Assembly: GCF_900187365.1 (NCBI RefSeq) | Contig: NZ_FYDG01000009.1 | Coordinates: 62,001 to 126,000 of the forward strand | DNA: 64,000 nt | Direction of reading: 5' to 3' | Origin: Rhodoblastus acidophilus | GTDB taxonomy: Bacteria; Pseudomonadota; Alphaproteobacteria; Rhizobiales; Beijerinckiaceae | Shown: positions 1 through 64,000 of the stretch, one piece after another | How the letters are laid out: each line of letters begins with the position of its first letter | Numbering within the stretch: position 1 is the first letter of the stretch | Program-made: the position numbers and the translations under genes | The notes under the pieces: model-generated | The model's database searches: none | Seen by the model: only the letters and a program-made list of their open reading frames with translations | Told to the model about the DNA's origin: nothing

Positions 1-2
1 GC

Positions 3-1130
3 GGTTTCGCCGGCAACGCGCTGGGACAATCGTTCTACGCCGGCCTGACGACCGGCGCCGACGCCGCCGCCACGCTCGACCGCGTCGGCGGCGCCGAGCG
101 CGCCGGCGCCAATTTCGCCGCGCTGCAAACCGGCGCGACAATCGCCGACGCCATTTCCAACCAGGCGGCGTTCGGCCTTCAGGGCTCCGGCCCGGACACC
201 AGCGGAATCTCGCACGTCCTGTCCTACGCCGGCGCGCCGAAGAAAGGCCCGATCGTCGTGAAGGGTCCGGCGCCGGCGCCGGCTCGCGACTGGCGCGTCT
301 GGGGCGAGTTCCTCGGCGGCGGCGTCAATGTCGGCGGCGACGGCGGCCGTCCCGGCTTCAACGGCGCGACCTACGGCGGCCTCGCCGGCCTCGACTACCT
401 CGTCCAGCCGAACTGGCTGTTCGGCGTGGCGCTCGGCGGCTCCACCACGCATTACAAGACGTCCCTCGGCGGCAGCGGCGACGTCGACGCCTTCCACGGC
501 GGCCTCTACACCGCCTATGCCTTCGGCCCCGGCTATTATTTCGAGGGGTCCGAGACGTTCTCGGCCAATGACAACAAGGGACAGCGCTGGTCCGGCGGCG
601 CGGCTCTGCAGCAACTCAAGTCGTCCTACGGCTCCTGGGAAGCCCGCACCCGTCTGGAGTTGGGCCGCACCTTCGCCTGGGACGCCGCCACCCAGGTCAC
701 GCCCTTCATCGCGGGCGAGATCGCGGCGCTGCAGAGCGAAGCCTATGCCGAAACGCTGGCCGGCGGCGGCGTCAGCCCGTTCGCGCTTGCGACCGACGCC
801 AAGACGACCATGTCCACCCCGCTGTTCCTCGGCGCGAAACTGTCCGGCGTCTGGACGGACTGGTTCGGCGTGACGGCGCACCCGTTCCTGAGCCTCGCCT
901 GGGTGCATGAGTTCTCGCCGGACCGCAACGTCACCGGACAATTGGTCGCCCTGCCGGGCGCCGGCTTCACCGTCTCCGGCCCGCGCGCGGCCTCCGATCT
1001 CGCCCAGGTCAAGGCGGGCCTCGAACTGACCAACGGCACGCCGCTGTCGGTGTTCGCCAAATTCGGCGGCGAGTTCGCGCCCTCCGTCACCTATTACGGC
1101 GGCCAGGTCGGCGTGAAATACGCGTTCTGA
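3..1130 (+). CDS. Autotransporter-like outer-membrane beta-barrel protein, 3' part only
   Basis: The reading frame is open from the first bases of the window, so this is the last 375 or so codons of a longer gene; an internal ATG at 258 is not the real start. The visible part is rich in Gly, Ala and alternating aromatic residues (for example GGLAGLDYLVQPNWLFGVA), typical of the C-terminal beta-barrel of autotransporters and Omp proteins, and ends in the Phe (GVKYAF) recognised by the BAM machinery. It would sit in the outer membrane and export or anchor an upstream passenger that is not visible. A strong terminator follows. Family assignment is by composition and the terminal signature only. 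Confidence 0.75.
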   Translation, partial: GFAGNALGQSFYAGLTTGADAAATLDRVGGAERAGANFAALQTGATIADAISNQAAFGLQGSGPDTSGISHVLSYAGAPKKGPIVVKGPAPAPARDWRVWGEFLGGGVNVGGDGGRPGFNGATYGGLAGLDYLVQPNWLFGVALGGSTTHYKTSLGGSGDVDAFHGGLYTAYAFGPGYYFEGSETFSANDNKGQRWSGGAALQQLKSSYGSWEARTRLELGRTFAWDAATQVTPFIAGEIAALQSEAYAETLAGGGVSPFALATDAKTTMSTPLFLGAKLSGVWTDWFGVTAHPFLSLAWVHEFSPDRNVTGQLVALPGAGFTVSGPRAASDLAQVKAGLELTNGTPLSVFAKFGGEFAPSVTYYGGQVGVKYAF

Positions 1131-1225
1131 GCGCCGCGCACACGTTATACAACCGTCGCAAAGCCGGGCTATGCTTTGCGGCGGTTGGTGAGCAGGCGTT
1201 TCAGGAAAGAATATTTCGAACAGCG

Positions 1226-1254
1226 AACCGCCGGCCCCAGGCCGGCGGTTTTTT
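1226..1254 (+). terminator. Rho-independent terminator after the autotransporter gene
   Basis: An 11-bp perfect stem (AACCGCCGGCC paired with GGCCGGCGGTT) with a 3-base loop is followed by four further T. It lies between the rightward autotransporter gene and the leftward helicase gene. A second imperfect hairpin at 1151-1186 has no T-run. Confidence 0.85.
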
Positions 1255-1257
1255 GCG

Positions 1258-2352
1258 TCAGATCACCACCGTCAGGCTTTTCGCCGCGCGGGTGACGCCG
1301 GTGTAAAGCCAACGCTCGCGGTTTTCGCGGAAGGCGTAGCTCTCGTCGAACAGCACGACATCATCCCATTGCGAGCCCTGCGCCTTGTGCACCGTCAGGG
1401 CGTAGCCATAGTCGAATTCGTCGGACTCGCGGCGCTGGGCATAGGACAGAGTTTCCTCCGTTCCCTCGAAAAAAGCCGGGAGAACGCCGACCCTGATCGG
1501 CTTTTCGCCTGGCGTCTCCTCGGGAATGAGCATCATGCGAAGCCGCGCCCGCCGCAGGCCGCTGGATTTTTGCACGCGGAACACCGCGCCGTTGAGCAGG
1601 CCCTTGGTCTTGTCGTTGCGCAGGCAGACCAGTTTTTCCCCGACCTCGGGCGCGGCGCCCTTGTAGCCCAACACTTCGCGCAACCGCTTGTTGTAGGCCC
1701 GCCGCGTCTTGTTGAGGCCCACCAGAACCTGATCGGCCTTTTTCACCAGTTCGGCGTCGATATTTTTCCGCGACACCACTTTGAGCAGGCCATAATCGCC
1801 AAAATCCAGCCGTTCGCCGGCGCGCACCTGCATGGACGCCCTGACGATGGGGTTGTCCTCGGCCTGCCGGTGCACCTCTGTCAGCATCATGTCAGGGGTC
1901 TGTTCCGTGAAGAAACCGCCCCCCTTGACCGGCGGCAACTGGGCGGGATCGCCGAGCACCAGCACTTTCTTGCCAAAGGACAGGAGATCGCGGCCCAACT
2001 CCTCATCCACCATCGAGCATTCGTCGATCACGATCAGGCTGGCGCGCGAGGCCGGGGATTCCTCGTTGAGAACGAAGCTCGGCTCCTCCGTTTCCATATC
2101 CTTGGGCCGGTAGATCATGGAATGGATGGTGCGGGCGTCGTCGCAGCCCTTCGAGCGCAGCACCAGCGCCGCCTTGCCGGTGAAGGCGCCGAACTGCACC
2201 TCGCCATCGACCTGTCCGGCGAGATGACGGGCGAGCGTGGTCTTGCCGGTTCCGGCATAGCCGAACAGGCGGAAAACCTGCGGCGATTTCGGGTCTTCCA
2301 CCCAATCCGCCACCGCTTTGAGCGCTTTTTCCTGTTGCGCCGACCAGGCCAT
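1258..2352 (-). CDS. RecD-like superfamily 1B DNA helicase / ATPase
   Basis: The 364-residue protein has Walker A GYAGTGKTT at residues 31-39, Walker B with DECSMVD at 110-116, and the UvrD/RecD C-terminal signature TVHKAQGSQWDD near residue 320, followed by the arginine-finger region GVTRA. This is the compact RecD2/Dda-like layout without RecBC partners, so a stand-alone 5'-3' DNA unwinding role in repair or recombination is inferred from the family. It is divergent from ohr with about 120 bp between the starts. The ATG at 2352 opens directly into the conserved start (MAWSAQQEKAL). Confidence 0.85.
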   Translation of the reverse strand: MAWSAQQEKALKAVADWVEDPKSPQVFRLFGYAGTGKTTLARHLAGQVDGEVQFGAFTGKAALVLRSKGCDDARTIHSMIYRPKDMETEEPSFVLNEESPASRASLIVIDECSMVDEELGRDLLSFGKKVLVLGDPAQLPPVKGGGFFTEQTPDMMLTEVHRQAEDNPIVRASMQVRAGERLDFGDYGLLKVVSRKNIDAELVKKADQVLVGLNKTRRAYNKRLREVLGYKGAAPEVGEKLVCLRNDKTKGLLNGAVFRVQKSSGLRRARLRMMLIPEETPGEKPIRVGVLPAFFEGTEETLSYAQRRESDEFDYGYALTVHKAQGSQWDDVVLFDESYAFRENRERWLYTGVTRAAKSLTVVI

Positions 2353-2476
2353 TTCACCCTCGAAAAATGGAACCTTTATAGAACATCGATACGAAAGGAA
2401 AGACTGCGGCGTGACATTGACGAAACAAGCAGCGTGTTACAGCGTTGTCCGCGCAGTTTGCGCCGGAGGACCGTCC

Positions 2477-2920
2477 ATGACCGTTTCCAACATCAAAACG
2501 CTTGAATCCGCCACCGCCGTCTCGACCGGAGGCCGCAACGGCCATTCCGAAACCGACGATGGCTCGGTGACCGTCGATCTCAGCGTGCGAAAAGGCATGG
2601 GCGGGCCGGGCAAGGAAGGCACGACCACGCCGGAGCACCTGTTCGCCGCCGGCTACGCCGCCTGTTTCGGCGGCGCCGTGGATTTCGCGGCCTCGCAGCA
2701 CAAAGTGAAGATTGCGGACGCCAAGGTCACCTGCAAGGTGGACGTCGGCCCCCGCGACGCCGGCGGATTCGGCATTGCGGTGAAGATGAAGGTGGAGTCG
2801 CAGAGCGTGCCGACCGAGCAGTTGCGCGAGATCGTCAACGAAGCGCATGAAAAGATCTGCCCCTACAGCCATGCGACGCGGGACAATATTCCGTTCGAGC
2901 TGGAAGTCGTCGGCGCCTAA
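2477..2920 (+). CDS. ohr: Organic hydroperoxide resistance protein (Ohr/OsmC family)
   Basis: Ohr is a cytosolic thiol peroxidase that reduces organic and fatty-acid hydroperoxides. The 147-residue product has the two family cysteines: Cys63 in AACFGGAV and Cys128 in CPYSHATR, plus the [10 protein letters not shown] helix with the conserved Glu. The start at 2477 is chosen because GGAGGA sits 6 bases upstream and gives the normal Ohr length; the frame is open further upstream without homology. I saw no marR-type ohrR next to it, so its regulator is elsewhere or absent. The gene overlaps the end of the convergent rlmN by 4 bp. Confidence 0.93.
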
Positions 2921-4119
2921 TCCAGCTCCGCCGCCAGCCTCGCGCGCGCCCGCAGTTTTTCGGTCTCGCTTTTCAACTGCCCGCAGGCGGCCAAAATGTC
3001 GCGGCCCCGAGGGGTGCGCACGGGGCTGGCGTAACCGGCGTTGAACACGATGTCGGAAAATTTCTCGATCGTCTCCCAGTCCGAACACTCGTAAGGCGCG
3101 CCGGGCCAGGGATTGAACGGGATCAGGTTGATCTTGGCCGGAATGCCCTTAAGCAGGCGCACCAGCTCGCGCGCCTCGGCCGGCGAATCGTTGACGCCCT
3201 TGAGCATCACGTACTCGAACGTGATGCGCCGGGCGTTCGAGGCGCCGGGATAATCGCGGCAGGCCTGCAACAATTCCTTGATCGGATATTTCTTGTTGAG
3301 CGGCACCAGTTTGTCGCGCAGATCGTCGCGCACCGCATGGAGCGAGATCGCCAGCGCCGCGCCGGACTCCTCGCCCAGCCGCGAAATTTCCGGCACGACG
3401 CCGGAGGTCGAAACGGTGATGCGGCGCTTCGACAGCGACAGGCCGTCTCCGTCCGACAAAATATCCACGGCGTCGCGGACATTATCGAAATTGTACAGCG
3501 GCTCGCCCATCCCCATGAACACGATGTTGGAGACGGCGCGCACGCCCTCGCCGGAGGGGATCAGGCCGCCATCGTCGGGCCGCGACAGCCCCGGAAAATC
3601 GCCCAAACGCTCGCGCGCGACAATCAACTGGGACACAATCTCCGCCGTGGTGAGATTGCGCACCAGCCTTTGCGTGCCGGTATGGCAAAATGTGCAGTTC
3701 AGCGTGCAGCCGACCTGGCTGGAAACGCAGAGCGTGCCACGGTCGCTTTCGGGAATATAGACGCATTCCACTTCCGCGCCTTGGTCGAGCGCATCGACCG
3801 GCGCCATGCGGATCAGCCATTTGCGGGTGCCGTCGCTCGACACCTGCTCCTCCGCCACCTCTGGCCGCGCCAGCGAAAAATGCTCGGCGAGCTTGGCCCG
3901 CATCACCTTGGACACATTGAGCATGGCGTCGAAGTCGCGCACGCCATGGAAATAGATCCAGTGCCACAACTGCGCCACGCGCATGCGGATTTCGCGGTCG
4001 GGCGTGCCGATCCCATGAAGGGCCTCGGCGAGACCGGCGCGGGTCAGGCCGACCAGCGAGGGTTTGACAGTATCGAGGACGGCCACGCCTTGCGGCATGG
4101 CCTCGGCGGCCCGCGTCAT
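2917..4119 (-). CDS. rlmN: RlmN, 23S rRNA A2503 / tRNA A37 C2-methyltransferase (radical SAM)
   Basis: The 400-residue protein carries the radical-SAM cluster motif C138-x3-C142-x2-C145 (CTLNCTFC), the SAM-binding GMGEPL stretch, and the C-terminal Cys near 379 that is the methylated intermediate in RlmN. It methylates carbon 2 of A2503 in 23S rRNA and A37 in some tRNAs, so it acts on ribosome fidelity in the cytoplasm. RlmN rather than Cfr is preferred because Cfr is an acquired resistance gene and the context here is core chromosome. Length is slightly above the usual 360-390. Confidence 0.95.
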
Positions 4120-4193
4120 GCGGAATCCCTTATTTCGAGGAAAGTTTTGCCGCTTGTATCACGAAACGCAGGGCGGGAAAACCAGCCGCCCGG

Positions 4194-5261
4194 TCAGGGC
4201 TGCGCCACCGCCTTCAACCCGGCGGACGTCAGCGCGCCGCCGACCACGCAGGGGATGCCGATCGCGGCCCCGGCCCCCGTGAGCGCCGCGCCGAGGCAGC
4301 CCAGCGACAGCGCGCCTTCGCCGACCTGGCCCCACATCGCCATGTTGCGCGAGGAATTGGGCCCGCGCAGCTTCAACTCCTCTATGGAGGCCACCGCCTG
4401 TTTGCGCAAATAGCCGGTGTCCACCGTATCGGCGGCGCGCACCACCTCTTTCAAAACCGGCGCCACCTCCTCCGGCTGCTTCTTCTCCATGGCTTTGAGC
4501 ATGGCCAGCAGCGCGGCGGAGCGCGAGGCGTTTTCCGCCAGCGTATAGGCGGCCATATTGCCGATGGTGAGTTTCGCCACGCTCTCGCGGTCCTTCGACC
4601 ACGGCAGCAGCGCCACCAGCCGGGCGATGGGAATAACGTCGCCGGTGGCGAAATAGAAGCCCCACAACGTATCCAGCAAATCGGAATTGCTTTCGAAGGT
4701 CGGCTTGTGCGGCGGTTGTTCCGGCGTGGAGAAGGTCACGAGATCTTTCATCTTGTCCCAATTGCTCGGCTTGGCGTCCTCCAGCTCGATCTCGTTGAGC
4801 ACGGGCGAGGAGCCGTCGAGATAGGCGGCGATCATGCCGGAGCGGCCGGGAATGTGCCTTTCCAGCCGCCGCATCAAATCCTTCCAGTCGGACAGGCCGG
4901 AATAGGCCAGCGCGCGCACCAGGATCCATTGGTCCTCATGCGGCAGAATCGTCAGTTGCACCAGCAGCTTGTCGGCATGGGCGCCCTCGCGGTTCAGCAC
5001 GCCGGCGAGAAAGCCCAGATAAACGCCGGCCTGCTCGGGATCGCGCAGCGATCCCGCCTTGCTCAACGTGAGAAAGGCGTAAGGCGTCTTCGCCGGCTCG
5101 GGAGCCTCGGCGTAATGAAACATCCAGGCCAAGGTCTGCGTCGTCGGGGAATATTTTTGCAATGCGGCCGCCGTCGCAGCCGGCGGCGCGGCGCCGCTCC
5201 GCGCCTCGGGCGCCGGCAAGACCAGCAGCGCCGCCAGGGTCATCGTGATGCAGTGACGCAT
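4194..5261 (-). CDS. Secreted or periplasmic protein of unknown function
   Basis: No family is recognised. The 355-residue product starts at the ATG at 5261, four bases after GGGAGA; an in-frame ATG at 5276 has no ribosome site. It opens with a signal peptide (MRHCITMTLAALLVLPAP). The middle is helical with Leu/Ala repeats resembling TPR- or HEAT-like helical hairpins (residues about 60-300), and the end (about 310-350) is a Gly/Ala-rich hydrophobic segment that could insert in a membrane. It lies upstream of rlmN on the same strand with 74 bp between, and divergent from a DUF2809 gene. Confidence 0.7.
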   Translation of the reverse strand: MRHCITMTLAALLVLPAPEARSGAAPPAATAAALQKYSPTTQTLAWMFHYAEAPEPAKTPYAFLTLSKAGSLRDPEQAGVYLGFLAGVLNREGAHADKLLVQLTILPHEDQWILVRALAYSGLSDWKDLMRRLERHIPGRSGMIAAYLDGSSPVLNEIELEDAKPSNWDKMKDLVTFSTPEQPPHKPTFESNSDLLDTLWGFYFATGDVIPIARLVALLPWSKDRESVAKLTIGNMAAYTLAENASRSAALLAMLKAMEKKQPEEVAPVLKEVVRAADTVDTGYLRKQAVASIEELKLRGPNSSRNMAMWGQVGEGALSLGCLGAALTGAGAAIGIPCVVGGALTSAGLKAVAQP

Positions 5262-5404
5262 GGGGTCTCCCTTCAAGGCGCGGCCTCGACTTGCGCGGCG
5301 GACCGGCGCTTTTTGTGGAGCAACGGGGGAGAAGTCGTGTCCGACCCTGAAAAGATCATGGCGTGAGCCTTGCGCGACTCGCCGCCATCGCTCAGGAGAG
5401 GGCG

Positions 5405-5815
5405 ATGAGACTTTCGCTTCCGCTCCAACGCATGTTCGCGCTGGCCCTCGTGGTCGCCGCCGGCGTGTTTCTCCGCGGCTATGGCCACAGGTTCGGCGTC
5501 CCGTCTTTTTGGGTCAAATATGGCGGCTCGGCGCTGTGGGCGGCGATGTATTTCCTGGTCTTCGCCGTGCTGCTGCGCGCCCGCCCACGCGAACAGGCGC
5601 TTTATGTCGCTGCGCTGGCCTGCGCGCTGATCGAATGCCTCAAGCTCGTACATACGCCCGCTCTGGAAGCGTTTCGCATGACCTCAACCGGCGCCTGGAC
5701 GCTGGGACGGGTGTTCTCGGGCTGGAATTTCCTGGCTTATGGCGCGGGCCTTGCAAGCGCCTATGGACTGGACCGGCTGATGGGACCGGGCGCCGCCAAG
5801 CGGCGCAGTAAATAA
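5405..5815 (+). CDS. DUF2809-family small membrane protein
   Basis: The 136-residue protein has four predicted membrane helices and DUF2809-type signatures: VKYGGSALWAAMYF, the ALIECLKL helix and a C-terminal FSGWNFLAYGAGL stretch. The function of the family is unknown. The start at 5405 follows AGGAG with a six-base spacer; an in-frame ATG-like extension to 5363 has no such site. The 35-bp gap to the next gene suggests co-transcription with the methyltransferase. Confidence 0.75.
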   Translation: MRLSLPLQRMFALALVVAAGVFLRGYGHRFGVPSFWVKYGGSALWAAMYFLVFAVLLRARPREQALYVAALACALIECLKLVHTPALEAFRMTSTGAWTLGRVFSGWNFLAYGAGLASAYGLDRLMGPGAAKRRSK

Positions 5816-5850
5816 CTAGACTTTATCGACTTAAAGCGGCAAATAGTATC

Positions 5851-6621
5851 ATGCGCGATTGGAACTGCGACCTTTATCTCAAATTCGAGCGCGAACGCGC
5901 GCAAGCCGCCCGCGACCTTCTGTCGCGCGTTCCGCCGCTGGCCCCGCGCAAGATCGTCGATCTCGGCTGCGGCCCCGGCAACAGCTCGGCCATCCTGTCG
6001 CTCTACTATCGCTGTGACGAGATTCTCGGCATCGACCGCTCGCCCAGCATGATCAAGGCGGCGCGCGCCCGACTGCCCGCGGCGAATTTCGTCGAGGCCG
6101 ACCTCGCGCAATGGACGCCCGAGGCCAAGGTCGATCTGATTTTCGCCAATTCGGCCATACATTTCGCCCCCAGCCACGAAAAGCTGCTGCCGAAACTGCT
6201 GTCGTTCCTCAAGCCGGGCGGCGTTCTCGCGGTGCAGATGCCCAATGTGCTGCAGGACCCCGCCCACGCCCTGATGCGCATGGTGGCTGTGGACGGACCC
6301 TGGATGGAAAAACTGGCGCCGGTTGCGAAAAGCCGCGCCGCCATCGGATCGATCGACGATTATTACGCCTGGCTGTCGCCCCATGTGCAACACGTCGATC
6401 TCTGGCAGACCGTCTATGTTCACCCGCTGAACGGCCACGACGAGGTGATCGACTGGTTCGCCGGTTCGGCGCTGCTGCCGTTCCTCGACCGGCTCGGCGA
6501 CGACGAAAGCGCGGCGTTTCTGGCGCATTACCGGCGCGAACTGGAAATGGCCTATCTGGCGCAGGACGACGGCAAGGTGCTGCTGCACTATCCCCGCCTG
6601 TTTTTCGTCGCCCAAGTCTGA
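5851..6621 (+). CDS. tam: Trans-aconitate 2-methyltransferase
   Basis: A 256-residue class I SAM methyltransferase. Motif I is VDLGCGPGNSSAIL near residue 40, followed by the acidic GIDRSPSMI and the FVEADLAQW motif, and the family-specific NSAIHFAPSHEKLLP and MPNVLQDPAH. Tam methylates trans-aconitate, an inhibitor formed spontaneously from the citric-acid-cycle intermediate cis-aconitate. The N-terminal WNCDLYLKFE matches the WNPxLYLxF start of the family, which supports the ATG at 5851. Confidence 0.9.
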   Translation: MRDWNCDLYLKFERERAQAARDLLSRVPPLAPRKIVDLGCGPGNSSAILSLYYRCDEILGIDRSPSMIKAARARLPAANFVEADLAQWTPEAKVDLIFANSAIHFAPSHEKLLPKLLSFLKPGGVLAVQMPNVLQDPAHALMRMVAVDGPWMEKLAPVAKSRAAIGSIDDYYAWLSPHVQHVDLWQTVYVHPLNGHDEVIDWFAGSALLPFLDRLGDDESAAFLAHYRRELEMAYLAQDDGKVLLHYPRLFFVAQV

Positions 6622-6718
6622 AGCGGCGGCGCGGTCCCGGCGGCCGCGTCCGGCCCGCGACGAACGAACATGACCTTCGCTTCTTGCGCTCGCCACATTT
6701 TGACGGCACACAGGGCGC

Positions 6719-7531
6719 ATGGCTCAAGCTCTGACACGCGCTCTCATTCTGATCGCCGCCGCCAGCCCGGCCTTCGCCGGAGGCCTGCCCGCGCATCCGC
6801 TGATCCCGCGGCCACGTCCGGTTTTTCCGGGCGACCCGCCGCCGGGAAGCCTGCCGCCCGATGCGGCGGACGTGTACGGCGCGGATTCATCCGTCGTCGA
6901 ACTGTCGCCGGCCCAGACCGCGCCGGACAGCCAAACGGCCCCGGCAAGCCAAGCCGCGTTTGGCGACCCGCCGTCCGGGCCGGTCAATGTTCCGGTGCCG
7001 CCGGAGGCCCGTGTCGATACGCCGCAGCCGCCTTACGACCCGCGCCCGACCGGCCTCGACCCCGACGGGTTCAGCGTGGCGGAAAAAACGGGACTCGCCG
7101 ATCTCACCCGCAAATACGCCGCCCGCCACGGCTTGCCGCTGGAATTGTTGCACCGCATCATCATGCGCGAAAGCAAATACAAGCCGCATCTGGTGCATCG
7201 CCACTATTACGGGCTGATGCAGATCACCTCGGCCACGGCGCGCGGCATGGGCTACAAGGGCTCGGCCAAGGGGCTGCTCGACGCCGAGACCAATCTCGCC
7301 TATGCGACGCCCTATCTCGCCAACGCCTGGGCGTTGGCCGATGGCGACATTGACCGGGCGGTCCGGCTTTACGCCTCGGGCTATTACTACACCGCCAAAA
7401 GCAAGGGGATGCTCGGCGCGATGCGCGACGCCCACTCCCCGCCGATCGCGCCCGAGGCGGGCCAACAGCCGACGCTGGCCGCTCCGCCGCCGCCGCAGAC
7501 GAGTTTTTTCGGCGGGCTGTTCGGGCGCTGA
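6719..7531 (+). CDS. Lytic transglycosylase (SLT domain), secreted
   Basis: The 270-residue protein has a signal peptide (MAQALTRALILIAAASPAFA), a Pro/Ala/Asp-rich linker (residues about 25-120), then an SLT-type lysozyme fold. The catalytic Glu is in IIMRESKYKPHL and is followed by the YYGLMQITSATARGMGY motif and the NLAYATPYLANAW helix. It should cleave the MurNAc-GlcNAc bond in periplasmic peptidoglycan to the anhydro form. The C-terminal tail (residues about 235-270) is Pro-rich and ends FFGGLFGR. No secretion or conjugation genes flank it, so a general wall-remodelling role is most likely. Confidence 0.85.
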   Translation: MAQALTRALILIAAASPAFAGGLPAHPLIPRPRPVFPGDPPPGSLPPDAADVYGADSSVVELSPAQTAPDSQTAPASQAAFGDPPSGPVNVPVPPEARVDTPQPPYDPRPTGLDPDGFSVAEKTGLADLTRKYAARHGLPLELLHRIIMRESKYKPHLVHRHYYGLMQITSATARGMGYKGSAKGLLDAETNLAYATPYLANAWALADGDIDRAVRLYASGYYYTAKSKGMLGAMRDAHSPPIAPEAGQQPTLAAPPPPQTSFFGGLFGR

Positions 7532-7587
7532 TCCCTTGCATCCTTGGCCTGCCCATCTTATCTGCTGACGTGAGCTTGGGGGAAGCA

Positions 7588-8040
7588 ATGGCGAGCGAAA
7601 GCGGCGCGCAGGCTCTGCGCCTCATGGCCATGGACGAGGACGATCTCGCGATTCTCTCGGCCCATGTGCAAGACGCGGTGCTGCATGTTCGGGACATGCT
7701 GTTCCAGCCGAGAGAGCGGCGCTTCATTCTCGCGCTGCACCGCTACGACTGGGTCCGCACCAACGCCCATTTGCGCGTCCAGGCCGGCCTGCATTTCGAA
7801 CATGTGCGCAAGGCCGCGCTGCATGGCTTCAGCCAGGACCGCCCCGACGACATCCTGAACCTGCTGTCCATCGTCTTTGCGCCCGGCGACGCGCCGTCGG
7901 GCGAGATCGTCCTCACCTTCTCCGGCGGCTGCGCCATCAAGCTGGAGGTGGAGTGCATCGAAGGGCGTCTGGCCGATCTCGGGCCGCGCTGGCCCTGCAA
8001 ACACGCGCCCGAGCATGCCCGCGCCGCTGGCGAAGCTTGA
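7588..8040 (+). CDS. DUF2948-family protein
   Basis: A 150-residue cytosolic protein typical of the small conserved gene that precedes hisD in many Rhizobiales and annotated as DUF2948; its function is not known. Hallmarks seen are the start LRLMAMDEDDLAILSAHVQD, the RRFILALHRYDW stretch, and LTFSGGCAIKLEVECI toward the end. The ATG at 7588 is preferred over the in-frame GTG at 7570 because GGGGGAAG lies directly upstream. It is 50 bp before hisD and probably co-transcribed with it. Confidence 0.85.
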   Translation: MASESGAQALRLMAMDEDDLAILSAHVQDAVLHVRDMLFQPRERRFILALHRYDWVRTNAHLRVQAGLHFEHVRKAALHGFSQDRPDDILNLLSIVFAPGDAPSGEIVLTFSGGCAIKLEVECIEGRLADLGPRWPCKHAPEHARAAGEA

Positions 8041-8090
8041 CAAAAAGCTCCCGCGCGCCCAATTCGCACCTTTCTACCGGGAGCCCCAAA

Positions 8091-9386
8091 ATGCCCTTCA
8101 GGCTTGACGCCGCCGCCGAGAATTTCTCACGCGAGTTCGAGGCGCTGCTGCATATGAAGCGCGAGACCTCGGAGGATGTCGATCAGACCGTGCGCGACAT
8201 CATCGCCGACGTAATCGCACGCGGCGACGACGCTCTCATCGACTATTCCAGGAAATTCGACCGCATCGAGCTGACGCCGGACACGTTGCGCTTTTCCAAA
8301 GCGGAAATCGAAGCCGCCGTCGCCGCTTGCCCGAAGGAGCAGGTCGACGCGCTGAAACTCGCGCGCGACCGCATCGCTTTCTTCCACGACAAGCAGAAGC
8401 CGGCCGATCTGCGTTTCACGGATTCCGCCGGCGTCGAACTGGGCTGGCGCTGGAGCGCGGTCGAATCCGTCGGCCTTTATGTGCCCGGCGGCACCGCCTC
8501 CTATCCGTCCTCGGTGCTGATGAACGCCCTGCCCGCCAAGGTCGCCGGCGTCGAGCGCCTCGTCATGGTCGCCCCGGCGCCTGACGGAAAAATCTCGCCG
8601 CTGGTGCTGGCCGCCGCCCATCTCGCCGGCGTGGACGAGATCTATCGCATCGGCGGCGCCCAGGCCATCGCCGCCCTCGCCTATGGCACCAAAACCATCG
8701 CGCCGGTGGCGAAGATCGTCGGCCCCGGCAACGCCTATGTCGCCGCCGCCAAGCGCCGCGTGTTCGGCCAATGCGGCATCGACATGATCGCCGGCCCGTC
8801 CGAAGTGCTGATTCTGGCGGACAAGACCGCCAATCCGCAATGGATCGCCATCGACCTGCTGGCGCAGGCCGAGCACGACACGGCGGCGCAGAGCATTCTC
8901 ATCACCGACGAGCCCGCCTTGGCCGACGCCGTGGAAGCCGCGGTCGAGGCGCGGCTGCAAACCCTTCCGCGCCGGGCGATCGCCGAAAAGAGCTGGCGCG
9001 AGCTGGGCGCGATCGTCGTGGTGAAGACGCTGGCCGATTCGATCCCGCTGGCCGACCGCATCGCGGCCGAACATCTGGAAATCATGGCGGCGGACGCCGA
9101 GGCCCTGGCGTCCCGCGTGCGCAACGCCGGCGCGCTGTTCATCGGCGCGCATACGCCGGAAGCCATCGGCGATTATGTCGGCGGCAGCAACCACGTCCTG
9201 CCCACCGCCCGCTCCGCGCGCTTCTCCTCCGGCCTCAACGTGCTGGATTTCATGAAGCGCACGTCGATCCTGAAATGTTCGGCGGCCTCGCTGCAAAAGA
9301 TCGGTCCGGCCGCCGTGACGCTCGGCAAGGCGGAAAATCTCGACGCCCACGCGCTGTCAGTGGCGCTGCGGCTGGAGGAAAAATGA
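8091..9386 (+). CDS. hisD: Histidinol dehydrogenase
   Basis: HisD carries out the last two steps of histidine synthesis, oxidising L-histidinol to L-histidine with two NAD+ and a bound zinc. The 431-residue protein shows [25 protein letters not shown], the [17 protein letters not shown] segment, [30 protein letters not shown] and the zinc/catalytic GGSNHVLPT region. The start at 8091 follows CGGGAG; the frame extends upstream without homology. Its stop overlaps the next start (ATGA), so it is coupled to the UPF0262 gene. Confidence 0.97.
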
Positions 9387-9874
9387 CCGACGATCCCGTT
9401 CGCCGCGACCGTCTCATCGCGGTGACGCTCGACGAGGAAGCCTTCGGGCGCGGAACTCCCGACCAGGAGCACGAGCGCGCCATCGCGATCTACGACCTGA
9501 TCGAGGACAACAACTTCGGCTTGCCGGGCCGCGACGTCGGCCCCTACCGGCTGACCATCGGCCTGATCGACGCCAAACTCGCGCTCAACATCGCCGACGA
9601 GGCCGGCGCGCCGGTCATGACCCATATTCTGTCGCTCAGTCCGTTTCGCGGCATGCTCAAGGACTATTTCCTGATCTGCGAGAGCTATTTCGCCGCGATC
9701 CGCACCGCGAGCCCGGCGCAGATCGAGGCGATCGACATGGGACGGCGCGGCCTGCACAATGAGGGCGCGCAATTGCTGGCCGACCGGCTGCGCGGCAAGG
9801 TCGATTGCGATTTCGACACGGCGCGGCGCCTGTTCACCCTCATCACCGCACTGCACTGGAAGGGCGAGGCTTGA
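9383..9874 (+). CDS. UPF0262-family protein
   Basis: A 163-residue protein of the alphaproteobacterial UPF0262 family, which nearly always follows hisD; the role is unknown. Recognised stretches include ALDEE-like VTLDEEAF, the [15 protein letters not shown] helix, the [19 protein letters not shown] region and the [16 protein letters not shown] helix. It starts inside the hisD stop (ATGA overlap, GGAGG upstream) and ends inside the start of the phosphatase gene, so translation of the three is linked. Confidence 0.9.
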
Positions 9875-10296
9875 GGCCAGACCGCCCGCTGTCCGTTCTG
9901 TTCGCCTGCACGCTCAACGCCGTGCGCTCCCCGATGGCGGAAGCCATGACGCGGAAACATTACGGCAGGGGCATGCGGGTGGAATCGGCCGGCGTGCGCG
10001 CCGGGGAAACCGACGGTTTCGCCATGGCGGTGATGAACGAGATCAGCCTCGACATCACCCGCCACTGGCCGCGCACCTTCGAGGAGCTGGAATTCACCGA
10101 TTTCGAACTGGTGATCGCGCTGTCGTCTTCGGCGCGGCGCAAGGCGGAGGAGTTTTTTTGCAGCGGCCGGACGCGCGTCGAGTTCTGGCCGACCGAGGAC
10201 GCCACAATGATCGAGGGAACGCGCGAACAAAGGCTGGAAGCCTTTCGCGAGGTGCGCGACGGTCTGCTGCGGCGCATCCGGCAGCGTTTCGGCTGA
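9871..10296 (+). CDS. Low-molecular-weight protein-tyrosine-phosphatase / arsenate-reductase fold protein
   Basis: The 141-residue protein has the LMW-PTP P-loop C-x5-R-S ([14 protein letters not shown]) near the start and a C-terminal region with the WPTEDA that takes the place of the usual DP-containing acid loop. It is the protein that follows hisD-UPF0262 in many alphaproteobacteria, usually annotated arsenate reductase or phosphotyrosine phosphatase; the substrate is unknown. The start is read as TTG at 9871, overlapping the previous stop by four bases (TTGA); no ATG or GTG lies between there and the P-loop. Confidence 0.82.
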
Positions 10297-10847
10297 TGTT
10301 CACCCGGCTCGGCCTGTTCGACGGCAGACCGGAGAGCCGCCGCGCCGCGCTGCTCGACTTTTGCGCCGACGCGCTGGCCCTCTCGCGCGACCGGTTGCGA
10401 CTGGCGCATGACCCGCTCGGCGCGCCGCTGCTGCTGATCGACGGCGCGCCAACCGAATGGCGCATTTCCTCGTCTTCGCGCGAGAATGTCTGGCTGTTCG
10501 GGCTGACGCGACGGGGCCCCATCGGCGTCGATCTCGAAATTTTTTACCCCATCGAACCGCCAGCGGCCGTGCTGCATCCGGACGAAAAGAAACGTCTCGC
10601 CGCGCTGCCCGCCCTGGACGCCGCCGCGGCGTTTTACGACATCTGGACGGTCAAGGAGGCGTATATCAAGGCGCTCGGCCTGGGCCTGCGCCGGGAGGTG
10701 ACGCAGATTCGCGTCACCCCGGGCGCGGCCCTCGTCCTCGATGACCAGCGCCGCAAGGTCACATTGACCGCAGCGCGCCGCTGGCGCGACGAATCGTTTG
10801 GAAAACAGGCGATCTGCGCCGCCGTGATCCTCAGCCCAGCGCCTTGA
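10296..10847 (+). CDS. 4'-phosphopantetheinyl transferase superfamily protein
   Basis: A 183-residue member of the Sfp/AcpT superfamily, which transfers phosphopantetheine from CoA to a serine of a carrier protein. The two metal and CoA-binding motifs are present: IGVDLEIF and YDIWTVKEAYIKALGLGL (the WxxKEAxxK signature). The ATG shares its A with the stop of the phosphatase gene (TGATG), so it is the fifth gene of the hisD run. Its last 17 bp overlap the end of convergent mtnA. No polyketide or peptide synthase is nearby, so the target carrier protein cannot be named. Confidence 0.85.
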   Translation: MFTRLGLFDGRPESRRAALLDFCADALALSRDRLRLAHDPLGAPLLLIDGAPTEWRISSSSRENVWLFGLTRRGPIGVDLEIFYPIEPPAAVLHPDEKKRLAALPALDAAAAFYDIWTVKEAYIKALGLGLRREVTQIRVTPGAALVLDDQRRKVTLTAARRWRDESFGKQAICAAVILSPAP

Positions 10848-11907
10848 GCGCGTCCGTGTTCGCGGCGAACACGCCTTTTTCCGTGATGATCCCGCTCACC
10901 AGCCGCGCCGGGGTCACATCGAAGCCGGGATTGCGCGCCGACGTGGTTTTCGGCGCCACGCGCACCGTTACGATGTCGCCACTGGCCGCTTCGCCGGACA
11001 TATGCGTGACTTCGTCCTGCACGCGCTCCTCGATCGGGATCAAACTGCCCTTTTCCAGCGCGAAATCGAAAGTGGAAACCGGCGCCGCGACATAGAACGG
11101 CACGCCGCAATCCTTCGCCGCCAGCGCCTTCAGATAGGTGCCGATCTTGTTGCAGGCGTCGCCATTGGCGGCGATGCGGTCGGCGCCGACGATGCAGACA
11201 TCGACCTCGCCATGCTGCATCAGATGGCCGCCGGCATTGTCGACGATCAGGTCATGCGACACGCCCTGCTGCCCCAGTTCGAAGGCGGTGAGGAAGGCGC
11301 CCTGGTTGCGCGGACGGGTCTCGTCCACGAACACATGCAGGGGAATGCCCGCCTGCTGCGCCTTGTAGATCGGCGCGGTGGCCGTGCCCCAATCCACCGT
11401 CGCCAGCCAGCCGGCGTTGCAATGGGTGAGGATGCGCAGCGGTTTTCCCTCCCGCTTCCGCGCCAGGTCGCGGAAAATCGCCAGACCATTGTCGCCAATG
11501 GCGGAATTGCAGGCGATGTCCTTTTCCGCAAGATGTTTGGCGAAAGTAAAGGCGGCCTCGCGGCGCAATTCCTCGGGCATCTGGCTCAGGAACTGGCCGA
11601 TCTGCTCCAGCGCCCAGGCGAGATTGACCGCCGTGGGCCGCGTTTGGCGCAGGGTTTCGCGGGCCTTCGCCAGACCGGCGTCGGAAGCGTCGGCGCGCAT
11701 GGCCAGCGCCACGCCATAGGCGGCGGTGACGCCGATCAACGGGGCGCCGCGCACCAGCATGTCCTTGATCGCCCGCGCGGCGTCGTCGAGATCGCGCAGC
11801 AGCACGGTTTCGATGCGATGCGGCAACCGCGTCTGGTCGAGAATCAAAACGCCCTTCCCCTCGGCGTCCGGCCAGATGGTGGTGCGTTTTTCTCCGGCGA
11901 TCAGCAT
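10831..11907 (-). CDS. mtnA: S-methyl-5-thioribose-1-phosphate isomerase
   Basis: MtnA converts methylthioribose-1-phosphate to methylthioribulose-1-phosphate in the methionine salvage pathway. The 358-residue product has the family features ILTHCNAGWLATVDWGTA (catalytic Cys), VFVDETRPRNQGAFLTAFEL, and the catalytic Asp in VGADRIAANGD. The start at 11907 gives the usual N-terminus; the frame is open upstream through the amidotransferase gene. Start overlaps the end of that gene by 7 bp, so the pair is one transcription unit. No other mtn genes are visible in the window. Confidence 0.94.
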   Translation of the reverse strand: MLIAGEKRTTIWPDAEGKGVLILDQTRLPHRIETVLLRDLDDAARAIKDMLVRGAPLIGVTAAYGVALAMRADASDAGLAKARETLRQTRPTAVNLAWALEQIGQFLSQMPEELRREAAFTFAKHLAEKDIACNSAIGDNGLAIFRDLARKREGKPLRILTHCNAGWLATVDWGTATAPIYKAQQAGIPLHVFVDETRPRNQGAFLTAFELGQQGVSHDLIVDNAGGHLMQHGEVDVCIVGADRIAANGDACNKIGTYLKALAAKDCGVPFYVAAPVSTFDFALEKGSLIPIEERVQDEVTHMSGEAASGDIVTVRVAPKTTSARNPGFDVTPARLVSGIITEKGVFAANTDALKALG

Positions 11908-12713
11908 GACAAAACTCCTTTCGCCGCGTCCTGCGGCTCCGAATGCAGGGTGTTGGCGATCTGGCCGTCGCGCAGCGCCAGCAGGGTTCCGGGCTTGATG
12001 ACGGTCCAGTCCTCGTCCGAGGTCAGCGGTCCCGTGGCGACCACGGTGACGCAATCGTCGGGGCCGGTTTCCTCGGCGAAATTGACCGAACGGTCCTCGT
12101 CGATCAGCGTCGCCTTGCCGAACGGGGCGCGGCGGGTGAGCCAGGACAGTCTCTTGCCGCAAAAGGCGTAGAGCGTGCGCCCGTCCGACAGCAGCATGTT
12201 GAACACGCCCATCCGCGCCAGTTCGACGCTGAGCCGGTGCACCTCGCGGTCGAGCCGCGCCGGCGGCGGCAGGGTCTTGTAGCGCGCGCGCAACTGGCAC
12301 AGCATCCAGCAGAAAGCGTGCTCGCTGTCGGTGGTGCCGACGGGCTTGTAGAATTCGAGCGGCAGCTTCTTCACCCCGCGCAACTGGCCGTTATGCGCGT
12401 AGGTCCACACCCGCCCCCAGAGTTCCCGCGTGAACGGGTGGGTGTTGGCCAGCGACACCGAACCGCTGTTGGCCTGGCGGATGTGAGCGATGACGTTCAG
12501 GCTCTTGATCGGATGCGCGCCGAGGAAGCGGGCGACCTCCGACCGAGCGGCGGGTTCGGGATCGTGGAAGAACCGGGCGGCCTTGCCATCATAGAAGGCG
12601 ATGCCGAATCCGTCGCGGTGCGGACCGGCGCCGCCGCCGCGCCGGGCAAGGCCGGTGAAGGAAAAGCGAATGTCGGTGGGGACGTTCGCGCTCATGCCCA
12701 ACAATTCACACAT
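11901..12713 (-). CDS. Class II glutamine amidotransferase (YafJ type)
   Basis: The 270-residue protein starts MCELLGMSAN, so Cys2 would be the N-terminal nucleophile after Met removal, as in all Ntn-type glutaminase domains. This fixes the start at 12713 although the frame runs to 12791. Further signatures are GGGAGPHRDGFGIAFYDG, VIAHIRQANSGSVSLANTHPF, and YAHNGQL with the oxyanion-hole Asn-Gly, and GTTDSEHAFCWML. No synthase domain is fused, so the ammonia acceptor is unknown. It overlaps mtnA. Confidence 0.88.
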   Translation of the reverse strand: MCELLGMSANVPTDIRFSFTGLARRGGGAGPHRDGFGIAFYDGKAARFFHDPEPAARSEVARFLGAHPIKSLNVIAHIRQANSGSVSLANTHPFTRELWGRVWTYAHNGQLRGVKKLPLEFYKPVGTTDSEHAFCWMLCQLRARYKTLPPPARLDREVHRLSVELARMGVFNMLLSDGRTLYAFCGKRLSWLTRRAPFGKATLIDEDRSVNFAEETGPDDCVTVVATGPLTSDEDWTVIKPGTLLALRDGQIANTLHSEPQDAAKGVLSC

Positions 12714-12840
12714 GCCGAGCCCGTGGGAAAAGACGAGCGCCCGCAATAGCGGAGGTTGGCGCGGCCGCCAAGAAAAAATCCGGCAAGACAAAATCCGCCA
12801 AGGCGTAAAAGCCGATCAAGTCGCGACATGGGAGGGGAGA

Positions 12841-12917
12841 TGGTACCGCCACCCCGGTTCGAACGGGGGACCTCTAGATCCACAATCTAGCGCTCTAACC
12901 AACTGAGCTATGGCGGC
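12841..12917 (-). tRNA. tRNA-His(GTG), CCA encoded, lacking G-1
   Basis: Read on the minus strand, the 77 bases fold as a full cloverleaf. The acceptor arm is GCCGCCA with TGGCGGT, so pair 1-72 is a G-U wobble. The D arm is AGCTCAGTTGGTTAGAGCG. The anticodon stem is CTAGA/TCTAG around loop TTGTGGA with anticodon GTG. The T stem is CCCCG/CGGGG around TTCGAAC. The discriminator (73) is A and CCA is encoded. The base 5' of position 1 is C in the genome, not G, so the usual G-1:C73 identity pair is absent. Confidence 0.97.
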
Positions 12918-12994
12918 GATGCGGGCGGAACCTATAAAGCAGTGGCGCACGAATGCAAGTGCCTTCGCGCGCCAAATTGTCGCTGGGGAAAAAA

Positions 12995-13570
12995 TCAGCT
13001 CGAAGACTTGAATCCCTTGCCGAACTGATCCTTGAGCGGGCCGGCGGCATCGGCGGCCACCTGCTGCGCGAGCGCGGTCAACTCCTTCGTCTGGGAGGTG
13101 AGCGCCTCATATTGCTTGCGCATATGTTCGCTCTGCAGCGCAATGGCTTCCGAAACCGTCCGAACTCCGGCGAGCGCCTTCATATAATCCATCGAAGCGG
13201 CGGCGTTGGCCTGGTAAGCCTCCATCGCCTTGGCGGAAAAGGTTTGAAGGCTTTTGCTTGCGGCGGCGAACACATGTTCCGGCGCGTGGGCGTGCGTTCC
13301 GGCGCCGCCCTTGGCGGCGGGCGCCTCGGGCTCGGCGGATTTGGCGTGAGCCGACGGCTCCGCCGCTGGAGCAGGCTCCTCCGCATGATGATGATGCGCG
13401 GGCGCCGGTTCGGACGCCGCCGTCTCAGGCGCGGCCGGCTCGGGCTGAGGCTCGGGCTCGGCCGCCGCGACGACGGGCGCGAACTCGTGCTCGGCCTCCG
13501 GGCCGTGAGCGAAGATCGGGCTGTCGACGGCCGTTTTGGCCTTCGCGCCCTTGCGTGGAGGCGCCCCCAT
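12995..13570 (-). CDS. Phasin-family protein with long Ala/Pro/Glu/His-rich N-terminal extension
   Basis: The 191-residue protein splits in two. Residues about 1-95 are low-complexity, made of Ala, Pro, Glu and His with an HHHH run. Residues about 96-191 form one amphipathic Phasin_2-like helix bundle: the FSAKAMEAYQANAAASMDYMKALAGV and LQSEHMRKQYEALTSQTKELTALAQQVA segments. Phasins coat polyhydroxyalkanoate granules. Its ATG overlaps the stop of the upstream phasin (TAATG), so the two are made together. Confidence 0.85.
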   Translation of the reverse strand: MGAPPRKGAKAKTAVDSPIFAHGPEAEHEFAPVVAAAEPEPQPEPAAPETAASEPAPAHHHHAEEPAPAAEPSAHAKSAEPEAPAAKGGAGTHAHAPEHVFAAASKSLQTFSAKAMEAYQANAAASMDYMKALAGVRTVSEAIALQSEHMRKQYEALTSQTKELTALAQQVAADAAGPLKDQFGKGFKSSS

Positions 13571-13935
13571 TACTTCGTATCCGGCGTCATGACGGACTTG
13601 ACGGCGTCGCCCAGGACCTTGGCCTGTTCCTGCACCGCGGCGATCTGCGCCTTGAGATATTCGGACTGGATCGCCAGGATTTCCTTGGGATCCTTGGCCT
13701 TGACCAGGTTTTCCGCAAGGTCGAAGGCCGCCTTAACATTGGCCTCGGCATAGGAGATCGCCTTGCTGCTGACCTCCTTCACGCCCGCCGCCGCGTTCTC
13801 GGCGGCGGCTTCGGTCTGGGCGGCGGCCTTTTGGGCGGCGGCGACATAGCCGTCGAACGCCTTGCGCGCCTGCTCGACGGTCTTTTCGGCGAATTCGCGA
13901 ACTTCCGGGGGAACTTCCATGTTGAGATTGGTCAT
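13570..13935 (-). CDS. Phasin (PHB granule-associated protein)
   Basis: The 121-residue protein is a typical short alphaproteobacterial phasin: VREFAEKTVEQARKAFDGY at the N-terminus, an Ala-rich helix, SYAEANVKAAFDLAENLV, and the ILAIQSEYLKAQIAAVQEQ helix. It binds the surface of poly-3-hydroxybutyrate granules and influences their size and number. The start at 13935 has AGGATG upstream and gives the standard length; the frame extends to 14079 without homology. It leads a two-gene unit with the second phasin. The PHB link fits the ethylmalonyl-CoA pathway genes at the right end. Confidence 0.92.
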   Translation of the reverse strand: MTNLNMEVPPEVREFAEKTVEQARKAFDGYVAAAQKAAAQTEAAAENAAAGVKEVSSKAISYAEANVKAAFDLAENLVKAKDPKEILAIQSEYLKAQIAAVQEQAKVLGDAVKSVMTPDTK

Positions 13936-14168
13936 GGGACATCCTGTACGATTGCGCCCGGGCTTCCAGCGCTCCCACACTCCCGGGCCAATGAACTCCA
14001 CACGAGGATGGATAACACGAGCGATGCTGCGCCGCAAATATTTTTGTGCAGTGCAACATGGACCGCAAAATCCGGCCATCGACCGCTGGAATTAACCGAT
14101 TATTCACCATAACACGCTTTGGCGTGGAATGTCTTGGATCAAAACTAGATTCTGCGGCCCCGACGTGT

Positions 14169-14183
14169 TTAACCTTTCATTAA
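14169..14183. promoter_or_regulatory. CtrA-type box upstream of the PAS histidine kinase
   Basis: The bases read TTAA, seven bases, TTAA, the core of the CtrA response-regulator site TTAA-N7-TTAAC. It ends 6 bases before the ATG at 14190, close enough that it would more likely repress or that the start is the ATG at 14202. Binding is inferred from the motif only. Confidence 0.5.
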
Positions 14184-14189
14184 AGATCA

Positions 14190-16886
14190 ATGGGCGGGAC
14201 GATGAGCGGCAATCAGGCTACAGAGGACGTTCGAGCGGACATCGCCGCCGCTCTGGCCGAAAGCGGCGTCGCCTCGCTGGCGCGCGGAGGCGCCCCGGTG
14301 CTGGTCGTCGAAGGCGCGCCTCTGCGCCTCGTCCACGCCAATGCGGCGGCGCTCGCCCTGTTCAGCGCGGACTCGCTGTTCGACCTCCGCGAGGGCGCGC
14401 TGGCGCCGGACGCGCCGGCGATCCGGGCCGTGGCCGAGCGCCTGCGGTGCTTGCCCACGGGCGCGAGCCGGATCGAGCGTTTCGACTTTGGCCCCATCGC
14501 CAAGATCACCTTCCTGTGCCGACGCGCCAACGCCGATACGGCGCTTTACGTTCTGGCCGGTCTCGGCGTCCGGCTGCGCGAGGCCCCGCCGCGGCAGGCC
14601 GCAGCTGCGGCCGACGTCCCGGACACACGCGCGCGCCACGACCTCAGGCGCGCCTTCGAGCGGCGCTATCCCGGCCTGAAGCCGGCGCGGTTTCTCTGGC
14701 GCACCGATGCGCGCAATGTTGTGACGGAGGTCACGGCTCCGCTGGCCGACATCTTCGGCGGCGCCGCCGCCTCTCTGATCGGCCGCGACCTGATCGAGGT
14801 GACGCGCGATCTTGGCGTTGATCCCGACGGCCGGTTGGCGGCCGCGCTCGACAGCCGCGCCACATTCAGCGGCGTCGAGGTGATCTGGCCCATTGAGGGC
14901 GCCCATGCCGCCGCGCCGGTTTCGCTCGGCGCTTTGCCCGCTTTCGACCGCGAGAAGGGATTTGACGGCTGGCGCGGCTTTGGCGTCATCCAGCTCGACC
15001 GCTTGCAGGACAAGGCGCCGCCGGCGGAATCGCGCCCCACAAGCCGGGACGAGGCGGCGCGGGAGCCGGCGCCGGACTTTTCCGGCGTGGTCCTGCCGTT
15101 CCCGCCCGCGCGCGCGCTCGCCGCCTTCGACAGCCGCGAGGAGCCCGCCGCCCTGGTGACGCTGGCGCCGCATGAGCGGCAGGCGTTCCGGGAAATCGCG
15201 CGCACGCTCGGCGCCAAAGGCGAAACCGAAAAGGGCGAAACGGAAAAGGACGAGGCGCGCCCCCCCCGCGATCTCGCCAACGCCCTCGAAGAACCGGCGC
15301 CGATTCCTGCCGAGGCGGCCCCGCCCGGCGGCGCCCTGGACGACGCCTTCGATTCATTTCCGGTGGGGCTGGCGATCCGACGCGACGGCGCGTGGGTTTG
15401 CGTCAACCGCACCCTTCTCGACTGGCTGGGCTGCGCCGATTTGCGTGAGTTCGTCCAGGCCGTCGGCGCGGCGGTGAGCGGCGAGGCCATCCTGGCGACG
15501 CGCGGCGGACAGGATCTCGCCGTCGAAATCGAGACCGCGCCGACGCGCTGGGGCGCGCTGCCCGCAGAGGCCGTGACGGTGCGGCGCACGCCCCAAAAGC
15601 GGGTAGAGGAGCGCATGGAGGAGCGGATCGAAGCGCGGATCGCCGCGCTGGAGACGACCCTTCGACAACGCGACGCCGAAGCCGCCGACGTGATGGCGAT
15701 CCTGAAGGCCTCGGCCGATGGCGTGGCGTTGTTCAACGCCGACGGCGATCTGCTCGGACTGAGCGAGGCGGCGGAAAAACTGTTCGGACGCTCGCGCGAC
15801 GACAGAGGCGACCTGCGAGACCTGATCGCGCCGGAAAGCCGCGCCGACATCGCAGCCGCGCTCGCCCGGCTGACCTCGGGCGCCGCTGCGGCGCCGCTGC
15901 GCGTCTCGGGCCTGTCGGGATCGGGCGCGGCGCTGGCGCTCCAGGTCAGCTTCGTGCGCATGGCCGACGCCGGGAAATATTGCGCGGTTTTCCGCGCCGC
16001 CGGCGCCGCGTCCGCCGCGATCCAAGACGCAGCGATCGAAGACGCACCGCCGCAAGACGCAGCGCCCCAAGAGGGCGATGCGCTGCGGGAGGCCACGCGC
16101 CGCGCGGAAGTCGCGGAGGCCGAAAACCGCGCCAAGACCGATTATCTCAGCGCCGTCACCCACGAACTGCGCACGCCGCTGAACGCCATTCTCGGCTTCG
16201 CCGAAGTGATCATGGACGAACGGTTCGGCCCGATCGGCAACGCGCGCTACAAAGAGTATCTCAAGGACATCCATGCCTCCGGCGCGCATGTGATGAGCCT
16301 GGTCAACGATCTGCTCGACCTGTCGAAAATCGAGGCGGGCAAGCTCGACCTGAATTTCGCGGCGGTGGACGCCAACCAGGTCGTTGCGGAATGCGTGTCG
16401 CTGATCCAGCCGCAGGCCAATCGCGAACGGGTCATCACCCGGCTGGCGCTGGCCCCCGCCCTGCCCCTGGCGCTCGCCGACGAACGCGCGCTGCGCCAGA
16501 TCGTGCTCAACCTGCTCGCCAACGCCGTGCGCTACAACGAGCCGGGCGGACAGGTCATCGTCTCGACGTCGGTCGCCACCTCGGCCTCCGGCCAAAGCAA
16601 GGCGCTGCTGCGGGTCAAGGACACCGGCGTCGGCATGAACGAGGCGGAACTGCGCGCGGCGCTGGAGCCGTTTCGGCAAGTCTCGTCCAAAGCCGGCGGC
16701 ACCGGCCTCGGCCTGCCGCTGACCAAGGCGCTGGCGGAAGCCAATCATGCCGACTTCGTCATCCGCAGCCGCAAGAACGAAGGCACGCTGGTCGAAGTGG
16801 GTTTTCCGCTCGCGCCGGAAGCCTTGGTCGCACGCTCCCTGGCGACGGCCGCGCCCGCGCCGGGGCCCGCGTCGCGGCGGCGCTGA
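14190..16886 (+). CDS. PAS-domain sensor histidine kinase, PdhS/DivJ/PleC type
   Basis: The 898-residue protein has no clear membrane helices. PAS-like segments appear near residues 25-130, about 380-440 and about 500-610, separated by Ala/Glu/Pro-rich linkers. The kinase core has the phospho-acceptor His658 in THELRTPLNAILGF, the N box in NLLANAVRY, and G boxes DTGVGMN and GTGLGLPL. The sequence after the H box (AEVIMDERFGPIGNARYKEYLKDIHASG) is characteristic of the PdhS/DivJ/PleC kinases that act on DivK and so on CtrA in alphaproteobacteria; that role is inferred. ATG 14190 or 14202 may be the start; only the second has a GGGCGGGA leader. Confidence 0.85.
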   Translation: MGGTMSGNQATEDVRADIAAALAESGVASLARGGAPVLVVEGAPLRLVHANAAALALFSADSLFDLREGALAPDAPAIRAVAERLRCLPTGASRIERFDFGPIAKITFLCRRANADTALYVLAGLGVRLREAPPRQAAAAADVPDTRARHDLRRAFERRYPGLKPARFLWRTDARNVVTEVTAPLADIFGGAAASLIGRDLIEVTRDLGVDPDGRLAAALDSRATFSGVEVIWPIEGAHAAAPVSLGALPAFDREKGFDGWRGFGVIQLDRLQDKAPPAESRPTSRDEAAREPAPDFSGVVLPFPPARALAAFDSREEPAALVTLAPHERQAFREIARTLGAKGETEKGETEKDEARPPRDLANALEEPAPIPAEAAPPGGALDDAFDSFPVGLAIRRDGAWVCVNRTLLDWLGCADLREFVQAVGAAVSGEAILATRGGQDLAVEIETAPTRWGALPAEAVTVRRTPQKRVEERMEERIEARIAALETTLRQRDAEAADVMAILKASADGVALFNADGDLLGLSEAAEKLFGRSRDDRGDLRDLIAPESRADIAAALARLTSGAAAAPLRVSGLSGSGAALALQVSFVRMADAGKYCAVFRAAGAASAAIQDAAIEDAPPQDAAPQEGDALREATRRAEVAEAENRAKTDYLSAVTHELRTPLNAILGFAEVIMDERFGPIGNARYKEYLKDIHASGAHVMSLVNDLLDLSKIEAGKLDLNFAAVDANQVVAECVSLIQPQANRERVITRLALAPALPLALADERALRQIVLNLLANAVRYNEPGGQVIVSTSVATSASGQSKALLRVKDTGVGMNEAELRAALEPFRQVSSKAGGTGLGLPLTKALAEANHADFVIRSRKNEGTLVEVGFPLAPEALVARSLATAAPAPGPASRRR

Positions 16887-16917
16887 GAGAAGCCGGCCGC
16901 GTCGCGGGCGACGACGG

Positions 16918-17820
16918 TCAGAGGTCGGGCGTCCAGCGCAGGCCGGCGCGCACTTCCTGCGCGTCAAGGGTCTTGCGCACCGTGGCGCCCGAGGTGTTGA
17001 TCACGGACAGCGACCCCATGTTGAGGTAGCGGTAGCCGATGTCGAGCTTCAGGTGCGGCGCGATGTCATAGGCGAGGCCCGCCATCAGCGCGTAAGAGAA
17101 ATTCGTGCGCACCTGGGTCGGCCCGATATTGCCGGGATAGCCGTAGTGGATGATCGCGTTGACTACGCTGGATTTGTAAGAATTGACGCCGGCGCCGCCG
17201 TAATTGGACCCGTCGTTGTTCTGGTAATACATTTCGGTCGCGGACGCGCGGACGTTGGTCAGGCCGAGGCCGCCGCCGATATAGGGGGTGACGCCGAACC
17301 AGGTGCCGAGATCGCCATAGGCGTTGACCAGTCCGGTCCAGGTCTTGATCGTGACCGAGTCCGTCACGTAGCAGGCGGGATTGACGTAGGCGACGTAGGC
17401 CGGAATCGTACCGTTGGCGGGAATGTCGATGGCGCAGTTCGCGCCATACGTCGTGCGATTGTTGACGAGGTTCTGGCGCCAGTCGAAGGTGGCGTCCATC
17501 CGGAACCAGCGATTGAACTGATAGCCGGCGCCGACTGTGCCATTGAGCACGCCGAAGTCCGCCGTGCGGTTGTTCATGATGCTGGACGCGGAGGGCGGCG
17601 CCAGCGTCGAATCAACCATGACCGGGGGCGAGCCCATCGGCGCGGAGATGGAGGAATAGCCGAGGTCGCCGCGCAGATACCAGCCGGAGCCGAATTCGAC
17701 CATCGGTTCGGGTTCGAGCTGGTACATGGGCGGAAGGCTCATGTCCGCGGCCTGGACCGTTACAGCGCCGCCAGCCAAAACGACCATCGCGGCCGCCGCC
17801 GTCTTCGTGACTTTACGCAT
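16918..17820 (-). CDS. Outer-membrane beta-barrel protein (Omp25/Omp31 family)
   Basis: The 300-residue protein has a signal peptide ending VQAAD, then a short Pro/Met stretch and an eight-stranded barrel pattern: GWYLRGDLGYSS near the start, TVGAGYQFNRWFRMDATFDW, an LGLTNVRA segment and the C-terminal YRYLNMGSL and EVRAGLRW. These match Rhizobiales Omp25/Omp31-type surface proteins. It is a paralogue of the gene just upstream, and both are leftward, with a terminator between them, so they are transcribed separately. Confidence 0.88.
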   Translation of the reverse strand: MRKVTKTAAAAMVVLAGGAVTVQAADMSLPPMYQLEPEPMVEFGSGWYLRGDLGYSSISAPMGSPPVMVDSTLAPPSASSIMNNRTADFGVLNGTVGAGYQFNRWFRMDATFDWRQNLVNNRTTYGANCAIDIPANGTIPAYVAYVNPACYVTDSVTIKTWTGLVNAYGDLGTWFGVTPYIGGGLGLTNVRASATEMYYQNNDGSNYGGAGVNSYKSSVVNAIIHYGYPGNIGPTQVRTNFSYALMAGLAYDIAPHLKLDIGYRYLNMGSLSVINTSGATVRKTLDAQEVRAGLRWTPDL

Positions 17821-17957
17821 ATCAAACCTCTTCGGCCTTCCGCGACTTATTTCATGCTAAATGCAGAATGAACGAAGACAGTTAATGTCCACTTACCTTA
17901 ATGCTTTGCTTCATCAAGTTTTGCGCGAGATGACATTACGGAAGCCTGGCTGGAACG

Positions 17958-17984
17958 AAAAAGGCGGAAGCTTGCGCTTCCGCC
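17958..17984 (-). terminator. Rho-independent terminator after the second Omp31-like gene
   Basis: On the minus strand a 9-bp perfect stem (GGCGGAAGC with GCTTCCGCC) and a 4-base loop is followed by TTTTT. It lies 27 bases after the stop of the 18011-18880 gene. Confidence 0.9.
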
Positions 17985-18010
17985 TCTGTCTGTCACCCGA
18001 ACAGAGTTGA

Positions 18011-18880
18011 TCAGTATTTGGCGCGGACGGGAAGGCCGGGGTCGTAAGCAGCCGGCGCATCCATCCAGCGCAAACCGATGCGCACATCGTTGGACGCGAC
18101 GTCAAAATGTTGAACTTCCCAATGGCAGCTGCCGTTCAACTGGTTGTTGCAGGCGATCGCGCCAGTCTTGAACGCGCCCATGTTGACGTAACGATAACCG
18201 ACGTCCAGCATGAGATTGGCCGTGATATGATATCCAACGCCAGCCATAAGAGCCCAGGCGAAGTTCGTCCCCGTATAATTGGGGGCGAAGCCCACGCTTC
18301 CATCAAGAGGATAGATGCTCTGATCCCTGACGCCGGAGGTTTGATACACAGTCAAACCTACGCCGCCGCCAACATAGGGCGTGAAACCAAACCAGGAGCC
18401 CATGTCCAGATAGCCGTTGGCGAGAAACAGGCCAGCCTTCGCCACGCCCGTGTATTCGTCAGTGCAATATAGACCAGAACCGGGCAAACAGCTCGCCGTA
18501 TAGACGCTCTGGTACTTCATGCTGGAGTGGTAATTTGCGGCGTTGCGATATTCGCCCGTCACATCAGCCCGGAACCAGTTATTGAACTGATAACCGGCGC
18601 CGAGCCCCAGTATGGTTGGATCGCCAAGGCTGACGGGGCCCGTCGTCGCGCCCAAGGACGCGGTGGTGGAGCCATCGCCGAATGTCGAGCGCAGGCCGCT
18701 GGCGTTGGTATTGGCCAAGCCCGCGTCGACACGCAGATAGAACCCGCTGTCTTCCACGGCGCCACGCAGCGGCGGGGCCTCCAGCGGCGGCGGCGGCGGC
18801 AGCAGGTCGGCCGCCTGGGCCGCCTGACCCGCGCCAAGCGCAAGCACACTTGCGAAAGTTAGGGCTTTGAAGCGGCCCAT
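18011..18880 (-). CDS. Outer-membrane beta-barrel protein (Omp25/Omp31 family), paralogue
   Basis: A 289-residue barrel with signal peptide MGRFKALTFASVLALGAGQAAQA, a Pro run, then GFYLRVDAGLANTN, LGAGYQFNNWFRADVTGEYR and a C-terminal IGLRWMDAP. The order of segments matches the 16918-17820 gene, so the two arose by duplication. ATG 18880 has AAGGA upstream; the longer frame to 18970 lacks one. Third codon positions look less GC-rich than in neighbouring genes, by eye only. A CtrA-type box lies about 150 bp upstream. Confidence 0.85.
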   Translation of the reverse strand: MGRFKALTFASVLALGAGQAAQAADLLPPPPPLEAPPLRGAVEDSGFYLRVDAGLANTNASGLRSTFGDGSTTASLGATTGPVSLGDPTILGLGAGYQFNNWFRADVTGEYRNAANYHSSMKYQSVYTASCLPGSGLYCTDEYTGVAKAGLFLANGYLDMGSWFGFTPYVGGGVGLTVYQTSGVRDQSIYPLDGSVGFAPNYTGTNFAWALMAGVGYHITANLMLDVGYRYVNMGAFKTGAIACNNQLNGSCHWEVQHFDVASNDVRIGLRWMDAPAAYDPGLPVRAKY

Positions 18881-20622
<1,742 letters not shown>

Positions 20623-20625
20623 TTC

Positions 20626-21777
20626 ATGGCTGACTACTACCCCCTGCTGGCCCGGGCGGTCGCCGCGCTGCCGAACTCCACGCCGGAAACGCGCAAGGCC
20701 ATCTACGAACGGGCGAAAAAGGCTTTGCTCGGCCAGCTTCACGCCATGCAGCCGCCGCCCCCGGCGGGCGCGATCGACCGCGAGGCCAGCGCGCTCGACG
20801 AAGCCGTCTCGCGGCTTGAGCGCGAATTCGCCGCCGCCGGCGCGAAAGCCGCCGCGGAGTCGGCGACGCCGCCCGCGCGCACGGAACAATCTCCCGCGCC
20901 CGACCCCTATCCGGGCGACGATGAAGACATGGCCGACGACTCACGCCGGGACGAGACGCCCGCGCGCGATAATCTGCGGCCGGCGGCGCCGCGGCCGGCC
21001 AAGGAGGAAACCGGCGGCCTGAAGCGCCTGCTGATCATTTGTGGCGCGCTTGTGGTTGTCGTGGGCCTGGTTGGCTTCGCCGCATGGAAGTTGCGCGACC
21101 GGCCGGAAGACCTCGCCAAACTGTCGCCGCCGGCCGATACGGCCAATGAGGAGGCCGGCTCCAAGATCGGGCAGCGGATCGGCGGCGAACCGGCTGCGCA
21201 ATCCGCGCCGCCGCCGGCCGCCGCGCCGGCTTTGCCGATCTCCTATCGGGCGGCGGTGTTGACCCGCGACCCCTCCGAGCCCGGCGGCGTCAAGACCTAT
21301 GTCGGAAGCGTCGTGTGGCGCCGCGATTCGACCAATCGCGGACCCAATCAGCAATTGGTCAGCGCCATCAGCGCCGACATCGAGATCGCCGACGCCAAGC
21401 TCAAGGCGTCGCTGCTGATCGAGAAGAATTTCGATCCGTCGCTATCGTTCTCGCATACGATCAACGTGCGGTTCTTCCCCGCCGAGGGGTCTCCCATCGG
21501 CGCCGTCAACGCCATCGGCATGCCGGAAATGCGCGCCGACGACGCGCCAAAAGGCGTGGCCCTGCAAGGCCTGCCCGTGCAGATCGCCGCCAACGCCTTC
21601 CTGGCCGGCTTGACGCAGGTCAACGCCGAACAGAACCGCACCCTGCTCGAAGCGCCGAACTGGATGGACATTCAGCTGAGCCTCGCCAATGGCGCGGTCG
21701 CCAAGATCACCATGGAAAAAGGCCCCGGCGGGCGTAAGGTGTTCGCCGATGTCTTCGCGGAATGGGCCAACAAGTAA
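20626..21777 (+). CDS. Single-pass membrane protein of unknown function, downstream of purA
   Basis: The 383-residue protein has three visible parts. Residues 1-80 are helical (MADYYPLLARAVAALP, then RKAIYERAKKALLGQL). Residues 80-130 are acidic and disordered. A single membrane helix (LLIICGALVVVVGLVGFAAW) lies near residues 134-153. The rest is a Pro/Ala linker and a folded domain of about 170 residues ending in VFAEWANK. A cytoplasmic N-terminus with a periplasmic C-terminal domain is inferred. It starts 4 bp after purA and is co-transcribed, but no functional link is evident. Confidence 0.75.
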   Translation: MADYYPLLARAVAALPNSTPETRKAIYERAKKALLGQLHAMQPPPPAGAIDREASALDEAVSRLEREFAAAGAKAAAESATPPARTEQSPAPDPYPGDDEDMADDSRRDETPARDNLRPAAPRPAKEETGGLKRLLIICGALVVVVGLVGFAAWKLRDRPEDLAKLSPPADTANEEAGSKIGQRIGGEPAAQSAPPPAAAPALPISYRAAVLTRDPSEPGGVKTYVGSVVWRRDSTNRGPNQQLVSAISADIEIADAKLKASLLIEKNFDPSLSFSHTINVRFFPAEGSPIGAVNAIGMPEMRADDAPKGVALQGLPVQIAANAFLAGLTQVNAEQNRTLLEAPNWMDIQLSLANGAVAKITMEKGPGGRKVFADVFAEWANK

Positions 21778-21779
21778 AT

Positions 21780-21805
21780 CCGCCGCGCCGGGAAAGACGC
21801 GGCGG
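21780..21805. other. Hairpin between convergent purA operon and rpoH
   Basis: An 8-bp perfect GC stem (CCGCCGCG with CGCGGCGG) with a 10-base loop lies directly after the stop of the membrane-protein gene. It lacks a clear T-run on either strand, so a terminator role is only possible. Confidence 0.4.
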
Positions 21806-21829
21806 CTTCAGGTCGGCTTTCCCTTGCGC

Positions 21830-22738
21830 TCAGGCGCGGGCGCCGGCCGTCAGCAGCGGGCGCGGCGGCACGGCTTCGACGCGCGCGACGCTTTCGCGCA
21901 CGGCCTGCTGCACCTTCTCGAACGCGCGCACCTCGATCTGCCGCACGCGCTCGCGCGAAATGCCGAATTCCGACGAGAGATCTTCCAGCGTCATCGGCTC
22001 GTCGCTCAAGCGGCGCGCCTCGAAAATCCGCCGCTCACGCTCGTTGAGAACGTTCAACGCCTGCGCCAGAGCGGTGCGGCGATTGTCGCTCTCCTCCGCC
22101 TCGACCAGCAGGCTTTCCTGGCTTGCGGATTCGTCCACCAGCCAGTCCTGCCACTCGCCGTCGCCATCCTCGCGCAGCGGCGAGTTGAGCGAGGCGTCGC
22201 CGCCGAGCCGGCGGTTCATCTCCACCACTTCCTGCTGGCTGACGCCGAGCTTGGTGGCGATGGTGTCGACCTGGTGCGGCTTGAGGTCGCCCTCGTCCAG
22301 TGCGGAGATCTGGCTTTTGGCCTTGCGCAGGTTGAAGAACAGCTTCTTCTGGTTGGCGGTGGTGCCCATTTTCACAAGGCTCCACGAACGCAAAATATAT
22401 TCTTGAATCGACGCGCGGATCCACCACATAGCATAAGTGGCCAAACGGAAGCCCTTCTCAGGCTCGAACCGTTTCACCGCCTGCATCAGACCGATATTGC
22501 CCTCGGAGATGACTTCGCCGATCGGAAGGCCGTAGCCGCGATAGCCCATGGCGATCTTGGCGACCAAGCGCAGATGTGACGTGACGAGCCGGTGCGCGGC
22601 GTCGCCGTCGGAATGCTCGCGCCACCTTTTGGCGAGGATATATTCTTCCTGCGGCTCCAGCATGGGGAACCGACGGATCTCGTCCAGGTAACGCGACAGG
22701 CCGGATTCTCCGGCGAGAACAGGAAGCGCAGCAGCCAT
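21830..22738 (-). CDS. rpoH: RNA polymerase sigma-32 factor (heat-shock sigma)
   Basis: The 302-residue sigma factor has region 2 (SEGNIGLMQAVKRFEPEKGFRLATYAMWWIRASIQEYIL), the RpoH box NQKKLFFNLRK that separates sigma-32 from other group members, and region 4.2 (MTLEDLSSEFGISRERVRQIEVRAFEKV). It directs polymerase to heat-shock promoters. The start at 22738 follows GGAGGG; a 4-residue longer frame is open. The 297-bp gap to the divergent aminotransferase should contain its promoter. Alphaproteobacteria often have several rpoH copies; no second copy is in view. Confidence 0.96.
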   Translation of the reverse strand: MAAALPVLAGESGLSRYLDEIRRFPMLEPQEEYILAKRWREHSDGDAAHRLVTSHLRLVAKIAMGYRGYGLPIGEVISEGNIGLMQAVKRFEPEKGFRLATYAMWWIRASIQEYILRSWSLVKMGTTANQKKLFFNLRKAKSQISALDEGDLKPHQVDTIATKLGVSQQEVVEMNRRLGGDASLNSPLREDGDGEWQDWLVDESASQESLLVEAEESDNRRTALAQALNVLNERERRIFEARRLSDEPMTLEDLSSEFGISRERVRQIEVRAFEKVQQAVRESVARVEAVPPRPLLTAGARA

Positions 22739-23035
22739 CCAACCCTCCAATCGCGGGCGCCCGTTCGCGGCGCGCCCGCCTCAGCCGCATAAGCCGGCCG
22801 TTGCAAACCCGCGAGAAACCGTCCAGAAGTCCGGCCCAATCGGGCTTTTGAACAGAACATATAGGGACCGGGAACAATGGCCGAAAGAGGGCGAGGCCCT
22901 TTCCGGCCTATTACAATTTGGTAACATCAGACGGGGCCGTTGGGTTCCTTGCGCCCGGGTTCAGCAATTTGCGGCTGGCCTTCCCGGGCCGCTTTGCGCT
23001 AACAAGCGGCGAATGCCCCGCAATGCGAGAGACCC

Positions 23036-24235
23036 ATGGCGAACTCCCTTTTTTCCAAAGTCGAGGAACTTCCTCGCGACCCGATCCTTGGCCTGACCGA
23101 AGCCTTTGTCGCCGACAAGACCCCTCACCGGGTCAATCTGGGCGTCGGCGTCTATCAGGACGAAAACGGCAAGGTGCCCTTGCTGGCTTGCGTGAAGCTG
23201 GCGGAAGAGGCCATGCTCGCCAAGGCCGCCCCCCACACCTACGTGCCGATCGACGGCTACGCCCATTATAACGCGGCGGTGGCGAAAATGGTCTTCGCCG
23301 AATCCTGCGATTTGGCCAATGTCGTGACCGTCCAGGCCCTCGGCGGCACCGGCGCGCTCAAGCTCGGCGCCGAAATGGTCAAGGTGGCGACGCCCAACGC
23401 CAAGGTCTGGATCAGCGACCCCAGCTGGGAAAACCATCGCGCCCTGTTCGCCGCCGCTGGTTTCGCCGTCGAAACCTATCCCTATTACGGCGCCGACGGC
23501 GAACTGGATTTTTCCGGGCTGATCGCGACGCTGGAAAAGATTCCGGCCGGCGACGTGGTGCTGCTGCACGCCTGCTGCCACAATCCCACCGGCCTCGACC
23601 TGTCGCAGGACCAGTGGCGCCAGATCGCGAAAGTGGTTCGCGCGCGCGGCCTGACCCCCTTCCTCGACACGGCCTATATGGGTTTCGCCGAGGGTCTGGA
23701 GACCGACGCTTTCTCGGTGCGGCTGTTCGCCTCCGACGGCGGCCCGCTGTTCGTCTCGTTCTCGTTCTCGAAGTCGCTGTCGCTCTATGGCGAGCGCGTC
23801 GGCGCGCTCAGCGTGCTCACCGCGAATCCGCAGGAGCGGTCCCGCGTGCTGAGCCAGATCAAGCGCATCGCCCGCATCACCTATTCGTCGCCGGCGGGCC
23901 ATGGCGCCGCCGCCGCCGCCGCCGTTCTGGCCGACCCGGCCCTGCGCCGGCAATGGGACGAGGAACTCGGCGCCATGCGCGCCCGCATCAAGAAAATGCG
24001 CCAATTGCTCGCCGACAAGCTCGCGGAGCGCGTGCCCGGCCGCGACTTCACCTACATCGTCCGGCAGAACGGCATGTTCTCCTATTCGCGCCTGACCAAG
24101 CCGCAGGCGGTGCTGCTGCGCGAGAAATATGCGGTTTATGCGCTCGATTCCGGCCGCATCTGCGTGGCGGCGCTGAACGAGAAGAACATCGATTATGTCG
24201 CCGAATCCATCGCCAAGGTGATGGTCGAAGCGTGA
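23036..24235 (+). CDS. Aspartate/aromatic aminotransferase (class I, TyrB/AspC-like)
   Basis: A 399-residue PLP enzyme. The Schiff-base lysine is K246 in SFSFSKSLSLYGERVG, the N-x-x-x-Y-type PLP contacts lie in HACCHNPTGLDLS and PFLDTAYMGFAEG, and the N-terminal VNLGVGVYQDENGKVPLL matches the I-alpha subclass of TyrB and AspC. It should move amino groups between Asp or aromatic amino acids and 2-oxoglutarate; the exact substrate preference cannot be read. A terminator follows. Confidence 0.92.
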   Translation: MANSLFSKVEELPRDPILGLTEAFVADKTPHRVNLGVGVYQDENGKVPLLACVKLAEEAMLAKAAPHTYVPIDGYAHYNAAVAKMVFAESCDLANVVTVQALGGTGALKLGAEMVKVATPNAKVWISDPSWENHRALFAAAGFAVETYPYYGADGELDFSGLIATLEKIPAGDVVLLHACCHNPTGLDLSQDQWRQIAKVVRARGLTPFLDTAYMGFAEGLETDAFSVRLFASDGGPLFVSFSFSKSLSLYGERVGALSVLTANPQERSRVLSQIKRIARITYSSPAGHGAAAAAAVLADPALRRQWDEELGAMRARIKKMRQLLADKLAERVPGRDFTYIVRQNGMFSYSRLTKPQAVLLREKYAVYALDSGRICVAALNEKNIDYVAESIAKVMVEA

Positions 24236-24288
24236 CCTTTCAGCGGCGCGACGGGCGTCCGCATGGACGCCCGCCGTTGACCGCAGAG

Positions 24289-24325
24289 ACGCCCGGACGA
24301 TGCGGCGCATCGCCCGGGCGTTTTT
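24289..24325 (+). terminator. Terminator after the aminotransferase gene
   Basis: An outer stem ACGCCCGG/CCGGGCGT encloses a second stem (CGATGC/GCATCG) and is followed by TTTTT. It lies about 55 bases after the stop codon. Confidence 0.8.
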
Positions 24326-24415
24326 CTCCGGCGCTGTTAACCCCTTTGCAAGCAAGGTGAACAATTCGTAAAGCCTGCGCGTGACCGGGGCGTCGCGGCA
24401 TGGCATAAGGAGCGC

Positions 24416-25588
24416 ATGGCTTCGATCGCACCCAAACCGCAGGACCCTGGCTTCGGCGTCTACGTTCATTGGCCGTTTTGCCTGGCCAAATGTCCGTATT
24501 GCGATTTCAATAGCCATGTCCGGCGCGGCTCCTATGAAGAGGACCGCTATCTCAGCGCCATTCTCACCGAGCTGAAGCATCGCGCCGCGCTGACGCCGGG
24601 CCGAACCGTGCGATCCATTTTCTTCGGCGGCGGCACGCCCTCGCTGATGGCGCCCGAAACCGTCCGGCGGATCATCGAGGCGGTCGGCAAGAACTGGAAG
24701 CTCGACCCACAGGCCGAAATCACGCTCGAAGCCAATCCGACCAGCGTCGAGGCCGGCCGCTTCGCGGGCTATCGCGCGGCGGGCGTCAACCGCGTCTCGC
24801 TGGGCGTGCAGGCGCTCAACGACGCCGATCTGAAAATGCTGGGGCGCATGCACAGCGTCGACGAGGCGATGCGCGCGCTGGACATCGCGACCTCCACCTT
24901 TTCGCGCGCCTCGTTCGACCTGATCTACGCCCGTCCCGGCCAAACGCCGCAGGCCTGGGCCGCCGAACTGACGCAGGCCCTCGCCCGCGCGCCGGAACAT
25001 CTGTCGCTGTACCAGCTCACCATCGAGCCGGACACGATGTTCGAACGGCTGTTCGACGCTGGCAAGCTGAAAATGCCCAAGGCCGACGTCGGGCGCGCGC
25101 TTTGGGACGTGACGCAGGAATTGATGGAGAAGGCGGGAATGCCCGCCTATGAAATCTCCAACCACGCCCGTCCCGGCTGCGAGAGCCGGCACAATCTGAT
25201 CTACTGGCGCTATGGCGAATATGCCGGCGTCGGTCCCGGCGCCCATGGCCGCATCATCGGGCCGCGCGGCGGGCGGCGCGCGCAGGCGACCGAACCACAC
25301 CCGGAAATGTGGCTCACGGTGGTCGAGACCGAGGGCAACGGCCTGATCGAGGACGAAAGCCTGTCCACCGAGGCGCAGGGCGACGAGTTCCTGCTGATGG
25401 GGCTGCGCCTCACCGAGGGCATCGACCCCGCGCGCTTCCAAACCCTGACCGGCAAACGATTCGAGGCCTCGCGCGTCGCCGACCTGATCGCGCATGGCAT
25501 GGTGGAATACACCCGCCACGGCCGCATTCGCGTGACCTCGGAAGGTTTTCCGGTGCTGGACGCCGTGGTGGCCGATCTCGCCGCCTGA
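24416..25588 (+). CDS. hemW: Radical SAM heme chaperone HemW
   Basis: The 390-residue protein has the iron-sulfur motif C22-x3-C26-x2-C29 (FCLAKCPYCDFN), SAM-binding FFGGGTPS, and the HNLIYW motif that marks HemW rather than coproporphyrinogen dehydrogenase HemN. HemW holds heme and passes it to respiratory enzymes. It is often annotated as oxygen-independent coproporphyrinogen III oxidase; the missing N-terminal extension of HemN argues against that. It starts 180 bp after the aminotransferase and its terminator. Confidence 0.92.
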   Translation: MASIAPKPQDPGFGVYVHWPFCLAKCPYCDFNSHVRRGSYEEDRYLSAILTELKHRAALTPGRTVRSIFFGGGTPSLMAPETVRRIIEAVGKNWKLDPQAEITLEANPTSVEAGRFAGYRAAGVNRVSLGVQALNDADLKMLGRMHSVDEAMRALDIATSTFSRASFDLIYARPGQTPQAWAAELTQALARAPEHLSLYQLTIEPDTMFERLFDAGKLKMPKADVGRALWDVTQELMEKAGMPAYEISNHARPGCESRHNLIYWRYGEYAGVGPGAHGRIIGPRGGRRAQATEPHPEMWLTVVETEGNGLIEDESLSTEAQGDEFLLMGLRLTEGIDPARFQTLTGKRFEASRVADLIAHGMVEYTRHGRIRVTSEGFPVLDAVVADLAA

Positions 25589-26152
25589 TCAGGAGGCGGC
25601 GCGCGCCAGCAGGGCGTCGCGCGCTTCGGTCAACCGAATATAGGCGTCATGATCGCCGCCGGCGTCGGGATGCGCGCTCTTGGCCCGCCGTCGAAAGGCG
25701 GAATTGATGTCGCGCGCGGTGAGCGCGCCCTCGCGGGCAAGGCCGAGGCTTTCCCGTTCCGCGCCGCCGTCGTCCCCCAGCGCAAACCGCGCCATTCGCC
25801 GGGCCTGGTCGCGGCGCCGCTGCTGGCCCTGTCGCCGCAAGGCCTCCTGCGTCTCGCGCCAGATCGCCGCCGACATCACCTCGCAGGCGCCGAAGACGAC
25901 CCGCCCTTCCCGCTCCAGCGCGTCCAGGCTGAACGGCCCGACCACCTCATAAGGCTCGGCCAGCCAGGCGATGCGCCCGGCTCCCGCCTGCGCGACCCGG
26001 CCCAGCGCCGCCGTGTCCACCATGCCGATGGAGCCGTTCCAAACCACCCACGCCCGCCCGTCGTCCATCCGCGACACTCCCGGTTCAAATCGCGGCGATG
26101 CACGATCGAAGCCAGTGGACAGAGTCGCGGCGCCCAAAGTTTTGGCGCGCAT
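25589..26152 (-). CDS. DnaJ-domain protein
   Basis: A 187-residue protein whose C-terminal third is a short J domain: TARDINSAFRRRAKSAHPDAGGDHDAYIRLTEARDAL, with the HPD loop at about residues 161-163 that stimulates Hsp70 ATPase. The first 120 residues show the VWNGSIGMVDTAAL stretch and no known domain. There is no Gly/Phe region, zinc finger or membrane helix, so it is a small DnaK co-chaperone with an unknown client. Its stop is adjacent to that of convergent hemW. Confidence 0.75.
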   Translation of the reverse strand: MRAKTLGAATLSTGFDRASPRFEPGVSRMDDGRAWVVWNGSIGMVDTAALGRVAQAGAGRIAWLAEPYEVVGPFSLDALEREGRVVFGACEVMSAAIWRETQEALRRQGQQRRRDQARRMARFALGDDGGAERESLGLAREGALTARDINSAFRRRAKSAHPDAGGDHDAYIRLTEARDALLARAAS

Positions 26153-26216
26153 AGCCTTGATGCAAACCGCCCCCGGGCATTAGCATGACGCGTGACACTG
26201 TGTTGGCGAGGCCGCC

Positions 26217-27626
26217 TTGAAACCGAGTTTTTTCGCACGCAAGACGATTGAGGATGTCCAAGCCGGTCCGGCCGAGTCCCACACCTTTCCCCGCAGTCTC
26301 GGGCCGTGGTCGCTGACGGCGCTGGGCGTCGGCGCCATCATCGGCGCCGGCATATTCGTGCTCACCGGGGCGGCGGCGGCGCGCTACGCGGGGCCCGCCG
26401 TGATTCTCTCCTTCGCGCTGGCCGGCGTCGCCTGCGCCATTGTCGCGCTGTGCTACGCCGAACTGGCGGCGCTGATCCCGGTTTCCGGCAGCACGTACTC
26501 CTATGTCTATATCGCGCTCGGGGAAATTTTCGCCTGGATCATCGGCTGGGATCTGGCGCTGGAATACGCCATGGGCGCGGCGACCGTGGCGGTCGGCTGG
26601 TCCGGCTATCTGGTGAGCCTTCTGGCGAATCTCGGCCTGCATCTGCCCGAGCGCTTCACCTCCCCGCTCGGGCCGGGCCTGTTCAACGCGCCCGCCGCTC
26701 TGATCGTGCTGGCCATCACCGCGCTCCTGGCGCAAGGCACGCGCGAATCGGCCCGCGTCAACAATGTGATGGTGGGGTTCAAGCTGGCCGTGGTGCTGGT
26801 GGTGATCGTCGCGGGCGCCCTGCATGTCGTCCCGGCCAACTGGACGCCCTTCCTGCCCGATAATACCGGAGAGTTCGGCCATTTCGGCTGGAGCGGCGTT
26901 CTGCGCGGCGCCGCCGTGGTCTTTTTCGCCTATATCGGCTTCGACGCGGTTTCGACGGCGGCGCAGGAGGCGCATGAGCCGCAGCGCACCGTGCCCCTCG
27001 GCCTGCTCGCCTCGCTCGCCGTCTGCACCGCCCTTTACATCGGCGTGTCCGCCGTGCTCACCGGTGTCGTTCCTTTCGCCCTGCTCGACCGTCCCGATCC
27101 GATTTCCGCGGTGATCGACGCGATCGGCCTGCCCTGGCTGGCGATCGTGGTCAAATTCGCGGCGCTCGCCGGCCTCACCACCGTCATTCTGGTGCTGCTG
27201 TTCGGACAGGCGCGCATCCTGTTCGCCATGGCCAATGACGGGCTGCTGCCCGGCTTTTTCGCCAGAATCAGCCCGCGCTTCCGCACGCCGGCGTCAAGCC
27301 AGGCGCTGGTCGGCCTTGTCGTGGCGGCGCTCGCCGGCCTGCTTCCGATCGACATTCTCGGCGAAATGGTCAGCATCGGCACGCTCGCGGCCTTCGCGCT
27401 GGTGTGCATGGCGGTGATGTATCTGCGCCGCCGCCACCCGGAAACGCCGCGCCCGTTCCGCGTTCCCGGCTCGCCCGTCATTCCCGCGCTCGGCGTGCTC
27501 GCCTGTCTCGGCCTGATGGCGGGCCTGCCCTGGGAGACCTGGACGCGGCTTTTCGTCTGGCTCGGCGTCGGCATGGTGATTTATTTCGGCTATGGCCAGC
27601 GCCACGCCAGAAGGTCGGGGACGTGA
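26217..27626 (+). CDS. APC-family amino acid permease
   Basis: The 469-residue protein has about 12 membrane helices and the APC hallmark GVGAIIGAGIFVLTGAAAA in helix 1, with FFAYIGFDAVSTAAQEAHEPQRTVPLG in helix 6. These resemble the cationic amino acid transporter (CAT, YfnA-like) branch; cation or amino-acid specificity is not shown. The start is TTG at 26217. The next in-frame ATG falls deep within the helices, so a TTG start is plausible, though the ribosome site is weak. Confidence 0.85.
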   Translation: MKPSFFARKTIEDVQAGPAESHTFPRSLGPWSLTALGVGAIIGAGIFVLTGAAAARYAGPAVILSFALAGVACAIVALCYAELAALIPVSGSTYSYVYIALGEIFAWIIGWDLALEYAMGAATVAVGWSGYLVSLLANLGLHLPERFTSPLGPGLFNAPAALIVLAITALLAQGTRESARVNNVMVGFKLAVVLVVIVAGALHVVPANWTPFLPDNTGEFGHFGWSGVLRGAAVVFFAYIGFDAVSTAAQEAHEPQRTVPLGLLASLAVCTALYIGVSAVLTGVVPFALLDRPDPISAVIDAIGLPWLAIVVKFAALAGLTTVILVLLFGQARILFAMANDGLLPGFFARISPRFRTPASSQALVGLVVAALAGLLPIDILGEMVSIGTLAAFALVCMAVMYLRRRHPETPRPFRVPGSPVIPALGVLACLGLMAGLPWETWTRLFVWLGVGMVIYFGYGQRHARRSGT

Positions 27627-27891
27627 CCGGCCGGGGCGATCAGCGGCAATAGCAAGAAATCCGGGCCAGGCGGCGGCCGTGGAACGGCTCCGCACGCCCA
27701 GGCGAACCATTCGCCGGTCTCGCTTATGACCTAACGTCATTTATTGGCTCGCCACGCGGGCCAATGGGGGGCGACAAACGTCACAGTTGACGGCTTCGCT
27801 TGAGAGACTCTACAACCCGCCAAAACGGACGGTATGGTGGCGGCAGTAGCGTTTCTTGATCCATGAATGCGCGAAGTTGGGGAAGCGTCAG

Positions 27892-28989
27892 GTGGCTGTC
27901 GATGTCGCACAACTTATTAGCGCCAGCAATGAGCTCAACTCCGCTATCGTCCTGGGGCGTTGCTGGGATCAGGCGCTAGAACAGCTCGCCTCCGCAGCGG
28001 GCGCCAAAGCCGTTTGCTTCAGCCGGTCGACGAAAACCGACCTGAGAATGTTGCCGTCCAAGGGATTGGTGGAGCCGTACCAGGACATACGATCCCGCAG
28101 GACGCCGCCCTATAGCTCGAAGGTCCTGATCCTCGACTCCAAGGCGAGCGGATTCGTGTCGGACAGCGAACCGCACATTCGGGAGCGGCTGGAGCGCGAA
28201 AGGTTTTTTCGTGAGTTCATGAAGCCGATCGCCGACGTGCCCTACCGCGCCTCGGCGTCGCTGCTCGGCCCTTCGGACATCACCGGCTTGAAGCTGTCCT
28301 TCTGGCGTGGAAGCAAGGAGGGGCCCTTCGACGCGCAGGACGTTGAACGGCTGAATTCCATTCTGCCGGCCATCCGCGCGTCGGCTCAACTCGCCATGTT
28401 CGGTTTCCGCCAGCAGGCCCGGGAACAATCCGTGCTTTTTCGCCAGCGCGGAGAACTCATGTTCGAACTCGACTTCGCCGGCAGACCCGTCGAGGCAGGC
28501 GTCCAGGCCATCGCCGCCCACGGCGATCCCTTGTCCATTGTTCGGGGGAGGCTTGTTTGCACAGCGGCGGCCGAACAGCGGCGGCTTGAAAGCGTCATTG
28601 GCCGCGCCGTCGCTCCCGAGCCTGTCGCGGGCTCCGTGCGATTGACCCGCCAAAGCGACGGCGCGCCATTTTTCTTGATGGTCACGCCCATTCACGGAGA
28701 GGCCGTAGACATCATGGCGCCCGTGGCGGCGATCGGGGTGCTGATCGACCCGGCGACGAAAAGCCGGACGGATCCTGCCGCGCTGCAACATGTGCGCACG
28801 GCCGCCGGCTTGACCGAGAGGGAAACGGCGATCGCCGGGCTGATTTCCGTCGGCCACGCCATCTCCGCCATCGCGCGCCAAATTGGCGTGAGCGACGGAA
28901 CGGCGCGCAACCATCTGAAGTCGGCGATGCAAAAGTGCGGCGTTCACAGTCAAGTGGAGTTGGCCGCCCTCATCAGCCGCTTCAGCTGA
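27892..28989 (+). CDS. LuxR-family (HTH) transcriptional regulator
   Basis: The 365-residue protein ends in a LuxR-type DNA-binding domain: LTERETAIAGLISVGHAISAIARQIGVSDGTARNHLKSAM, followed by SQVELAAL. The first 280 residues carry no response-regulator Asp and no acyl-homoserine-lactone motif; a PAS- or GAF-like fold is possible from the FMKPIADVPYRASASLL area. The GTG start at 27892 follows GGGGAAG; the frame is open to TTG 27856. What it senses and controls is unknown, and no adjacent target is obvious. Confidence 0.8.
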   Translation: MAVDVAQLISASNELNSAIVLGRCWDQALEQLASAAGAKAVCFSRSTKTDLRMLPSKGLVEPYQDIRSRRTPPYSSKVLILDSKASGFVSDSEPHIRERLERERFFREFMKPIADVPYRASASLLGPSDITGLKLSFWRGSKEGPFDAQDVERLNSILPAIRASAQLAMFGFRQQAREQSVLFRQRGELMFELDFAGRPVEAGVQAIAAHGDPLSIVRGRLVCTAAAEQRRLESVIGRAVAPEPVAGSVRLTRQSDGAPFFLMVTPIHGEAVDIMAPVAAIGVLIDPATKSRTDPAALQHVRTAAGLTERETAIAGLISVGHAISAIARQIGVSDGTARNHLKSAMQKCGVHSQVELAALISRFS

Positions 28990-29034
28990 CCAAACCAGCC
29001 CATTGCCGCGCCCGCGACGCCATAAGCGGCGCCC

Positions 29035-29307
29035 TCAAAGGTTGGGGAGCGCGGCCTCGAACGGCGCCGTCGGCATGGTCAGGAGCGTCAGGTCGTCGAA
29101 GATGGTGTTCTTGGGGACATCGAAATGAATTCCTGTCTGAACTTCGTAGATGGAAAACGCTCCTTCCGGCGAAAACCAGCGCATCTTTTTTGCGAGCGCA
29201 ACCGCGTCCTGGTACGTCGACGCCGCCCCGTGTTTGTAGCCGCCTTCGCAAACCAGATAGCGTTTATCCGATTTGACTTCATTCTTGCCGCCGCCGACAA
29301 ATCGCAT
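29035..29307 (-). CDS. Small hypothetical protein (90 aa)
   Basis: No family recognised. The 90-residue product starts MRFVGGGKNEVKSDKRYLVCEGGYKHG, seven bases after AGGGGGG, giving a good start at 29307. It is mixed charged and hydrophobic, has one Cys, no signal peptide, and ends ALPNL. It lies convergent with the LuxR-type gene 46 bp away. The strong ribosome site and balanced composition favour a real gene. Confidence 0.6.
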   Translation of the reverse strand: MRFVGGGKNEVKSDKRYLVCEGGYKHGAASTYQDAVALAKKMRWFSPEGAFSIYEVQTGIHFDVPKNTIFDDLTLLTMPTAPFEAALPNL

Positions 29308-29557
29308 GGCTCGCCCCCCTAAAAATCTCGCTTCTGAGTTTAGCAGCGTCAAAGGCCGTTCCATTGTCCCAAATGGCACAGATCGGATGAGGCCCGTCGC
29401 CCTGCGCGAGAAGGGGGAGCGAATCGAATCCGGCGGAGGTCGAGACCCACTGTATTTTCAGCGATGCGGCCTTTCGGCGGCGACGCCGGAGGCGCGGCGA
29501 TGAGCCAAGGGCGTGCGTCCAGCCTTCGCGCGGTGATGACGAACCGCGCCGCTCAGC

Positions 29558-30315
29558 TCAACTCCGCAGCCGATAGCCTGTCTTGAAGATCCAGACCACC
29601 ACGGCCGAGCACAAGACCAGCAGGCCGAAGGTGAGGCCGAGGCTGATCAGGGGCGTCAGCGCGGATATGCCGTAAAACGTCCACCGGAAACCTTCGATCA
29701 GATAGACGATGGGGTTGAACAGCGCCACCTGCCGCCACACGCCCGGCAGCATGTCGATGGAATAAAACGTGCCGCCGAGAAAGGTCAGCGGCGAGATCAC
29801 CATCAACGGGATGATCTGCAATTTCTCGAATCCGTCCGCCCACAGGCCCAGGATGAAGCCGAACAGCGCGAAGGTCATGGAAATCAGCACGAGATAGCCG
29901 AACGCCAGCACGGGATGGGCCACCTCGAACGGCACGAACAGCCGCGCGGTGCCGAAAATGATCAGGCCGAGAATCACCGATTTGGTCGCGGCGGCGCCGA
30001 CGAAGCCGACCAGCACCTCCAGGGCCGAGATCGGAGCCGACAACAATTCGTAGATCGTGCCGATGAAGCGCGGCAGGTAGATGCCGAACGAGGCGTTGGA
30101 CACGCTCTCGGTCAGCACCGTCAGCAAAATCAGGCCGGGCACGATGAAGGCGCCATAGGCGACCCCGTCGATCGCCTGCATGCGCGACCCGATCGCCGAG
30201 CCGAACACGACGAAGTAGAGCGCCGTCGAGATCACCGGCGAGGCGATGCTTTGGAACAGGGTGCGCCAGGTGCGGCCCAATTCATTGATGTAGATGGCGC
30301 GAATGGCGTAAAAGT

Positions 30316-30319
<4 letters not shown>
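29558..30319 (-). CDS. yadH: ABC-2 type exporter permease, YadH-like
   Basis: A 253-residue permease with six membrane helices. It resembles E. coli YadH in length and in [46 protein letters not shown] and [12 protein letters not shown]. It would form the membrane channel for the ATPase encoded just upstream; the two genes overlap by four bases (ATGA). The substrate of the YadGH family is not known. Confidence 0.88.
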
Positions 30320-31242
<923 letters not shown>

Positions 31243-31294
31243 GAGCGCGCACTCTCCTGCGTGAATTGCTTTTTCTGAAAACAAGGGCGACCCG

Positions 31295-31340
31295 AAAAAA
31301 GCAAGGGCGCCGGAGCAAGTTCGAACTTGCGCCGGCGCCC
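31295..31340 (-). terminator. Long-hairpin terminator after the OmpA-domain gene
   Basis: A 17-bp stem with a single mismatch (31305-31321 with 31324-31340) is followed on the minus strand by a short spacer and six T. The stem is long for a terminator; it serves the leftward OmpA-domain gene. Confidence 0.85.
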
Positions 31341-31360
31341 TCCCAGGTTCTGGACTGGTC

Positions 31361-32449
31361 TTACTTCACCGCAAATTCAATGCGGCGGTTGTCAGCCTTG
31401 CCTTCGGCGGTGTCGTTCGGCGCCACCGGCTTTTCCGAGCCATAGCCGACGGCGGAGAGCTGGCCGGCCTTGGCGCCTTTGCCCTTGAGCGCATCGGCGA
31501 CGGCTTGCGCGCGGCTCTTGGACAACGCCTTGTTCTTGGCGGCGTCGCCCGAGTTGTCGGTGTGGCCGGCGACCTCGACCTTGACCGTGGCCGGGCAACG
31601 CGCCAGCGTCGCGCCGAGCTTTTCGATCAGGGGCTTGGACTCCGGCGCGAGCTTGGCGCCGCCGCTGGCGAACTTGATGTTCTCCTTGGCGACCAGCCCG
31701 GACAGAGCGGTCTGGCATTGGCCGAGATCAAGCGGTCCGCTGGCCGGCAAGGCGGCGGCTGCGGCGATGACGGCGGCCTTCTTTTCGGCGAGCGTCGCCG
31801 GAGCCGCAGGGGCGGCGGGGGCGGGCGCGGGCTCAGGCGCGGCGGCCTTGGCCTCTTCCGCAGCCTTGGCGGCGGCGGCCTTGGCTTCGTCCTCAGCCTT
31901 GGCCGCGGCGGCCTTGGCCTCTTCCGCAGCCTTGGCGGCGACGGCTTTGGCTTCGTCCTCAGCCTTGGCGGCGGCCGCCTTGGCTTCTTCCTCGATCTTG
32001 GCCGCGGCGGCCTTGGCGTCGGTCTCAGCCTTGGCGGCGGCTTCCTTGGCCGCATCGACGACCGGCGCCGCGGCGGGGGCCGGGGCGGGCGCGGCGGCGG
32101 TCAAGACGCCGGCCGGCGGCGTGATATAGAGGCCGCAAACCCAGACCAGCGCGGCGACCAGCAACGGCCCCCAGCGCAAGCCGAACTTCTTGCCGAAACC
32201 GCCCGCCAGCGCGCCGAGGGTGAACCCGAAGAAGGCGATCGCGCCGCCCTGGACCAGCCCGCCGATTTCCGCGCCGATCAGATCGAACTGAACGCCGATG
32301 AGGCCGAGGAGCGACAAACCCGCCAGAGGCCAGAACCAGATGGGAAAGCCCCGATCTTCATCGTCGGGGTGCACCATCATCCCGCCGACAAACCCAATGG
32401 CGGTGACAAGAAGAAGCCAGCCCCAATAGTGGGCGAAAATGTTCATCAT
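31361..32449 (-). CDS. OmpA-domain protein anchored in the inner membrane, with hendecad Ala/Lys/Glu repeat
   Basis: The 362-residue protein begins with about 115 residues of hydrophobic helices ([20 protein letters not shown] onward), so it is anchored in the inner membrane. An alanine-rich coiled-coil of 11-residue units (pattern [11 protein letters not shown]) follows at about residues 135-210, then a Pro/Ala hinge. A C-terminal OmpA-like domain with [18 protein letters not shown] and RAQAVADAL binds peptidoglycan. It resembles a periplasm-spanning tether from membrane to wall. A terminator follows. The unusual N-terminal module separates it from ordinary OmpA. Confidence 0.85.
31845..32055 (-). 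repeat. 33-bp tandem coding repeat in the OmpA-domain gene
   Basis: The DNA repeats in about six 33-bp units (11 codons), which pair into a 66-bp supra-unit alternating EDEA and AEEA. It encodes the alanine-rich coiled coil. Boundaries are approximate. Confidence 0.75.
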
Positions 32450-32713
32450 TGCGAATGACCCCTCAGAGTAGCCTCATATGATCGATACCGGGGTCTTAAA
32501 CTAAACTTTTTGTTCGCTGCGTGAAGTGGGAATTTTCCGCGATCCACGGCGCTGAGATCGCTTTGTGCTGGCGCGTGCGCCCATTTGGTGTATAAGCGCG
32601 CCATCCGCGCAGAGTCTCGCGGAAGGCGGAGATTTGCGACCGCGCTGGACGACATCCCGGAGCGGCTTCCACATTTCCGACACCCAGATCCACAGAATCA
32701 GAAAGGATCCCCG

Positions 32714-32983
32714 ATGTCGATCACGGCAGAGCGCAAGACCGCGCTCATCCAGGAATACGCCACCAAGCAGGGCGATACCGGCTCCCCGGAAGTTCAGGTC
32801 GCCATTCTGACCGAGCGCATCGTCAACTTGACCGAGCATTTCAAGACTCACGCGAAGGACAACCATTCGCGTCGCGGTCTGCTCAAGCTGGTTTCGCTGC
32901 GTCGTCAGCTCCTCGACTATCTCAAGAAGAACGACGAGGGCCGCTATCGCACGCTGATCGAGCGCCTCGGCATCCGCCGCTAA
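32714..32983 (+). CDS. rpsO: 30S ribosomal protein S15
   Basis: The 89-residue protein is the standard S15: [35 protein letters not shown], and [20 protein letters not shown], ending RLGIRR. S15 binds 16S rRNA early in 30S assembly and in some bacteria represses its own translation. The ATG at 32714 follows AAGGA. It precedes pnp, the standard rpsO-pnp arrangement, with a terminator-like hairpin between. Confidence 0.98.
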
Positions 32984-32991
32984 ACGCTTCC

Positions 32992-33022
32992 GCGGCCGGC
33001 ATTTCGCCGGCCGCTTCTTCTT
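32992..33022 (+). terminator. Terminator or attenuator between rpsO and pnp
   Basis: A perfect 9-bp stem (GCGGCCGGC with GCCGGCCGC) and a 5-base loop is followed by TTCTTCTT. It lies 9 bases after the rpsO stop. The interrupted T-run suggests partial read-through into pnp. Confidence 0.75.
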
Positions 33023-33052
33023 AGGGCCGCGCTTTCGCCGCGGGATTTCCGA

Positions 33053-33143
33053 AAAACGGTCGCCGTTTTCTGGAGAACATCCCGCCAGTCGCGCCGGCCC
33101 CCAACTGTGGCGGCAGGGGCCGCCACGAAGGTCCGACCGGACC
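33053..33143 (+). promoter_or_regulatory. Structured leader of pnp: three hairpins
   Basis: Three stems follow in order: AAAACGG/CCGTTTT at 33053-33069 (loop 3), GTGGCGGC/GCCGCCAC at 33107-33126 (loop 4) and GGTCC/GGACC at 33130-33143 (loop 4). They end 83 bases before the pnp start. In E. coli the pnp leader hairpin is cut by RNase III and lets PNPase repress itself; a similar role here is an inference. Confidence 0.5.
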
Positions 33144-33226
33144 ATGGCAGGATCACCGGACGCCGCGCACCACGGCCTCTCGTCGTCTTGCACATGGTTG
33201 GCGCGACCCAACACAGAGAGAGACGA

Positions 33227-35392
33227 ATGTTCGAAATTCACCGCGAAGAAATCGACTGGTTCGGCCGCAAGCTGACGCTGGAGACGGGCCGGATCGCCCG
33301 CCAGGCCGACGGCGCCGTGCTCGCCACCTATGGCGAGACCACCGTGCTCGCCACCGTGGTCTCGGCCAAGACCGCCAAGCCCGGCCAGGATTTCTTCCCC
33401 CTCACCGTCAACTATCAGGAAAAGGCCTTCGCGGCCGGCCGCATTCCCGGCGGCTATTTCAAGCGCGAGGGCCGTCCCTCCGAGCGCGAGACCCTGATCT
33501 CGCGCCTGATCGACCGTCCGATTCGCCCGCTGTTCCCCGATGGCTACTATTTCGACACCCAGGTGATCGTCACCGTGCTCAGCCATGACATGGAGAACGA
33601 TCCGGACATTCTGTCGATGGTCGCCGTCTCCGCCGCGCTCACTTTGTCCGGCGTGCCCTTCATGGGTCCGGTCGGCGGCGCCCGCGTCGGCTACATCAAC
33701 GGCGAAATCAAGGTGAATCCCACCGTTGACGAAGCCAAGACCTCCGACCTCGACCTCATCGTCGCCGGCACCTCCGACGCCGTGCTGATGGTCGAATCGG
33801 AAGCCAAGGAGCTGTCCGAAGAGACCATGCTCGCGGCGGTCATGGCCGGTCACGCCGGATTCCAGCCGGTGATCGACGCCATCATCCGTCTCGCCGAGCG
33901 CGCCGCCAAGGATCCGCGCGACTTCGCCCCGGCGGAGAAGGGCGAGGTCGAGAAGGCCATCGCCGAGATCGCCGAGTCCGAACTGCGCGAAGCCTACAAG
34001 ATCACCGTCAAGCAGGACCGCTACGCCGCCATCGACGCCATCAAGGCCAAGGTCAACGCCGCGCTGCTGCCGGAAGGCGGAGAGGCCAAGTTCGACAAGC
34101 AGCTGATCGCCGACGTGTTCCATGAGCTGCAGGCCAAGGTCGTGCGCTGGAACATTCTCGACCACAAGATCCGCATCGACGGCCGCGACCTGACCACCGT
34201 GCGCCCGATCCTGGCGCAGGTCGGCGTGCTCCCGCGCACCCACGGCTCCGCGATCTTCACCCGCGGCGAGACGCAGGCGCTGGTCGTCGCCACGCTCGGC
34301 ACCGGCGAGGACGAGCAGTTCATCGATTCGCTGGAAGGCACGTACAAGGAGAACTTCCTTCTCCATTATAACTTCCCTCCCTATTCCGTGGGCGAAACGG
34401 GCCGCATCGGCTCGCCCGGCCGCCGCGAAATCGGCCACGGCAAGCTGGCGTGGCGCGCCATTCATCCGATGCTGCCGACGGCGGGCGAGTTCCCCTACAC
34501 GATCCGCGTCGTGTCGGAGATCACCGAATCCAACGGCTCCTCGTCGATGGCCACCGTCTGCGGCTCGTCGCTGGCGCTGATGGACGCGGGCGTGCCGCTG
34601 AAGCGCCCGACCGCCGGCATCGCCATGGGCCTGATCCTCGAAGGCGACCGCTTCGCGGTTCTCTCCGACATCCTCGGCGACGAGGATCATCTCGGCGACA
34701 TGGACTTCAAGGTGGCCGGCACCGAGCTCGGCGTGACGTCCTTGCAGATGGACATCAAGATCGCCGGCATCACCGAGGAGATCATGAAGGTCGCGCTGGG
34801 CCAGGCCAAGGACGGCCGCCTGCACATCCTCGGCGAAATGTCCAAGGCCCTCACCAACGCCCGCGCGGAACTCGGCGAATTCGCCCCGCGCATCGAGACC
34901 ATGAAGATCGCCACCGACAAGATCCGCGAAGTCATCGGCTCCGGCGGCAAGGTGATCCGCGAGATCGTGGAAAAGACCGGCGCCAAGATCAATATCGAGG
35001 ACGACGGCACGGTGAAGATCGCCTCGAGCGACGGCAATTCGATCAAGGCGGCGATCAACTGGATCAAGTCGATCGCCTCCGATCCGGAAATCGGCCTGAT
35101 CTATGACGGCACCGTGGTCAAGACCACCGACTTCGGCGCCTTCGTCAACTTCTTCGGCGCCAAGGACGGCCTCGTCCACATTTCCCAGCTCGCCGCTGCG
35201 CGCGTCGCCAAGACCACCGACGTGGTCAAGGAAGGCGACAAGGTGAAGGTCAAGCTGCTCGGCTTCGACGATCGCGGCAAGGTGCGTCTGTCCATGCGCG
35301 CCGTCGATCAGCAGACCGGCGAGGATCTGGAGGCCAAGGCCAAGGCGGAAGCCAAGGCCGAGGTCGAGACTGCGGGCGACGAGCAGCCGTAA
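33227..35392 (+). CDS. pnp: Polyribonucleotide nucleotidyltransferase (PNPase)
   Basis: PNPase degrades RNA 3' to 5' by phosphorolysis and is part of the RNA degradosome. The 721-residue protein has two RNase PH domains (from [20 protein letters not shown] and SGSS-like [21 protein letters not shown]), the KH domain with [18 protein letters not shown], and the S1 domain with [21 protein letters not shown]. The start at 33227 gives the usual MFEIHREE beginning; the frame extends upstream to 33107 without homology. The end is an Ala/Glu/Lys tail. Confidence 0.97.
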
Positions 35393-35413
35393 GTTCGGCC
35401 CTCCCCATGCGAA

Positions 35414-35442
35414 AGGCGGCCCCAGCGGCCGCCTTTTTTTTT
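35414..35442 (+). terminator. Terminator after pnp
   Basis: An 8-bp stem (AGGCGGCC with GGCCGCCT) is followed by nine T. It lies 22 bases after the pnp stop codon. Confidence 0.92.
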
Positions 35443-35456
35443 GCCTGCCTTGTTCC

Positions 35457-37325
35457 TCAGTTCGCGCTTTTCTCGCCCGCGCCGACGATTTCATAGACGT
35501 GAACGGGCGTCTGCGCGACCGGCGCCGGCCGCAGCCAGCCGGGCACCTCGCCTTGCGCGATCCGCGCCGCCAATCCCTGCGGCGCCCAGGTCTTCCAGGA
35601 CGCCGCCGCGTCCGCCCCCCAACACAGGATCACGTAGCGCGCGCCCGCCGCCCGCGCCAGATGTTCCGCCTGATCCGGCGGCGCGAACAAAATGTCGAGC
35701 GCGGCGCGATTGCCGTGATTGTCGCGATGATAGGGCGCGGCCATCACGCCGAGATCGGTGTGGGCCAGCAGATAGGCGCCCGGCGAGATCATCGAGACGG
35801 CGAGGCCCGGCGCCAGAGTCCGCAACGGCTCGTAGCTGGCCGAACTCATGCAGCGGTCGCGCCCGGCGCCGACATTGTCCGGCGCGGCGGGTCCGACTTC
35901 CGGCAGTTCGACCATCAGGCCCATGCTCGATGAGGCGTAAAGCGCGACCAGGGCGGCGAGCGCGCCGGCGAGGCCGCGCCTCGGGCGGGAGACGCGGCTT
36001 TCGATGAAGGCGCGAACCGATGCGGCGGGGGCCAGCAGGCCGAGCGCGACCAGCGGCATCACCGTGGAGAACACCCGGACATGCAAGGCGCCCAGCAAGC
36101 CGCCCAGCGCAATCTGCCCCGCCAGAAACGCCCAGCGCGCCCGATCCGAACCCGACGCCCGCCAGACGCCGAACAGCGCCGCCAATAACCCGGCCAGCGT
36201 CGAAACGACCAGCAGCAGCGCGAGATTGGCGTCGCGCTGCGCCTGCCGCAGGATCGAGATAACTTCGGGATTGGGGTCGAGCCAATAGGTCCGCACCAGC
36301 GGATCCATACCGGAATAGGGATCGACCAGACAGGCGACGGGAATCAGCAGCGCCAGCGGCGCGGCGGCGCCCGCGCCCGCCAGGGCCGCCGCGACGACGC
36401 GCCGGCGCAAACCTGCGGCGGCGGCGAATCGCGCGATCAGGACGTAAGCCGCGCAACCCGCGAGAATGGCCAGGACGTGAGGGCCCGACAGCGCGTCGCA
36501 AGCGGGGATCGGCCAGCGCGCCGGCGCGACGGTCGCCCCGAACAGCGGCGTCAGCGCGCCGGCGAGGCCGCAGCCAAACCCGGTCAGCGTCGCGCGCGCC
36601 TCCGCGCCGCGCCAAAGGTACCGCGCCAGCGGCGCGGCGGCGACAACGACGAGAAACGGCAGGTTCTCCAGCCCGATCGCCAGGCTCAACGCGGTCATCG
36701 CCCCGGAAAGAGCAGCCGGCCTGAAGGCGTCGGTCGCGCCGAAACAGGCGGCCATGGCCGCGACCGCGACCACAAGGGCGACGATTTGCGGCGCGTGGTG
36801 ATCGATGCGGCCAGCGGGAAACTGCCACCACAGCACGCCGCAAAAAACCATGGCGGCGACGCCGAACAGCCGCATCGAGCGGCCGGCGAACACGCGCGCG
36901 GCGTAAAAGCCCGCGCCGAACAAGGCGAGCGCGAGCAGGGCCGGAAAGACGATGCGGGCGGCGCGCTCGGCCAGAGCGCCATCGAGGAACAGCCGGAAGG
37001 CCAGGATCAGCGCGGCGAGCGGCGCATCGACGACGCGGCTCCAATGCGAAACCATGCCGCGCGGCGGGTCGAACCGCCACACCGTCATGTCGTACCAGGA
37101 TTGTCCCGCCAGCAGGTCGCGCACCTCAACCATGCGCGCGGCGTCGTCGGTGTCGTGAAACGAGCCGTGACGCCAGACGTCGATCACGCGGTCGGCGCCG
37201 AGAAGGAAATAGACCGCCAGCGCCAGCAGCCCGACGATCCAGGGCGCCCAGGCGTCCCATCCGGGTTTCGCGCGCTGGCTTGCGGAGAAGGCGTCACGGG
37301 CCGGGCTTGGGGTTTGTCGCGTCAC
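35457..37325 (-). CDS. Polytopic membrane protein, GT-C-like (possible oligosaccharyl/mannosyl-type transferase)
   Basis: The roughly 622-residue protein has a dozen or so membrane helices over residues 25-460 and a soluble C-terminal domain of about 150 residues. The first outer loop carries an acidic D-T-D-D motif (GSFHDTDDAARMVEVR, near residues 58-61), as in GT-C glycosyltransferases, and another loop carries RIDHHAPQIV (DHH near 175-177), which recalls the DHH-type motif of archaeal AglB. It may glycosylate a lipid or protein on the periplasmic side; the acceptor is unknown. GTG 37325 is preferred (GGAG upstream); TTG 37388 is the alternative. Confidence 0.65.
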   Translation of the reverse strand: MTRQTPSPARDAFSASQRAKPGWDAWAPWIVGLLALAVYFLLGADRVIDVWRHGSFHDTDDAARMVEVRDLLAGQSWYDMTVWRFDPPRGMVSHWSRVVDAPLAALILAFRLFLDGALAERAARIVFPALLALALFGAGFYAARVFAGRSMRLFGVAAMVFCGVLWWQFPAGRIDHHAPQIVALVVAVAAMAACFGATDAFRPAALSGAMTALSLAIGLENLPFLVVVAAAPLARYLWRGAEARATLTGFGCGLAGALTPLFGATVAPARWPIPACDALSGPHVLAILAGCAAYVLIARFAAAAGLRRRVVAAALAGAGAAAPLALLIPVACLVDPYSGMDPLVRTYWLDPNPEVISILRQAQRDANLALLLVVSTLAGLLAALFGVWRASGSDRARWAFLAGQIALGGLLGALHVRVFSTVMPLVALGLLAPAASVRAFIESRVSRPRRGLAGALAALVALYASSSMGLMVELPEVGPAAPDNVGAGRDRCMSSASYEPLRTLAPGLAVSMISPGAYLLAHTDLGVMAAPYHRDNHGNRAALDILFAPPDQAEHLARAAGARYVILCWGADAAASWKTWAPQGLAARIAQGEVPGWLRPAPVAQTPVHVYEIVGAGEKSAN

Positions 37326-37406
37326 CCGCGTCTCCAGATGTATCTCGCTCCGGTCATGGCGGCCGGGCTTGAAAGAATGATGATGCAAAGATATCCGGCG
37401 CCAGCC

Positions 37407-37422
37407 TTAACCAATCATTTAC
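37407..37422 (+). promoter_or_regulatory. Near-match CtrA box upstream of rfbF
   Basis: TTAA, seven bases, then TTTAC, one base off the TTAA-N7-TTAAC consensus. It lies 74 bases before the rfbF start and between it and the divergent GT-C gene. On its own it is weak evidence. Confidence 0.25.
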
Positions 37423-37495
37423 GTTACGTTAGCCATGTTATCCGTCGCAACATGGCCCGATTCCCGCGGGGCTTTGGCCGCGTCGAGGCAATTTC

Positions 37496-38266
37496 ATGAA
37501 AGTGGTGATCCTGACCGGCGGGATGGGCACGCGGCTCGCCGAGGAAACGGCGGTGCGGCCCAAACCCATGGTCGAGATCGGCGGGCGGCCGATTCTCTGG
37601 CACATCATGAAGATCTATTCGGCGCATGGATTCAATGAATTCGTGATCTGCCTCGGCCACAGGGGCTATTACATCAAGGAATTCTTCTCGAACTATTTTT
37701 TGCACATGTCGGATGTCACGTTCGACATGCGCGCCAACCGGATGGACGTGCATCGGGAAAACGTCGAACCCTGGCGCGTCACCCTGATCGACACCGGCGA
37801 GAAGACGATGACCGGCGGCCGCATCAAGCGGATCCGCGACCATCTCGGCGACGACGACGTGTTCGCCCTGACTTACGGCGATGGCGTGGGCGACGTCGAT
37901 CTCATCAGCCAGCTTGCGTTTCACCGCGCGCATGGAAAACTCGCCACAGTCACCGCCGTACGCCCGGCCAAAAGGTTCGGCGCGCTGCGGCTCGATGGCG
38001 ACCGCGTCACCAGTTTCACCGAAAAGCCCGACGACGAGGGCGGCTGGATCAGCGGCGGCTTCTTCCTGCTGTCGCCAAAAGTCTGCGACCTGATCGAGGG
38101 CGACGACACCGTGTGGGAGCGCGAACCGATGAGCCAACTGACCGCCGCCGACGAGTTGCGGGCCTTCATTCATCCGGGGTTCTGGGCGCCGATGGACACG
38201 TTGCGCGACAAGATTTTTCTCGAAGACCAATGGGCGAGCGGCGCCGCGCCATGGAGGATCTGGTGA
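37496..38266 (+). CDS. rfbF: Glucose-1-phosphate cytidylyltransferase
   Basis: RfbF makes CDP-glucose from CTP and glucose-1-phosphate, the entry to CDP-deoxyhexose synthesis. The 256-residue protein has MKVVILTGGMGTRLAEET, VRPKPMVEIGGRPILWHIM and LTYGDGVGDVDL. Start and length match the family. It leads the operon; the next gene starts 16 bp before its stop. Confidence 0.95.
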   Translation: MKVVILTGGMGTRLAEETAVRPKPMVEIGGRPILWHIMKIYSAHGFNEFVICLGHRGYYIKEFFSNYFLHMSDVTFDMRANRMDVHRENVEPWRVTLIDTGEKTMTGGRIKRIRDHLGDDDVFALTYGDGVGDVDLISQLAFHRAHGKLATVTAVRPAKRFGALRLDGDRVTSFTEKPDDEGGWISGGFFLLSPKVCDLIEGDDTVWEREPMSQLTAADELRAFIHPGFWAPMDTLRDKIFLEDQWASGAAPWRIW

Positions 38267-39396
38267 TCGACGCGGCCTTCTGGCGCCGGCGGCGCGTTTT
38301 CGTCACGGGACATACCGGCTTCAAGGGCGCCTGGCTGGCGCTGATGCTGGCGCGGCTGAACGCCGAAACCACCGGCTACGCGCTCAATCCGCCGACCGAC
38401 CCGTCGCTGTTCGACCTGCTGGCCGTCGGCGACACGCTTGAGGACCTGCGCGGCGACGTCAACGATCTCGAAAACCTGCGTCGCGCCATGGTCGCCGCCG
38501 ATCCCGAGATCGTCATCCACATGGCGGCGCAGCCGTTGGTCAGGGCCGGCTACGCCGAACCCGTCGCCACCTTCCAGACCAATGTGATGGGCGTGGTCAA
38601 CGTGCTCGAAGCCGCGCGCGCCTGCACGTCTCTCAAGGCCGTGGTGAACGTCACCACCGACAAATGCTACGACAATCGCGAAGCGCCGTGGGGCTATCGC
38701 GAGACCGACCGGCTCGGCGGCCGCGATCCCTATTCCGCCAGCAAGGCCTGCGCGGAACTCGTCACCGCCTCCTATCGCGCCTCGTTTTTCGACCATGGAG
38801 CCACCCTGGCGACGGCGCGCGCGGGAAACGTGATCGGGGGCGGCGATTTCGCCGCCGACCGCATCCTCCCCGACGCCGTGCGCGCGTTCACGGCCGGCCG
38901 GGCGCTGGAGGTGCGCGCGCCAAAAGCGGTGCGGCCGTGGCAGCATGTGCTGGAGCCGCTGTCGGGCTATCTGATGCTGGCCGAACAGGCGGCGCGTCAG
39001 GGCGAGACGTTCGGAGACGGCTGGAATTTCGGACCGGGCGCCGAAAGCGAGCAGGACGTCGAAACCCTGCTGACCCGCTTCATGGCGGCCTGGGGGCCGG
39101 AGGCGCGCTGGCTGCCGGATCGCTCGGCCCATCCGCACGAGGCCGGCGTGTTGCGGCTCGACGCCAGCAAAGCGCGCGAAAAACTCGGCTGGACGCCTCT
39201 GCTTAGTTTTAACGAGACGGTGGAATGGACCGCGCGCTGGTATCGCGCCCATGCGGCCGGGGCGGACCTGCGCGCGCTCACCTTCGACCAGCTCGACGCC
39301 TATCTCGGTCAGCGCGTGCGGCTGACCTCTCCGTTTTCCAAGCAGGATCGCGGCGCGGCCGGGGAGGAACGGGATGCAGCCCAAAGACTCGCCTGA
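38251..39396 (+). CDS. rfbG: CDP-glucose 4,6-dehydratase
   Basis: RfbG removes water from CDP-glucose to give CDP-4-keto-6-deoxyglucose. The 381-residue SDR has the Rossmann motif [16 protein letters not shown] near residue 20, [12 protein letters not shown], and the catalytic Y-x3-K in [16 protein letters not shown] 38251 gives the family N-terminus, inside the rfbF 3' end; GTG at 38263 would be the only close alternative. It overlaps rfbH by 23 bp. Confidence 0.95.
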
Positions 39397-40714
39397 AGCC
39401 GCCGCCTTGCGCGCCCAAATCCTCGATCTGGTCGGGCGCTATCACGATCTGGCGCATCGCCGACCGGCCTTTTCGCCGGGCGCCGGCGCGCCCGTTTCCG
39501 GCCGCGTCTATGGCGCGCGCGAGATGCAGACGCTGGTCGATTCGGCGCTGGATTTCTGGCTGACCACCGGGCGCTTCAACGACGCGTTCGAACAAAAACT
39601 CGCCGCGCGCGTCGGGGCCAGATATGCGCTGACGGTCAATTCCGGCTCCTCCGCCAATCTGGTGGCGTTCTCGGCGCTGACATCGCCGCGTTTGAAAGAG
39701 CGCGCGATCCAGCCGGGCGACGAGGTCATCACCTGCGCGACCGGCTTTCCCACCACCATCAATCCGGCGATGCTCTGGGGCGCGATTCCCGTCTTCGTCG
39801 ACGTGGACATTCCCACCTACAACATCGACATTGGCGCGCTCGAATCCGCCGTCGGGCCGAAGACCAAAGCGGTGATGGTCGCGCACACCCTTGGAAATCC
39901 GTTCGACGTCAAGGCGATCAAGGCTTTGTGCCACAAGCACAATCTCTGGCTGATCGAAGATTGCTGCGACGCGCTCGGGGCGACGGTGGACGGCCAACAC
40001 GTCGGGACGTTTGGCGATGTGGGGACGCTGAGTTTCTACCCCGCGCATCACATCACCATGGGCGAGGGCGGCGCGGTCTTCACCAGCAATCCGCTGCTCG
40101 CCAAGATCATGGAGAGCTTTCGCGACTGGGGCCGCGACTGCTATTGCGCGCCGGGCAAGGACGCCACCTGCGCCAAGCGTTACGGCTGGAAGCTCGGCGA
40201 CCTGCCGCCGGGCTATGACCACAAATATGTCTATTCGCATCTCGGCTTCAATCTGAAGATCACCGACATGCAGGCGGCGGTGGGGCTGGCGCAACTGGAG
40301 CGCCTCGAAGATTTCATCGCGGCGCGCCGCCGCAACTTCGACCGCCTGCGCCAGGGCCTGCGTTCGCTCGAAGACGTGCTGATTCTCCCCGAGGCGACGC
40401 CGGGGACGGAGCCGTCCTGGTTCGGCTTTCCGATCACGCTGCGCGAGACCGCGCCGGTCACGCGCGACGCGCTGGCGCAGCATCTCAATGCGGAGAAGAT
40501 CGGCACGCGCCTGCTGTTCGGCGGCAATCTCGTGCGCCAGCCCTATATGAAGGGCCGCGACATCCGCATCGCCGGTTCGCTCGCCAACGCCGATATTGTG
40601 GTTGACCGGACGTTCTGGATTGGCGTCTATCCCGGTCTCGAAGCCGGCCATATCGACCATATGATCGCATCCATCGGCGCGGCCTTGCGCCAGCCTGCAA
40701 GCCAGAGCGCGTGA
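39374..40714 (+). CDS. rfbH: CDP-4-keto-6-deoxyglucose-3-dehydratase (E1)
   Basis: RfbH (E1) is a PMP-dependent iron-sulfur enzyme that removes the C3 hydroxyl of CDP-4-keto-6-deoxyglucose. The 446-residue protein resembles aminotransferases but replaces the Schiff-base Lys with His ([15 protein letters not shown]), the E1 hallmark, and has the cysteines of the [2Fe-2S] site in [15 protein letters not shown]. The reductase partner E3 (RfbI/DdhD) is not in the window. The next gene starts 1 bp after its stop. Confidence 0.94.
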
Positions 40715-40715
40715 C

Positions 40716-42275
40716 GTGGCCGCGTCGGACGCTCTGACGCCCGCCCGGCGAGGCGCCACCAACCGCGCCGTCTTCAACGCGGCGGCGCTGGTTTTCGTCG
40801 CGGGCGACGCCCTTTGGGCCACGGGTCTGGCCACGCCGGCGATGATCGCCGTTCTGCTCGGCTGCTGCGGCGTCGCCGCGCTGCTGCTGACCAGCCGCCC
40901 CACCGGCGCGCGGCTCGACGCGCCCATCGACAAGCGCACGCTGGCCGTGTGCGGATTCGTCGCGCTCCTCCTGTGCCTGCTGGGCGGGGAGACGCATTTG
41001 TTTTGGGCCAACGCCGACTGGCTGACGCGCGACGCGGTGCTGGCGGATGTCGCGCGCCATATCGCGCCGGTCTATTACCGGATTGGCGAGGACACATTCT
41101 TCCTGCGCGCGCCGCTCGGCATGTACATGATTCCGGGCCTTGTCGGGCATGCGCTCGGCCTGACGGCGGCTCATGTCGCGCTGCTGGCGCAAAACACGCT
41201 GCTGCTCGCGATTTTGCTTTATCTCGTCGCGGTTCTCGGCAAGGGACTCGCGATGGCGCTGCTGCTGGCGGCGTTCAGCGGGCTCGACCTGGCGCCATGG
41301 TTTTTCAACATCCTGCGCGCCTACGCCCAGACCGGCGTATGGGCCGTCCCCCCCGATCCCGAATGGTGGGCGCGGCTGTTTCAATATTCGGCCCATGTCA
41401 CCCAGATTTTCTACGTGCCCAACCACGCCTTTCCCGGCTGGTTCTTCGCGCTGGCCACGGTGGCGGCGGCGCGGCGCGAACTCGATCTCGGCGCGCTCGG
41501 CGCGATTTTTGCCGCGCTGATCCTGTGGTCGCCGCTGGCCCCGATGGCCGCGCCCGCCCTGCTCGGTTTTTTCCTGTGGCGCGACCGCGCGGAGGCGGCG
41601 AAATCGCCGCGGTTCTGGCTCGGCGGCGCGGCGGCGGCCTGTTTCGCGCCGGTCGCGCTCTATCTGACCGCGAACGCCGGCGCCATCGCCCACGCGCCCA
41701 TCGCGCGCTCGCCCGGCTTCTGGGGCGTCTATCTCCTGTTCCTGCTGGTCGAAATTCCGCACGCGCTGTTCCTGGCCGCGCTGTGGCGGCGCGTCGACGC
41801 CGAATTGAAACCGCTGCTGGCGATTTCCGCCGTCCTTCTGGTGGCGCTGCCGCTTTACAGCTTCGGCCCGAGCAACGACCTGGCGATGCGCGGCTCGATC
41901 ACGCCCCTGTTCCTGCTGGCCTTCATATTTCTTTCAACGCTACTCGGGCTTGGCCCGGCGCAAAGGCGCGCGCGCCTCGCTGGCCTCGCGCTGGTCATCC
42001 TTGGCGCCGGCGTCCCGCTGATCCAAATCTGCGAAGTCGTTCTGCTGCCCCGCTTCGCCATCAGCGCCTGCAACCTGATCACCACGACCGATGAATTGAC
42101 TCCCGGCGGCGTTCCCGCCAATTACGTCGCGCCGACCAGCCGCGCGCCGCAATGGCTCCTGCGTCCGCCCGGCCAACAGACGTCGTTCGAAATTTTGGGC
42201 GCGGGACGCTGCTGGCCGGACCATCCGGCGCTGGGCGGCGACCGGCCGCGCGACGGCAAGGAGCCGGGACAGTGA
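40716..42275 (+). CDS. Polytopic membrane protein of unknown function in the CDP-sugar operon
   Basis: The 519-residue protein has about 11 hydrophobic helices and no recognised motif. One loop has YYRIGEDTFFLRAPLGMYM and another, MNILRAYAQTGVWAVPPDPEWWARLFQY-like, is Trp/Tyr-rich. The layout resembles GT-C or Wzy-type envelope polysaccharide proteins, but no catalytic signature is clear. GTG 40716 is taken as the start because it directly follows the rfbH stop. It overlaps the GtrA gene by four bases. Confidence 0.7.
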   Translation: MAASDALTPARRGATNRAVFNAAALVFVAGDALWATGLATPAMIAVLLGCCGVAALLLTSRPTGARLDAPIDKRTLAVCGFVALLLCLLGGETHLFWANADWLTRDAVLADVARHIAPVYYRIGEDTFFLRAPLGMYMIPGLVGHALGLTAAHVALLAQNTLLLAILLYLVAVLGKGLAMALLLAAFSGLDLAPWFFNILRAYAQTGVWAVPPDPEWWARLFQYSAHVTQIFYVPNHAFPGWFFALATVAAARRELDLGALGAIFAALILWSPLAPMAAPALLGFFLWRDRAEAAKSPRFWLGGAAAACFAPVALYLTANAGAIAHAPIARSPGFWGVYLLFLLVEIPHALFLAALWRRVDAELKPLLAISAVLLVALPLYSFGPSNDLAMRGSITPLFLLAFIFLSTLLGLGPAQRRARLAGLALVILGAGVPLIQICEVVLLPRFAISACNLITTTDELTPGGVPANYVAPTSRAPQWLLRPPGQQTSFEILGAGRCWPDHPALGGDRPRDGKEPGQ

Positions 42276-42697
42276 TCCAACCCGCCGCCGCGTTGATCCG
42301 CCGTCTCGCCCAGGCGCGTTTCCTGCGGTTCCTGGTCGTTGGCGGCCTGAACACGGTCTTTGGATACGGGCTGTTCTATCTGCTGCTGCGCCTGAGCGGC
42401 TCGGCGCTGTTCGCGCTGACGCTGGGCACGGTCATCGGCGTGCTGTTCAATTTCGTCACGACGGGCGCGCTGGTTTTCCGCACCATGGAGCGGCGCCGGC
42501 TGGCCAAGTTTCTCGGCGTTTACGGGATCGTCTATCTCTACAACGCCGCCGGCCTGACGATTCTGCAAGCGATGGCCCTCGATCCCGCGCTGGCGGGATT
42601 GCTGCTGCTGCCCGGCGCCGTGGCGATCTCCTATGGTCTCAACCGATCCTTCGTCTTCAATCGCGCGCCTGCGGTCGAGGGCGGGCCTCATCCCTGA
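42272..42697 (+). CDS. GtrA-family membrane protein
   Basis: A 141-residue GtrA-like protein with four membrane helices: RFLRFLVVGGLNTVFGYGLFY, FNFVTTGALVFR, and ISYGLNRSFVF near the end. GtrA proteins are thought to flip undecaprenyl-linked sugars for periplasmic glycosylation. The GTG at 42272 overlaps the stop of the previous gene (GTGA) and AAGGAG lies upstream. It could serve the GtrB-like glycosyltransferase at 43771-44706. Confidence 0.9.
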   Translation: MIQPAAALIRRLAQARFLRFLVVGGLNTVFGYGLFYLLLRLSGSALFALTLGTVIGVLFNFVTTGALVFRTMERRRLAKFLGVYGIVYLYNAAGLTILQAMALDPALAGLLLLPGAVAISYGLNRSFVFNRAPAVEGGPHP

Positions 42698-42714
42698 CGA
42701 AGCGTTGATCCGCC

Positions 42715-43758
42715 ATGCCTGACCCCCTGCGCTGTTGCGCCGCCTGCGGAAGCCCGACGCCCGAGATCGTCGTCCTCGGCGGCCTCAGGCGAAGCCGTTG
42801 CCTGTCCTGCCATCATTCCCAGCGCATCGACGTCGAAACCTTCGACTACGCCGGCTTCGCCATGGGCGCGACCGGGGCCGCCCCCGAACGCGTGGCGGCG
42901 CAGGCGGACTTCATCGGGGCGGAAGCCTTCGCCGGCGCGCGCGCGCTCGAAATCGGCTGCGCCGCCGGCGACCTCGCTCAGGAATTGCGTCGCCGCTTTG
43001 CTTTCGCCGCCTATCACGGGATCGAGTTTTCGCCGGCCCGGGACGTCGCCGCCCGGCGACTCGACCGCGTCTTCTCCGCGTCATTGGAAGATCTGTTGGC
43101 TTCCGGCGAAGTCCAGGCCGAAACATACGACCTCGTGCTGTCGTCGCATTGCCTGGAGCATCTGGAAGATCCCTCGGTCCTGATCGCGGCGATGAAGCAG
43201 GCGATGAAGCCCGGCGGCTCGATCTTTATCGAAACGCCCAATGGCGGCGGCCACCCCCGGCTTTCCTTCGACGACAACCGCACGCATTTGCATTTCTTTT
43301 GCGCGTCGTCGCTGACGCGCCTGCTGGCGCGGCATGGCCTGGAAAGCTTCAAGGTTGAAACCGGCGGCAGACTCGACGCGCGTTATTCCGATTCATTGCG
43401 CCTGCTCGCGCGTCCGTTGCGGACGTTCGCGCCCGACCCTTCCGCTCTTTCCGGGCATCCCCTTCTCGCGCGGACGGATCGTCTGGTTGTTTGGGGCGCC
43501 GGCCGCATGGTCGATGAAATGCTCGCGCATTTTTTCGACGCCGCGCGGATCGCGTTCTTCGTGGACAAGGACGAGCGCAAGCAGGGCGGCCTGCGGCTGG
43601 GCCGGCCCGTCAAAGCCCCGCACGCGATCGACACCGGCGAAGGCTGGACCGTTCTCATCAATTCCATCGAGAACGAACAGGCCATACGCGAGGAGATCGC
43701 CACCCGGTTTTACCGGCGCGTCTGCCGCGTCATCGCGCTGTCCGAACTGCTGGACTGA
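42715..43758 (+). CDS. Zinc-ribbon class I SAM methyltransferase with C-terminal Rossmann-like domain
   Basis: The 347-residue protein has a zinc-binding site in the first 35 residues (C8-x2-C11 and C29-x2-C32), then motif I ALEIGCAAGDLAQEL near residues 76-90, an SSHCLEHLEDP motif, and a C-terminal Rossmann-like segment DRLVVWGAGRMVDEML. This three-part layout is that of sugar C-methyltransferases of the TylC3/NovU group. With the CDP-keto-sugar enzymes upstream, C3 or C4 methylation of a CDP-keto-deoxyhexose is plausible. No substrate is proven. Confidence 0.75.
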   Translation: MPDPLRCCAACGSPTPEIVVLGGLRRSRCLSCHHSQRIDVETFDYAGFAMGATGAAPERVAAQADFIGAEAFAGARALEIGCAAGDLAQELRRRFAFAAYHGIEFSPARDVAARRLDRVFSASLEDLLASGEVQAETYDLVLSSHCLEHLEDPSVLIAAMKQAMKPGGSIFIETPNGGGHPRLSFDDNRTHLHFFCASSLTRLLARHGLESFKVETGGRLDARYSDSLRLLARPLRTFAPDPSALSGHPLLARTDRLVVWGAGRMVDEMLAHFFDAARIAFFVDKDERKQGGLRLGRPVKAPHAIDTGEGWTVLINSIENEQAIREEIATRFYRRVCRVIALSELLD

Positions 43759-43770
43759 AACAACGCTGGT

Positions 43771-44706
43771 TCAGTCAAAGTTGATGCGCTCGCGCTCGAC
43801 CACCAGCGGGAAGCCTCTGGCGTATTTCAACAACAGCCCGACATATTCGCCAATAAGCCCGAGCGCCAGCAATTGGACCGAGCCGAAAAAGAACGTCGCC
43901 AGCAGAATGGGCGTGACGCCGAAAGGCACGCGGCTCCAGAACAGCAGCTTGATCCCGGTATAAACAAGGGCGGCCAGCAGACTGAAGAAGGCGACCACGA
44001 ATCCGGTGACAGTCATCAGCCGCATCGGCGCCTTGGCGTAGGTGGTCAGGCCGATCAGGGCGAAATCGACGAGATCGAACAGGCTGTGACGCGACTTGCC
44101 ATGCTTGCGCAGCGGCTGGTCATATTCGACCACCGCGCGTTCAAAACCGATTTCACTGACCAGACCGCGAAAATAGGGTTCGGGTTCGCCGAGCTGGCTC
44201 ACGACATCCATGAATTTCCGGTCGTAAAGCCCGTAGCCGATGAAATTGGGGATTTGCTCGACGCTGGAAAGGCGCTTGATCAGCAGATAGAAACTGCGGC
44301 GCGCCAAGCTCATCAGCCGTCCCTCGCCGGCGCCGCGCCGCACCGCGATCACCACTTTTCGGCCGGCTTCCCACAGACGGGCCATCTCCGGCAGAAGGTC
44401 GGGCGGCGTCTGCAAATCCGCGAGAACGCAGGTGACCGCATCGCCGCGCGCCTGCAGCATGGCGTGGAAGGGCGAGCGTTGCGGCCCGAAATTGCGAGCG
44501 TTGACGATGATCTTCACCCGCTTGTCGCGCGCGGCTATGTCCTTGAGAATGGCGACGGTGCGGTCCGTCGAGCAATTGTCGATGAAAATGTGCTCATAGG
44601 CGTAAGGGGCGAGCTCGCCCTCCATCACCGTCCGGCAGGCCTCGTAACATTCGGCGATGCCTGCCTCTTCGTTGAAGCAGGGCGTGACAATGCTGATGGT
44701 TTTCAT
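43771..44706 (-). CDS. Family 2 glycosyltransferase, GtrB-like (DPM1 type)
   Basis: The 311-residue enzyme has an N-terminal GT2 domain (MKTISIVTPCFNEEAGI, NCSTDRTVAIL, ADLQTPPDLLPEM) and two C-terminal membrane helices, the GtrB/DPM1 layout. It should load a sugar onto undecaprenyl phosphate on the cytosolic side. The YFRGLVSEIGF and HGKSRHSLFDLVDFA motifs fit. It is last of the leftward operon, and is convergent with the methyltransferase gene 12 bp away. Confidence 0.9.
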   Translation of the reverse strand: MKTISIVTPCFNEEAGIAECYEACRTVMEGELAPYAYEHIFIDNCSTDRTVAILKDIAARDKRVKIIVNARNFGPQRSPFHAMLQARGDAVTCVLADLQTPPDLLPEMARLWEAGRKVVIAVRRGAGEGRLMSLARRSFYLLIKRLSSVEQIPNFIGYGLYDRKFMDVVSQLGEPEPYFRGLVSEIGFERAVVEYDQPLRKHGKSRHSLFDLVDFALIGLTTYAKAPMRLMTVTGFVVAFFSLLAALVYTGIKLLFWSRVPFGVTPILLATFFFGSVQLLALGLIGEYVGLLLKYARGFPLVVERERINFD

Positions 44707-44715
44707 GAAAAGTCC

Positions 44716-46116
44716 CTAAACCGGCCCGCTCAACGCCCGCAGCTCGGACAGGGAGATCAGCCGGTCGTCGATGTAATAGTCGCCGGCGGGCTTGCCGAAG
44801 CGCAGCTCGTGATATTTCAGCCCCCATTGCGCGAACTGGTCGCGCGTGAGCTGCGCCCAGTCGATCCCGGTGGCCGAGCCGCGCGCGGTGAACATGACGA
44901 TCCGGTGGCCCCGGTCGTAAAGCCGATTGACGATTTCGATCGTCCCGGTGAGCGGCGTGCTGAGTTTGTAGTCGTTGCCGGGCGTGAGGCTGGCGACCAC
45001 GCCGTCGACATCGACGACAAAAGTCAATGTCTTGCCGTCGGCCTGCGCGTTGCGATCGACCGGCGCGGGCCGCGGCGCCGTCGCCTGCTGGCGCGCGAAA
45101 AGCGCGGTGCGGGCGATCGCCTGTTCAAGCGGCGTCCAGGCGTCGAGCCCGAGCGCGCGCGCCCTGTCGATCGACGGAATGTAGCGCGAGCGAAAACCCG
45201 GAACGCCTGCCGGCTGCGCGATCTTCACCCCGGGCGCGCCGAGGGTTTTCGCCACGAGCCGCGCGAGTTCGGCGATGGAAACCTCCGCGTCGGAGCCGAC
45301 GTTATAGGCCGCCCCGCTCTCGCCTTCGACCAGCAGTTTGATCAGCCACGCGGCGAGGTCGGCGGCGTAGAGATAGGAGCGCAGCGGCGTCCCGTCGCCC
45401 TTGACCACGATCTCGCGGCCCGCCAGCGCATCGGCGATGAAATTGCCGATGGCGAAATGGCCGTCGAGCGGCAGGCCCGGCCCGACAAAGGCGAAGGCGC
45501 GGGCGACGACCGTTTCCAGGCCGTCGCGGGTCGCAAGGGCGCAAAAATGTTCCGCAAGCCGCTTCGCCTGTCCATAGGCGGTGCGCGGATCGAGCGGATC
45601 GCAGGCGCCGGGATGATTTTCGGGGATGTTGGCGATGTCGTGGGGCTGCGCGCCATAAACCGCGCCGGAACTCACATAGAGCAGCCGTTCGACCCCGGCC
45701 AGCGCGGCGAAATCCAGCACGCGCCGCGTGCCGTCCACAATCGAGCCGATCAGACGGCGCGGATTGCGGTCGGCTTCGGCGCTGGTGTCCGTCGCGGCAT
45801 GAATCACATGGGTGAAGCGACCCTTGGGAAATTCGAAACAGCTGACGTCGCCCTCGCAGAATTTTAGCCACGGCAGAGCGGCGAAGTCCGGGTGTTCAGC
45901 GCAAAAATCGCGGGGCGCGCGGGACAGAGCGGTGACCTCGCAGGCGGCGATGTCCGCCGTCCGGGCGTAGGCCAGCAAGGCCAGCAGCCAGCGCCCGAAA
46001 AACCCGGTGCCGCCGGTGATGAACAATGCGGCGCCGTCGAGTTTTTTCAGCGCCGACCCGATGCGGCCGCAAGCCTGCGCGAGGTCGGAGACCGCGAATC
46101 CGTCCACTGTTTGCAT
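44716..46116 (-). CDS. SDR epimerase/dehydratase fused to a HAD-type phosphatase domain
   Basis: The 466-residue protein joins two enzymes. Residues about 30-340 are an extended SDR with LFITGGTGFFGRWLL, YVSSGAVYG and the YGQAK catalytic pair. Residues about 363-466 form a HAD domain with motif I FVVDVDGVVASL (D369, D371), motif II MFTARG, a Lys near 442 and motif IV YYIDDR. The SDR likely acts on a nucleotide or acyl sugar, and the HAD domain on a sugar phosphate. It lies 1 bp after the ThDP enzyme's stop. A His-Ala-Gln linker joins the domains. Confidence 0.82.
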   Translation of the reverse strand: MQTVDGFAVSDLAQACGRIGSALKKLDGAALFITGGTGFFGRWLLALLAYARTADIAACEVTALSRAPRDFCAEHPDFAALPWLKFCEGDVSCFEFPKGRFTHVIHAATDTSAEADRNPRRLIGSIVDGTRRVLDFAALAGVERLLYVSSGAVYGAQPHDIANIPENHPGACDPLDPRTAYGQAKRLAEHFCALATRDGLETVVARAFAFVGPGLPLDGHFAIGNFIADALAGREIVVKGDGTPLRSYLYAADLAAWLIKLLVEGESGAAYNVGSDAEVSIAELARLVAKTLGAPGVKIAQPAGVPGFRSRYIPSIDRARALGLDAWTPLEQAIARTALFARQQATAPRPAPVDRNAQADGKTLTFVVDVDGVVASLTPGNDYKLSTPLTGTIEIVNRLYDRGHRIVMFTARGSATGIDWAQLTRDQFAQWGLKYHELRFGKPAGDYYIDDRLISLSELRALSGPV

Positions 46117-46117
46117 G

Positions 46118-48004
46118 TCAACTCTTGGGCAGCAAATGCGCCGGCACGTTTTCCGAAGCGGGATCGAGCGGCGCGATCATGTTGGCGCGGAATTCGTCGC
46201 GCGGCAACAGCGGCGACATGTCTTCCAGCGGCATGGACAGGATCGAGCCGTCTTCCTTGAACAGCGCCGCCGATTTCGGGAACAGCGCCTCGTTCTCGAC
46301 CACGCGCACGTCGATCAGCAGCGGCCCGCCCCGATGCGCCACGGCGCGCGCAATGCCGGCGTCGAGATCGGCGGCGTCTTCGATGACGAAGGCGTCCCAG
46401 CCGAACACTTTGGCGAGGGCGGGCAAGTCGGGCAGGCCGAGCCGGGCTTCCGGTCCCGTTCCGACATAGCGCCCGTCGAAATAATTGCGCTGGGTGGCGC
46501 GGATCGAGGCGTAGCCGCGATTGTTGATCACGAACATGCGCAAGGGCAGGTTCTGGCTGGCGATGGTCTGCATTTCCTGCAGGTTCATCATCAGCGAACC
46601 ATCGCTTTCAACGCCAAAAAACGGCCGGCGGTCGGACGCCATATAGGCCCCGATCATCGCGGGCATGCCATAGCCCATCGCGCCAAGCCCCGATGTCAGG
46701 AACACGCGCTGGCCCGGCTTGTTGGCGAAGCCGGTGTAGAAGAACTCAACGCCCAGCCCCGACGACCCCGTGACGATCAGCGCGTCTTCCGGCAGCCCGT
46801 CCGACAGCGCCTTGGTCAGGTGGAAATGGCCGATCTTGCCGGAATCCGGGAACGGCGTGGCGTCCAGCGGATATTTGCGTTTCCATTCGGCGCAGCGGTC
46901 GAGCCAGACGTCGAGCCTGCGCGCCGGCTGCCGCCGGGCGAGACGCAGCAGCGTTTCGACAAAGTCTTTCGCATCCGCCTGGATCTTGCGGGTGATGCCG
47001 GAATCCTCCGGAAACTTGTTCAGCTCGGCCGGATCGACATCCACCACGATTTTTTTGGCCGAGCGGGCGAATTTTTGGGGATTGTAGGCCGTGACCACAT
47101 TGTCGAGCCGCGCGCCGATGGACAGCAGCAGATCGCAATTCTGCACCGCGAAATTGGGCGCGCGCAATGCGACCGTTCCCGGCTTGCCCACGCTCAGGCG
47201 ATGGCTTGAAGGGATCAAGTCCATGGCGTTCCAGGTGGTGACCACCGGAACGCCGAGCGTTTCATAGAGATCACGGAAAGCGTCCGCCGCGCCGGCGAGC
47301 CGCACGCCATGGCCGGCGAGCAGCAACGGGCGTTCCGCCTTGCGCAAGTCTTCAAGGACTTCGCGCGCGAAACCCTCCAGATCGGGCGAAAGCGTCGTCG
47401 CCTCCGGCGTGAAGCCGCGCAGCGCCGCCGGCTCGATCTGACTGTTTTGCACGTCGAGGGGAATGTCGAGCCAGACCGGCCCACGCCGCCCCGTCGTGGC
47501 GAGGTGAACCGCCTTTTCCAGATGGAAGCGGATGTCCTGGGGATCGAGCACGGTCACGGCGTATTTGGTGATCGGCGCCGCCATTTTGACGATTTCGACC
47601 TCCTGCGGCCCCATCTGGCGCACGCCGCTCGCGCCGATAAGATCGGCGCGCTTGACCTGCCCCGAGAGGATCAGCAGCGGAACGGATTCGATCCAGGCCC
47701 CGGCGCAGCCGGTGATGGCGTTGGTCGCGCCGGGTCCGGTGGTCACCACGGCGCAGCCCAGGCGGCCGTGGACGCGAGCATAAGCCTCGGCCGCGATGCT
47801 CGACGCCTGCTCATGATGATTGGGCACATAGTCGAGTTCGCTCGACTTGCCAAAGGCGTCGACCAGGAACATGGCGCCGCCGCCCGGCACCAGGAACACG
47901 GTTTTCACGCCCTGCGCCGCGACGAAGCTTGCGACGTAATCCGCGAGGCGCATGGAGGCCGGGACGGTTTCGGCTCCCTCCGCCTTGATGGTCTGGAGGG
48001 TCAT
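46118..48004 (-). CDS. ThDP-dependent enzyme of the acetolactate-synthase superfamily
   Basis: The 628-residue protein has the three ALS-type domains. The catalytic Glu is E65 in NHHEQASSIAAEAYARV; GCAVVTTGPGATNAITG lies in the PYR domain; the ThDP/Mg motif is ESDGSLMMN...INNRGY in the C-terminal domain. It is not the regular IlvB: no IlvN follows and it sits in a glycan operon. YerE, the ThDP enzyme that adds a two-carbon unit to CDP-4-keto-3,6-dideoxyhexose to make yersiniose, has the same fold and is a candidate model, as the CDP-sugar enzymes lie nearby. It starts 2 bp after the NeuB stop. Confidence 0.82.
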   Translation of the reverse strand: MTLQTIKAEGAETVPASMRLADYVASFVAAQGVKTVFLVPGGGAMFLVDAFGKSSELDYVPNHHEQASSIAAEAYARVHGRLGCAVVTTGPGATNAITGCAGAWIESVPLLILSGQVKRADLIGASGVRQMGPQEVEIVKMAAPITKYAVTVLDPQDIRFHLEKAVHLATTGRRGPVWLDIPLDVQNSQIEPAALRGFTPEATTLSPDLEGFAREVLEDLRKAERPLLLAGHGVRLAGAADAFRDLYETLGVPVVTTWNAMDLIPSSHRLSVGKPGTVALRAPNFAVQNCDLLLSIGARLDNVVTAYNPQKFARSAKKIVVDVDPAELNKFPEDSGITRKIQADAKDFVETLLRLARRQPARRLDVWLDRCAEWKRKYPLDATPFPDSGKIGHFHLTKALSDGLPEDALIVTGSSGLGVEFFYTGFANKPGQRVFLTSGLGAMGYGMPAMIGAYMASDRRPFFGVESDGSLMMNLQEMQTIASQNLPLRMFVINNRGYASIRATQRNYFDGRYVGTGPEARLGLPDLPALAKVFGWDAFVIEDAADLDAGIARAVAHRGGPLLIDVRVVENEALFPKSAALFKEDGSILSMPLEDMSPLLPRDEFRANMIAPLDPASENVPAHLLPKS

Positions 48005-48006
48005 GG

Positions 48007-49536
48007 TCAGTCGATCCAGTGCCGCAACAGCGTCTTGCGCTCGGCGTTCCCGCCGATGGCGGGGTCGGTGTAGAAGGAATCGCCGACGAAATGGGTCGAG
48101 GAGATCTCCTCGAACACCGCGCCGGTCTGGCTGCGGAAGGCGTGGCGCATGCCCGGCGTGATGGTGACCACCGCGCCGGGGCCGCAGACGCGTTTCACGC
48201 CGTCGAGCAGCAGCTCCAGTTCGCCGTGCAGAACGTGGAACGTCTCTTCCTTTTTCTCGTGATATTGCTCGGGATGCGTCTGGCCGGGCAGAACGACGAT
48301 CAGCTTCTTGCAATAGTGACGGTTGACGACGGTCACCATGGTGATGCCGAATTCGTCGAAGCGCTCGATGCCATAATGGTGGGAAATTTCCAGCTCGGCT
48401 TCGCCGGGCACGACGCCACGGCTCTGGTCGAGCAAAGCTTTGACCCGATCGACGATGGAGCGCACCTTGGCCCGCACTTGCCTCAGCTCGGTGTTCTCAG
48501 CGGTGACCGCCGCTTGGGCGGGAATGTCGCAGGTGGCCTGGAACTGGCTGTATTTCGACCAGTCGTTGGCGGTGATCGCAGCGGATTGGCAGGGGATGGC
48601 GAAGAACACATCCTCGTCGCGCAGCCGCTCGCCCGCCTTGATCGCGCGCTTGGCGAACACGCCGCGGCGCAGACCGGCAAGCGCCTCCAATTCCCCGGCG
48701 CTCGGCTCGATGCGCGCGCCTTCGAGGCCCGCCATCGCATAGGCCTGCCGCGCCGCCTCCAGCCAGGCGCGCGCCTGGGCGGGATTGGCCGAATAATCGT
48801 TCAGCGCATAACGCTCGGTGGCGACGCCGACGTGCTTCTCGAAAATGCTGGCGCCCTTGGCGACGGCCATGACGACCGGCAGGGTTTCGGCGGGGTCTTC
48901 ATGGGTCGAATAGCCGACGCGCAAATCGGCGTAGCGGGCCTTCAGCACGTCGATCTGGTTGAGCTGGAGCTTTTCGCGCGGCGTCGGATATTGCGCCACG
49001 CAGGCCATCAGCGAAAAGCTCTTGTCGCGATGGCGCATGAAGGCGACGACATTATCGAGATCGTTGAGCCTGACCCCGGCGGTCGAGCCGATCACCGGCA
49101 TGTCGGTCTGGGCGATCTTTTCCAGCAGCGGCCAATCGGTGAACGAGCAGGAGGCGATTTTCACAATGTCGAAACCATCCTCGACGATGCGATCCACCGA
49201 AGTCTCGTCGAAGGGCGTGCACATGGCCAGGAAGCCATGCGCCTTGATGCGCTCAACCAGCTGGCGGGTTTGGGCGCGGTCGAGCCGGGTTTCGGAGAAA
49301 CGCTTGATGTATTTAATGTCCATCCGATCGACGAAATCGGGATGAATGAAGCTGTCGAGATCGCGATATTGCAGTTTGAAGGCGAAGCTGAAAGGATAGC
49401 CTTGAGCGGCGGCGGCGATCTCGTCGATGATGCGCAGGCCGTGCGCCACATCGCCCATGTGGTTGTTGGCGAGTTCGAAAACGAACAGGCGCTCCGGGAG
49501 GTTTTTCTTGCCCGGGACGGCGGGTTGAAAGTTCAT
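48007..49536 (-). CDS. NeuB-type nonulosonate synthase with SAF domain and C-terminal cupin
   Basis: The 509-residue protein starts as a sialic-acid synthase: FELANNHMGD, KLQYRDLDSF, MCTPFDETSVD, VKIASCSFTDWPLL, and GSTAGVRLNDL and FEKHVG further on. A SAF-like domain follows (LRRGVFAKRAIKAGERLRDEDVFFAIP), then a cupin (about residues 385-490) with HPEQYHEKKEETFHVLHGE and TPGMRHAF. NeuB enzymes condense phosphoenolpyruvate with a six-carbon amino sugar to a nine-carbon acid. The cupin is not part of NeuB, PseI or LegI, so the product may be a different acid. It leads the four-gene operon. Confidence 0.87.
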   Translation of the reverse strand: MNFQPAVPGKKNLPERLFVFELANNHMGDVAHGLRIIDEIAAAAQGYPFSFAFKLQYRDLDSFIHPDFVDRMDIKYIKRFSETRLDRAQTRQLVERIKAHGFLAMCTPFDETSVDRIVEDGFDIVKIASCSFTDWPLLEKIAQTDMPVIGSTAGVRLNDLDNVVAFMRHRDKSFSLMACVAQYPTPREKLQLNQIDVLKARYADLRVGYSTHEDPAETLPVVMAVAKGASIFEKHVGVATERYALNDYSANPAQARAWLEAARQAYAMAGLEGARIEPSAGELEALAGLRRGVFAKRAIKAGERLRDEDVFFAIPCQSAAITANDWSKYSQFQATCDIPAQAAVTAENTELRQVRAKVRSIVDRVKALLDQSRGVVPGEAELEISHHYGIERFDEFGITMVTVVNRHYCKKLIVVLPGQTHPEQYHEKKEETFHVLHGELELLLDGVKRVCGPGAVVTITPGMRHAFRSQTGAVFEEISSTHFVGDSFYTDPAIGGNAERKTLLRHWID

Positions 49537-49682
49537 CGCACCTTATCCTCATGGCGCAAGAGGCGGCCGCCCCCGGATCGCATCGGCGCGCGGACGACGC
49601 GGCCCACGGAATTGCGGACGCGCCCGCGAGGGTTTATCGAGCATTCCGTTAGGTAACTGGGAAAATGGTTAACGAAATGGTG

Positions 49683-49697
49683 TTAATGACCCGTTAA
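49683..49697. promoter_or_regulatory. CtrA-type box between NeuB operon and GST gene
   Basis: TTAA-N7-TTAA, with a further TTAAC at 49669-49673 that forms a third half-site. It lies 147 bases upstream of the leftward NeuB operon start and 88 bases before the rightward GST gene. Confidence 0.5.
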
Positions 49698-49784
49698 GGC
49701 TTTCGTTCAAACGTGAGGGCTTCTTGGGGGCGAGGCGCGCTTCTATAGGGTGCGTCCCGCCGAGAAAAGACTTACAAGTCGGGC

Positions 49785-50477
49785 ATGTTCCAGCTTTATC
49801 ATCATCCGCTCTGTCCGCTCTCGCGCTTCATCCGCCTGTCGCTCGGCGAATACGGCGTTGAAGCCGAATTGATCGAGGAACGGGTCCACGAGCGCCGGCG
49901 CGAGTTTCTCATGCTCGATCCGGCCGGCCAGACGCCGGTTTTGGTGACGGAGGACAATCACGTCATTCCGGGCGCGGGCGTCATTGCGGAATGGCTGGAT
50001 GAAATCCTGGGCGAGTCGCTGGGCATTCACCGGTTGCTGCCGGTTTCGCCGCGCGAGCGGGTGGAAACCCGTCGCCTGATGGCCTGGTTCAACGACAAGT
50101 TCTTCGGCGAAGTCTCCAATTGGCTGGTGACGGAAAAAGTTTATAAACGCTTCATGGCGACCGAAATCGGCAGCGGCGCGCCCGATATGGACGTGGTGCG
50201 CGCGGCGCGCGCCAATGTGCGCCATCATCTGCGCTATATTTCCTGGTTGGCGCAGAACCGGAACTGGCTCGGCGGCGACCGCATGACCTATGCCGATCTC
50301 GCGGCGGCCGCCCATCTTTCGAGCGTGGATTATCTGGGCGACGTGCCGTGGGACGAGGAAGAGCCGGCCAAGCAATGGTACCAGCGCGTCAAGAGCCGAC
50401 CGAGTTTCCGCCCGCTGCTGGCCGACCGGGCGCCGGGCGTGGCGGTCAATCCGATCTATACGGAAATGGACTTCTAG
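49785..50477 (+). CDS. Glutathione S-transferase family protein
   Basis: The 230-residue protein has the thioredoxin-like N-terminal domain (MFQLYHHPLCPLSRFIRLSLGEYG, then GQTPVLVTEDNHVIPGAGVIAEWLDE) and an all-helical C-terminal domain (NWLGGDRMTYADLAAAAHL). The active-site motif is PLCPLSR, so a Ser or Cys is in the catalytic position. Its substrate is unknown. It comes directly before queG, a common neighbourhood in Rhizobiales. Confidence 0.9.
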   Translation: MFQLYHHPLCPLSRFIRLSLGEYGVEAELIEERVHERRREFLMLDPAGQTPVLVTEDNHVIPGAGVIAEWLDEILGESLGIHRLLPVSPRERVETRRLMAWFNDKFFGEVSNWLVTEKVYKRFMATEIGSGAPDMDVVRAARANVRHHLRYISWLAQNRNWLGGDRMTYADLAAAAHLSSVDYLGDVPWDEEEPAKQWYQRVKSRPSFRPLLADRAPGVAVNPIYTEMDF

Positions 50478-51574
50478 ATTTTCTGCGCCGCGAGGCGCGC
50501 AACCTCGGCTTCGACGCGTGCCGCGTCGCCAGGCCCGACGCCATTCCGCACGCCCCCGCCGCGCTGCAAACCTTCATCGCCGAGGGCCGGCACGGCGACA
50601 TGGATTGGCTAGGGGAACGGCGAGACCGGCGCGCCGACCCGCGCAAGCTGTGGCCCGACGTCCGCAGCATCGTCATGCTCGGCATAAACTATGGGCCGGA
50701 CCTCGCGCCGGTCGAACCGAACGCCGGCGCCATCTCGGTTTACGCCAGGAATCGCGACTATCACGACGTCATCAAGGGCAAGCTGAAGCAACTCGCCGGC
50801 GCGTTTTTAGCTTTTGCGCGCGCGCAGGCGGGCGTGGAGGGCGAGGTCAAGGTGTTCGTGGACACCGCGCCGGTGATGGAAAAGCCCCTCGCGGCCGCCG
50901 CCGGACTGGGATGGCAAGGCAAGCACACCAATCTGGTGTCGCGCCAGTTTGGCTCCTGGCTGTTTCTCGGCAGCATTTTCACCAACCTCGACCTGCCCGC
51001 CGACCCGCCGGAAGCGGACCATTGCGGCAAATGCCGCGCCTGCGTCGACGCCTGCCCCACCGGGGCGCTCGACTCCGGGAAAATCGACGCGCGGCTGTGC
51101 GTCTCCTATCTCACCATCGAGACCAAGGGGCAGATCCCTGCCGGCTTGCGCGAAAAAATCGGCAACCGCATCTATGGCTGCGACGATTGCCTCGCCGTCT
51201 GCCCCTGGAACAAATTCGCGCAAACAGCCCGCGAGGCGAAATTTTCCGCGCGCGCCGATCTTGTCGCGCCTCCGCTCGCCGAACTCGCGGCGCTGGACGA
51301 GGCGGCGTTCCGCCAAAAATTTTCGGGCAATCCGGTCAAGCGGATCGGCCACGCGCGATTCCTGCGCAATGTGCTGCTCGCCATCGGCAATTCCGGCGAC
51401 GGGGCGCTCGCGCCGCTGGCGAAAGCGCGGCTCGGCCATGAATCAGCGCTGGTGCGCGGCATGGCGGTCTGGGCGCTGGCGCGCTTGCTGCCCCGCGACG
51501 AATTTGCGAGCTTGGCCGCGAAAAATAGCGATGAGCCGGACCCGGACGTCCGCTCGGAATGGGGAACGCCGTGA
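50375..51574 (+). CDS. queG: Epoxyqueuosine reductase QueG (start uncertain)
   Basis: QueG reduces epoxyqueuosine to queuosine in the tRNA wobble base, using cobalamin and two 4Fe-4S clusters. The protein has VFVDTAPVMEKPLAAAAGLGWQGKHTN, the ferredoxin-like motifs CGKCRACVDACPTGAL and CDDCLAVCPWN, and HEAT-like repeats at the end. Homology begins at FLRREARNLGFDACRVARP near 50480, but no ATG, GTG or TTG exists between there and 50375, so the start is unclear. Either the ATG at 50375 (inside the GST gene) is used, or CTG at 50483, or there is a frameshift. Confidence 0.85.
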   Translation: MVPARQEPTEFPPAAGRPGAGRGGQSDLYGNGLLDFLRREARNLGFDACRVARPDAIPHAPAALQTFIAEGRHGDMDWLGERRDRRADPRKLWPDVRSIVMLGINYGPDLAPVEPNAGAISVYARNRDYHDVIKGKLKQLAGAFLAFARAQAGVEGEVKVFVDTAPVMEKPLAAAAGLGWQGKHTNLVSRQFGSWLFLGSIFTNLDLPADPPEADHCGKCRACVDACPTGALDSGKIDARLCVSYLTIETKGQIPAGLREKIGNRIYGCDDCLAVCPWNKFAQTAREAKFSARADLVAPPLAELAALDEAAFRQKFSGNPVKRIGHARFLRNVLLAIGNSGDGALAPLAKARLGHESALVRGMAVWALARLLPRDEFASLAAKNSDEPDPDVRSEWGTP

Positions 51575-52428
51575 ATCTTGTGATCTTTGGGCTCGGCTAT
51601 AGCGCGAGCTTTTATGCGGCCGAAGCGGCCAGGACCTTCGAGCGGATAACGGCCACCAAACGCGCGCCCGACGTCGCGGGCGCCGGGCGCCTCCATCTGC
51701 TGCCTTTTGACGGCGGCGTGGAGAAAATCGACCCGCGCCTGCGCGCGGCTGTGGCCGAGGCCGACGCCGCGCTGGTCAGCGCCGCGCCCGATGCGGCAGG
51801 CGATCCCGTGCTCCGCCGACTGAGCGACGAGATCGCGGCGGCGCCGAAGCTGAAGACCATCGTCTATCTCTCGACGATCGGCGTTTATGGCGACCATCAG
51901 GGCGCCTGGATCGACGAAACCGCGCCGCTGCGGCCCGCCAATGAGCGGACCCGTTGGCGGGTGACGGCGGAGAATGACTGGCTGGCCCTGGGCGAGCGCT
52001 TCGGCAAGCAGGTCTATATCCTCAGGCTGTCAGGAATCTACGGTCCCGGACGCAGCGTGATCGAGAAGTTGCGCGACGGAACCGCCAAGCGTCTGGTCAA
52101 GCCCGGCCAGGTGTTCAATCGCATCCATGTCGCGGACATCGGCCGGGCGATCGACGCCTGCTTCGCCGGCGCGGCGGCGGCCGGCGTCTATAATGTGACG
52201 GACGACGAACCGGCGCCGCCGCAGGATGTGGTGGCTTACGCAGCGCAAGCGCTGGGCGTCGCGCCGCCGCCGGAGCAGGACTTCGCGGAGGCGCGGCTGT
52301 CCCCCATGGCCCGCAGTTTTTACGGCGAGAACAAGAGAGTGGCGAATGTAAGAATGAAAAGCGGATTGGGCGTCGCCTTGGCCTATCCCACCTATCGCGA
52401 AGGCGTAACGGCCTTGGCCGGCGCGTGA
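51571..52428 (+). CDS. SDR / NAD-dependent epimerase-like protein (YeeZ type)
   Basis: The 285-residue protein has the Rossmann start LVIFGLGYSASFYA, the YLSTIGVYGDHQGAWIDE motif in place of the usual catalytic Tyr-x3-Lys, LRLSGIYGPGRSV and FNRIHVADIGRAI, as in the YeeZ family. GTG 51571 overlaps the queG stop by four bases; ATG 51559 is an alternative. Function is unknown. It is co-transcribed with queG. Confidence 0.82.
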   Translation: MNLVIFGLGYSASFYAAEAARTFERITATKRAPDVAGAGRLHLLPFDGGVEKIDPRLRAAVAEADAALVSAAPDAAGDPVLRRLSDEIAAAPKLKTIVYLSTIGVYGDHQGAWIDETAPLRPANERTRWRVTAENDWLALGERFGKQVYILRLSGIYGPGRSVIEKLRDGTAKRLVKPGQVFNRIHVADIGRAIDACFAGAAAAGVYNVTDDEPAPPQDVVAYAAQALGVAPPPEQDFAEARLSPMARSFYGENKRVANVRMKSGLGVALAYPTYREGVTALAGA

Positions 52429-53227
52429 CCCCGAAGCGTGCTGACCCGCCTTTTGGAACGATCCTGCGCGCCTTGGCGCGGGGGCGCGGGCGCGCCGCCT
52501 GGGGCTCTGGGGCGAACGCCGTCCGCTCCCGCTTCGGGCGCGACATGGGGGCGCGGCCGCTGTGTCCGATCAGCCAGCCCGGAATTTTTTTTCGCCCCGT
52601 CAGGGTGGCGGTGCTGCAAGGTCCTGAGTTTTTCGATACTTATCCGCAAAGTGCCTCGCGGACGCGCTGGACGCGTTCTTGACTCAGCGGTTCAAGGGGG
52701 GCCCGAATCGCCGCGAGCGTGGCAGTAACTTTTTTTTGTGCGCCGGGCGCCTGAATGTTTTTGCTCGGAGTCGGCGCGTTCCCCGGCGCATCGGATCAAA
52801 GGAGGCTTGCGCGGGCCGTTTTGCGGGCCGCAAGAGTCGAAAAATCGTTGTTTGGCCGTTGCGTGGCCAACCCTCGGCGTGTATCGTTTGGCCGTGAACA
52901 TCTTGTTATGTATTGTTCAAGCTTAACCATACACAAACAAATGTAGTTGAGTTTAGATACTCAAGAAAAGCAAGACATCTACTTAAGATGGCCCGATGAC
53001 GAGCAATATGCGCCCCAACTGATTCATTTCATTATTGATTTTAGTGGGGATTTTTGTTAAAAGGCATGGAAGCTAATTTGTCGGACGCCCAAATGATGTC
53101 ATGATCCTGTATCCCTGCGTGGTTTCCGGATACGAATAAGGTAGGTCTCGCGCATAGACGAGACAGCCTTTGTCTACGTATTCATAAATATAGCGTCGAC
53201 AAGCAAGCAAAAGACAAGAAGACGAAA
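52429..53227. other. 799-bp non-coding stretch upstream of dnaA
   Basis: No believable gene was found. The left 450 bp is GC-rich with two T-runs (from about 52584 and 52731). The right 350 bp (about 52880-53227) is strikingly AT-rich for this genome and contains a perfect inverted repeat (TTGAGT/ACTCAA, 52947-52964), a second one (GTCTCG/CGAGAC, near 53146-53165), and a single DnaA-box-like 9-mer TTATCCGCA at 52640-52648. It likely holds the dnaA promoter and leader. Confidence 0.7.
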
Positions 53228-54658
53228 ATGGCAAAGGCAAACACTCAAAAAGCAATGACCGACGCCAACGCCTATGGCGAAGAGGTGACCAAGTTTTGCG
53301 CCGTCCTGCGCGCCGAACTGGGTGACGCCATTTACTCCTCTTGGTTCACACGTCTTGAACTGGACCGTATTACTGAAGGTTGCGCTTATCTTTCCGTGCC
53401 GACCAAATTTCTCAAGAGCTGGATTCACGCGCATTATTACGACAAGCTCCGCGCGATCGCCCTGGCGCAGCTTCCAGACATCTCGGAAATCTTCCTGTCG
53501 GTGCGCACCTCGACTTTCAGCGTCGTAAGCGCCGAGGCCGAACCTGCGGCGCTGGCGCGCGGCGCAGGCGCGCAGGCCGCCGCGGCCGGGGCGCCCCGCG
53601 AGATCTACAAGGAAGCCAACGCGGGGGTGGAAACCTCGACGCTGGATACGCGGATGACGTTTGCGACCTTCCTGGTCAGCAAATCCAACCAGCTGGCTTT
53701 TTCCGCCGCGCAGGAGGTCAGCCGGTCCTCGTCGATCTACAATCCCTTCTACATTCATGCCGGCGTGGGGCTCGGCAAGACCCACCTTGTCCAGGCGATC
53801 GCTCAGGCCGCGACCTCAGCGGGGCGCAAAGCGCTCTATCTCACGGCCGAAAAATTCATGTACAGCTTCGTTTCGGCGCTCAAGTCGCAGAACTCGCTGT
53901 CGTTCAAGGAATCGCTGCGCGGGATCGACATCCTCATCATCGATGACGTGCAATTCCTTCAGGGCAAGGCGATCCAGCAGGAATTCTGCCACACCATCAA
54001 CTCGCTGATCGACAATGGCCGTCAGGTCGTCATCGCCTGCGACCGCACGCCCAACGAACTCGACAATCTCGACGAGCGCATCCGCTCGCGCCTCGCCGGC
54101 GGGCTTTGCGTCGAAATTCACCCGCTCGACGACGAATTGCGGCTCAAGATCGTTGAAGCCCGGATTGCGGCGACCAAAATCGTGCAGCCGGCCTTCGACG
54201 TCTCGCCCGCCGTGGTGGTCATGGTCGCCAACCTGATCCGCACCAACGGCCGCGATCTCGACGGCGCGGTCAACCGTCTGCTCGCCCATACGACGCTGGT
54301 CGGCGCGGTTCTGTCGATCGAACAGGCGGAAAACGCCATCCGCGACCTGATCCGGCATCGCGAGGCCAAGCGGATCAAGATCGAGGATATCCAGAAACTG
54401 GTCGCGACCCATTTCAACGTCAGCCGCGCCGATATCCTGTCGTCGCGCCGCACGGCCAATGTGGTGAAGCCGCGCCAGATCGCCATGTACTTGGCCAAAA
54501 TCCTGACGCCGCGTTCGCTTCCCGAGATCGGGCGCCGCTTCGGCGGCCGCGATCACACCACTGTCTTGCACGCGGTTCGGAAGATCGACGCGCTGGTCGC
54601 CAAGGACAATGCGCTGAAACGCGAACTGGACCTGCTGAAGCAATTGCTCGAGGATTGA
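53228..54658 (+). CDS. dnaA: Chromosomal replication initiator DnaA
   Basis: DnaA binds oriC, melts DNA and loads the helicase. The 476-residue protein has domain I (about 1-95), the AAA+ core with Walker A GVGLGKTHL, Walker B ILIIDDVQFL and ERIRSRLAGG (Arg finger), and domain IV with the DnaA signature GRDHTTVLHAVRKID. It is the normal alphaproteobacterial length. The usual upstream neighbour rpsT is absent; queG-SDR lie there. ATG 53228 follows an AAGAAG leader. Confidence 0.97.
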   Translation: MAKANTQKAMTDANAYGEEVTKFCAVLRAELGDAIYSSWFTRLELDRITEGCAYLSVPTKFLKSWIHAHYYDKLRAIALAQLPDISEIFLSVRTSTFSVVSAEAEPAALARGAGAQAAAAGAPREIYKEANAGVETSTLDTRMTFATFLVSKSNQLAFSAAQEVSRSSSIYNPFYIHAGVGLGKTHLVQAIAQAATSAGRKALYLTAEKFMYSFVSALKSQNSLSFKESLRGIDILIIDDVQFLQGKAIQQEFCHTINSLIDNGRQVVIACDRTPNELDNLDERIRSRLAGGLCVEIHPLDDELRLKIVEARIAATKIVQPAFDVSPAVVVMVANLIRTNGRDLDGAVNRLLAHTTLVGAVLSIEQAENAIRDLIRHREAKRIKIEDIQKLVATHFNVSRADILSSRRTANVVKPRQIAMYLAKILTPRSLPEIGRRFGGRDHTTVLHAVRKIDALVAKDNALKRELDLLKQLLED

Positions 54659-54682
54659 CCCCCGCTTCGACATCACGCACAT

Positions 54683-54721
54683 AAAAGCGCGGCCCCGATC
54701 CTATCGGGGCCGCGCTTTTTT
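54683..54721. terminator. Bidirectional terminator between dnaA and uppP
   Basis: A 17-bp perfect stem (54683-54699 with 54703-54719), a 3-base loop, flanked by A on the left and T on the right. It can end transcription from both the rightward dnaA and the leftward uppP. Confidence 0.92.
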
Positions 54722-54735
54722 GCGTCAGCCGAATG

Positions 54736-55611
54736 TCAGGCCAGCCAGCCCAGGGAAACGCCGGCGATCAGGACGACGCCGAGCGCGAAGCGATAGAACA
54801 CGAAAATCCAGGACGAGAACCGCTCCAGATATTTCATCAGGCTCCAGATCGCCGCAAAGGCGGAAATCGAGGCGACCAGCAGTCCGACGCCGAGGATCAT
54901 CCAGCCGTCGAGCGACAGATGGGCGTGATGCAGTTCGTAAAGCTCCTTGACGCCGGCGAGAAAGATCGCGGGCAACCCAAGCAGAAACGAAAAACGGGCG
55001 GCCTCGTCGCGCTTGAGATCGAGGAACATCGCGGCGGTCAGGGTCGATCCCGACCGCGACACGCCGGGAATGAGCGCGCCGACCTGCGCCAGGCCGACCA
55101 GCATGGCGTCCTTGAGCGAAACATGATCCAGCGTCCGGCGATGCTTGCAGAATTTTTCCGCCATCGCCAGCAGCAGCGACATCACGATGCAGGCGGCGCC
55201 GATCACATAAAGGCTGCGCAGCGGCGACCCGCATGTGTTCAGCGTCTTGGAGAGCAGCACGCCAAAAACGACCAGCGGCAAGGTCGCCAGCATGATCCAG
55301 GTGGTGAAGCGAAACTGCCAGTCGCGAAAATCGCGCCGCCAGACCGCATTGACGGAGCCGCTGACCAGCCCGGCGAAATCGCGCCAAAAATAGGAGATCA
55401 CGGCGGCGAGCGCCGCCAATTGCATGGCTGCGGAAAACGCGGAGCCGGGGTCGCGCCAGCCGAGCAGCGCCGGAACGATGCGCATATGCGCGGTGGAAGA
55501 AATCGGCAGCAGTTCCGAAATACCCTGAACCACGCCAAGCACGGCGACCTTGGCGGCGCCGAGTTCAATAAATCCTGTGTCCAGTCCCTGGGTGCAGGCT
55601 TCGGCGGCCAT
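54736..55611 (-). CDS. uppP: Undecaprenyl-diphosphatase (UppP/BacA)
   Basis: UppP dephosphorylates undecaprenyl diphosphate on the periplasmic face so that the lipid carrier can be reused for peptidoglycan and glycan synthesis. The 291-residue protein has the two conserved motifs: VLGVVQGISELLPISSTAHM and LIPGVSRSGSTLTAAMFL, with eight or so helices. It is slightly longer than the usual 270 at the N-terminus. It provides carrier for the glycan locus as well as for cell wall. Confidence 0.94.
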   Translation of the reverse strand: MAAEACTQGLDTGFIELGAAKVAVLGVVQGISELLPISSTAHMRIVPALLGWRDPGSAFSAAMQLAALAAVISYFWRDFAGLVSGSVNAVWRRDFRDWQFRFTTWIMLATLPLVVFGVLLSKTLNTCGSPLRSLYVIGAACIVMSLLLAMAEKFCKHRRTLDHVSLKDAMLVGLAQVGALIPGVSRSGSTLTAAMFLDLKRDEAARFSFLLGLPAIFLAGVKELYELHHAHLSLDGWMILGVGLLVASISAFAAIWSLMKYLERFSSWIFVFYRFALGVVLIAGVSLGWLA

Positions 55612-55633
55612 GAGCGCACTCCTGTCGAATCAT

Positions 55634-55671
55634 GAAAAAGCCTCCGCCGTTTTTGACCCACGCGGCGGAGG
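55634..55671 (-). terminator. Terminator after ecm
   Basis: On the minus strand a 10-bp perfect stem (GCCTCCGCCG with CGGCGGAGGC) with a 13-base loop is followed by TTTTT. It lies about 22 bases after the ecm stop. Confidence 0.88.
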
Positions 55672-55693
55672 CTGGCAATGTCTTGCGGCCGGT

Positions 55694-57676
55694 TCAGGCG
55701 GCTTCGGCGCTCTTTTCCACCACGCGGACGATATCCGCCATGATGGCGTTGAGTTCGTAATCCTTCGGCGTGTAGACGGCGGCGACGCCCTCCGAGAGCA
55801 GCTGCTTTTCGTCTTCCGGCGGAATGATGCCGCCGACGATCACCGGCACGTCGGCGATGCCCTGCGCCTTCATCCGGGTCAGCACGTCGCGGACCAGCGG
55901 GAGATGCGAACCCGAGAGGATCGACAGGCCGACGACGTGAACGCCCTCCTCGAGCGCGGCGTTGACGATCTCCGCCGGGGTCAGGCGGATGCCTTCGTAA
56001 ACCACCTCCATGCCGGCGTCGCGCGCGCGCACCGCGATCTGTTCGGCGCCGTTGGAATGGCCGTCGAGGCCGGGTTTGCCGACAAGGAATTTTATGCGCC
56101 GCCCGATCTTCTTGGACACGCGATCAACCTCGCCGCGCACCGCCTCCAGCGAACCGCCGGTCTCGCGGGCGGTGCGGCTCACGCCGGTTGGCGCGCGGAA
56201 TTCGCCGAAAACCTCGCGCAAGGTCTGGCCCCATTCGCCGGTGGTGACGCCCGCCTTGGCCGCCGCGATCGACGGCTCCATAATATTGCGGTCTTCCTGC
56301 GCGGCGGCGCGCAGATCGGCCAGCGCCTTCTCCACCGCCTTGGGATCGCGCTGGGCGCGCCAGGCCTTCAGGCGCTCGACCTGTTCGGCCTCGACGTGCT
56401 CGGGCACCACCAGAATCGCGCCGTCGCCGGTGGTGAGCGGGGACGGCTCGCTCTCGATGAATTTGTTGACGCCGACCACGATCTGCTCGCCCGCCTCGAT
56501 GGATTCGAGACGACGGGTGTTGGATTCCACCAGTTTGGACTTGAGATAGCCGGTCTCCACCGCCGCGACCGCGCCGCCCATGGCGTCGATGGCGGCGAGT
56601 TCGGCCAGCGCTTCCTGCTTCAGCTCCTCGACCTTTTTGGTCAGCTCGACCGAGCCGTCGAACAGGTCGCCATATTCCAACAGGTCGGTCTCATAGGCCA
56701 GGATTTGCTGCAGGCGCAGCGACCATTGCTGGTCGAACGGGCGCGGCAGGCCGAGCGCCTCGTTCCAGGCCGGCAATTGCACGGCGCGGGCGCGCGCCTT
56801 TTTCGACAGCACCACCGCCAGCGTCTCGATCAGGATGCGATAGACGTTGTTTTCCGGCTGCTGTTCCGTCAGCCCCAGCGAATTGACCTGCACGCCATAA
56901 CGGAAGCGGCGGTGCTTCTCCTCCTTGACGCCATAGCGGTTGAGCGTCAGTTCGTCCCAAAGCTCGGTGAAGGCGCGGACCTTGGCCAGTTCCGTGACGA
57001 AGCGCATGCCGGCGTTGAGGAAGAACGAGATTCGCCCGACCACTTCGCCGAAGTCCGCTTCGGCCACCTGCCCCGAGTTTTTCACCGTGTCGAGAATCGC
57101 CACCGCCGTCGCCAGCGCATAGGACAATTCCTGCACCGGCGTCGCGCCGGCTTCCTGCAGATGGTAGGAGCAGACGTTCATCGGGTTCCACTTGGGAACT
57201 TCCTTGGTGGTGAACAGGATGACGTCCCGCGTCAGGCGCAGCGACGGACCCGGCGGGAAGATATGGGTGCCGCGCGACAGATATTCCTTGATGATGTCGT
57301 TCTGGGTCGTGCCCTGCAGCACCGTGCGCGGCGCGCCCTGCAGGTCCGCGGCGGCGATGTAGAGCGACAGCAGCCAGGGCGCGGCGGCGTTGATCGTCAT
57401 CGACGTGTTCATCTGGGCGATGGGAATGCCGTCGAACAGCGTGATCATGTCGCCGATATGGCTGATCGGCACGCCGACCTTGCCGACTTCGCCGCGCGCC
57501 AGCGGGTGATCGGAATCGTAGCCGGTCTGAGTCGGCAGGTCGAAGGCGATGGACAGGCCGGTCTGGCCCTTGGCGAGATTGCCCCGGTAGAGCTTGTTGG
57601 ATTCGGCGGCGGTCGAATGACCCGCATAGGTGCGGAAAATCCACGGCTTGTCGCGGCCGGTCTGGGTCTTGGTCAT
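55694..57676 (-). CDS. ecm: Ethylmalonyl-CoA mutase, coenzyme B12-dependent
   Basis: Ecm (MeaA) converts (2R)-ethylmalonyl-CoA to methylsuccinyl-CoA in the ethylmalonyl-CoA pathway. The 660-residue single-chain mutase has the N-terminal WIFRTYAGHSTAAESNKLYRGNL, the TIM-barrel FDLPTQTGYDSDHPLARGEVGKVG, and the C-terminal B12-binding domain GKPGLDGHSNGAEQI with the D-x-H-x-x-G ligand. Its length and YAGHSTA start separate it from methylmalonyl-CoA mutase, and proximity to ccr and mcd supports the call. ATG 57676 follows GGAGG. Confidence 0.93.
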   Translation of the reverse strand: MTKTQTGRDKPWIFRTYAGHSTAAESNKLYRGNLAKGQTGLSIAFDLPTQTGYDSDHPLARGEVGKVGVPISHIGDMITLFDGIPIAQMNTSMTINAAAPWLLSLYIAAADLQGAPRTVLQGTTQNDIIKEYLSRGTHIFPPGPSLRLTRDVILFTTKEVPKWNPMNVCSYHLQEAGATPVQELSYALATAVAILDTVKNSGQVAEADFGEVVGRISFFLNAGMRFVTELAKVRAFTELWDELTLNRYGVKEEKHRRFRYGVQVNSLGLTEQQPENNVYRILIETLAVVLSKKARARAVQLPAWNEALGLPRPFDQQWSLRLQQILAYETDLLEYGDLFDGSVELTKKVEELKQEALAELAAIDAMGGAVAAVETGYLKSKLVESNTRRLESIEAGEQIVVGVNKFIESEPSPLTTGDGAILVVPEHVEAEQVERLKAWRAQRDPKAVEKALADLRAAAQEDRNIMEPSIAAAKAGVTTGEWGQTLREVFGEFRAPTGVSRTARETGGSLEAVRGEVDRVSKKIGRRIKFLVGKPGLDGHSNGAEQIAVRARDAGMEVVYEGIRLTPAEIVNAALEEGVHVVGLSILSGSHLPLVRDVLTRMKAQGIADVPVIVGGIIPPEDEKQLLSEGVAAVYTPKDYELNAIMADIVRVVEKSAEAA

Positions 57677-58087
57677 TCGAGCCTCCCACAAGGTTTGACG
57701 GCGTTTCTGTGAAACGATGCTTTGCCCCACTTTTTCGCAAAGCACAATGCGCCGTCAAGCCTGGACGACCGGGGCTGATTTCAGCCTAACCACTTTTATT
57801 TTCAACATGATAAGGCGATTTTTGCCGCGTGGGGCGGATCGGGCGGCGACCTATGCGAAGTTGGACTTAAGGAGAAAGCATCATAGCCGCAAGTACACTC
57901 GCCAAACCTGCCAAAAGTGTTTATTTCCGCGGTTTAACGGAGGCGAAAGCGCGAACTTTTGCGGCGAGCGCCCGTTTCCATAAATGCAAGATGCGGCAGT
58001 GCAGCAAATTTCGCTTCCCGAATGCGCGCGCCCCGTTTTAGCATTGCGCCGGCACAGGAAATAAGAACAGAACAAGAGGAGCGAGCG
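57677..58087. other. 411-bp divergent control region of ecm and ccr
   Basis: No gene is present. The ecm side holds the inverted repeat listed separately. The ccr side is AT-rich near 57780-57910 with several TTTGC and GCAAA pentamers. No B12 riboswitch consensus was seen. Confidence 0.7.
57718..57744. promoter_or_regulatory. Inverted repeat, candidate operator for ecm
   Basis: Perfect 8-bp arms TGCTTTGC and GCAAAGCA separated by 11 bases, 42-68 bases upstream of the ecm start. The half-sites contain TTTGC/GCAAA, which echoes the TTTGCAAA elements bound by the ScfR/PccR/RamB family that regulates acyl-CoA pathways. This is a candidate only. Confidence 0.4.
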
Positions 58088-59380
58088 TTGAACGATCACA
58101 CGCCAACGTCCAGCGTCGAAAAGACGCCGGTCTATAAAGACCTCTACGAGATCGGCGAAATTCCGCCCCTCGGCCATGTTCCTAAAAACATGCACGCCTG
58201 GGTGATCCGCCAGGATCGTCACGGCCCGCCGGACACCGCCATGCAGCTCGAAGTCGTGCCCACCTGGGAACTCGACAGCCATGACGTGCTGGTGCTGGTG
58301 ATGGCCGCCGGCGTCAATTACAACGGCGTGTGGGCGGCGCTGGGCGAGCCGATCTCCCCGCTCAACGTCCACAAACTGCCTTATCATGTCGCCGGATCCG
58401 ACGCCTCGGGGATCGTCTGGGCGGTCGGCTCCAAGGTCACGCGCTGGAAGGTCGGCGACGAAGTCGTGGTGCACTGCAACCAAGACGACGGCGACGACGA
58501 GGAATGCAACGGCGGCGACCCGATGTTCTCGTCGTCGCAGCGGATTTGGGGCTACGAAACCCCGGACGGCTCGTTCGCCCAGTTCTGCCGCGTGCAGGAC
58601 CGCCAGCTGATGGTGCGGCCCAAGCACCTCACCTGGGAGGAAAGCGCCTGCTACACGCTCACCCTCGCCACCGCCTATCGCATGCTGTTCGGCCATGAGC
58701 CGCACCGCCTGAAGCCCGGCGACAACGTGCTGGTGTGGGGCGCCTCGGGCGGTCTCGGCGTGTTCGGCGTGCAGTTGATCGCCGCCGCCGGCGCCAACGC
58801 CATCGGCATCATTTCCGACGAGAGCAAGCGCGACTATGTGCTCTCGCTCGGCGCCAAGGGCGTGATCAACCGCAAGGATTTTAAATGCTGGGGCCAGCTG
58901 CCCAAGGTCAATTCGCCCGAATATAACGAGTGGACCAAGGAAGCGCGCAAGTTCGGCAAGGCGATCTGGGACATCACCGGCAAGAAGGATGTCGACATCG
59001 TCTTCGAACATCCGGGCGAAGCGACCTTTCCGGTCTCGACTCTGGTGTGCAAGCGCGGCGGCATGATCGTGTTTTGCGCGGGGACGTCCGGCTTCAACCT
59101 CACCTTCGACGCCCGCTACGTGTGGATGCGTCAGAAGCGCATTCAGGGGTCGCATTTCGCCCATCTGAAACAGGCGGCGGCCGCGAACAATTTCGTGGTC
59201 GATCGCCGCGTCGACCCCTGCATGTCCGAAGTCTTCCCCTGGGCCAAGATCCCGCTGGCCCATATGAAAATGTGGAAGAACCAGCATGCGCCCGGCAATA
59301 TGGCGGTGCTGGTCAATGCGGTCGAGACCGGGCTGCGCACCGTGGAAGACGTGATCGAGGCCGGCCGCCGCAAGGGCTGA
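58088..59380 (+). CDS. ccr: Crotonyl-CoA carboxylase/reductase
   Basis: Ccr reduces and carboxylates crotonyl-CoA with NADPH and CO2 to (2S)-ethylmalonyl-CoA, the key step of the ethylmalonyl-CoA pathway. The 430-residue zinc-less MDR enzyme has YKDLYEIGEIPPLGHVPKNM at its start, VAGSDASGIVWAVG, the NADPH motif VWGASGGLGVFGVQL, and FEHPGEATFPVSTLVCKRGGM. The start is TTG at 58088 with GAGGA upstream; no ATG or GTG gives the family N-terminus. It is divergent from ecm. A terminator lies within the next gene. Confidence 0.96.
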   Translation: MNDHTPTSSVEKTPVYKDLYEIGEIPPLGHVPKNMHAWVIRQDRHGPPDTAMQLEVVPTWELDSHDVLVLVMAAGVNYNGVWAALGEPISPLNVHKLPYHVAGSDASGIVWAVGSKVTRWKVGDEVVVHCNQDDGDDEECNGGDPMFSSSQRIWGYETPDGSFAQFCRVQDRQLMVRPKHLTWEESACYTLTLATAYRMLFGHEPHRLKPGDNVLVWGASGGLGVFGVQLIAAAGANAIGIISDESKRDYVLSLGAKGVINRKDFKCWGQLPKVNSPEYNEWTKEARKFGKAIWDITGKKDVDIVFEHPGEATFPVSTLVCKRGGMIVFCAGTSGFNLTFDARYVWMRQKRIQGSHFAHLKQAAAANNFVVDRRVDPCMSEVFPWAKIPLAHMKMWKNQHAPGNMAVLVNAVETGLRTVEDVIEAGRRKG

Positions 59381-59400
59381 CCGCCTCAAAACCTCTCGGT

Positions 59401-60264
59401 TCAGGGCGGGGCTTCGGTCCCGCCCTTTTTCATGCCCCGCGCCTGCCGGGCCCGCGCCACGGCCTCGTTCAATTCCGCGCCATAGATGAAAATCGCCCCG
59501 AGCGCGTAGAGGAACACGATGGCGATCATCACCGACGCGAGGCCCGCATAGGTGGCGACGTAGTTGAAGGCGAAACGCGAGAGATAGGCGCTGAAGGCCA
59601 GCGCGAAGATCATCCAGGCGCCGAAGGTGAGCGCGATGCCGGGCGCACAGTCGCACAGCCGTATCCGGGCGTTGGGCAGCACGCGATGCGCCACGATCAG
59701 CGCCACCAGCAGGATGATCGTGGCGACGAGATAACGCCCCCAGGCCACCAGATGGCTCGCCGGCTCCAGCGCGGGCGCGAGGCGCAGCAGGCCGGCCCAG
59801 ATCACCGGACCGAGCACCAGCAGCAGGGTCAACGACAACAGCGCCAGGGCGCCGATCAGAACGTAGCCGATGGACTGCAGCCGCAACCGCCACCACGGCC
59901 GCGTCTCCTTCACGCCATAGGCGCGATTCAGCGCCGTCCGCAGCGCCTCCACGCCGCTGGAGGAAAAATAGACCGCCAGCGCCGCGCTGAGGGTGAGCAA
60001 GCCGCCGTGCCGCGCGCTGAGCACCCGGTGGATTTCATTGAGTATGGGACCGGACACCTGCGGCGGCCAGATGTCGAAGAAGGTCCCGGCCGCGTCATCC
60101 GCCATTTTCTGCGCGCCGAAAAAACCCGCCAGGCTGGTGACGAAAATCAGAAAGGGGAAAATGGCCGTCAGGCCTTGCAAGGCGATATGACTCGACATGG
60201 CGTAGCCATCGTCGCCGTCGAAATTGCGCGCGCTTTCCAGGGCCAGACGCCAGAATTCGAGCAT
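59401..60264 (-). CDS. YihY/BrkB-family inner-membrane protein
   Basis: The 287-residue protein has about six membrane helices and the family motifs ALQGLTAIFPFLIFV, YFSSSGVEALRTALNRAYGV and YLSRFAFNYVATYAGLASVMIAI. The family is often annotated as virulence factor BrkB, but its activity is unknown. ATG 60264 has GAGAGG upstream; the frame is open to 60306. It lies opposite to its neighbours, between ccr and dcp, and is probably not a pathway enzyme. Confidence 0.87.
   Translation of the reverse strand: MLEFWRLALESARNFDGDDGYAMSSHIALQGLTAIFPFLIFVTSLAGFFGAQKMADDAAGTFFDIWPPQVSGPILNEIHRVLSARHGGLLTLSAALAVYFSSSGVEALRTALNRAYGVKETRPWWRLRLQSIGYVLIGALALLSLTLLLVLGPVIWAGLLRLAPALEPASHLVAWGRYLVATIILLVALIVAHRVLPNARIRLCDCAPGIALTFGAWMIFALAFSAYLSRFAFNYVATYAGLASVMIAIVFLYALGAIFIYGAELNEAVARARQARGMKKGGTEAPP
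59404..59430 (+). terminator. Terminator for ccr inside the 3' end of the BrkB-like gene
   Basis: A 7-bp perfect stem (GGGCGGG with CCCGCCC) and 8-base loop, followed by TTTTT. The same bases encode the last residues of the convergent BrkB-like protein. Confidence 0.75.
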
Positions 60265-60382
60265 GCCTCTCTCGCGTTCGCAATGACCGACGGGCTTATG
60301 ACCCATTCGAATGACGCCACAATGTAACAGGTGGCGAGGCGGCGGCCCGTCGCCTATGTTTCAGGCGAACGGAGATTTTTTC

Positions 60383-62434
60383 ATGGCCGCGCAGACCCCG
60401 CTTGTGCAGAACCCGCTTGTGATGGAATGGGACACGCCTTTCGCCCTGCCCCCCTTTACGCAGATCGCGACAGACCAGTTCCGACCGGCCTTCGACGAAG
60501 CCCTGCGCGAACATGAACAGGACATCGCCGCCATCACGGCCAATCCGGACGCGCCCACCTTCGCCAACACCATCGACGCGCTGGAATTGGCGGGGAGAAA
60601 GCTCAACCAGGTCGGCGGCGTGTTCTGGAACCTGACCGGCACGGATTCGACCGAGGACTTGCGCGCGATCGAACGCGACATTTCACCGCGCCTCACCCGC
60701 CATTACACCGCCATTTCGCTCAATCCCGCGCTGTTCGCCCGTGTGGCGGACCTTTATGGCCGGCGCGAGACTCTGGCTTTGGATGAGGAGCAGGCCCGCC
60801 TGCTCGAACTCACGTATAAAAGCTTCGTCCGCACCGGCGCGACGCTGCAAGGCGCGGATCGCGCGCGTTACGCCGAGATCGCCGAGCGCCTGACCACGCT
60901 CGAAACCGAATTTTCGCAAAACCTGCTGGCCAACGAAACCGACTTCCTGTTTGAACTGGAGGAAAGCGACCTCGCGGGTCTGGCCGAAGACGTGAAGGCC
61001 GCCGCCGCCCAGACGGCGAAGGAGCGGAACACCGCCAAGCCCTACGCCCTCACGCTGCAGCGTTCCAGCGTCGAAGCCTTCTTGAGCCAGTCCAGCCGGC
61101 GCGACCTCCGCGAAGATCTGTTCAAGGCCTGGATCGCGCGCGGGGAAAATCCGGGCAAGACCGACAACCGGCCGCTGATCGCGCAAATCCTGGCGCTGCG
61201 GCAGGAGAAGGCGCGCCTGCTCGGCTACAAGACCTATGCGGATTACAAGCTCGAACCGACCATGGCGCATGAACCGGGCGCCGCGGCCGCGCTGATGGAC
61301 CAATTGTGGACGCCGGCGCTGCGCCGGGTTGAGGAGGAGCGCGCCGCCCTGCAACAGAGCGTGGACGAGGCCGGCGGCAATTTCACCCTGGCCGCGCATG
61401 ATTGGCGCTATTACGCCGAAAAGCTGCGGGCGTCGCGCTACGCGCTGGATCAGGCCGAACTGGCCGGCTATTTCCAGTTGGAGAACATGATCGCGGCCGC
61501 CTTTTATTGCGCGGAAAAACTGTTCGACCTGCGTTTCCAGCGCCGCGACGATCTGCCGGTCTATCACCCGGATGTGCGCGCCTACGAGGTCACCGACGGG
61601 CAAGGGCGCCATGTCGCGATCTTCTACGGCGACTATTTCGCCCGCGCGGGCAAGCGTTCGGGCGCGTGGATGTCCAATTTCCGCGGCCAGAAGAAGCTGG
61701 GCGGCGAGGAGCGCCCGGTGATCGTCAATGTGATGAATTTTTCCAAACCCGCGCCGGACCGCCCTTCCCTGCTGACGCTTACCGAAGTCATCACCCTGTT
61801 CCACGAATTCGGCCACGCCCTGCACGGCATGCTGTCGGACGTGGTCTATCCCTCGATGAGCGGAACCTCGACCCCGACCGATTTCGTCGAATTCCCGTCC
61901 CAGGTTTACGAACATTGGGCGCTACGCCCGGAAGTGCTGCAAAAATTCGCGACGCATTTCGAGACCGGCGCGCCCATGCCGCAGGCGCTGATCGACCGGA
62001 TCGTGGCGGCGCGGCATTTCAACCAGGGTTTTCAAACCGTCGAATTCCTGGCCTCGGCTCTGGTCGATTTCAAACTGCATTGGCGCGCCGATTCGCCCGA
62101 GGAAATCGGCGCGGCCGAAGCCGGCGTTCTCCAGGACATCGCCATGCCCGCCTTCATGGTGATGCGTCACCGCTCCCCGCATTTCGCGCACATATTCGCG
62201 GGCGAAAGCTATGCGGCCGGCTATTATTCCTATCTCTGGTCGGAAACGCTGGACGCCGACGGTTTCGCGGCCTTCGAGGAAGCCGGCGACATTTTCGATC
62301 CGGCGACAGCCAAACGCCTGCGCGATCACGTCTATGCGGCCGGCAATCGCCGCGACCCCAACGCGGCCTATGCCGCCTTTCGCGGCCGGGCGCCTGATAC
62401 GGCGGCCCTGCTACGAAAGAAGGGTTTTGTATGA
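60383..62434 (+). CDS. dcp: M3-family metallopeptidase, peptidyl-dipeptidase Dcp
   Basis: A 683-residue zinc peptidase with the active site HEFGHALHG (about residue 474), a Glu ligand downstream in the DFVEFPSQVYEHW stretch, and a closing HIFAGESYAAGYYSYLW. Length (E. coli Dcp has 681) and motifs such as PVYHPDVRAYEV match peptidyl-dipeptidase Dcp, which removes C-terminal dipeptides. There is no signal peptide. ATG 60383 follows GGAGA. Confidence 0.9.
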   Translation: MAAQTPLVQNPLVMEWDTPFALPPFTQIATDQFRPAFDEALREHEQDIAAITANPDAPTFANTIDALELAGRKLNQVGGVFWNLTGTDSTEDLRAIERDISPRLTRHYTAISLNPALFARVADLYGRRETLALDEEQARLLELTYKSFVRTGATLQGADRARYAEIAERLTTLETEFSQNLLANETDFLFELEESDLAGLAEDVKAAAAQTAKERNTAKPYALTLQRSSVEAFLSQSSRRDLREDLFKAWIARGENPGKTDNRPLIAQILALRQEKARLLGYKTYADYKLEPTMAHEPGAAAALMDQLWTPALRRVEEERAALQQSVDEAGGNFTLAAHDWRYYAEKLRASRYALDQAELAGYFQLENMIAAAFYCAEKLFDLRFQRRDDLPVYHPDVRAYEVTDGQGRHVAIFYGDYFARAGKRSGAWMSNFRGQKKLGGEERPVIVNVMNFSKPAPDRPSLLTLTEVITLFHEFGHALHGMLSDVVYPSMSGTSTPTDFVEFPSQVYEHWALRPEVLQKFATHFETGAPMPQALIDRIVAARHFNQGFQTVEFLASALVDFKLHWRADSPEEIGAAEAGVLQDIAMPAFMVMRHRSPHFAHIFAGESYAAGYYSYLWSETLDADGFAAFEEAGDIFDPATAKRLRDHVYAAGNRRDPNAAYAAFRGRAPDTAALLRKKGFV

Positions 62435-62518
62435 TCGAAGGTCATATTGCGCTGCGAAAAGCGGCGCTTTAAGCCGTTTCAAACACGACAATTCCCATGT
62501 CCGAACGCAGGAGCCGAA

Positions 62519-64000
62519 ATGACTCAGGCCGCCAAAGAAGAATTTTTTGCCCTCGGCCGCAAGGCGACCCACGCCATTGAGGCGCTCTACGCCGAGGCCG
62601 TGGCCAGCCTGCGCGGAAAAGTCGTTGAAAACGGCAAATTGTCCAACGCCCTGATCGAAAAGGAACAGCACGCCGCCCACGGCCTCGCCTGGCTCGCCAC
62701 TTACGTCGAATCCGTGCGCGAGATGCTGGCCTATGCCGAGCGCGTCGATGGCGAGGGCCGCTACGGCGAGACCGAGGATCTGCTGACCCGCATCGGCGTC
62801 GGCGAATATCTGGCGCAGATTTTCGGCGGCATTCCCATGAGCCAGGGCGAGTTCGTGCGCCCGTCCGATTTCGGCCTGTCGCCGGAAGCCATCGCCGCCA
62901 GGAAGACGCCGGAGATCGACGCGCTGATCGCGACCGGCAATACGGTCCCCAACCGCGCCCGACTGGTCGATCTGGTCGATCACGCCGAAGCCTCGGCCAC
63001 GGTCGGCACGCCCGGCCTCGACGAAACGCTCGAAGCCATCCGCGCGGAAATCCGCAAATATGCCGAAGCCGAAGTGCTGCCCCACGCGCATGAGTGGCAC
63101 CTCAAGAACGACTATATTCCGCTCGAGATCATCAAGGGCCTCGCCGATCTCGGCGTGTTCGGCCTGACCATTCCCGAAGAATTCGGCGGCATGGGCCTCG
63201 GCAAGGACGCCATGTGCGTGGTGACCGAGGAATTGTCGCGCGCCTATATCGGCGTCGGCTCGCTCGGCACCCGTTCGGAAATCGCCGGCGAACTGATTCT
63301 GTGCGGCGGCACGCCGGAACAGAAGGCCAAATATCTGCCCAAGATCGCCTCGGGCGAAATCCTGCCGACGGCGGTGTTCACCGAGCCCAACACCGGCTCG
63401 GATCTGGCCTCGCTGCGCACCCGCGCGGTGAAGGACGGCGACAAATATATCGTCAACGGCAACAAGACCTGGATCACCCATCCGGTCCGCGCCGACCTGA
63501 TGACCGTGCTCACCCGCACCAACCCCAGCGAGCCCGGCTACAAGGGCTTGTCCATGCTGCTGGCGGAAAAACCGCGCGGCGACGATTCCAATCCCTTCCC
63601 GGCCAAGGGCATGTCCGGCGGCGAAATCCACGTGCTCGGCTATCGCGGCATGAAGGAATATGAGATCGCCTTCGACGGTTTCGAGGTGCCGGCGGAAAAC
63701 CTGCTCGGCGGCGTCGAGGGCCAGGGTTTCAAGCAGTTGATGCAGACGTTCGAGGGCGCCCGCATCCAGACCGCCGCCCGCGCGGTCGGCGTCGCGCAAT
63801 GCGCCATGGAATTGGCCCTGCGCTACGCCAAGGAGCGCATCCAGTTCGGCAAGGCGCTGGTGCATTTCCCGCGCGTGGCCGACAAGATCGCGATGATGGC
63901 GGTGGAAGTGCACATCGCCCGCCAGATCACGTATTTCGCCGCTCGCGCGAAAGACGCCGGCAAGCGCTGCGATCTCGAAGCCGGCCAGGCCAAGCTGCTC
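62519..64000 (+). CDS. mcd: Methylsuccinyl-CoA dehydrogenase, 3' end beyond window
   Basis: Mcd is the FAD enzyme that oxidises (2S)-methylsuccinyl-CoA to mesaconyl-CoA in the ethylmalonyl-CoA pathway. The frame is open from ATG 62519 (AGGAG upstream) to the end, 494 codons. The N-terminal 160 residues are an extension absent in ordinary acyl-CoA dehydrogenases. The core then follows: FGLTIPEEFGGMGLG, FTEPNTGSDLASLRTRAV and RYAKERIQFGKAL. This extended layout (about 550 residues) is typical of Mcd. With ecm and ccr nearby, the pathway assignment is firm. Confidence 0.92.
   Translation, partial: MTQAAKEEFFALGRKATHAIEALYAEAVASLRGKVVENGKLSNALIEKEQHAAHGLAWLATYVESVREMLAYAERVDGEGRYGETEDLLTRIGVGEYLAQIFGGIPMSQGEFVRPSDFGLSPEAIAARKTPEIDALIATGNTVPNRARLVDLVDHAEASATVGTPGLDETLEAIRAEIRKYAEAEVLPHAHEWHLKNDYIPLEIIKGLADLGVFGLTIPEEFGGMGLGKDAMCVVTEELSRAYIGVGSLGTRSEIAGELILCGGTPEQKAKYLPKIASGEILPTAVFTEPNTGSDLASLRTRAVKDGDKYIVNGNKTWITHPVRADLMTVLTRTNPSEPGYKGLSMLLAEKPRGDDSNPFPAKGMSGGEIHVLGYRGMKEYEIAFDGFEVPAENLLGGVEGQGFKQLMQTFEGARIQTAARAVGVAQCAMELALRYAKERIQFGKALVHFPRVADKIAMMAVEVHIARQITYFAARAKDAGKRCDLEAGQAKLL

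Follow-up and report, generated by a model that had tools for sequence, protein, structure and literature searches.

Which product would bring together a NeuB-type synthase and a ThDP enzyme in one compact gene set? In the window, that is, the whole 64,000-nucleotide stretch of Rhodoblastus acidophilus DNA analysed here, four genes run leftward on the minus strand. A NeuB-cupin gene (48007..49536; 509 aa) encodes a NeuB-type PEP-condensing synthase fused to a cupin of the D-lyxose isomerase fold. It is followed by genes for a YerE/JanthE-like ThDP carboligase (46118..48004; 628 aa), the proposed C-C welding enzyme, for an extended SDR, the proposed ketone reductase, fused to a HAD-type phosphatase domain (SDR-HAD; 44716..46116; 466 aa), and for a GtrB-like transferase (43771..44706; 311 aa), which is proposed to move a branched sugar from CDP to a lipid carrier. 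The order and tight packing are those described in the first-pass annotation, with intergenic gaps of 2, 1 and 9 bp; the ThDP enzyme gene starts at the ATG 2 bp past the NeuB stop codon, while a longer TTG-started ORF overlaps the NeuB gene. That annotation suggested a sugar pathway unlike the Neu, Pse and Leg routes, ending in an acid sugar. We agree with the former proposal, but the acid is probably not the end product and is likelier to be the donor for the ThDP enzyme.

The rfbF, rfbG and rfbH genes and a GtrA-like gene, all located on the plus strand of the window, were absent from the first-pass annotation and are decisive for the interpretation. Glucose-1-phosphate cytidylyltransferase RfbF (37496..38266; TIGR02623), CDP-glucose 4,6-dehydratase RfbG (38263..39396; TIGR02622) and CDP-6-deoxy-4-ketoglucose 3-dehydrase RfbH (39374..40714; NF011936) score 426, 470 and 713 bits against NCBIfam equivalog cut-offs of 300, 278 and 423 bits, respectively. 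Judging from their sequences, the three enzymes would make CDP-4-keto-3,6-dideoxyglucose. Downstream on the same strand lie genes for a large hydrophobic protein (40716..42275), a candidate lipid-carrier sugar flippase related to GtrA (42152..42697; Pfam GtrA_DPMS_TM, 60 bits) and a SAM methyltransferase (42715..43758; Pfam Methyltransf_23, 87 bits) that might tailor a branched sugar. The large hydrophobic protein, labelled by eye as a possible GT-C (GtrC-type) transferase, matched no Pfam or NCBIfam family; it is 75% identical in R. sphagnicola and 45–51% identical in two genomes of the same genus (G001 and G006). The methyltransferase shows 68% identity to its counterpart in each of the two same-genus loci (L027 and L028).

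Taken as a whole, the locus probably encodes a two-armed pathway to a long C4-branched 3,6-dideoxyhexose. Its gene families, genomic context and conserved active sites, and the pairing and co-evolution of NeuB with ThDP, are observed; the individual reactions, the number of carbons in the donor and the sequence of steps are inferred. The acceptor arm, comprising RfbF, RfbG and RfbH, would supply CDP-4-keto-3,6-dideoxyglucose. In the donor arm, the cupin part would convert a ketose, or its phosphate, into an aldose; condensation of this aldose with PEP by the NeuB part would yield a 2-keto-3-deoxy-4-hydroxy acid, from which the HAD part would remove any phosphate present. The ThDP enzyme would then decarboxylate the acid and add the resulting acyl anion to the C4 ketone of the CDP-sugar, forming a C-C bond between two sugars, after which the SDR would reduce the new ketone, GtrB would place the branched sugar on a lipid carrier, and GtrA and the GT-C protein would attach it to a surface glycan. 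Most likely the acid serves as a donor and gives up its carboxyl group, because the ThDP enzyme groups with JanthE and the acceptor of YerE is the predicted product of the adjacent rfbFGH genes.

In the NeuB-cupin protein, Pfam identifies NeuB (132 bits), Cupin_2 (42 bits) and Lyx_isomer (21.7 bits; cut-off 20.8), with the NeuB part spanning residues about 13–345 and the cupin about 355–508. The NeuB and cupin parts of the NeuB-SAF-cupin architecture first assigned are thus borne out; the SAF domain received no Pfam call at an E-value of 1e-3, yet alignments to solved NeuB chains span the region. In an AlphaFold2 model (pLDDT 92.6), the NeuB part superimposes on 3g8r with an rmsd of 1.1 Å over 335 columns (54% identity) and the cupin part on D-lyxose isomerase 2y0o with 1.9 Å over 167 columns (TM 0.70 by target length), KDO8P synthases being lower-ranked Foldseek matches. 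The PEP- and metal-site residues K54, Q56, K126, S151, S210, H212, E233 and H235 are invariant among class A, cupin-less class A, class B and ordinary NeuB sequences wherever a residue is aligned, but for a single X at position 56. The active site, singled out earlier as a point to check, is therefore intact, and condensation of PEP with a sugar to give an acid is indeed the likely NeuB step. The sugar side differs. At the position of R314 in Neisseria meningitidis NeuB, presumably the N-acetyl-binding Arg, the Rhodoblastus protein has Ile; of the class A rows that are not gapped here, 67/67 have I, F, M or W, and 13/14 ordinary rows have R or K. Assignment as a sialic acid synthase was rejected on this replacement and on the NeuB equivalog score (TIGR03569, 133.6 bits; cut-off 399.65), and assignment as a pseudaminic acid synthase on TIGR03586 (114.8 bits; cut-off 340.25). 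The cupin may supply the aldose for the NeuB step. The metal ligands of D-lyxose isomerase are two His, a Glu and a His; H426, E431 and H465 are kept in all 68 class A rows, and the isomerase activity is uncertain since the first His is Gln in 47 of these rows (His in 21).

The ThDP enzyme contains the N, M and C domains of the Pfam TPP_enzyme families. It was first described as ALS-like, but its affinity lies elsewhere: the best solved match is JanthE (8rph, 392 bits, vs 265 for the best acetolactate synthase), which shares with it a clade of 76 rows (SH-aLRT 100). The tree was a quick one without bootstrap, in which YerE is absent and the outgroup does not form one side of a branch. The HHEQ and SDG...N motifs, presumably carrying the catalytic Glu and binding ThDP (the canonical form of the latter being GDG), align to HHEQ and CDG...N of JanthE. 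It was correctly noted before that the Neu, Pse and Leg pathways involve no ThDP enzyme; such an enzyme is, however, the characteristic feature of pathways to branched 3,6-dideoxysugars. YerE joins a decarboxylated 2-keto acid, pyruvate being used, to CDP-4-keto-3,6-dideoxyglucose. ErwE favours 4-hydroxy-2-oxo acids with more than four carbons, and the donor preference of MMAR_2332 is similar (PMC12247030). That preference corresponds to the head group left by a NeuB-type condensation. In the caryophyllose branch, a 1,3,4,5-tetrahydroxyhexyl group (PMC5706390), the carbon adjoining the former carbonyl is deoxy, which fits a 3-deoxy-2-ulosonic donor of the NeuB type.

In SDR-HAD, the SDR part matches Pfam Epimerase (126 bits). 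The HAD part, about the last 110 residues, received no Pfam call and scored weakly against TIGR01689 (EcbF-BcbF; 24.7 bits, cut-off 162 not reached); the motifs DVDG, TARG, K and DD are present in the translation, and similarity to the solved structure 9iqw, a 'capsule biosynthesis protein' (3.2e-10), supports the superfamily but not the subfamily. The dephosphorylating role proposed for this domain is plausible. It may not be general, since four HAD profiles found a HAD in only 38/75 ThDP loci. The HAD type of the window is also fused to a CMP-sugar synthetase beside NeuB-cupin in three loci (L094, L096 and L158). The GtrB-like protein matches Glycos_transf_2 (Pfam, 95 bits), with PgfS and PRK10714 below cut-off.

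As previously stated, the gene set yielded no NeuC, aminotransferase, acetyltransferase or CMP-sugar synthetase; an activating enzyme, RfbF, is nevertheless nearby, for the acceptor sugar. The cytidylyltransferase family C255, a CMP-sugar synthetase, gave no match over threshold in positions 30001–56000 of the window. As for a standard NeuA set elsewhere, the two CTP_transf_3 genes of the genome, on other contigs, are one KdsB and one PseF-like gene (below cut-off). The PseF-like enzyme could in principle activate the NeuB product, which counts against the pathway.

The gene order extends beyond this strain. A ThDP gene is present in 68/90 NeuB-cupin loci, more than expected by chance. Among the 65 loci with 6 kb or more of flanking sequence on each side (full-flank loci), 45 have ThDP with RfbH/RfbF, six ThDP only, one RfbF only, 12 C255 only and one none of these; ThDP and C255 never occur together (0/65). 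Ordinary NeuB loci have no ThDP or true RfbH/RfbF (0/13), and C255 is found in 7/13. NeuB and ThDP genes are well supported as partners. Over 47 loci, the distance correlation is 0.74 for NeuB-ThDP and 0.72 for RfbH-RfbF, compared with 0.30 for NeuB-RfbH and 0.24 for NeuB-RfbF; the partial NeuB-ThDP correlation is 0.71 (maximum 0.29 in 500 permutations). A phylogeny-aware pairing test had only four independent pairs, too few for significance (on average 2.5 agree, 0 oppose and 1.5 show no difference).

An unlikely alternative is that two separate sugars merely share the locus, the NeuB acid being CMP-activated by an enzyme encoded elsewhere and the ThDP enzyme making a yersiniose-type C2 branch from pyruvate, the substrate used by YerE (PMC12247030). 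Surface-glycan loci are mosaics, the KdsB and PseF-like genes offer candidate activating enzymes, and YerE-like enzymes exist without NeuB: they adjoin RfbFGH in L153 and L154, one near relative (L213) has no NeuB in the 9 kb upstream, and among 13 distant loci RfbH/RfbF is found in eight and NeuB in only one. NeuB is thus not needed for the YerE-like class as such. Against two sugars, C255 occurs in 0/68 ThDP-bearing NeuB-cupin loci vs 16/22 of those without ThDP, NeuB distances track ThDP rather than RfbH or RfbF, and only 2 bp separate the two genes here. They also diverge together between same-genus loci: in G006 and G001, RfbFGH are 84–89% identical to those of the window, NeuB 40–41% and ThDP 43–44%.

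The original proposal, in which an acid sugar modified by the ThDP enzyme is the end product with no CDP-4-keto-3,6-dideoxyglucose partner, appears improbable. RfbH/RfbF are missing within about 10 kb in 6/51 full-flank ThDP loci, as it would allow, but they are present in the other 45, in ThDP loci often immediately before NeuB, and the class of the ThDP enzyme and its known acceptor (PMC12247030) speak against it. It is less likely still that the weld is right and the acceptor different, either another ketosugar or CDP-4-keto-3,6-dideoxyglucose after further change. In vitro, enzymes of this class tolerate a range of acceptors (PMC12247030, PMC12188165), and in one locus (L160) the RfbH-like match is weaker and RfbF is absent; however, unsupervised clustering of 71 ThDP loci returned RfbF (44), RfbG (56, in a cluster that also contains other SDRs) and RfbH (54) as the commonest neighbours. 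Finally, a paralogous acetolactate synthase of branched-chain amino acid metabolism lying by chance beside sugar genes can practically be dismissed. NCBIfam does list acetolactate synthase models for the ThDP enzyme, all below cut-off (TIGR00118, 371 vs 538 bits), but a true enzyme is encoded elsewhere in the genome (L170, 1074 bits; cut-off 974), and acetolactate synthases from the same genomes, named by cut-off (L168–L170), fall outside the ThDP clade.

Returning to the two-armed pathway, we lean, with less assurance, towards a broader reading: a widespread, modular joining of two sugars, in which a NeuB-type C8–C9 ulosonic acid serves solely as donor and is decarboxylated by its partner ThDP enzyme onto CDP-4-keto-3,6-dideoxyglucose to give C13–C14 surface sugars, while relatives without ThDP would use NeuB of this subfamily to supply acids for CMP activation. 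NeuB and ThDP genes would be swapped as a matched pair and the acceptor genes stay, so that each pair would define a different branch. More than 200 YerE-like enzymes are predicted, the vast majority without a known product structure (PMC12247030), and the physiological substrates of JanthE are stated as unidentified (PMC12188165). Should the adjacent NeuB indeed supply the donor, hundreds of loci would become predictable, branch length could be deduced from the NeuB active site as from a code, and chemists would gain matched enzyme pairs turning sugar acids into tertiary alcohols. NeuB-type enzymes would have a role besides CMP-activated acids, and the origin of long side chains in some rare cell-surface sugars would be explained. 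Caryophyllose and other long-branched sugars are surface components of phototrophs, mycobacteria and bacteria associated with plants; our literature searches did not find the source of the long branch, nor a paper describing such a donor-making module or linking NeuB to branched sugars.

Among known systems, the KDO pathway offers the same logic of isomerase (KdsD), PEP synthase (KdsA) and HAD phosphatase (KdsC), and its synthases are structural matches; here, however, the putative isomerase comes from another protein family and the product would be a ThDP donor rather than CMP-activated. Sialic, legionaminic and pseudaminic acid synthases (NeuB, PseI) share the fold and the PEP- and metal-site positions but differ in sugar-side residues, and their equivalog cut-offs are far off. 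The Chromobacterium violaceum 'putative spore coat polysaccharide biosynthesis protein E' (3g8r) belongs to the same NeuB subfamily, although the solved chain is the NeuB part only and carries no given function. JanthE of Janthinobacterium sp. HH01 is the closest solved ThDP enzyme and falls in the same clade, but has CDG instead of SDG in its cofactor motif; its 52% relative (L153) sits with RfbFGH and without NeuB. Closest overall are the yersiniose A, erwiniose and caryophyllose pathways, which likewise combine RfbF, RfbG and RfbH with a YerE-like ThDP enzyme in an LPS or lipooligosaccharide context and for which hydroxylated 2-oxo acid donors are known (ErwE, MMAR_2332; PMC12247030), whereas in the present locus the ThDP enzyme is paired with a NeuB-type synthase of its own, which carries an isomerase-fold domain, and with a HAD.

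The genes for the NeuB-cupin fusion (48007–49536), the ThDP enzyme (46118–48004), the SDR-HAD fusion (44716–46116) and the GtrB-like transferase (43771–44706), all on the minus strand, are separated by gaps of 2, 1 and 9 bp; their coordinates were confirmed, in exact agreement with the first-pass annotation. Converging on them from the opposite strand are rfbF, rfbG and rfbH (37496–40714, plus strand), each scoring above its NCBIfam equivalog cut-off, together with genes for a large hydrophobic protein, a GtrA-like protein and a methyltransferase. An intrinsic promoter and terminator scan of positions 43500–49900 returned no promoters and one terminator-like site, fewer than in shuffled sequences, and was uninformative. 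The two large proteins adjoining rfbF, of 997 aa (32501–35494, minus strand) and 643 aa (35457–37388, minus strand), have no Pfam family, and the latter was judged by eye to be hydrophobic. Further out on the rfbF side, an ABC-2 transporter pair and an OmpA-family protein (29558–32449, minus strand) possibly serve in polysaccharide export.

RfbFGH would supply CDP-4-keto-3,6-dideoxyglucose, onto which the ThDP enzyme would transfer, with loss of CO2, a 2-keto-3-deoxy acid made by NeuB; the SDR would then reduce the ketone. The best solved relative of the ThDP enzyme is 8rph (392 bits, versus 265 bits for the best acetolactate synthase), which is listed merely as a 'thiamine pyrophosphate-binding protein' and was taken to be JanthE because its chain carries the CDG motif, special to that enzyme (PMC12247030, PMC12188165). 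The ThDP-binding motif of the window enzyme reads SDG (46600–46640, minus strand), as against GDG, and that of JanthE reads CDG. In a quick tree of 94 rows, built without bootstrap, with YerE itself absent and the near-copies L036, L061, L064 and L070 left out (as they also were from the distance analysis below), a single branch (SH-aLRT 100) held the window enzyme together with JanthE and those of 70 NeuB-bearing loci. The acetolactate synthases of three genomes, named by cut-off, fell outside this branch, and the reading of the window enzyme as an acetolactate synthase of amino acid metabolism was rejected. A search for the locus of JanthE itself among 399 genomes from the order to which Chromobacterium belongs found only relatives at 52% and 39%. 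According to PMC12247030, YerE takes activated acetaldehyde from pyruvate and adds it to CDP-3,6-dideoxy-4-keto-D-glucose; ErwE makes no use of pyruvate and prefers 4-hydroxy-2-oxo acids, and a donor preference similar to that of ErwE is given for MMAR_2332 of Mycobacterium marinum, an enzyme linked to caryophyllose.

The AlphaFold2 model of the NeuB-cupin protein (mean pLDDT 92.6, pTM 0.77) was matched by Foldseek to 3g8r (C. violaceum, function unassigned) at 1.1 Å, to sialic and pseudaminic acid synthases and to KDO8P synthases, and its C-terminal 'cupin' to D-lyxose isomerases (2y0o, 1.9 Å over 167 columns). The PEP- and metal-site residues to which the first-pass annotation had drawn attention were checked and found to be kept, the alignment positions that we take to form this site being the same as in ordinary NeuB. 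The sugar-side positions differ: at the site of NmNeuB R314, 13 of the 14 ordinary rows have R or K, as against I, F, M or W in all 67 rows of class A, an alignment class separate from ordinary NeuB, that have a residue there. With the former positions kept and the latter changed, the NeuB part looks capable of joining PEP to an aldose without an N-acetyl group. In the isomerase part three ligand positions are kept; the first His is replaced by Gln in 47 of the 68 class A rows, which leaves catalysis by this D-lyxose-isomerase-like part uncertain. A sialic, pseudaminic or legionaminic acid pathway was rejected on sub-cut-off scores and missing partner genes. Elsewhere in the genome, a PseF-like cytidylyltransferase scoring below cut-off (L120) lies on contig 29 (428931–429290), on which the NeuB search found no NeuB.

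In order to see the company kept by NeuB-cupin proteins, 84,980 species were scanned and the best 80 of 346 relatives retained; these were ranked by likeness to the query, and the set therefore favours the subfamily of the window. Neighbouring proteins were clustered unsupervised at 95 loci, 71 of them with a ThDP enzyme, after L006, L025 and L030 (a duplicate of L022) had been dropped. RfbH was found in 54 of the 71 ThDP loci, an RfbG-like SDR in 56 and RfbF in 44. A CTP_transf_3 cytidylyltransferase (cluster C255), a HAD protein (C227) and a Gfo/Idh oxidoreductase (C365) were present in 15, 11 and 12 of the 95 loci, respectively, and in none of the 71. Addition of genomes and controls gave a scored set of 112 NeuB loci, from which short or duplicate loci (L001, L110–L118, L134–L147, L149 and others) had been dropped and in which L023 was merged with L022 for the RfbH/RfbF scores. 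Across 90 NeuB-cupin loci, the ThDP enzyme occurred in 68 and C255 in 16, never together. Among the 65 of these with at least 6 kb on either side, 45 had ThDP with RfbH/RfbF, six ThDP alone, one RfbF alone (L084), 12 C255 alone and one none of these. A Fisher test gave 2e-8, a value that ignores descent. On the NeuB tree the ThDP linkage requires five changes and yields only four independent pairs, over which RfbH/RfbF agreed 2.5 times and opposed 0 times on average; this is not significant, the pairs being too few. At ordinary NeuB loci of the same order, the ThDP enzyme and above-threshold RfbH/RfbF were each found in 0/13 and C255 in 7/13. The NeuB-cupin relatives lacking ThDP (L098–L109, L026 and L155–L159) adjoin a cytidylyltransferase, a HAD protein and a Gfo/Idh oxidoreductase and probably represent a CMP-ulosonic acid pathway. 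Extra genes recurring at the 71 ThDP loci encode radical SAM/SPASM proteins (28), a C-methyltransferase (33), a Nudix-like protein (22) and X264, a cluster with no Pfam match (14); they stand downstream of ThDP in L039, L042, L057, L064, L088 and others, and are candidates for further tailoring of the branched sugar.

Searches seeded with the ThDP enzyme in 398 genomes of the phylum gave matches at 1e-85 in 23, the window's own included, and the other 22 loci were examined. Nine near relatives (59–65% identity) were accompanied by NeuB in six cases, by RfbH/RfbF in seven and by an SDR-HAD fusion in seven; two of the three without NeuB end at a contig edge on the upstream side, and the third (L213) has no NeuB within 9 kb upstream. 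The 13 distant relatives (33–43%) had NeuB in one case but RfbH/RfbF in eight. Only part of the YerE-like class thus comes with NeuB, which is what one would expect if the remaining enzymes act on pyruvate or other acids. Where all four proteins were present (47 loci), their distances correlated at 0.74 for NeuB–ThDP, 0.72 for RfbH–RfbF, 0.30 for NeuB–RfbH and 0.24 for NeuB–RfbF; the NeuB–ThDP partial correlation was 0.71, against a maximum of 0.29 over 500 permutations. Two genomes of the window's genus carry the locus with RfbF/RfbG/RfbH at 84–89% identity and GtrB at 70–72%, but with a different NeuB (40–41%, without cupin), a different ThDP enzyme (43–44%) and no SDR-HAD. These NeuBs without a cupin show further differences on the sugar side, at positions 79, 131 and 246. 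From the correlation and this joint difference, the donor-making and welding enzymes look like a matched, exchangeable pair.

The HAD type of the window recurs fused to a cytidylyltransferase beside NeuB-cupin in L094, L096 and L158 (L113 being the same locus as L158). A 202-residue family without a Pfam name, which adjoins NeuB in 19 loci (L093:1283–1888 and 18 more), carries HAD motifs; modelled with AlphaFold2 (pLDDT 93.7), it matches HAD phosphatases. Since any of the four HAD types searched was found in just 38 of 75 ThDP loci, a universal phosphatase step is not claimed.

Caryophyllose, given in PMC5706390 as 3,6-dideoxy-4-C-[D-altro-1,3,4,5-tetrahydroxyhexyl]-D-xylo-hexopyranose, bears no oxygen on the branch carbon adjoining the former carbonyl, the pattern left by a 2-keto-3-deoxy acid once it has been decarboxylated and the ketone reduced. 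The same source reports that M. marinum mutants in MMAR_2331, 2332 and 2333 all halt before caryophyllose and accumulate LOS-II*, from which this sugar is missing. In two Mycobacterium-genus genomes (L150 and L151) the gene order is NeuB, ThDP, GtrB-like, RfbF, then RfbH and RfbG, and from this order and the mutants MMAR_2331 is predicted to be NeuB-like. Among 248 genomes of the genus, a NeuB match at 1e-20 was found in eight, five of which are of the cupin type with at least 86% identity. M. gastri reportedly has another C4-branched 3,6-dideoxysugar, whose branch would be a 2-deoxy heptyl chain, such as a KDO-like acid would give; the literature search found no text giving the structure of this sugar. 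In Rhodopseudomonas palustris CGA009, too, a C4-branched sugar makes up the O-antigen (PMC9912281).

A second RfbFGH, NeuB and ThDP cluster is present in the window's genome (L029; contig 53, 159000–177999, at coordinates 3148–15957 therein). Its NeuB is fused to a xylose-isomerase-like TIM barrel, an isomerase-type fold unrelated to the cupin, and one would expect the product of this cluster to be another branched sugar, distinct from the first.

In the open-licence literature searched, no description tying NeuB to YerE-like enzymes or branched sugars was found, NeuB does not figure in PMC12247030, and no link to bradyrhizose was found in the papers followed up. The pathway is of a kind already known, and its attached NeuB-isomerase donor module seems not to have been described in that literature. 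On our reading, which can be tested with a handful of enzymes, the new point is that the ulosonic acid is the donor and not the end product.
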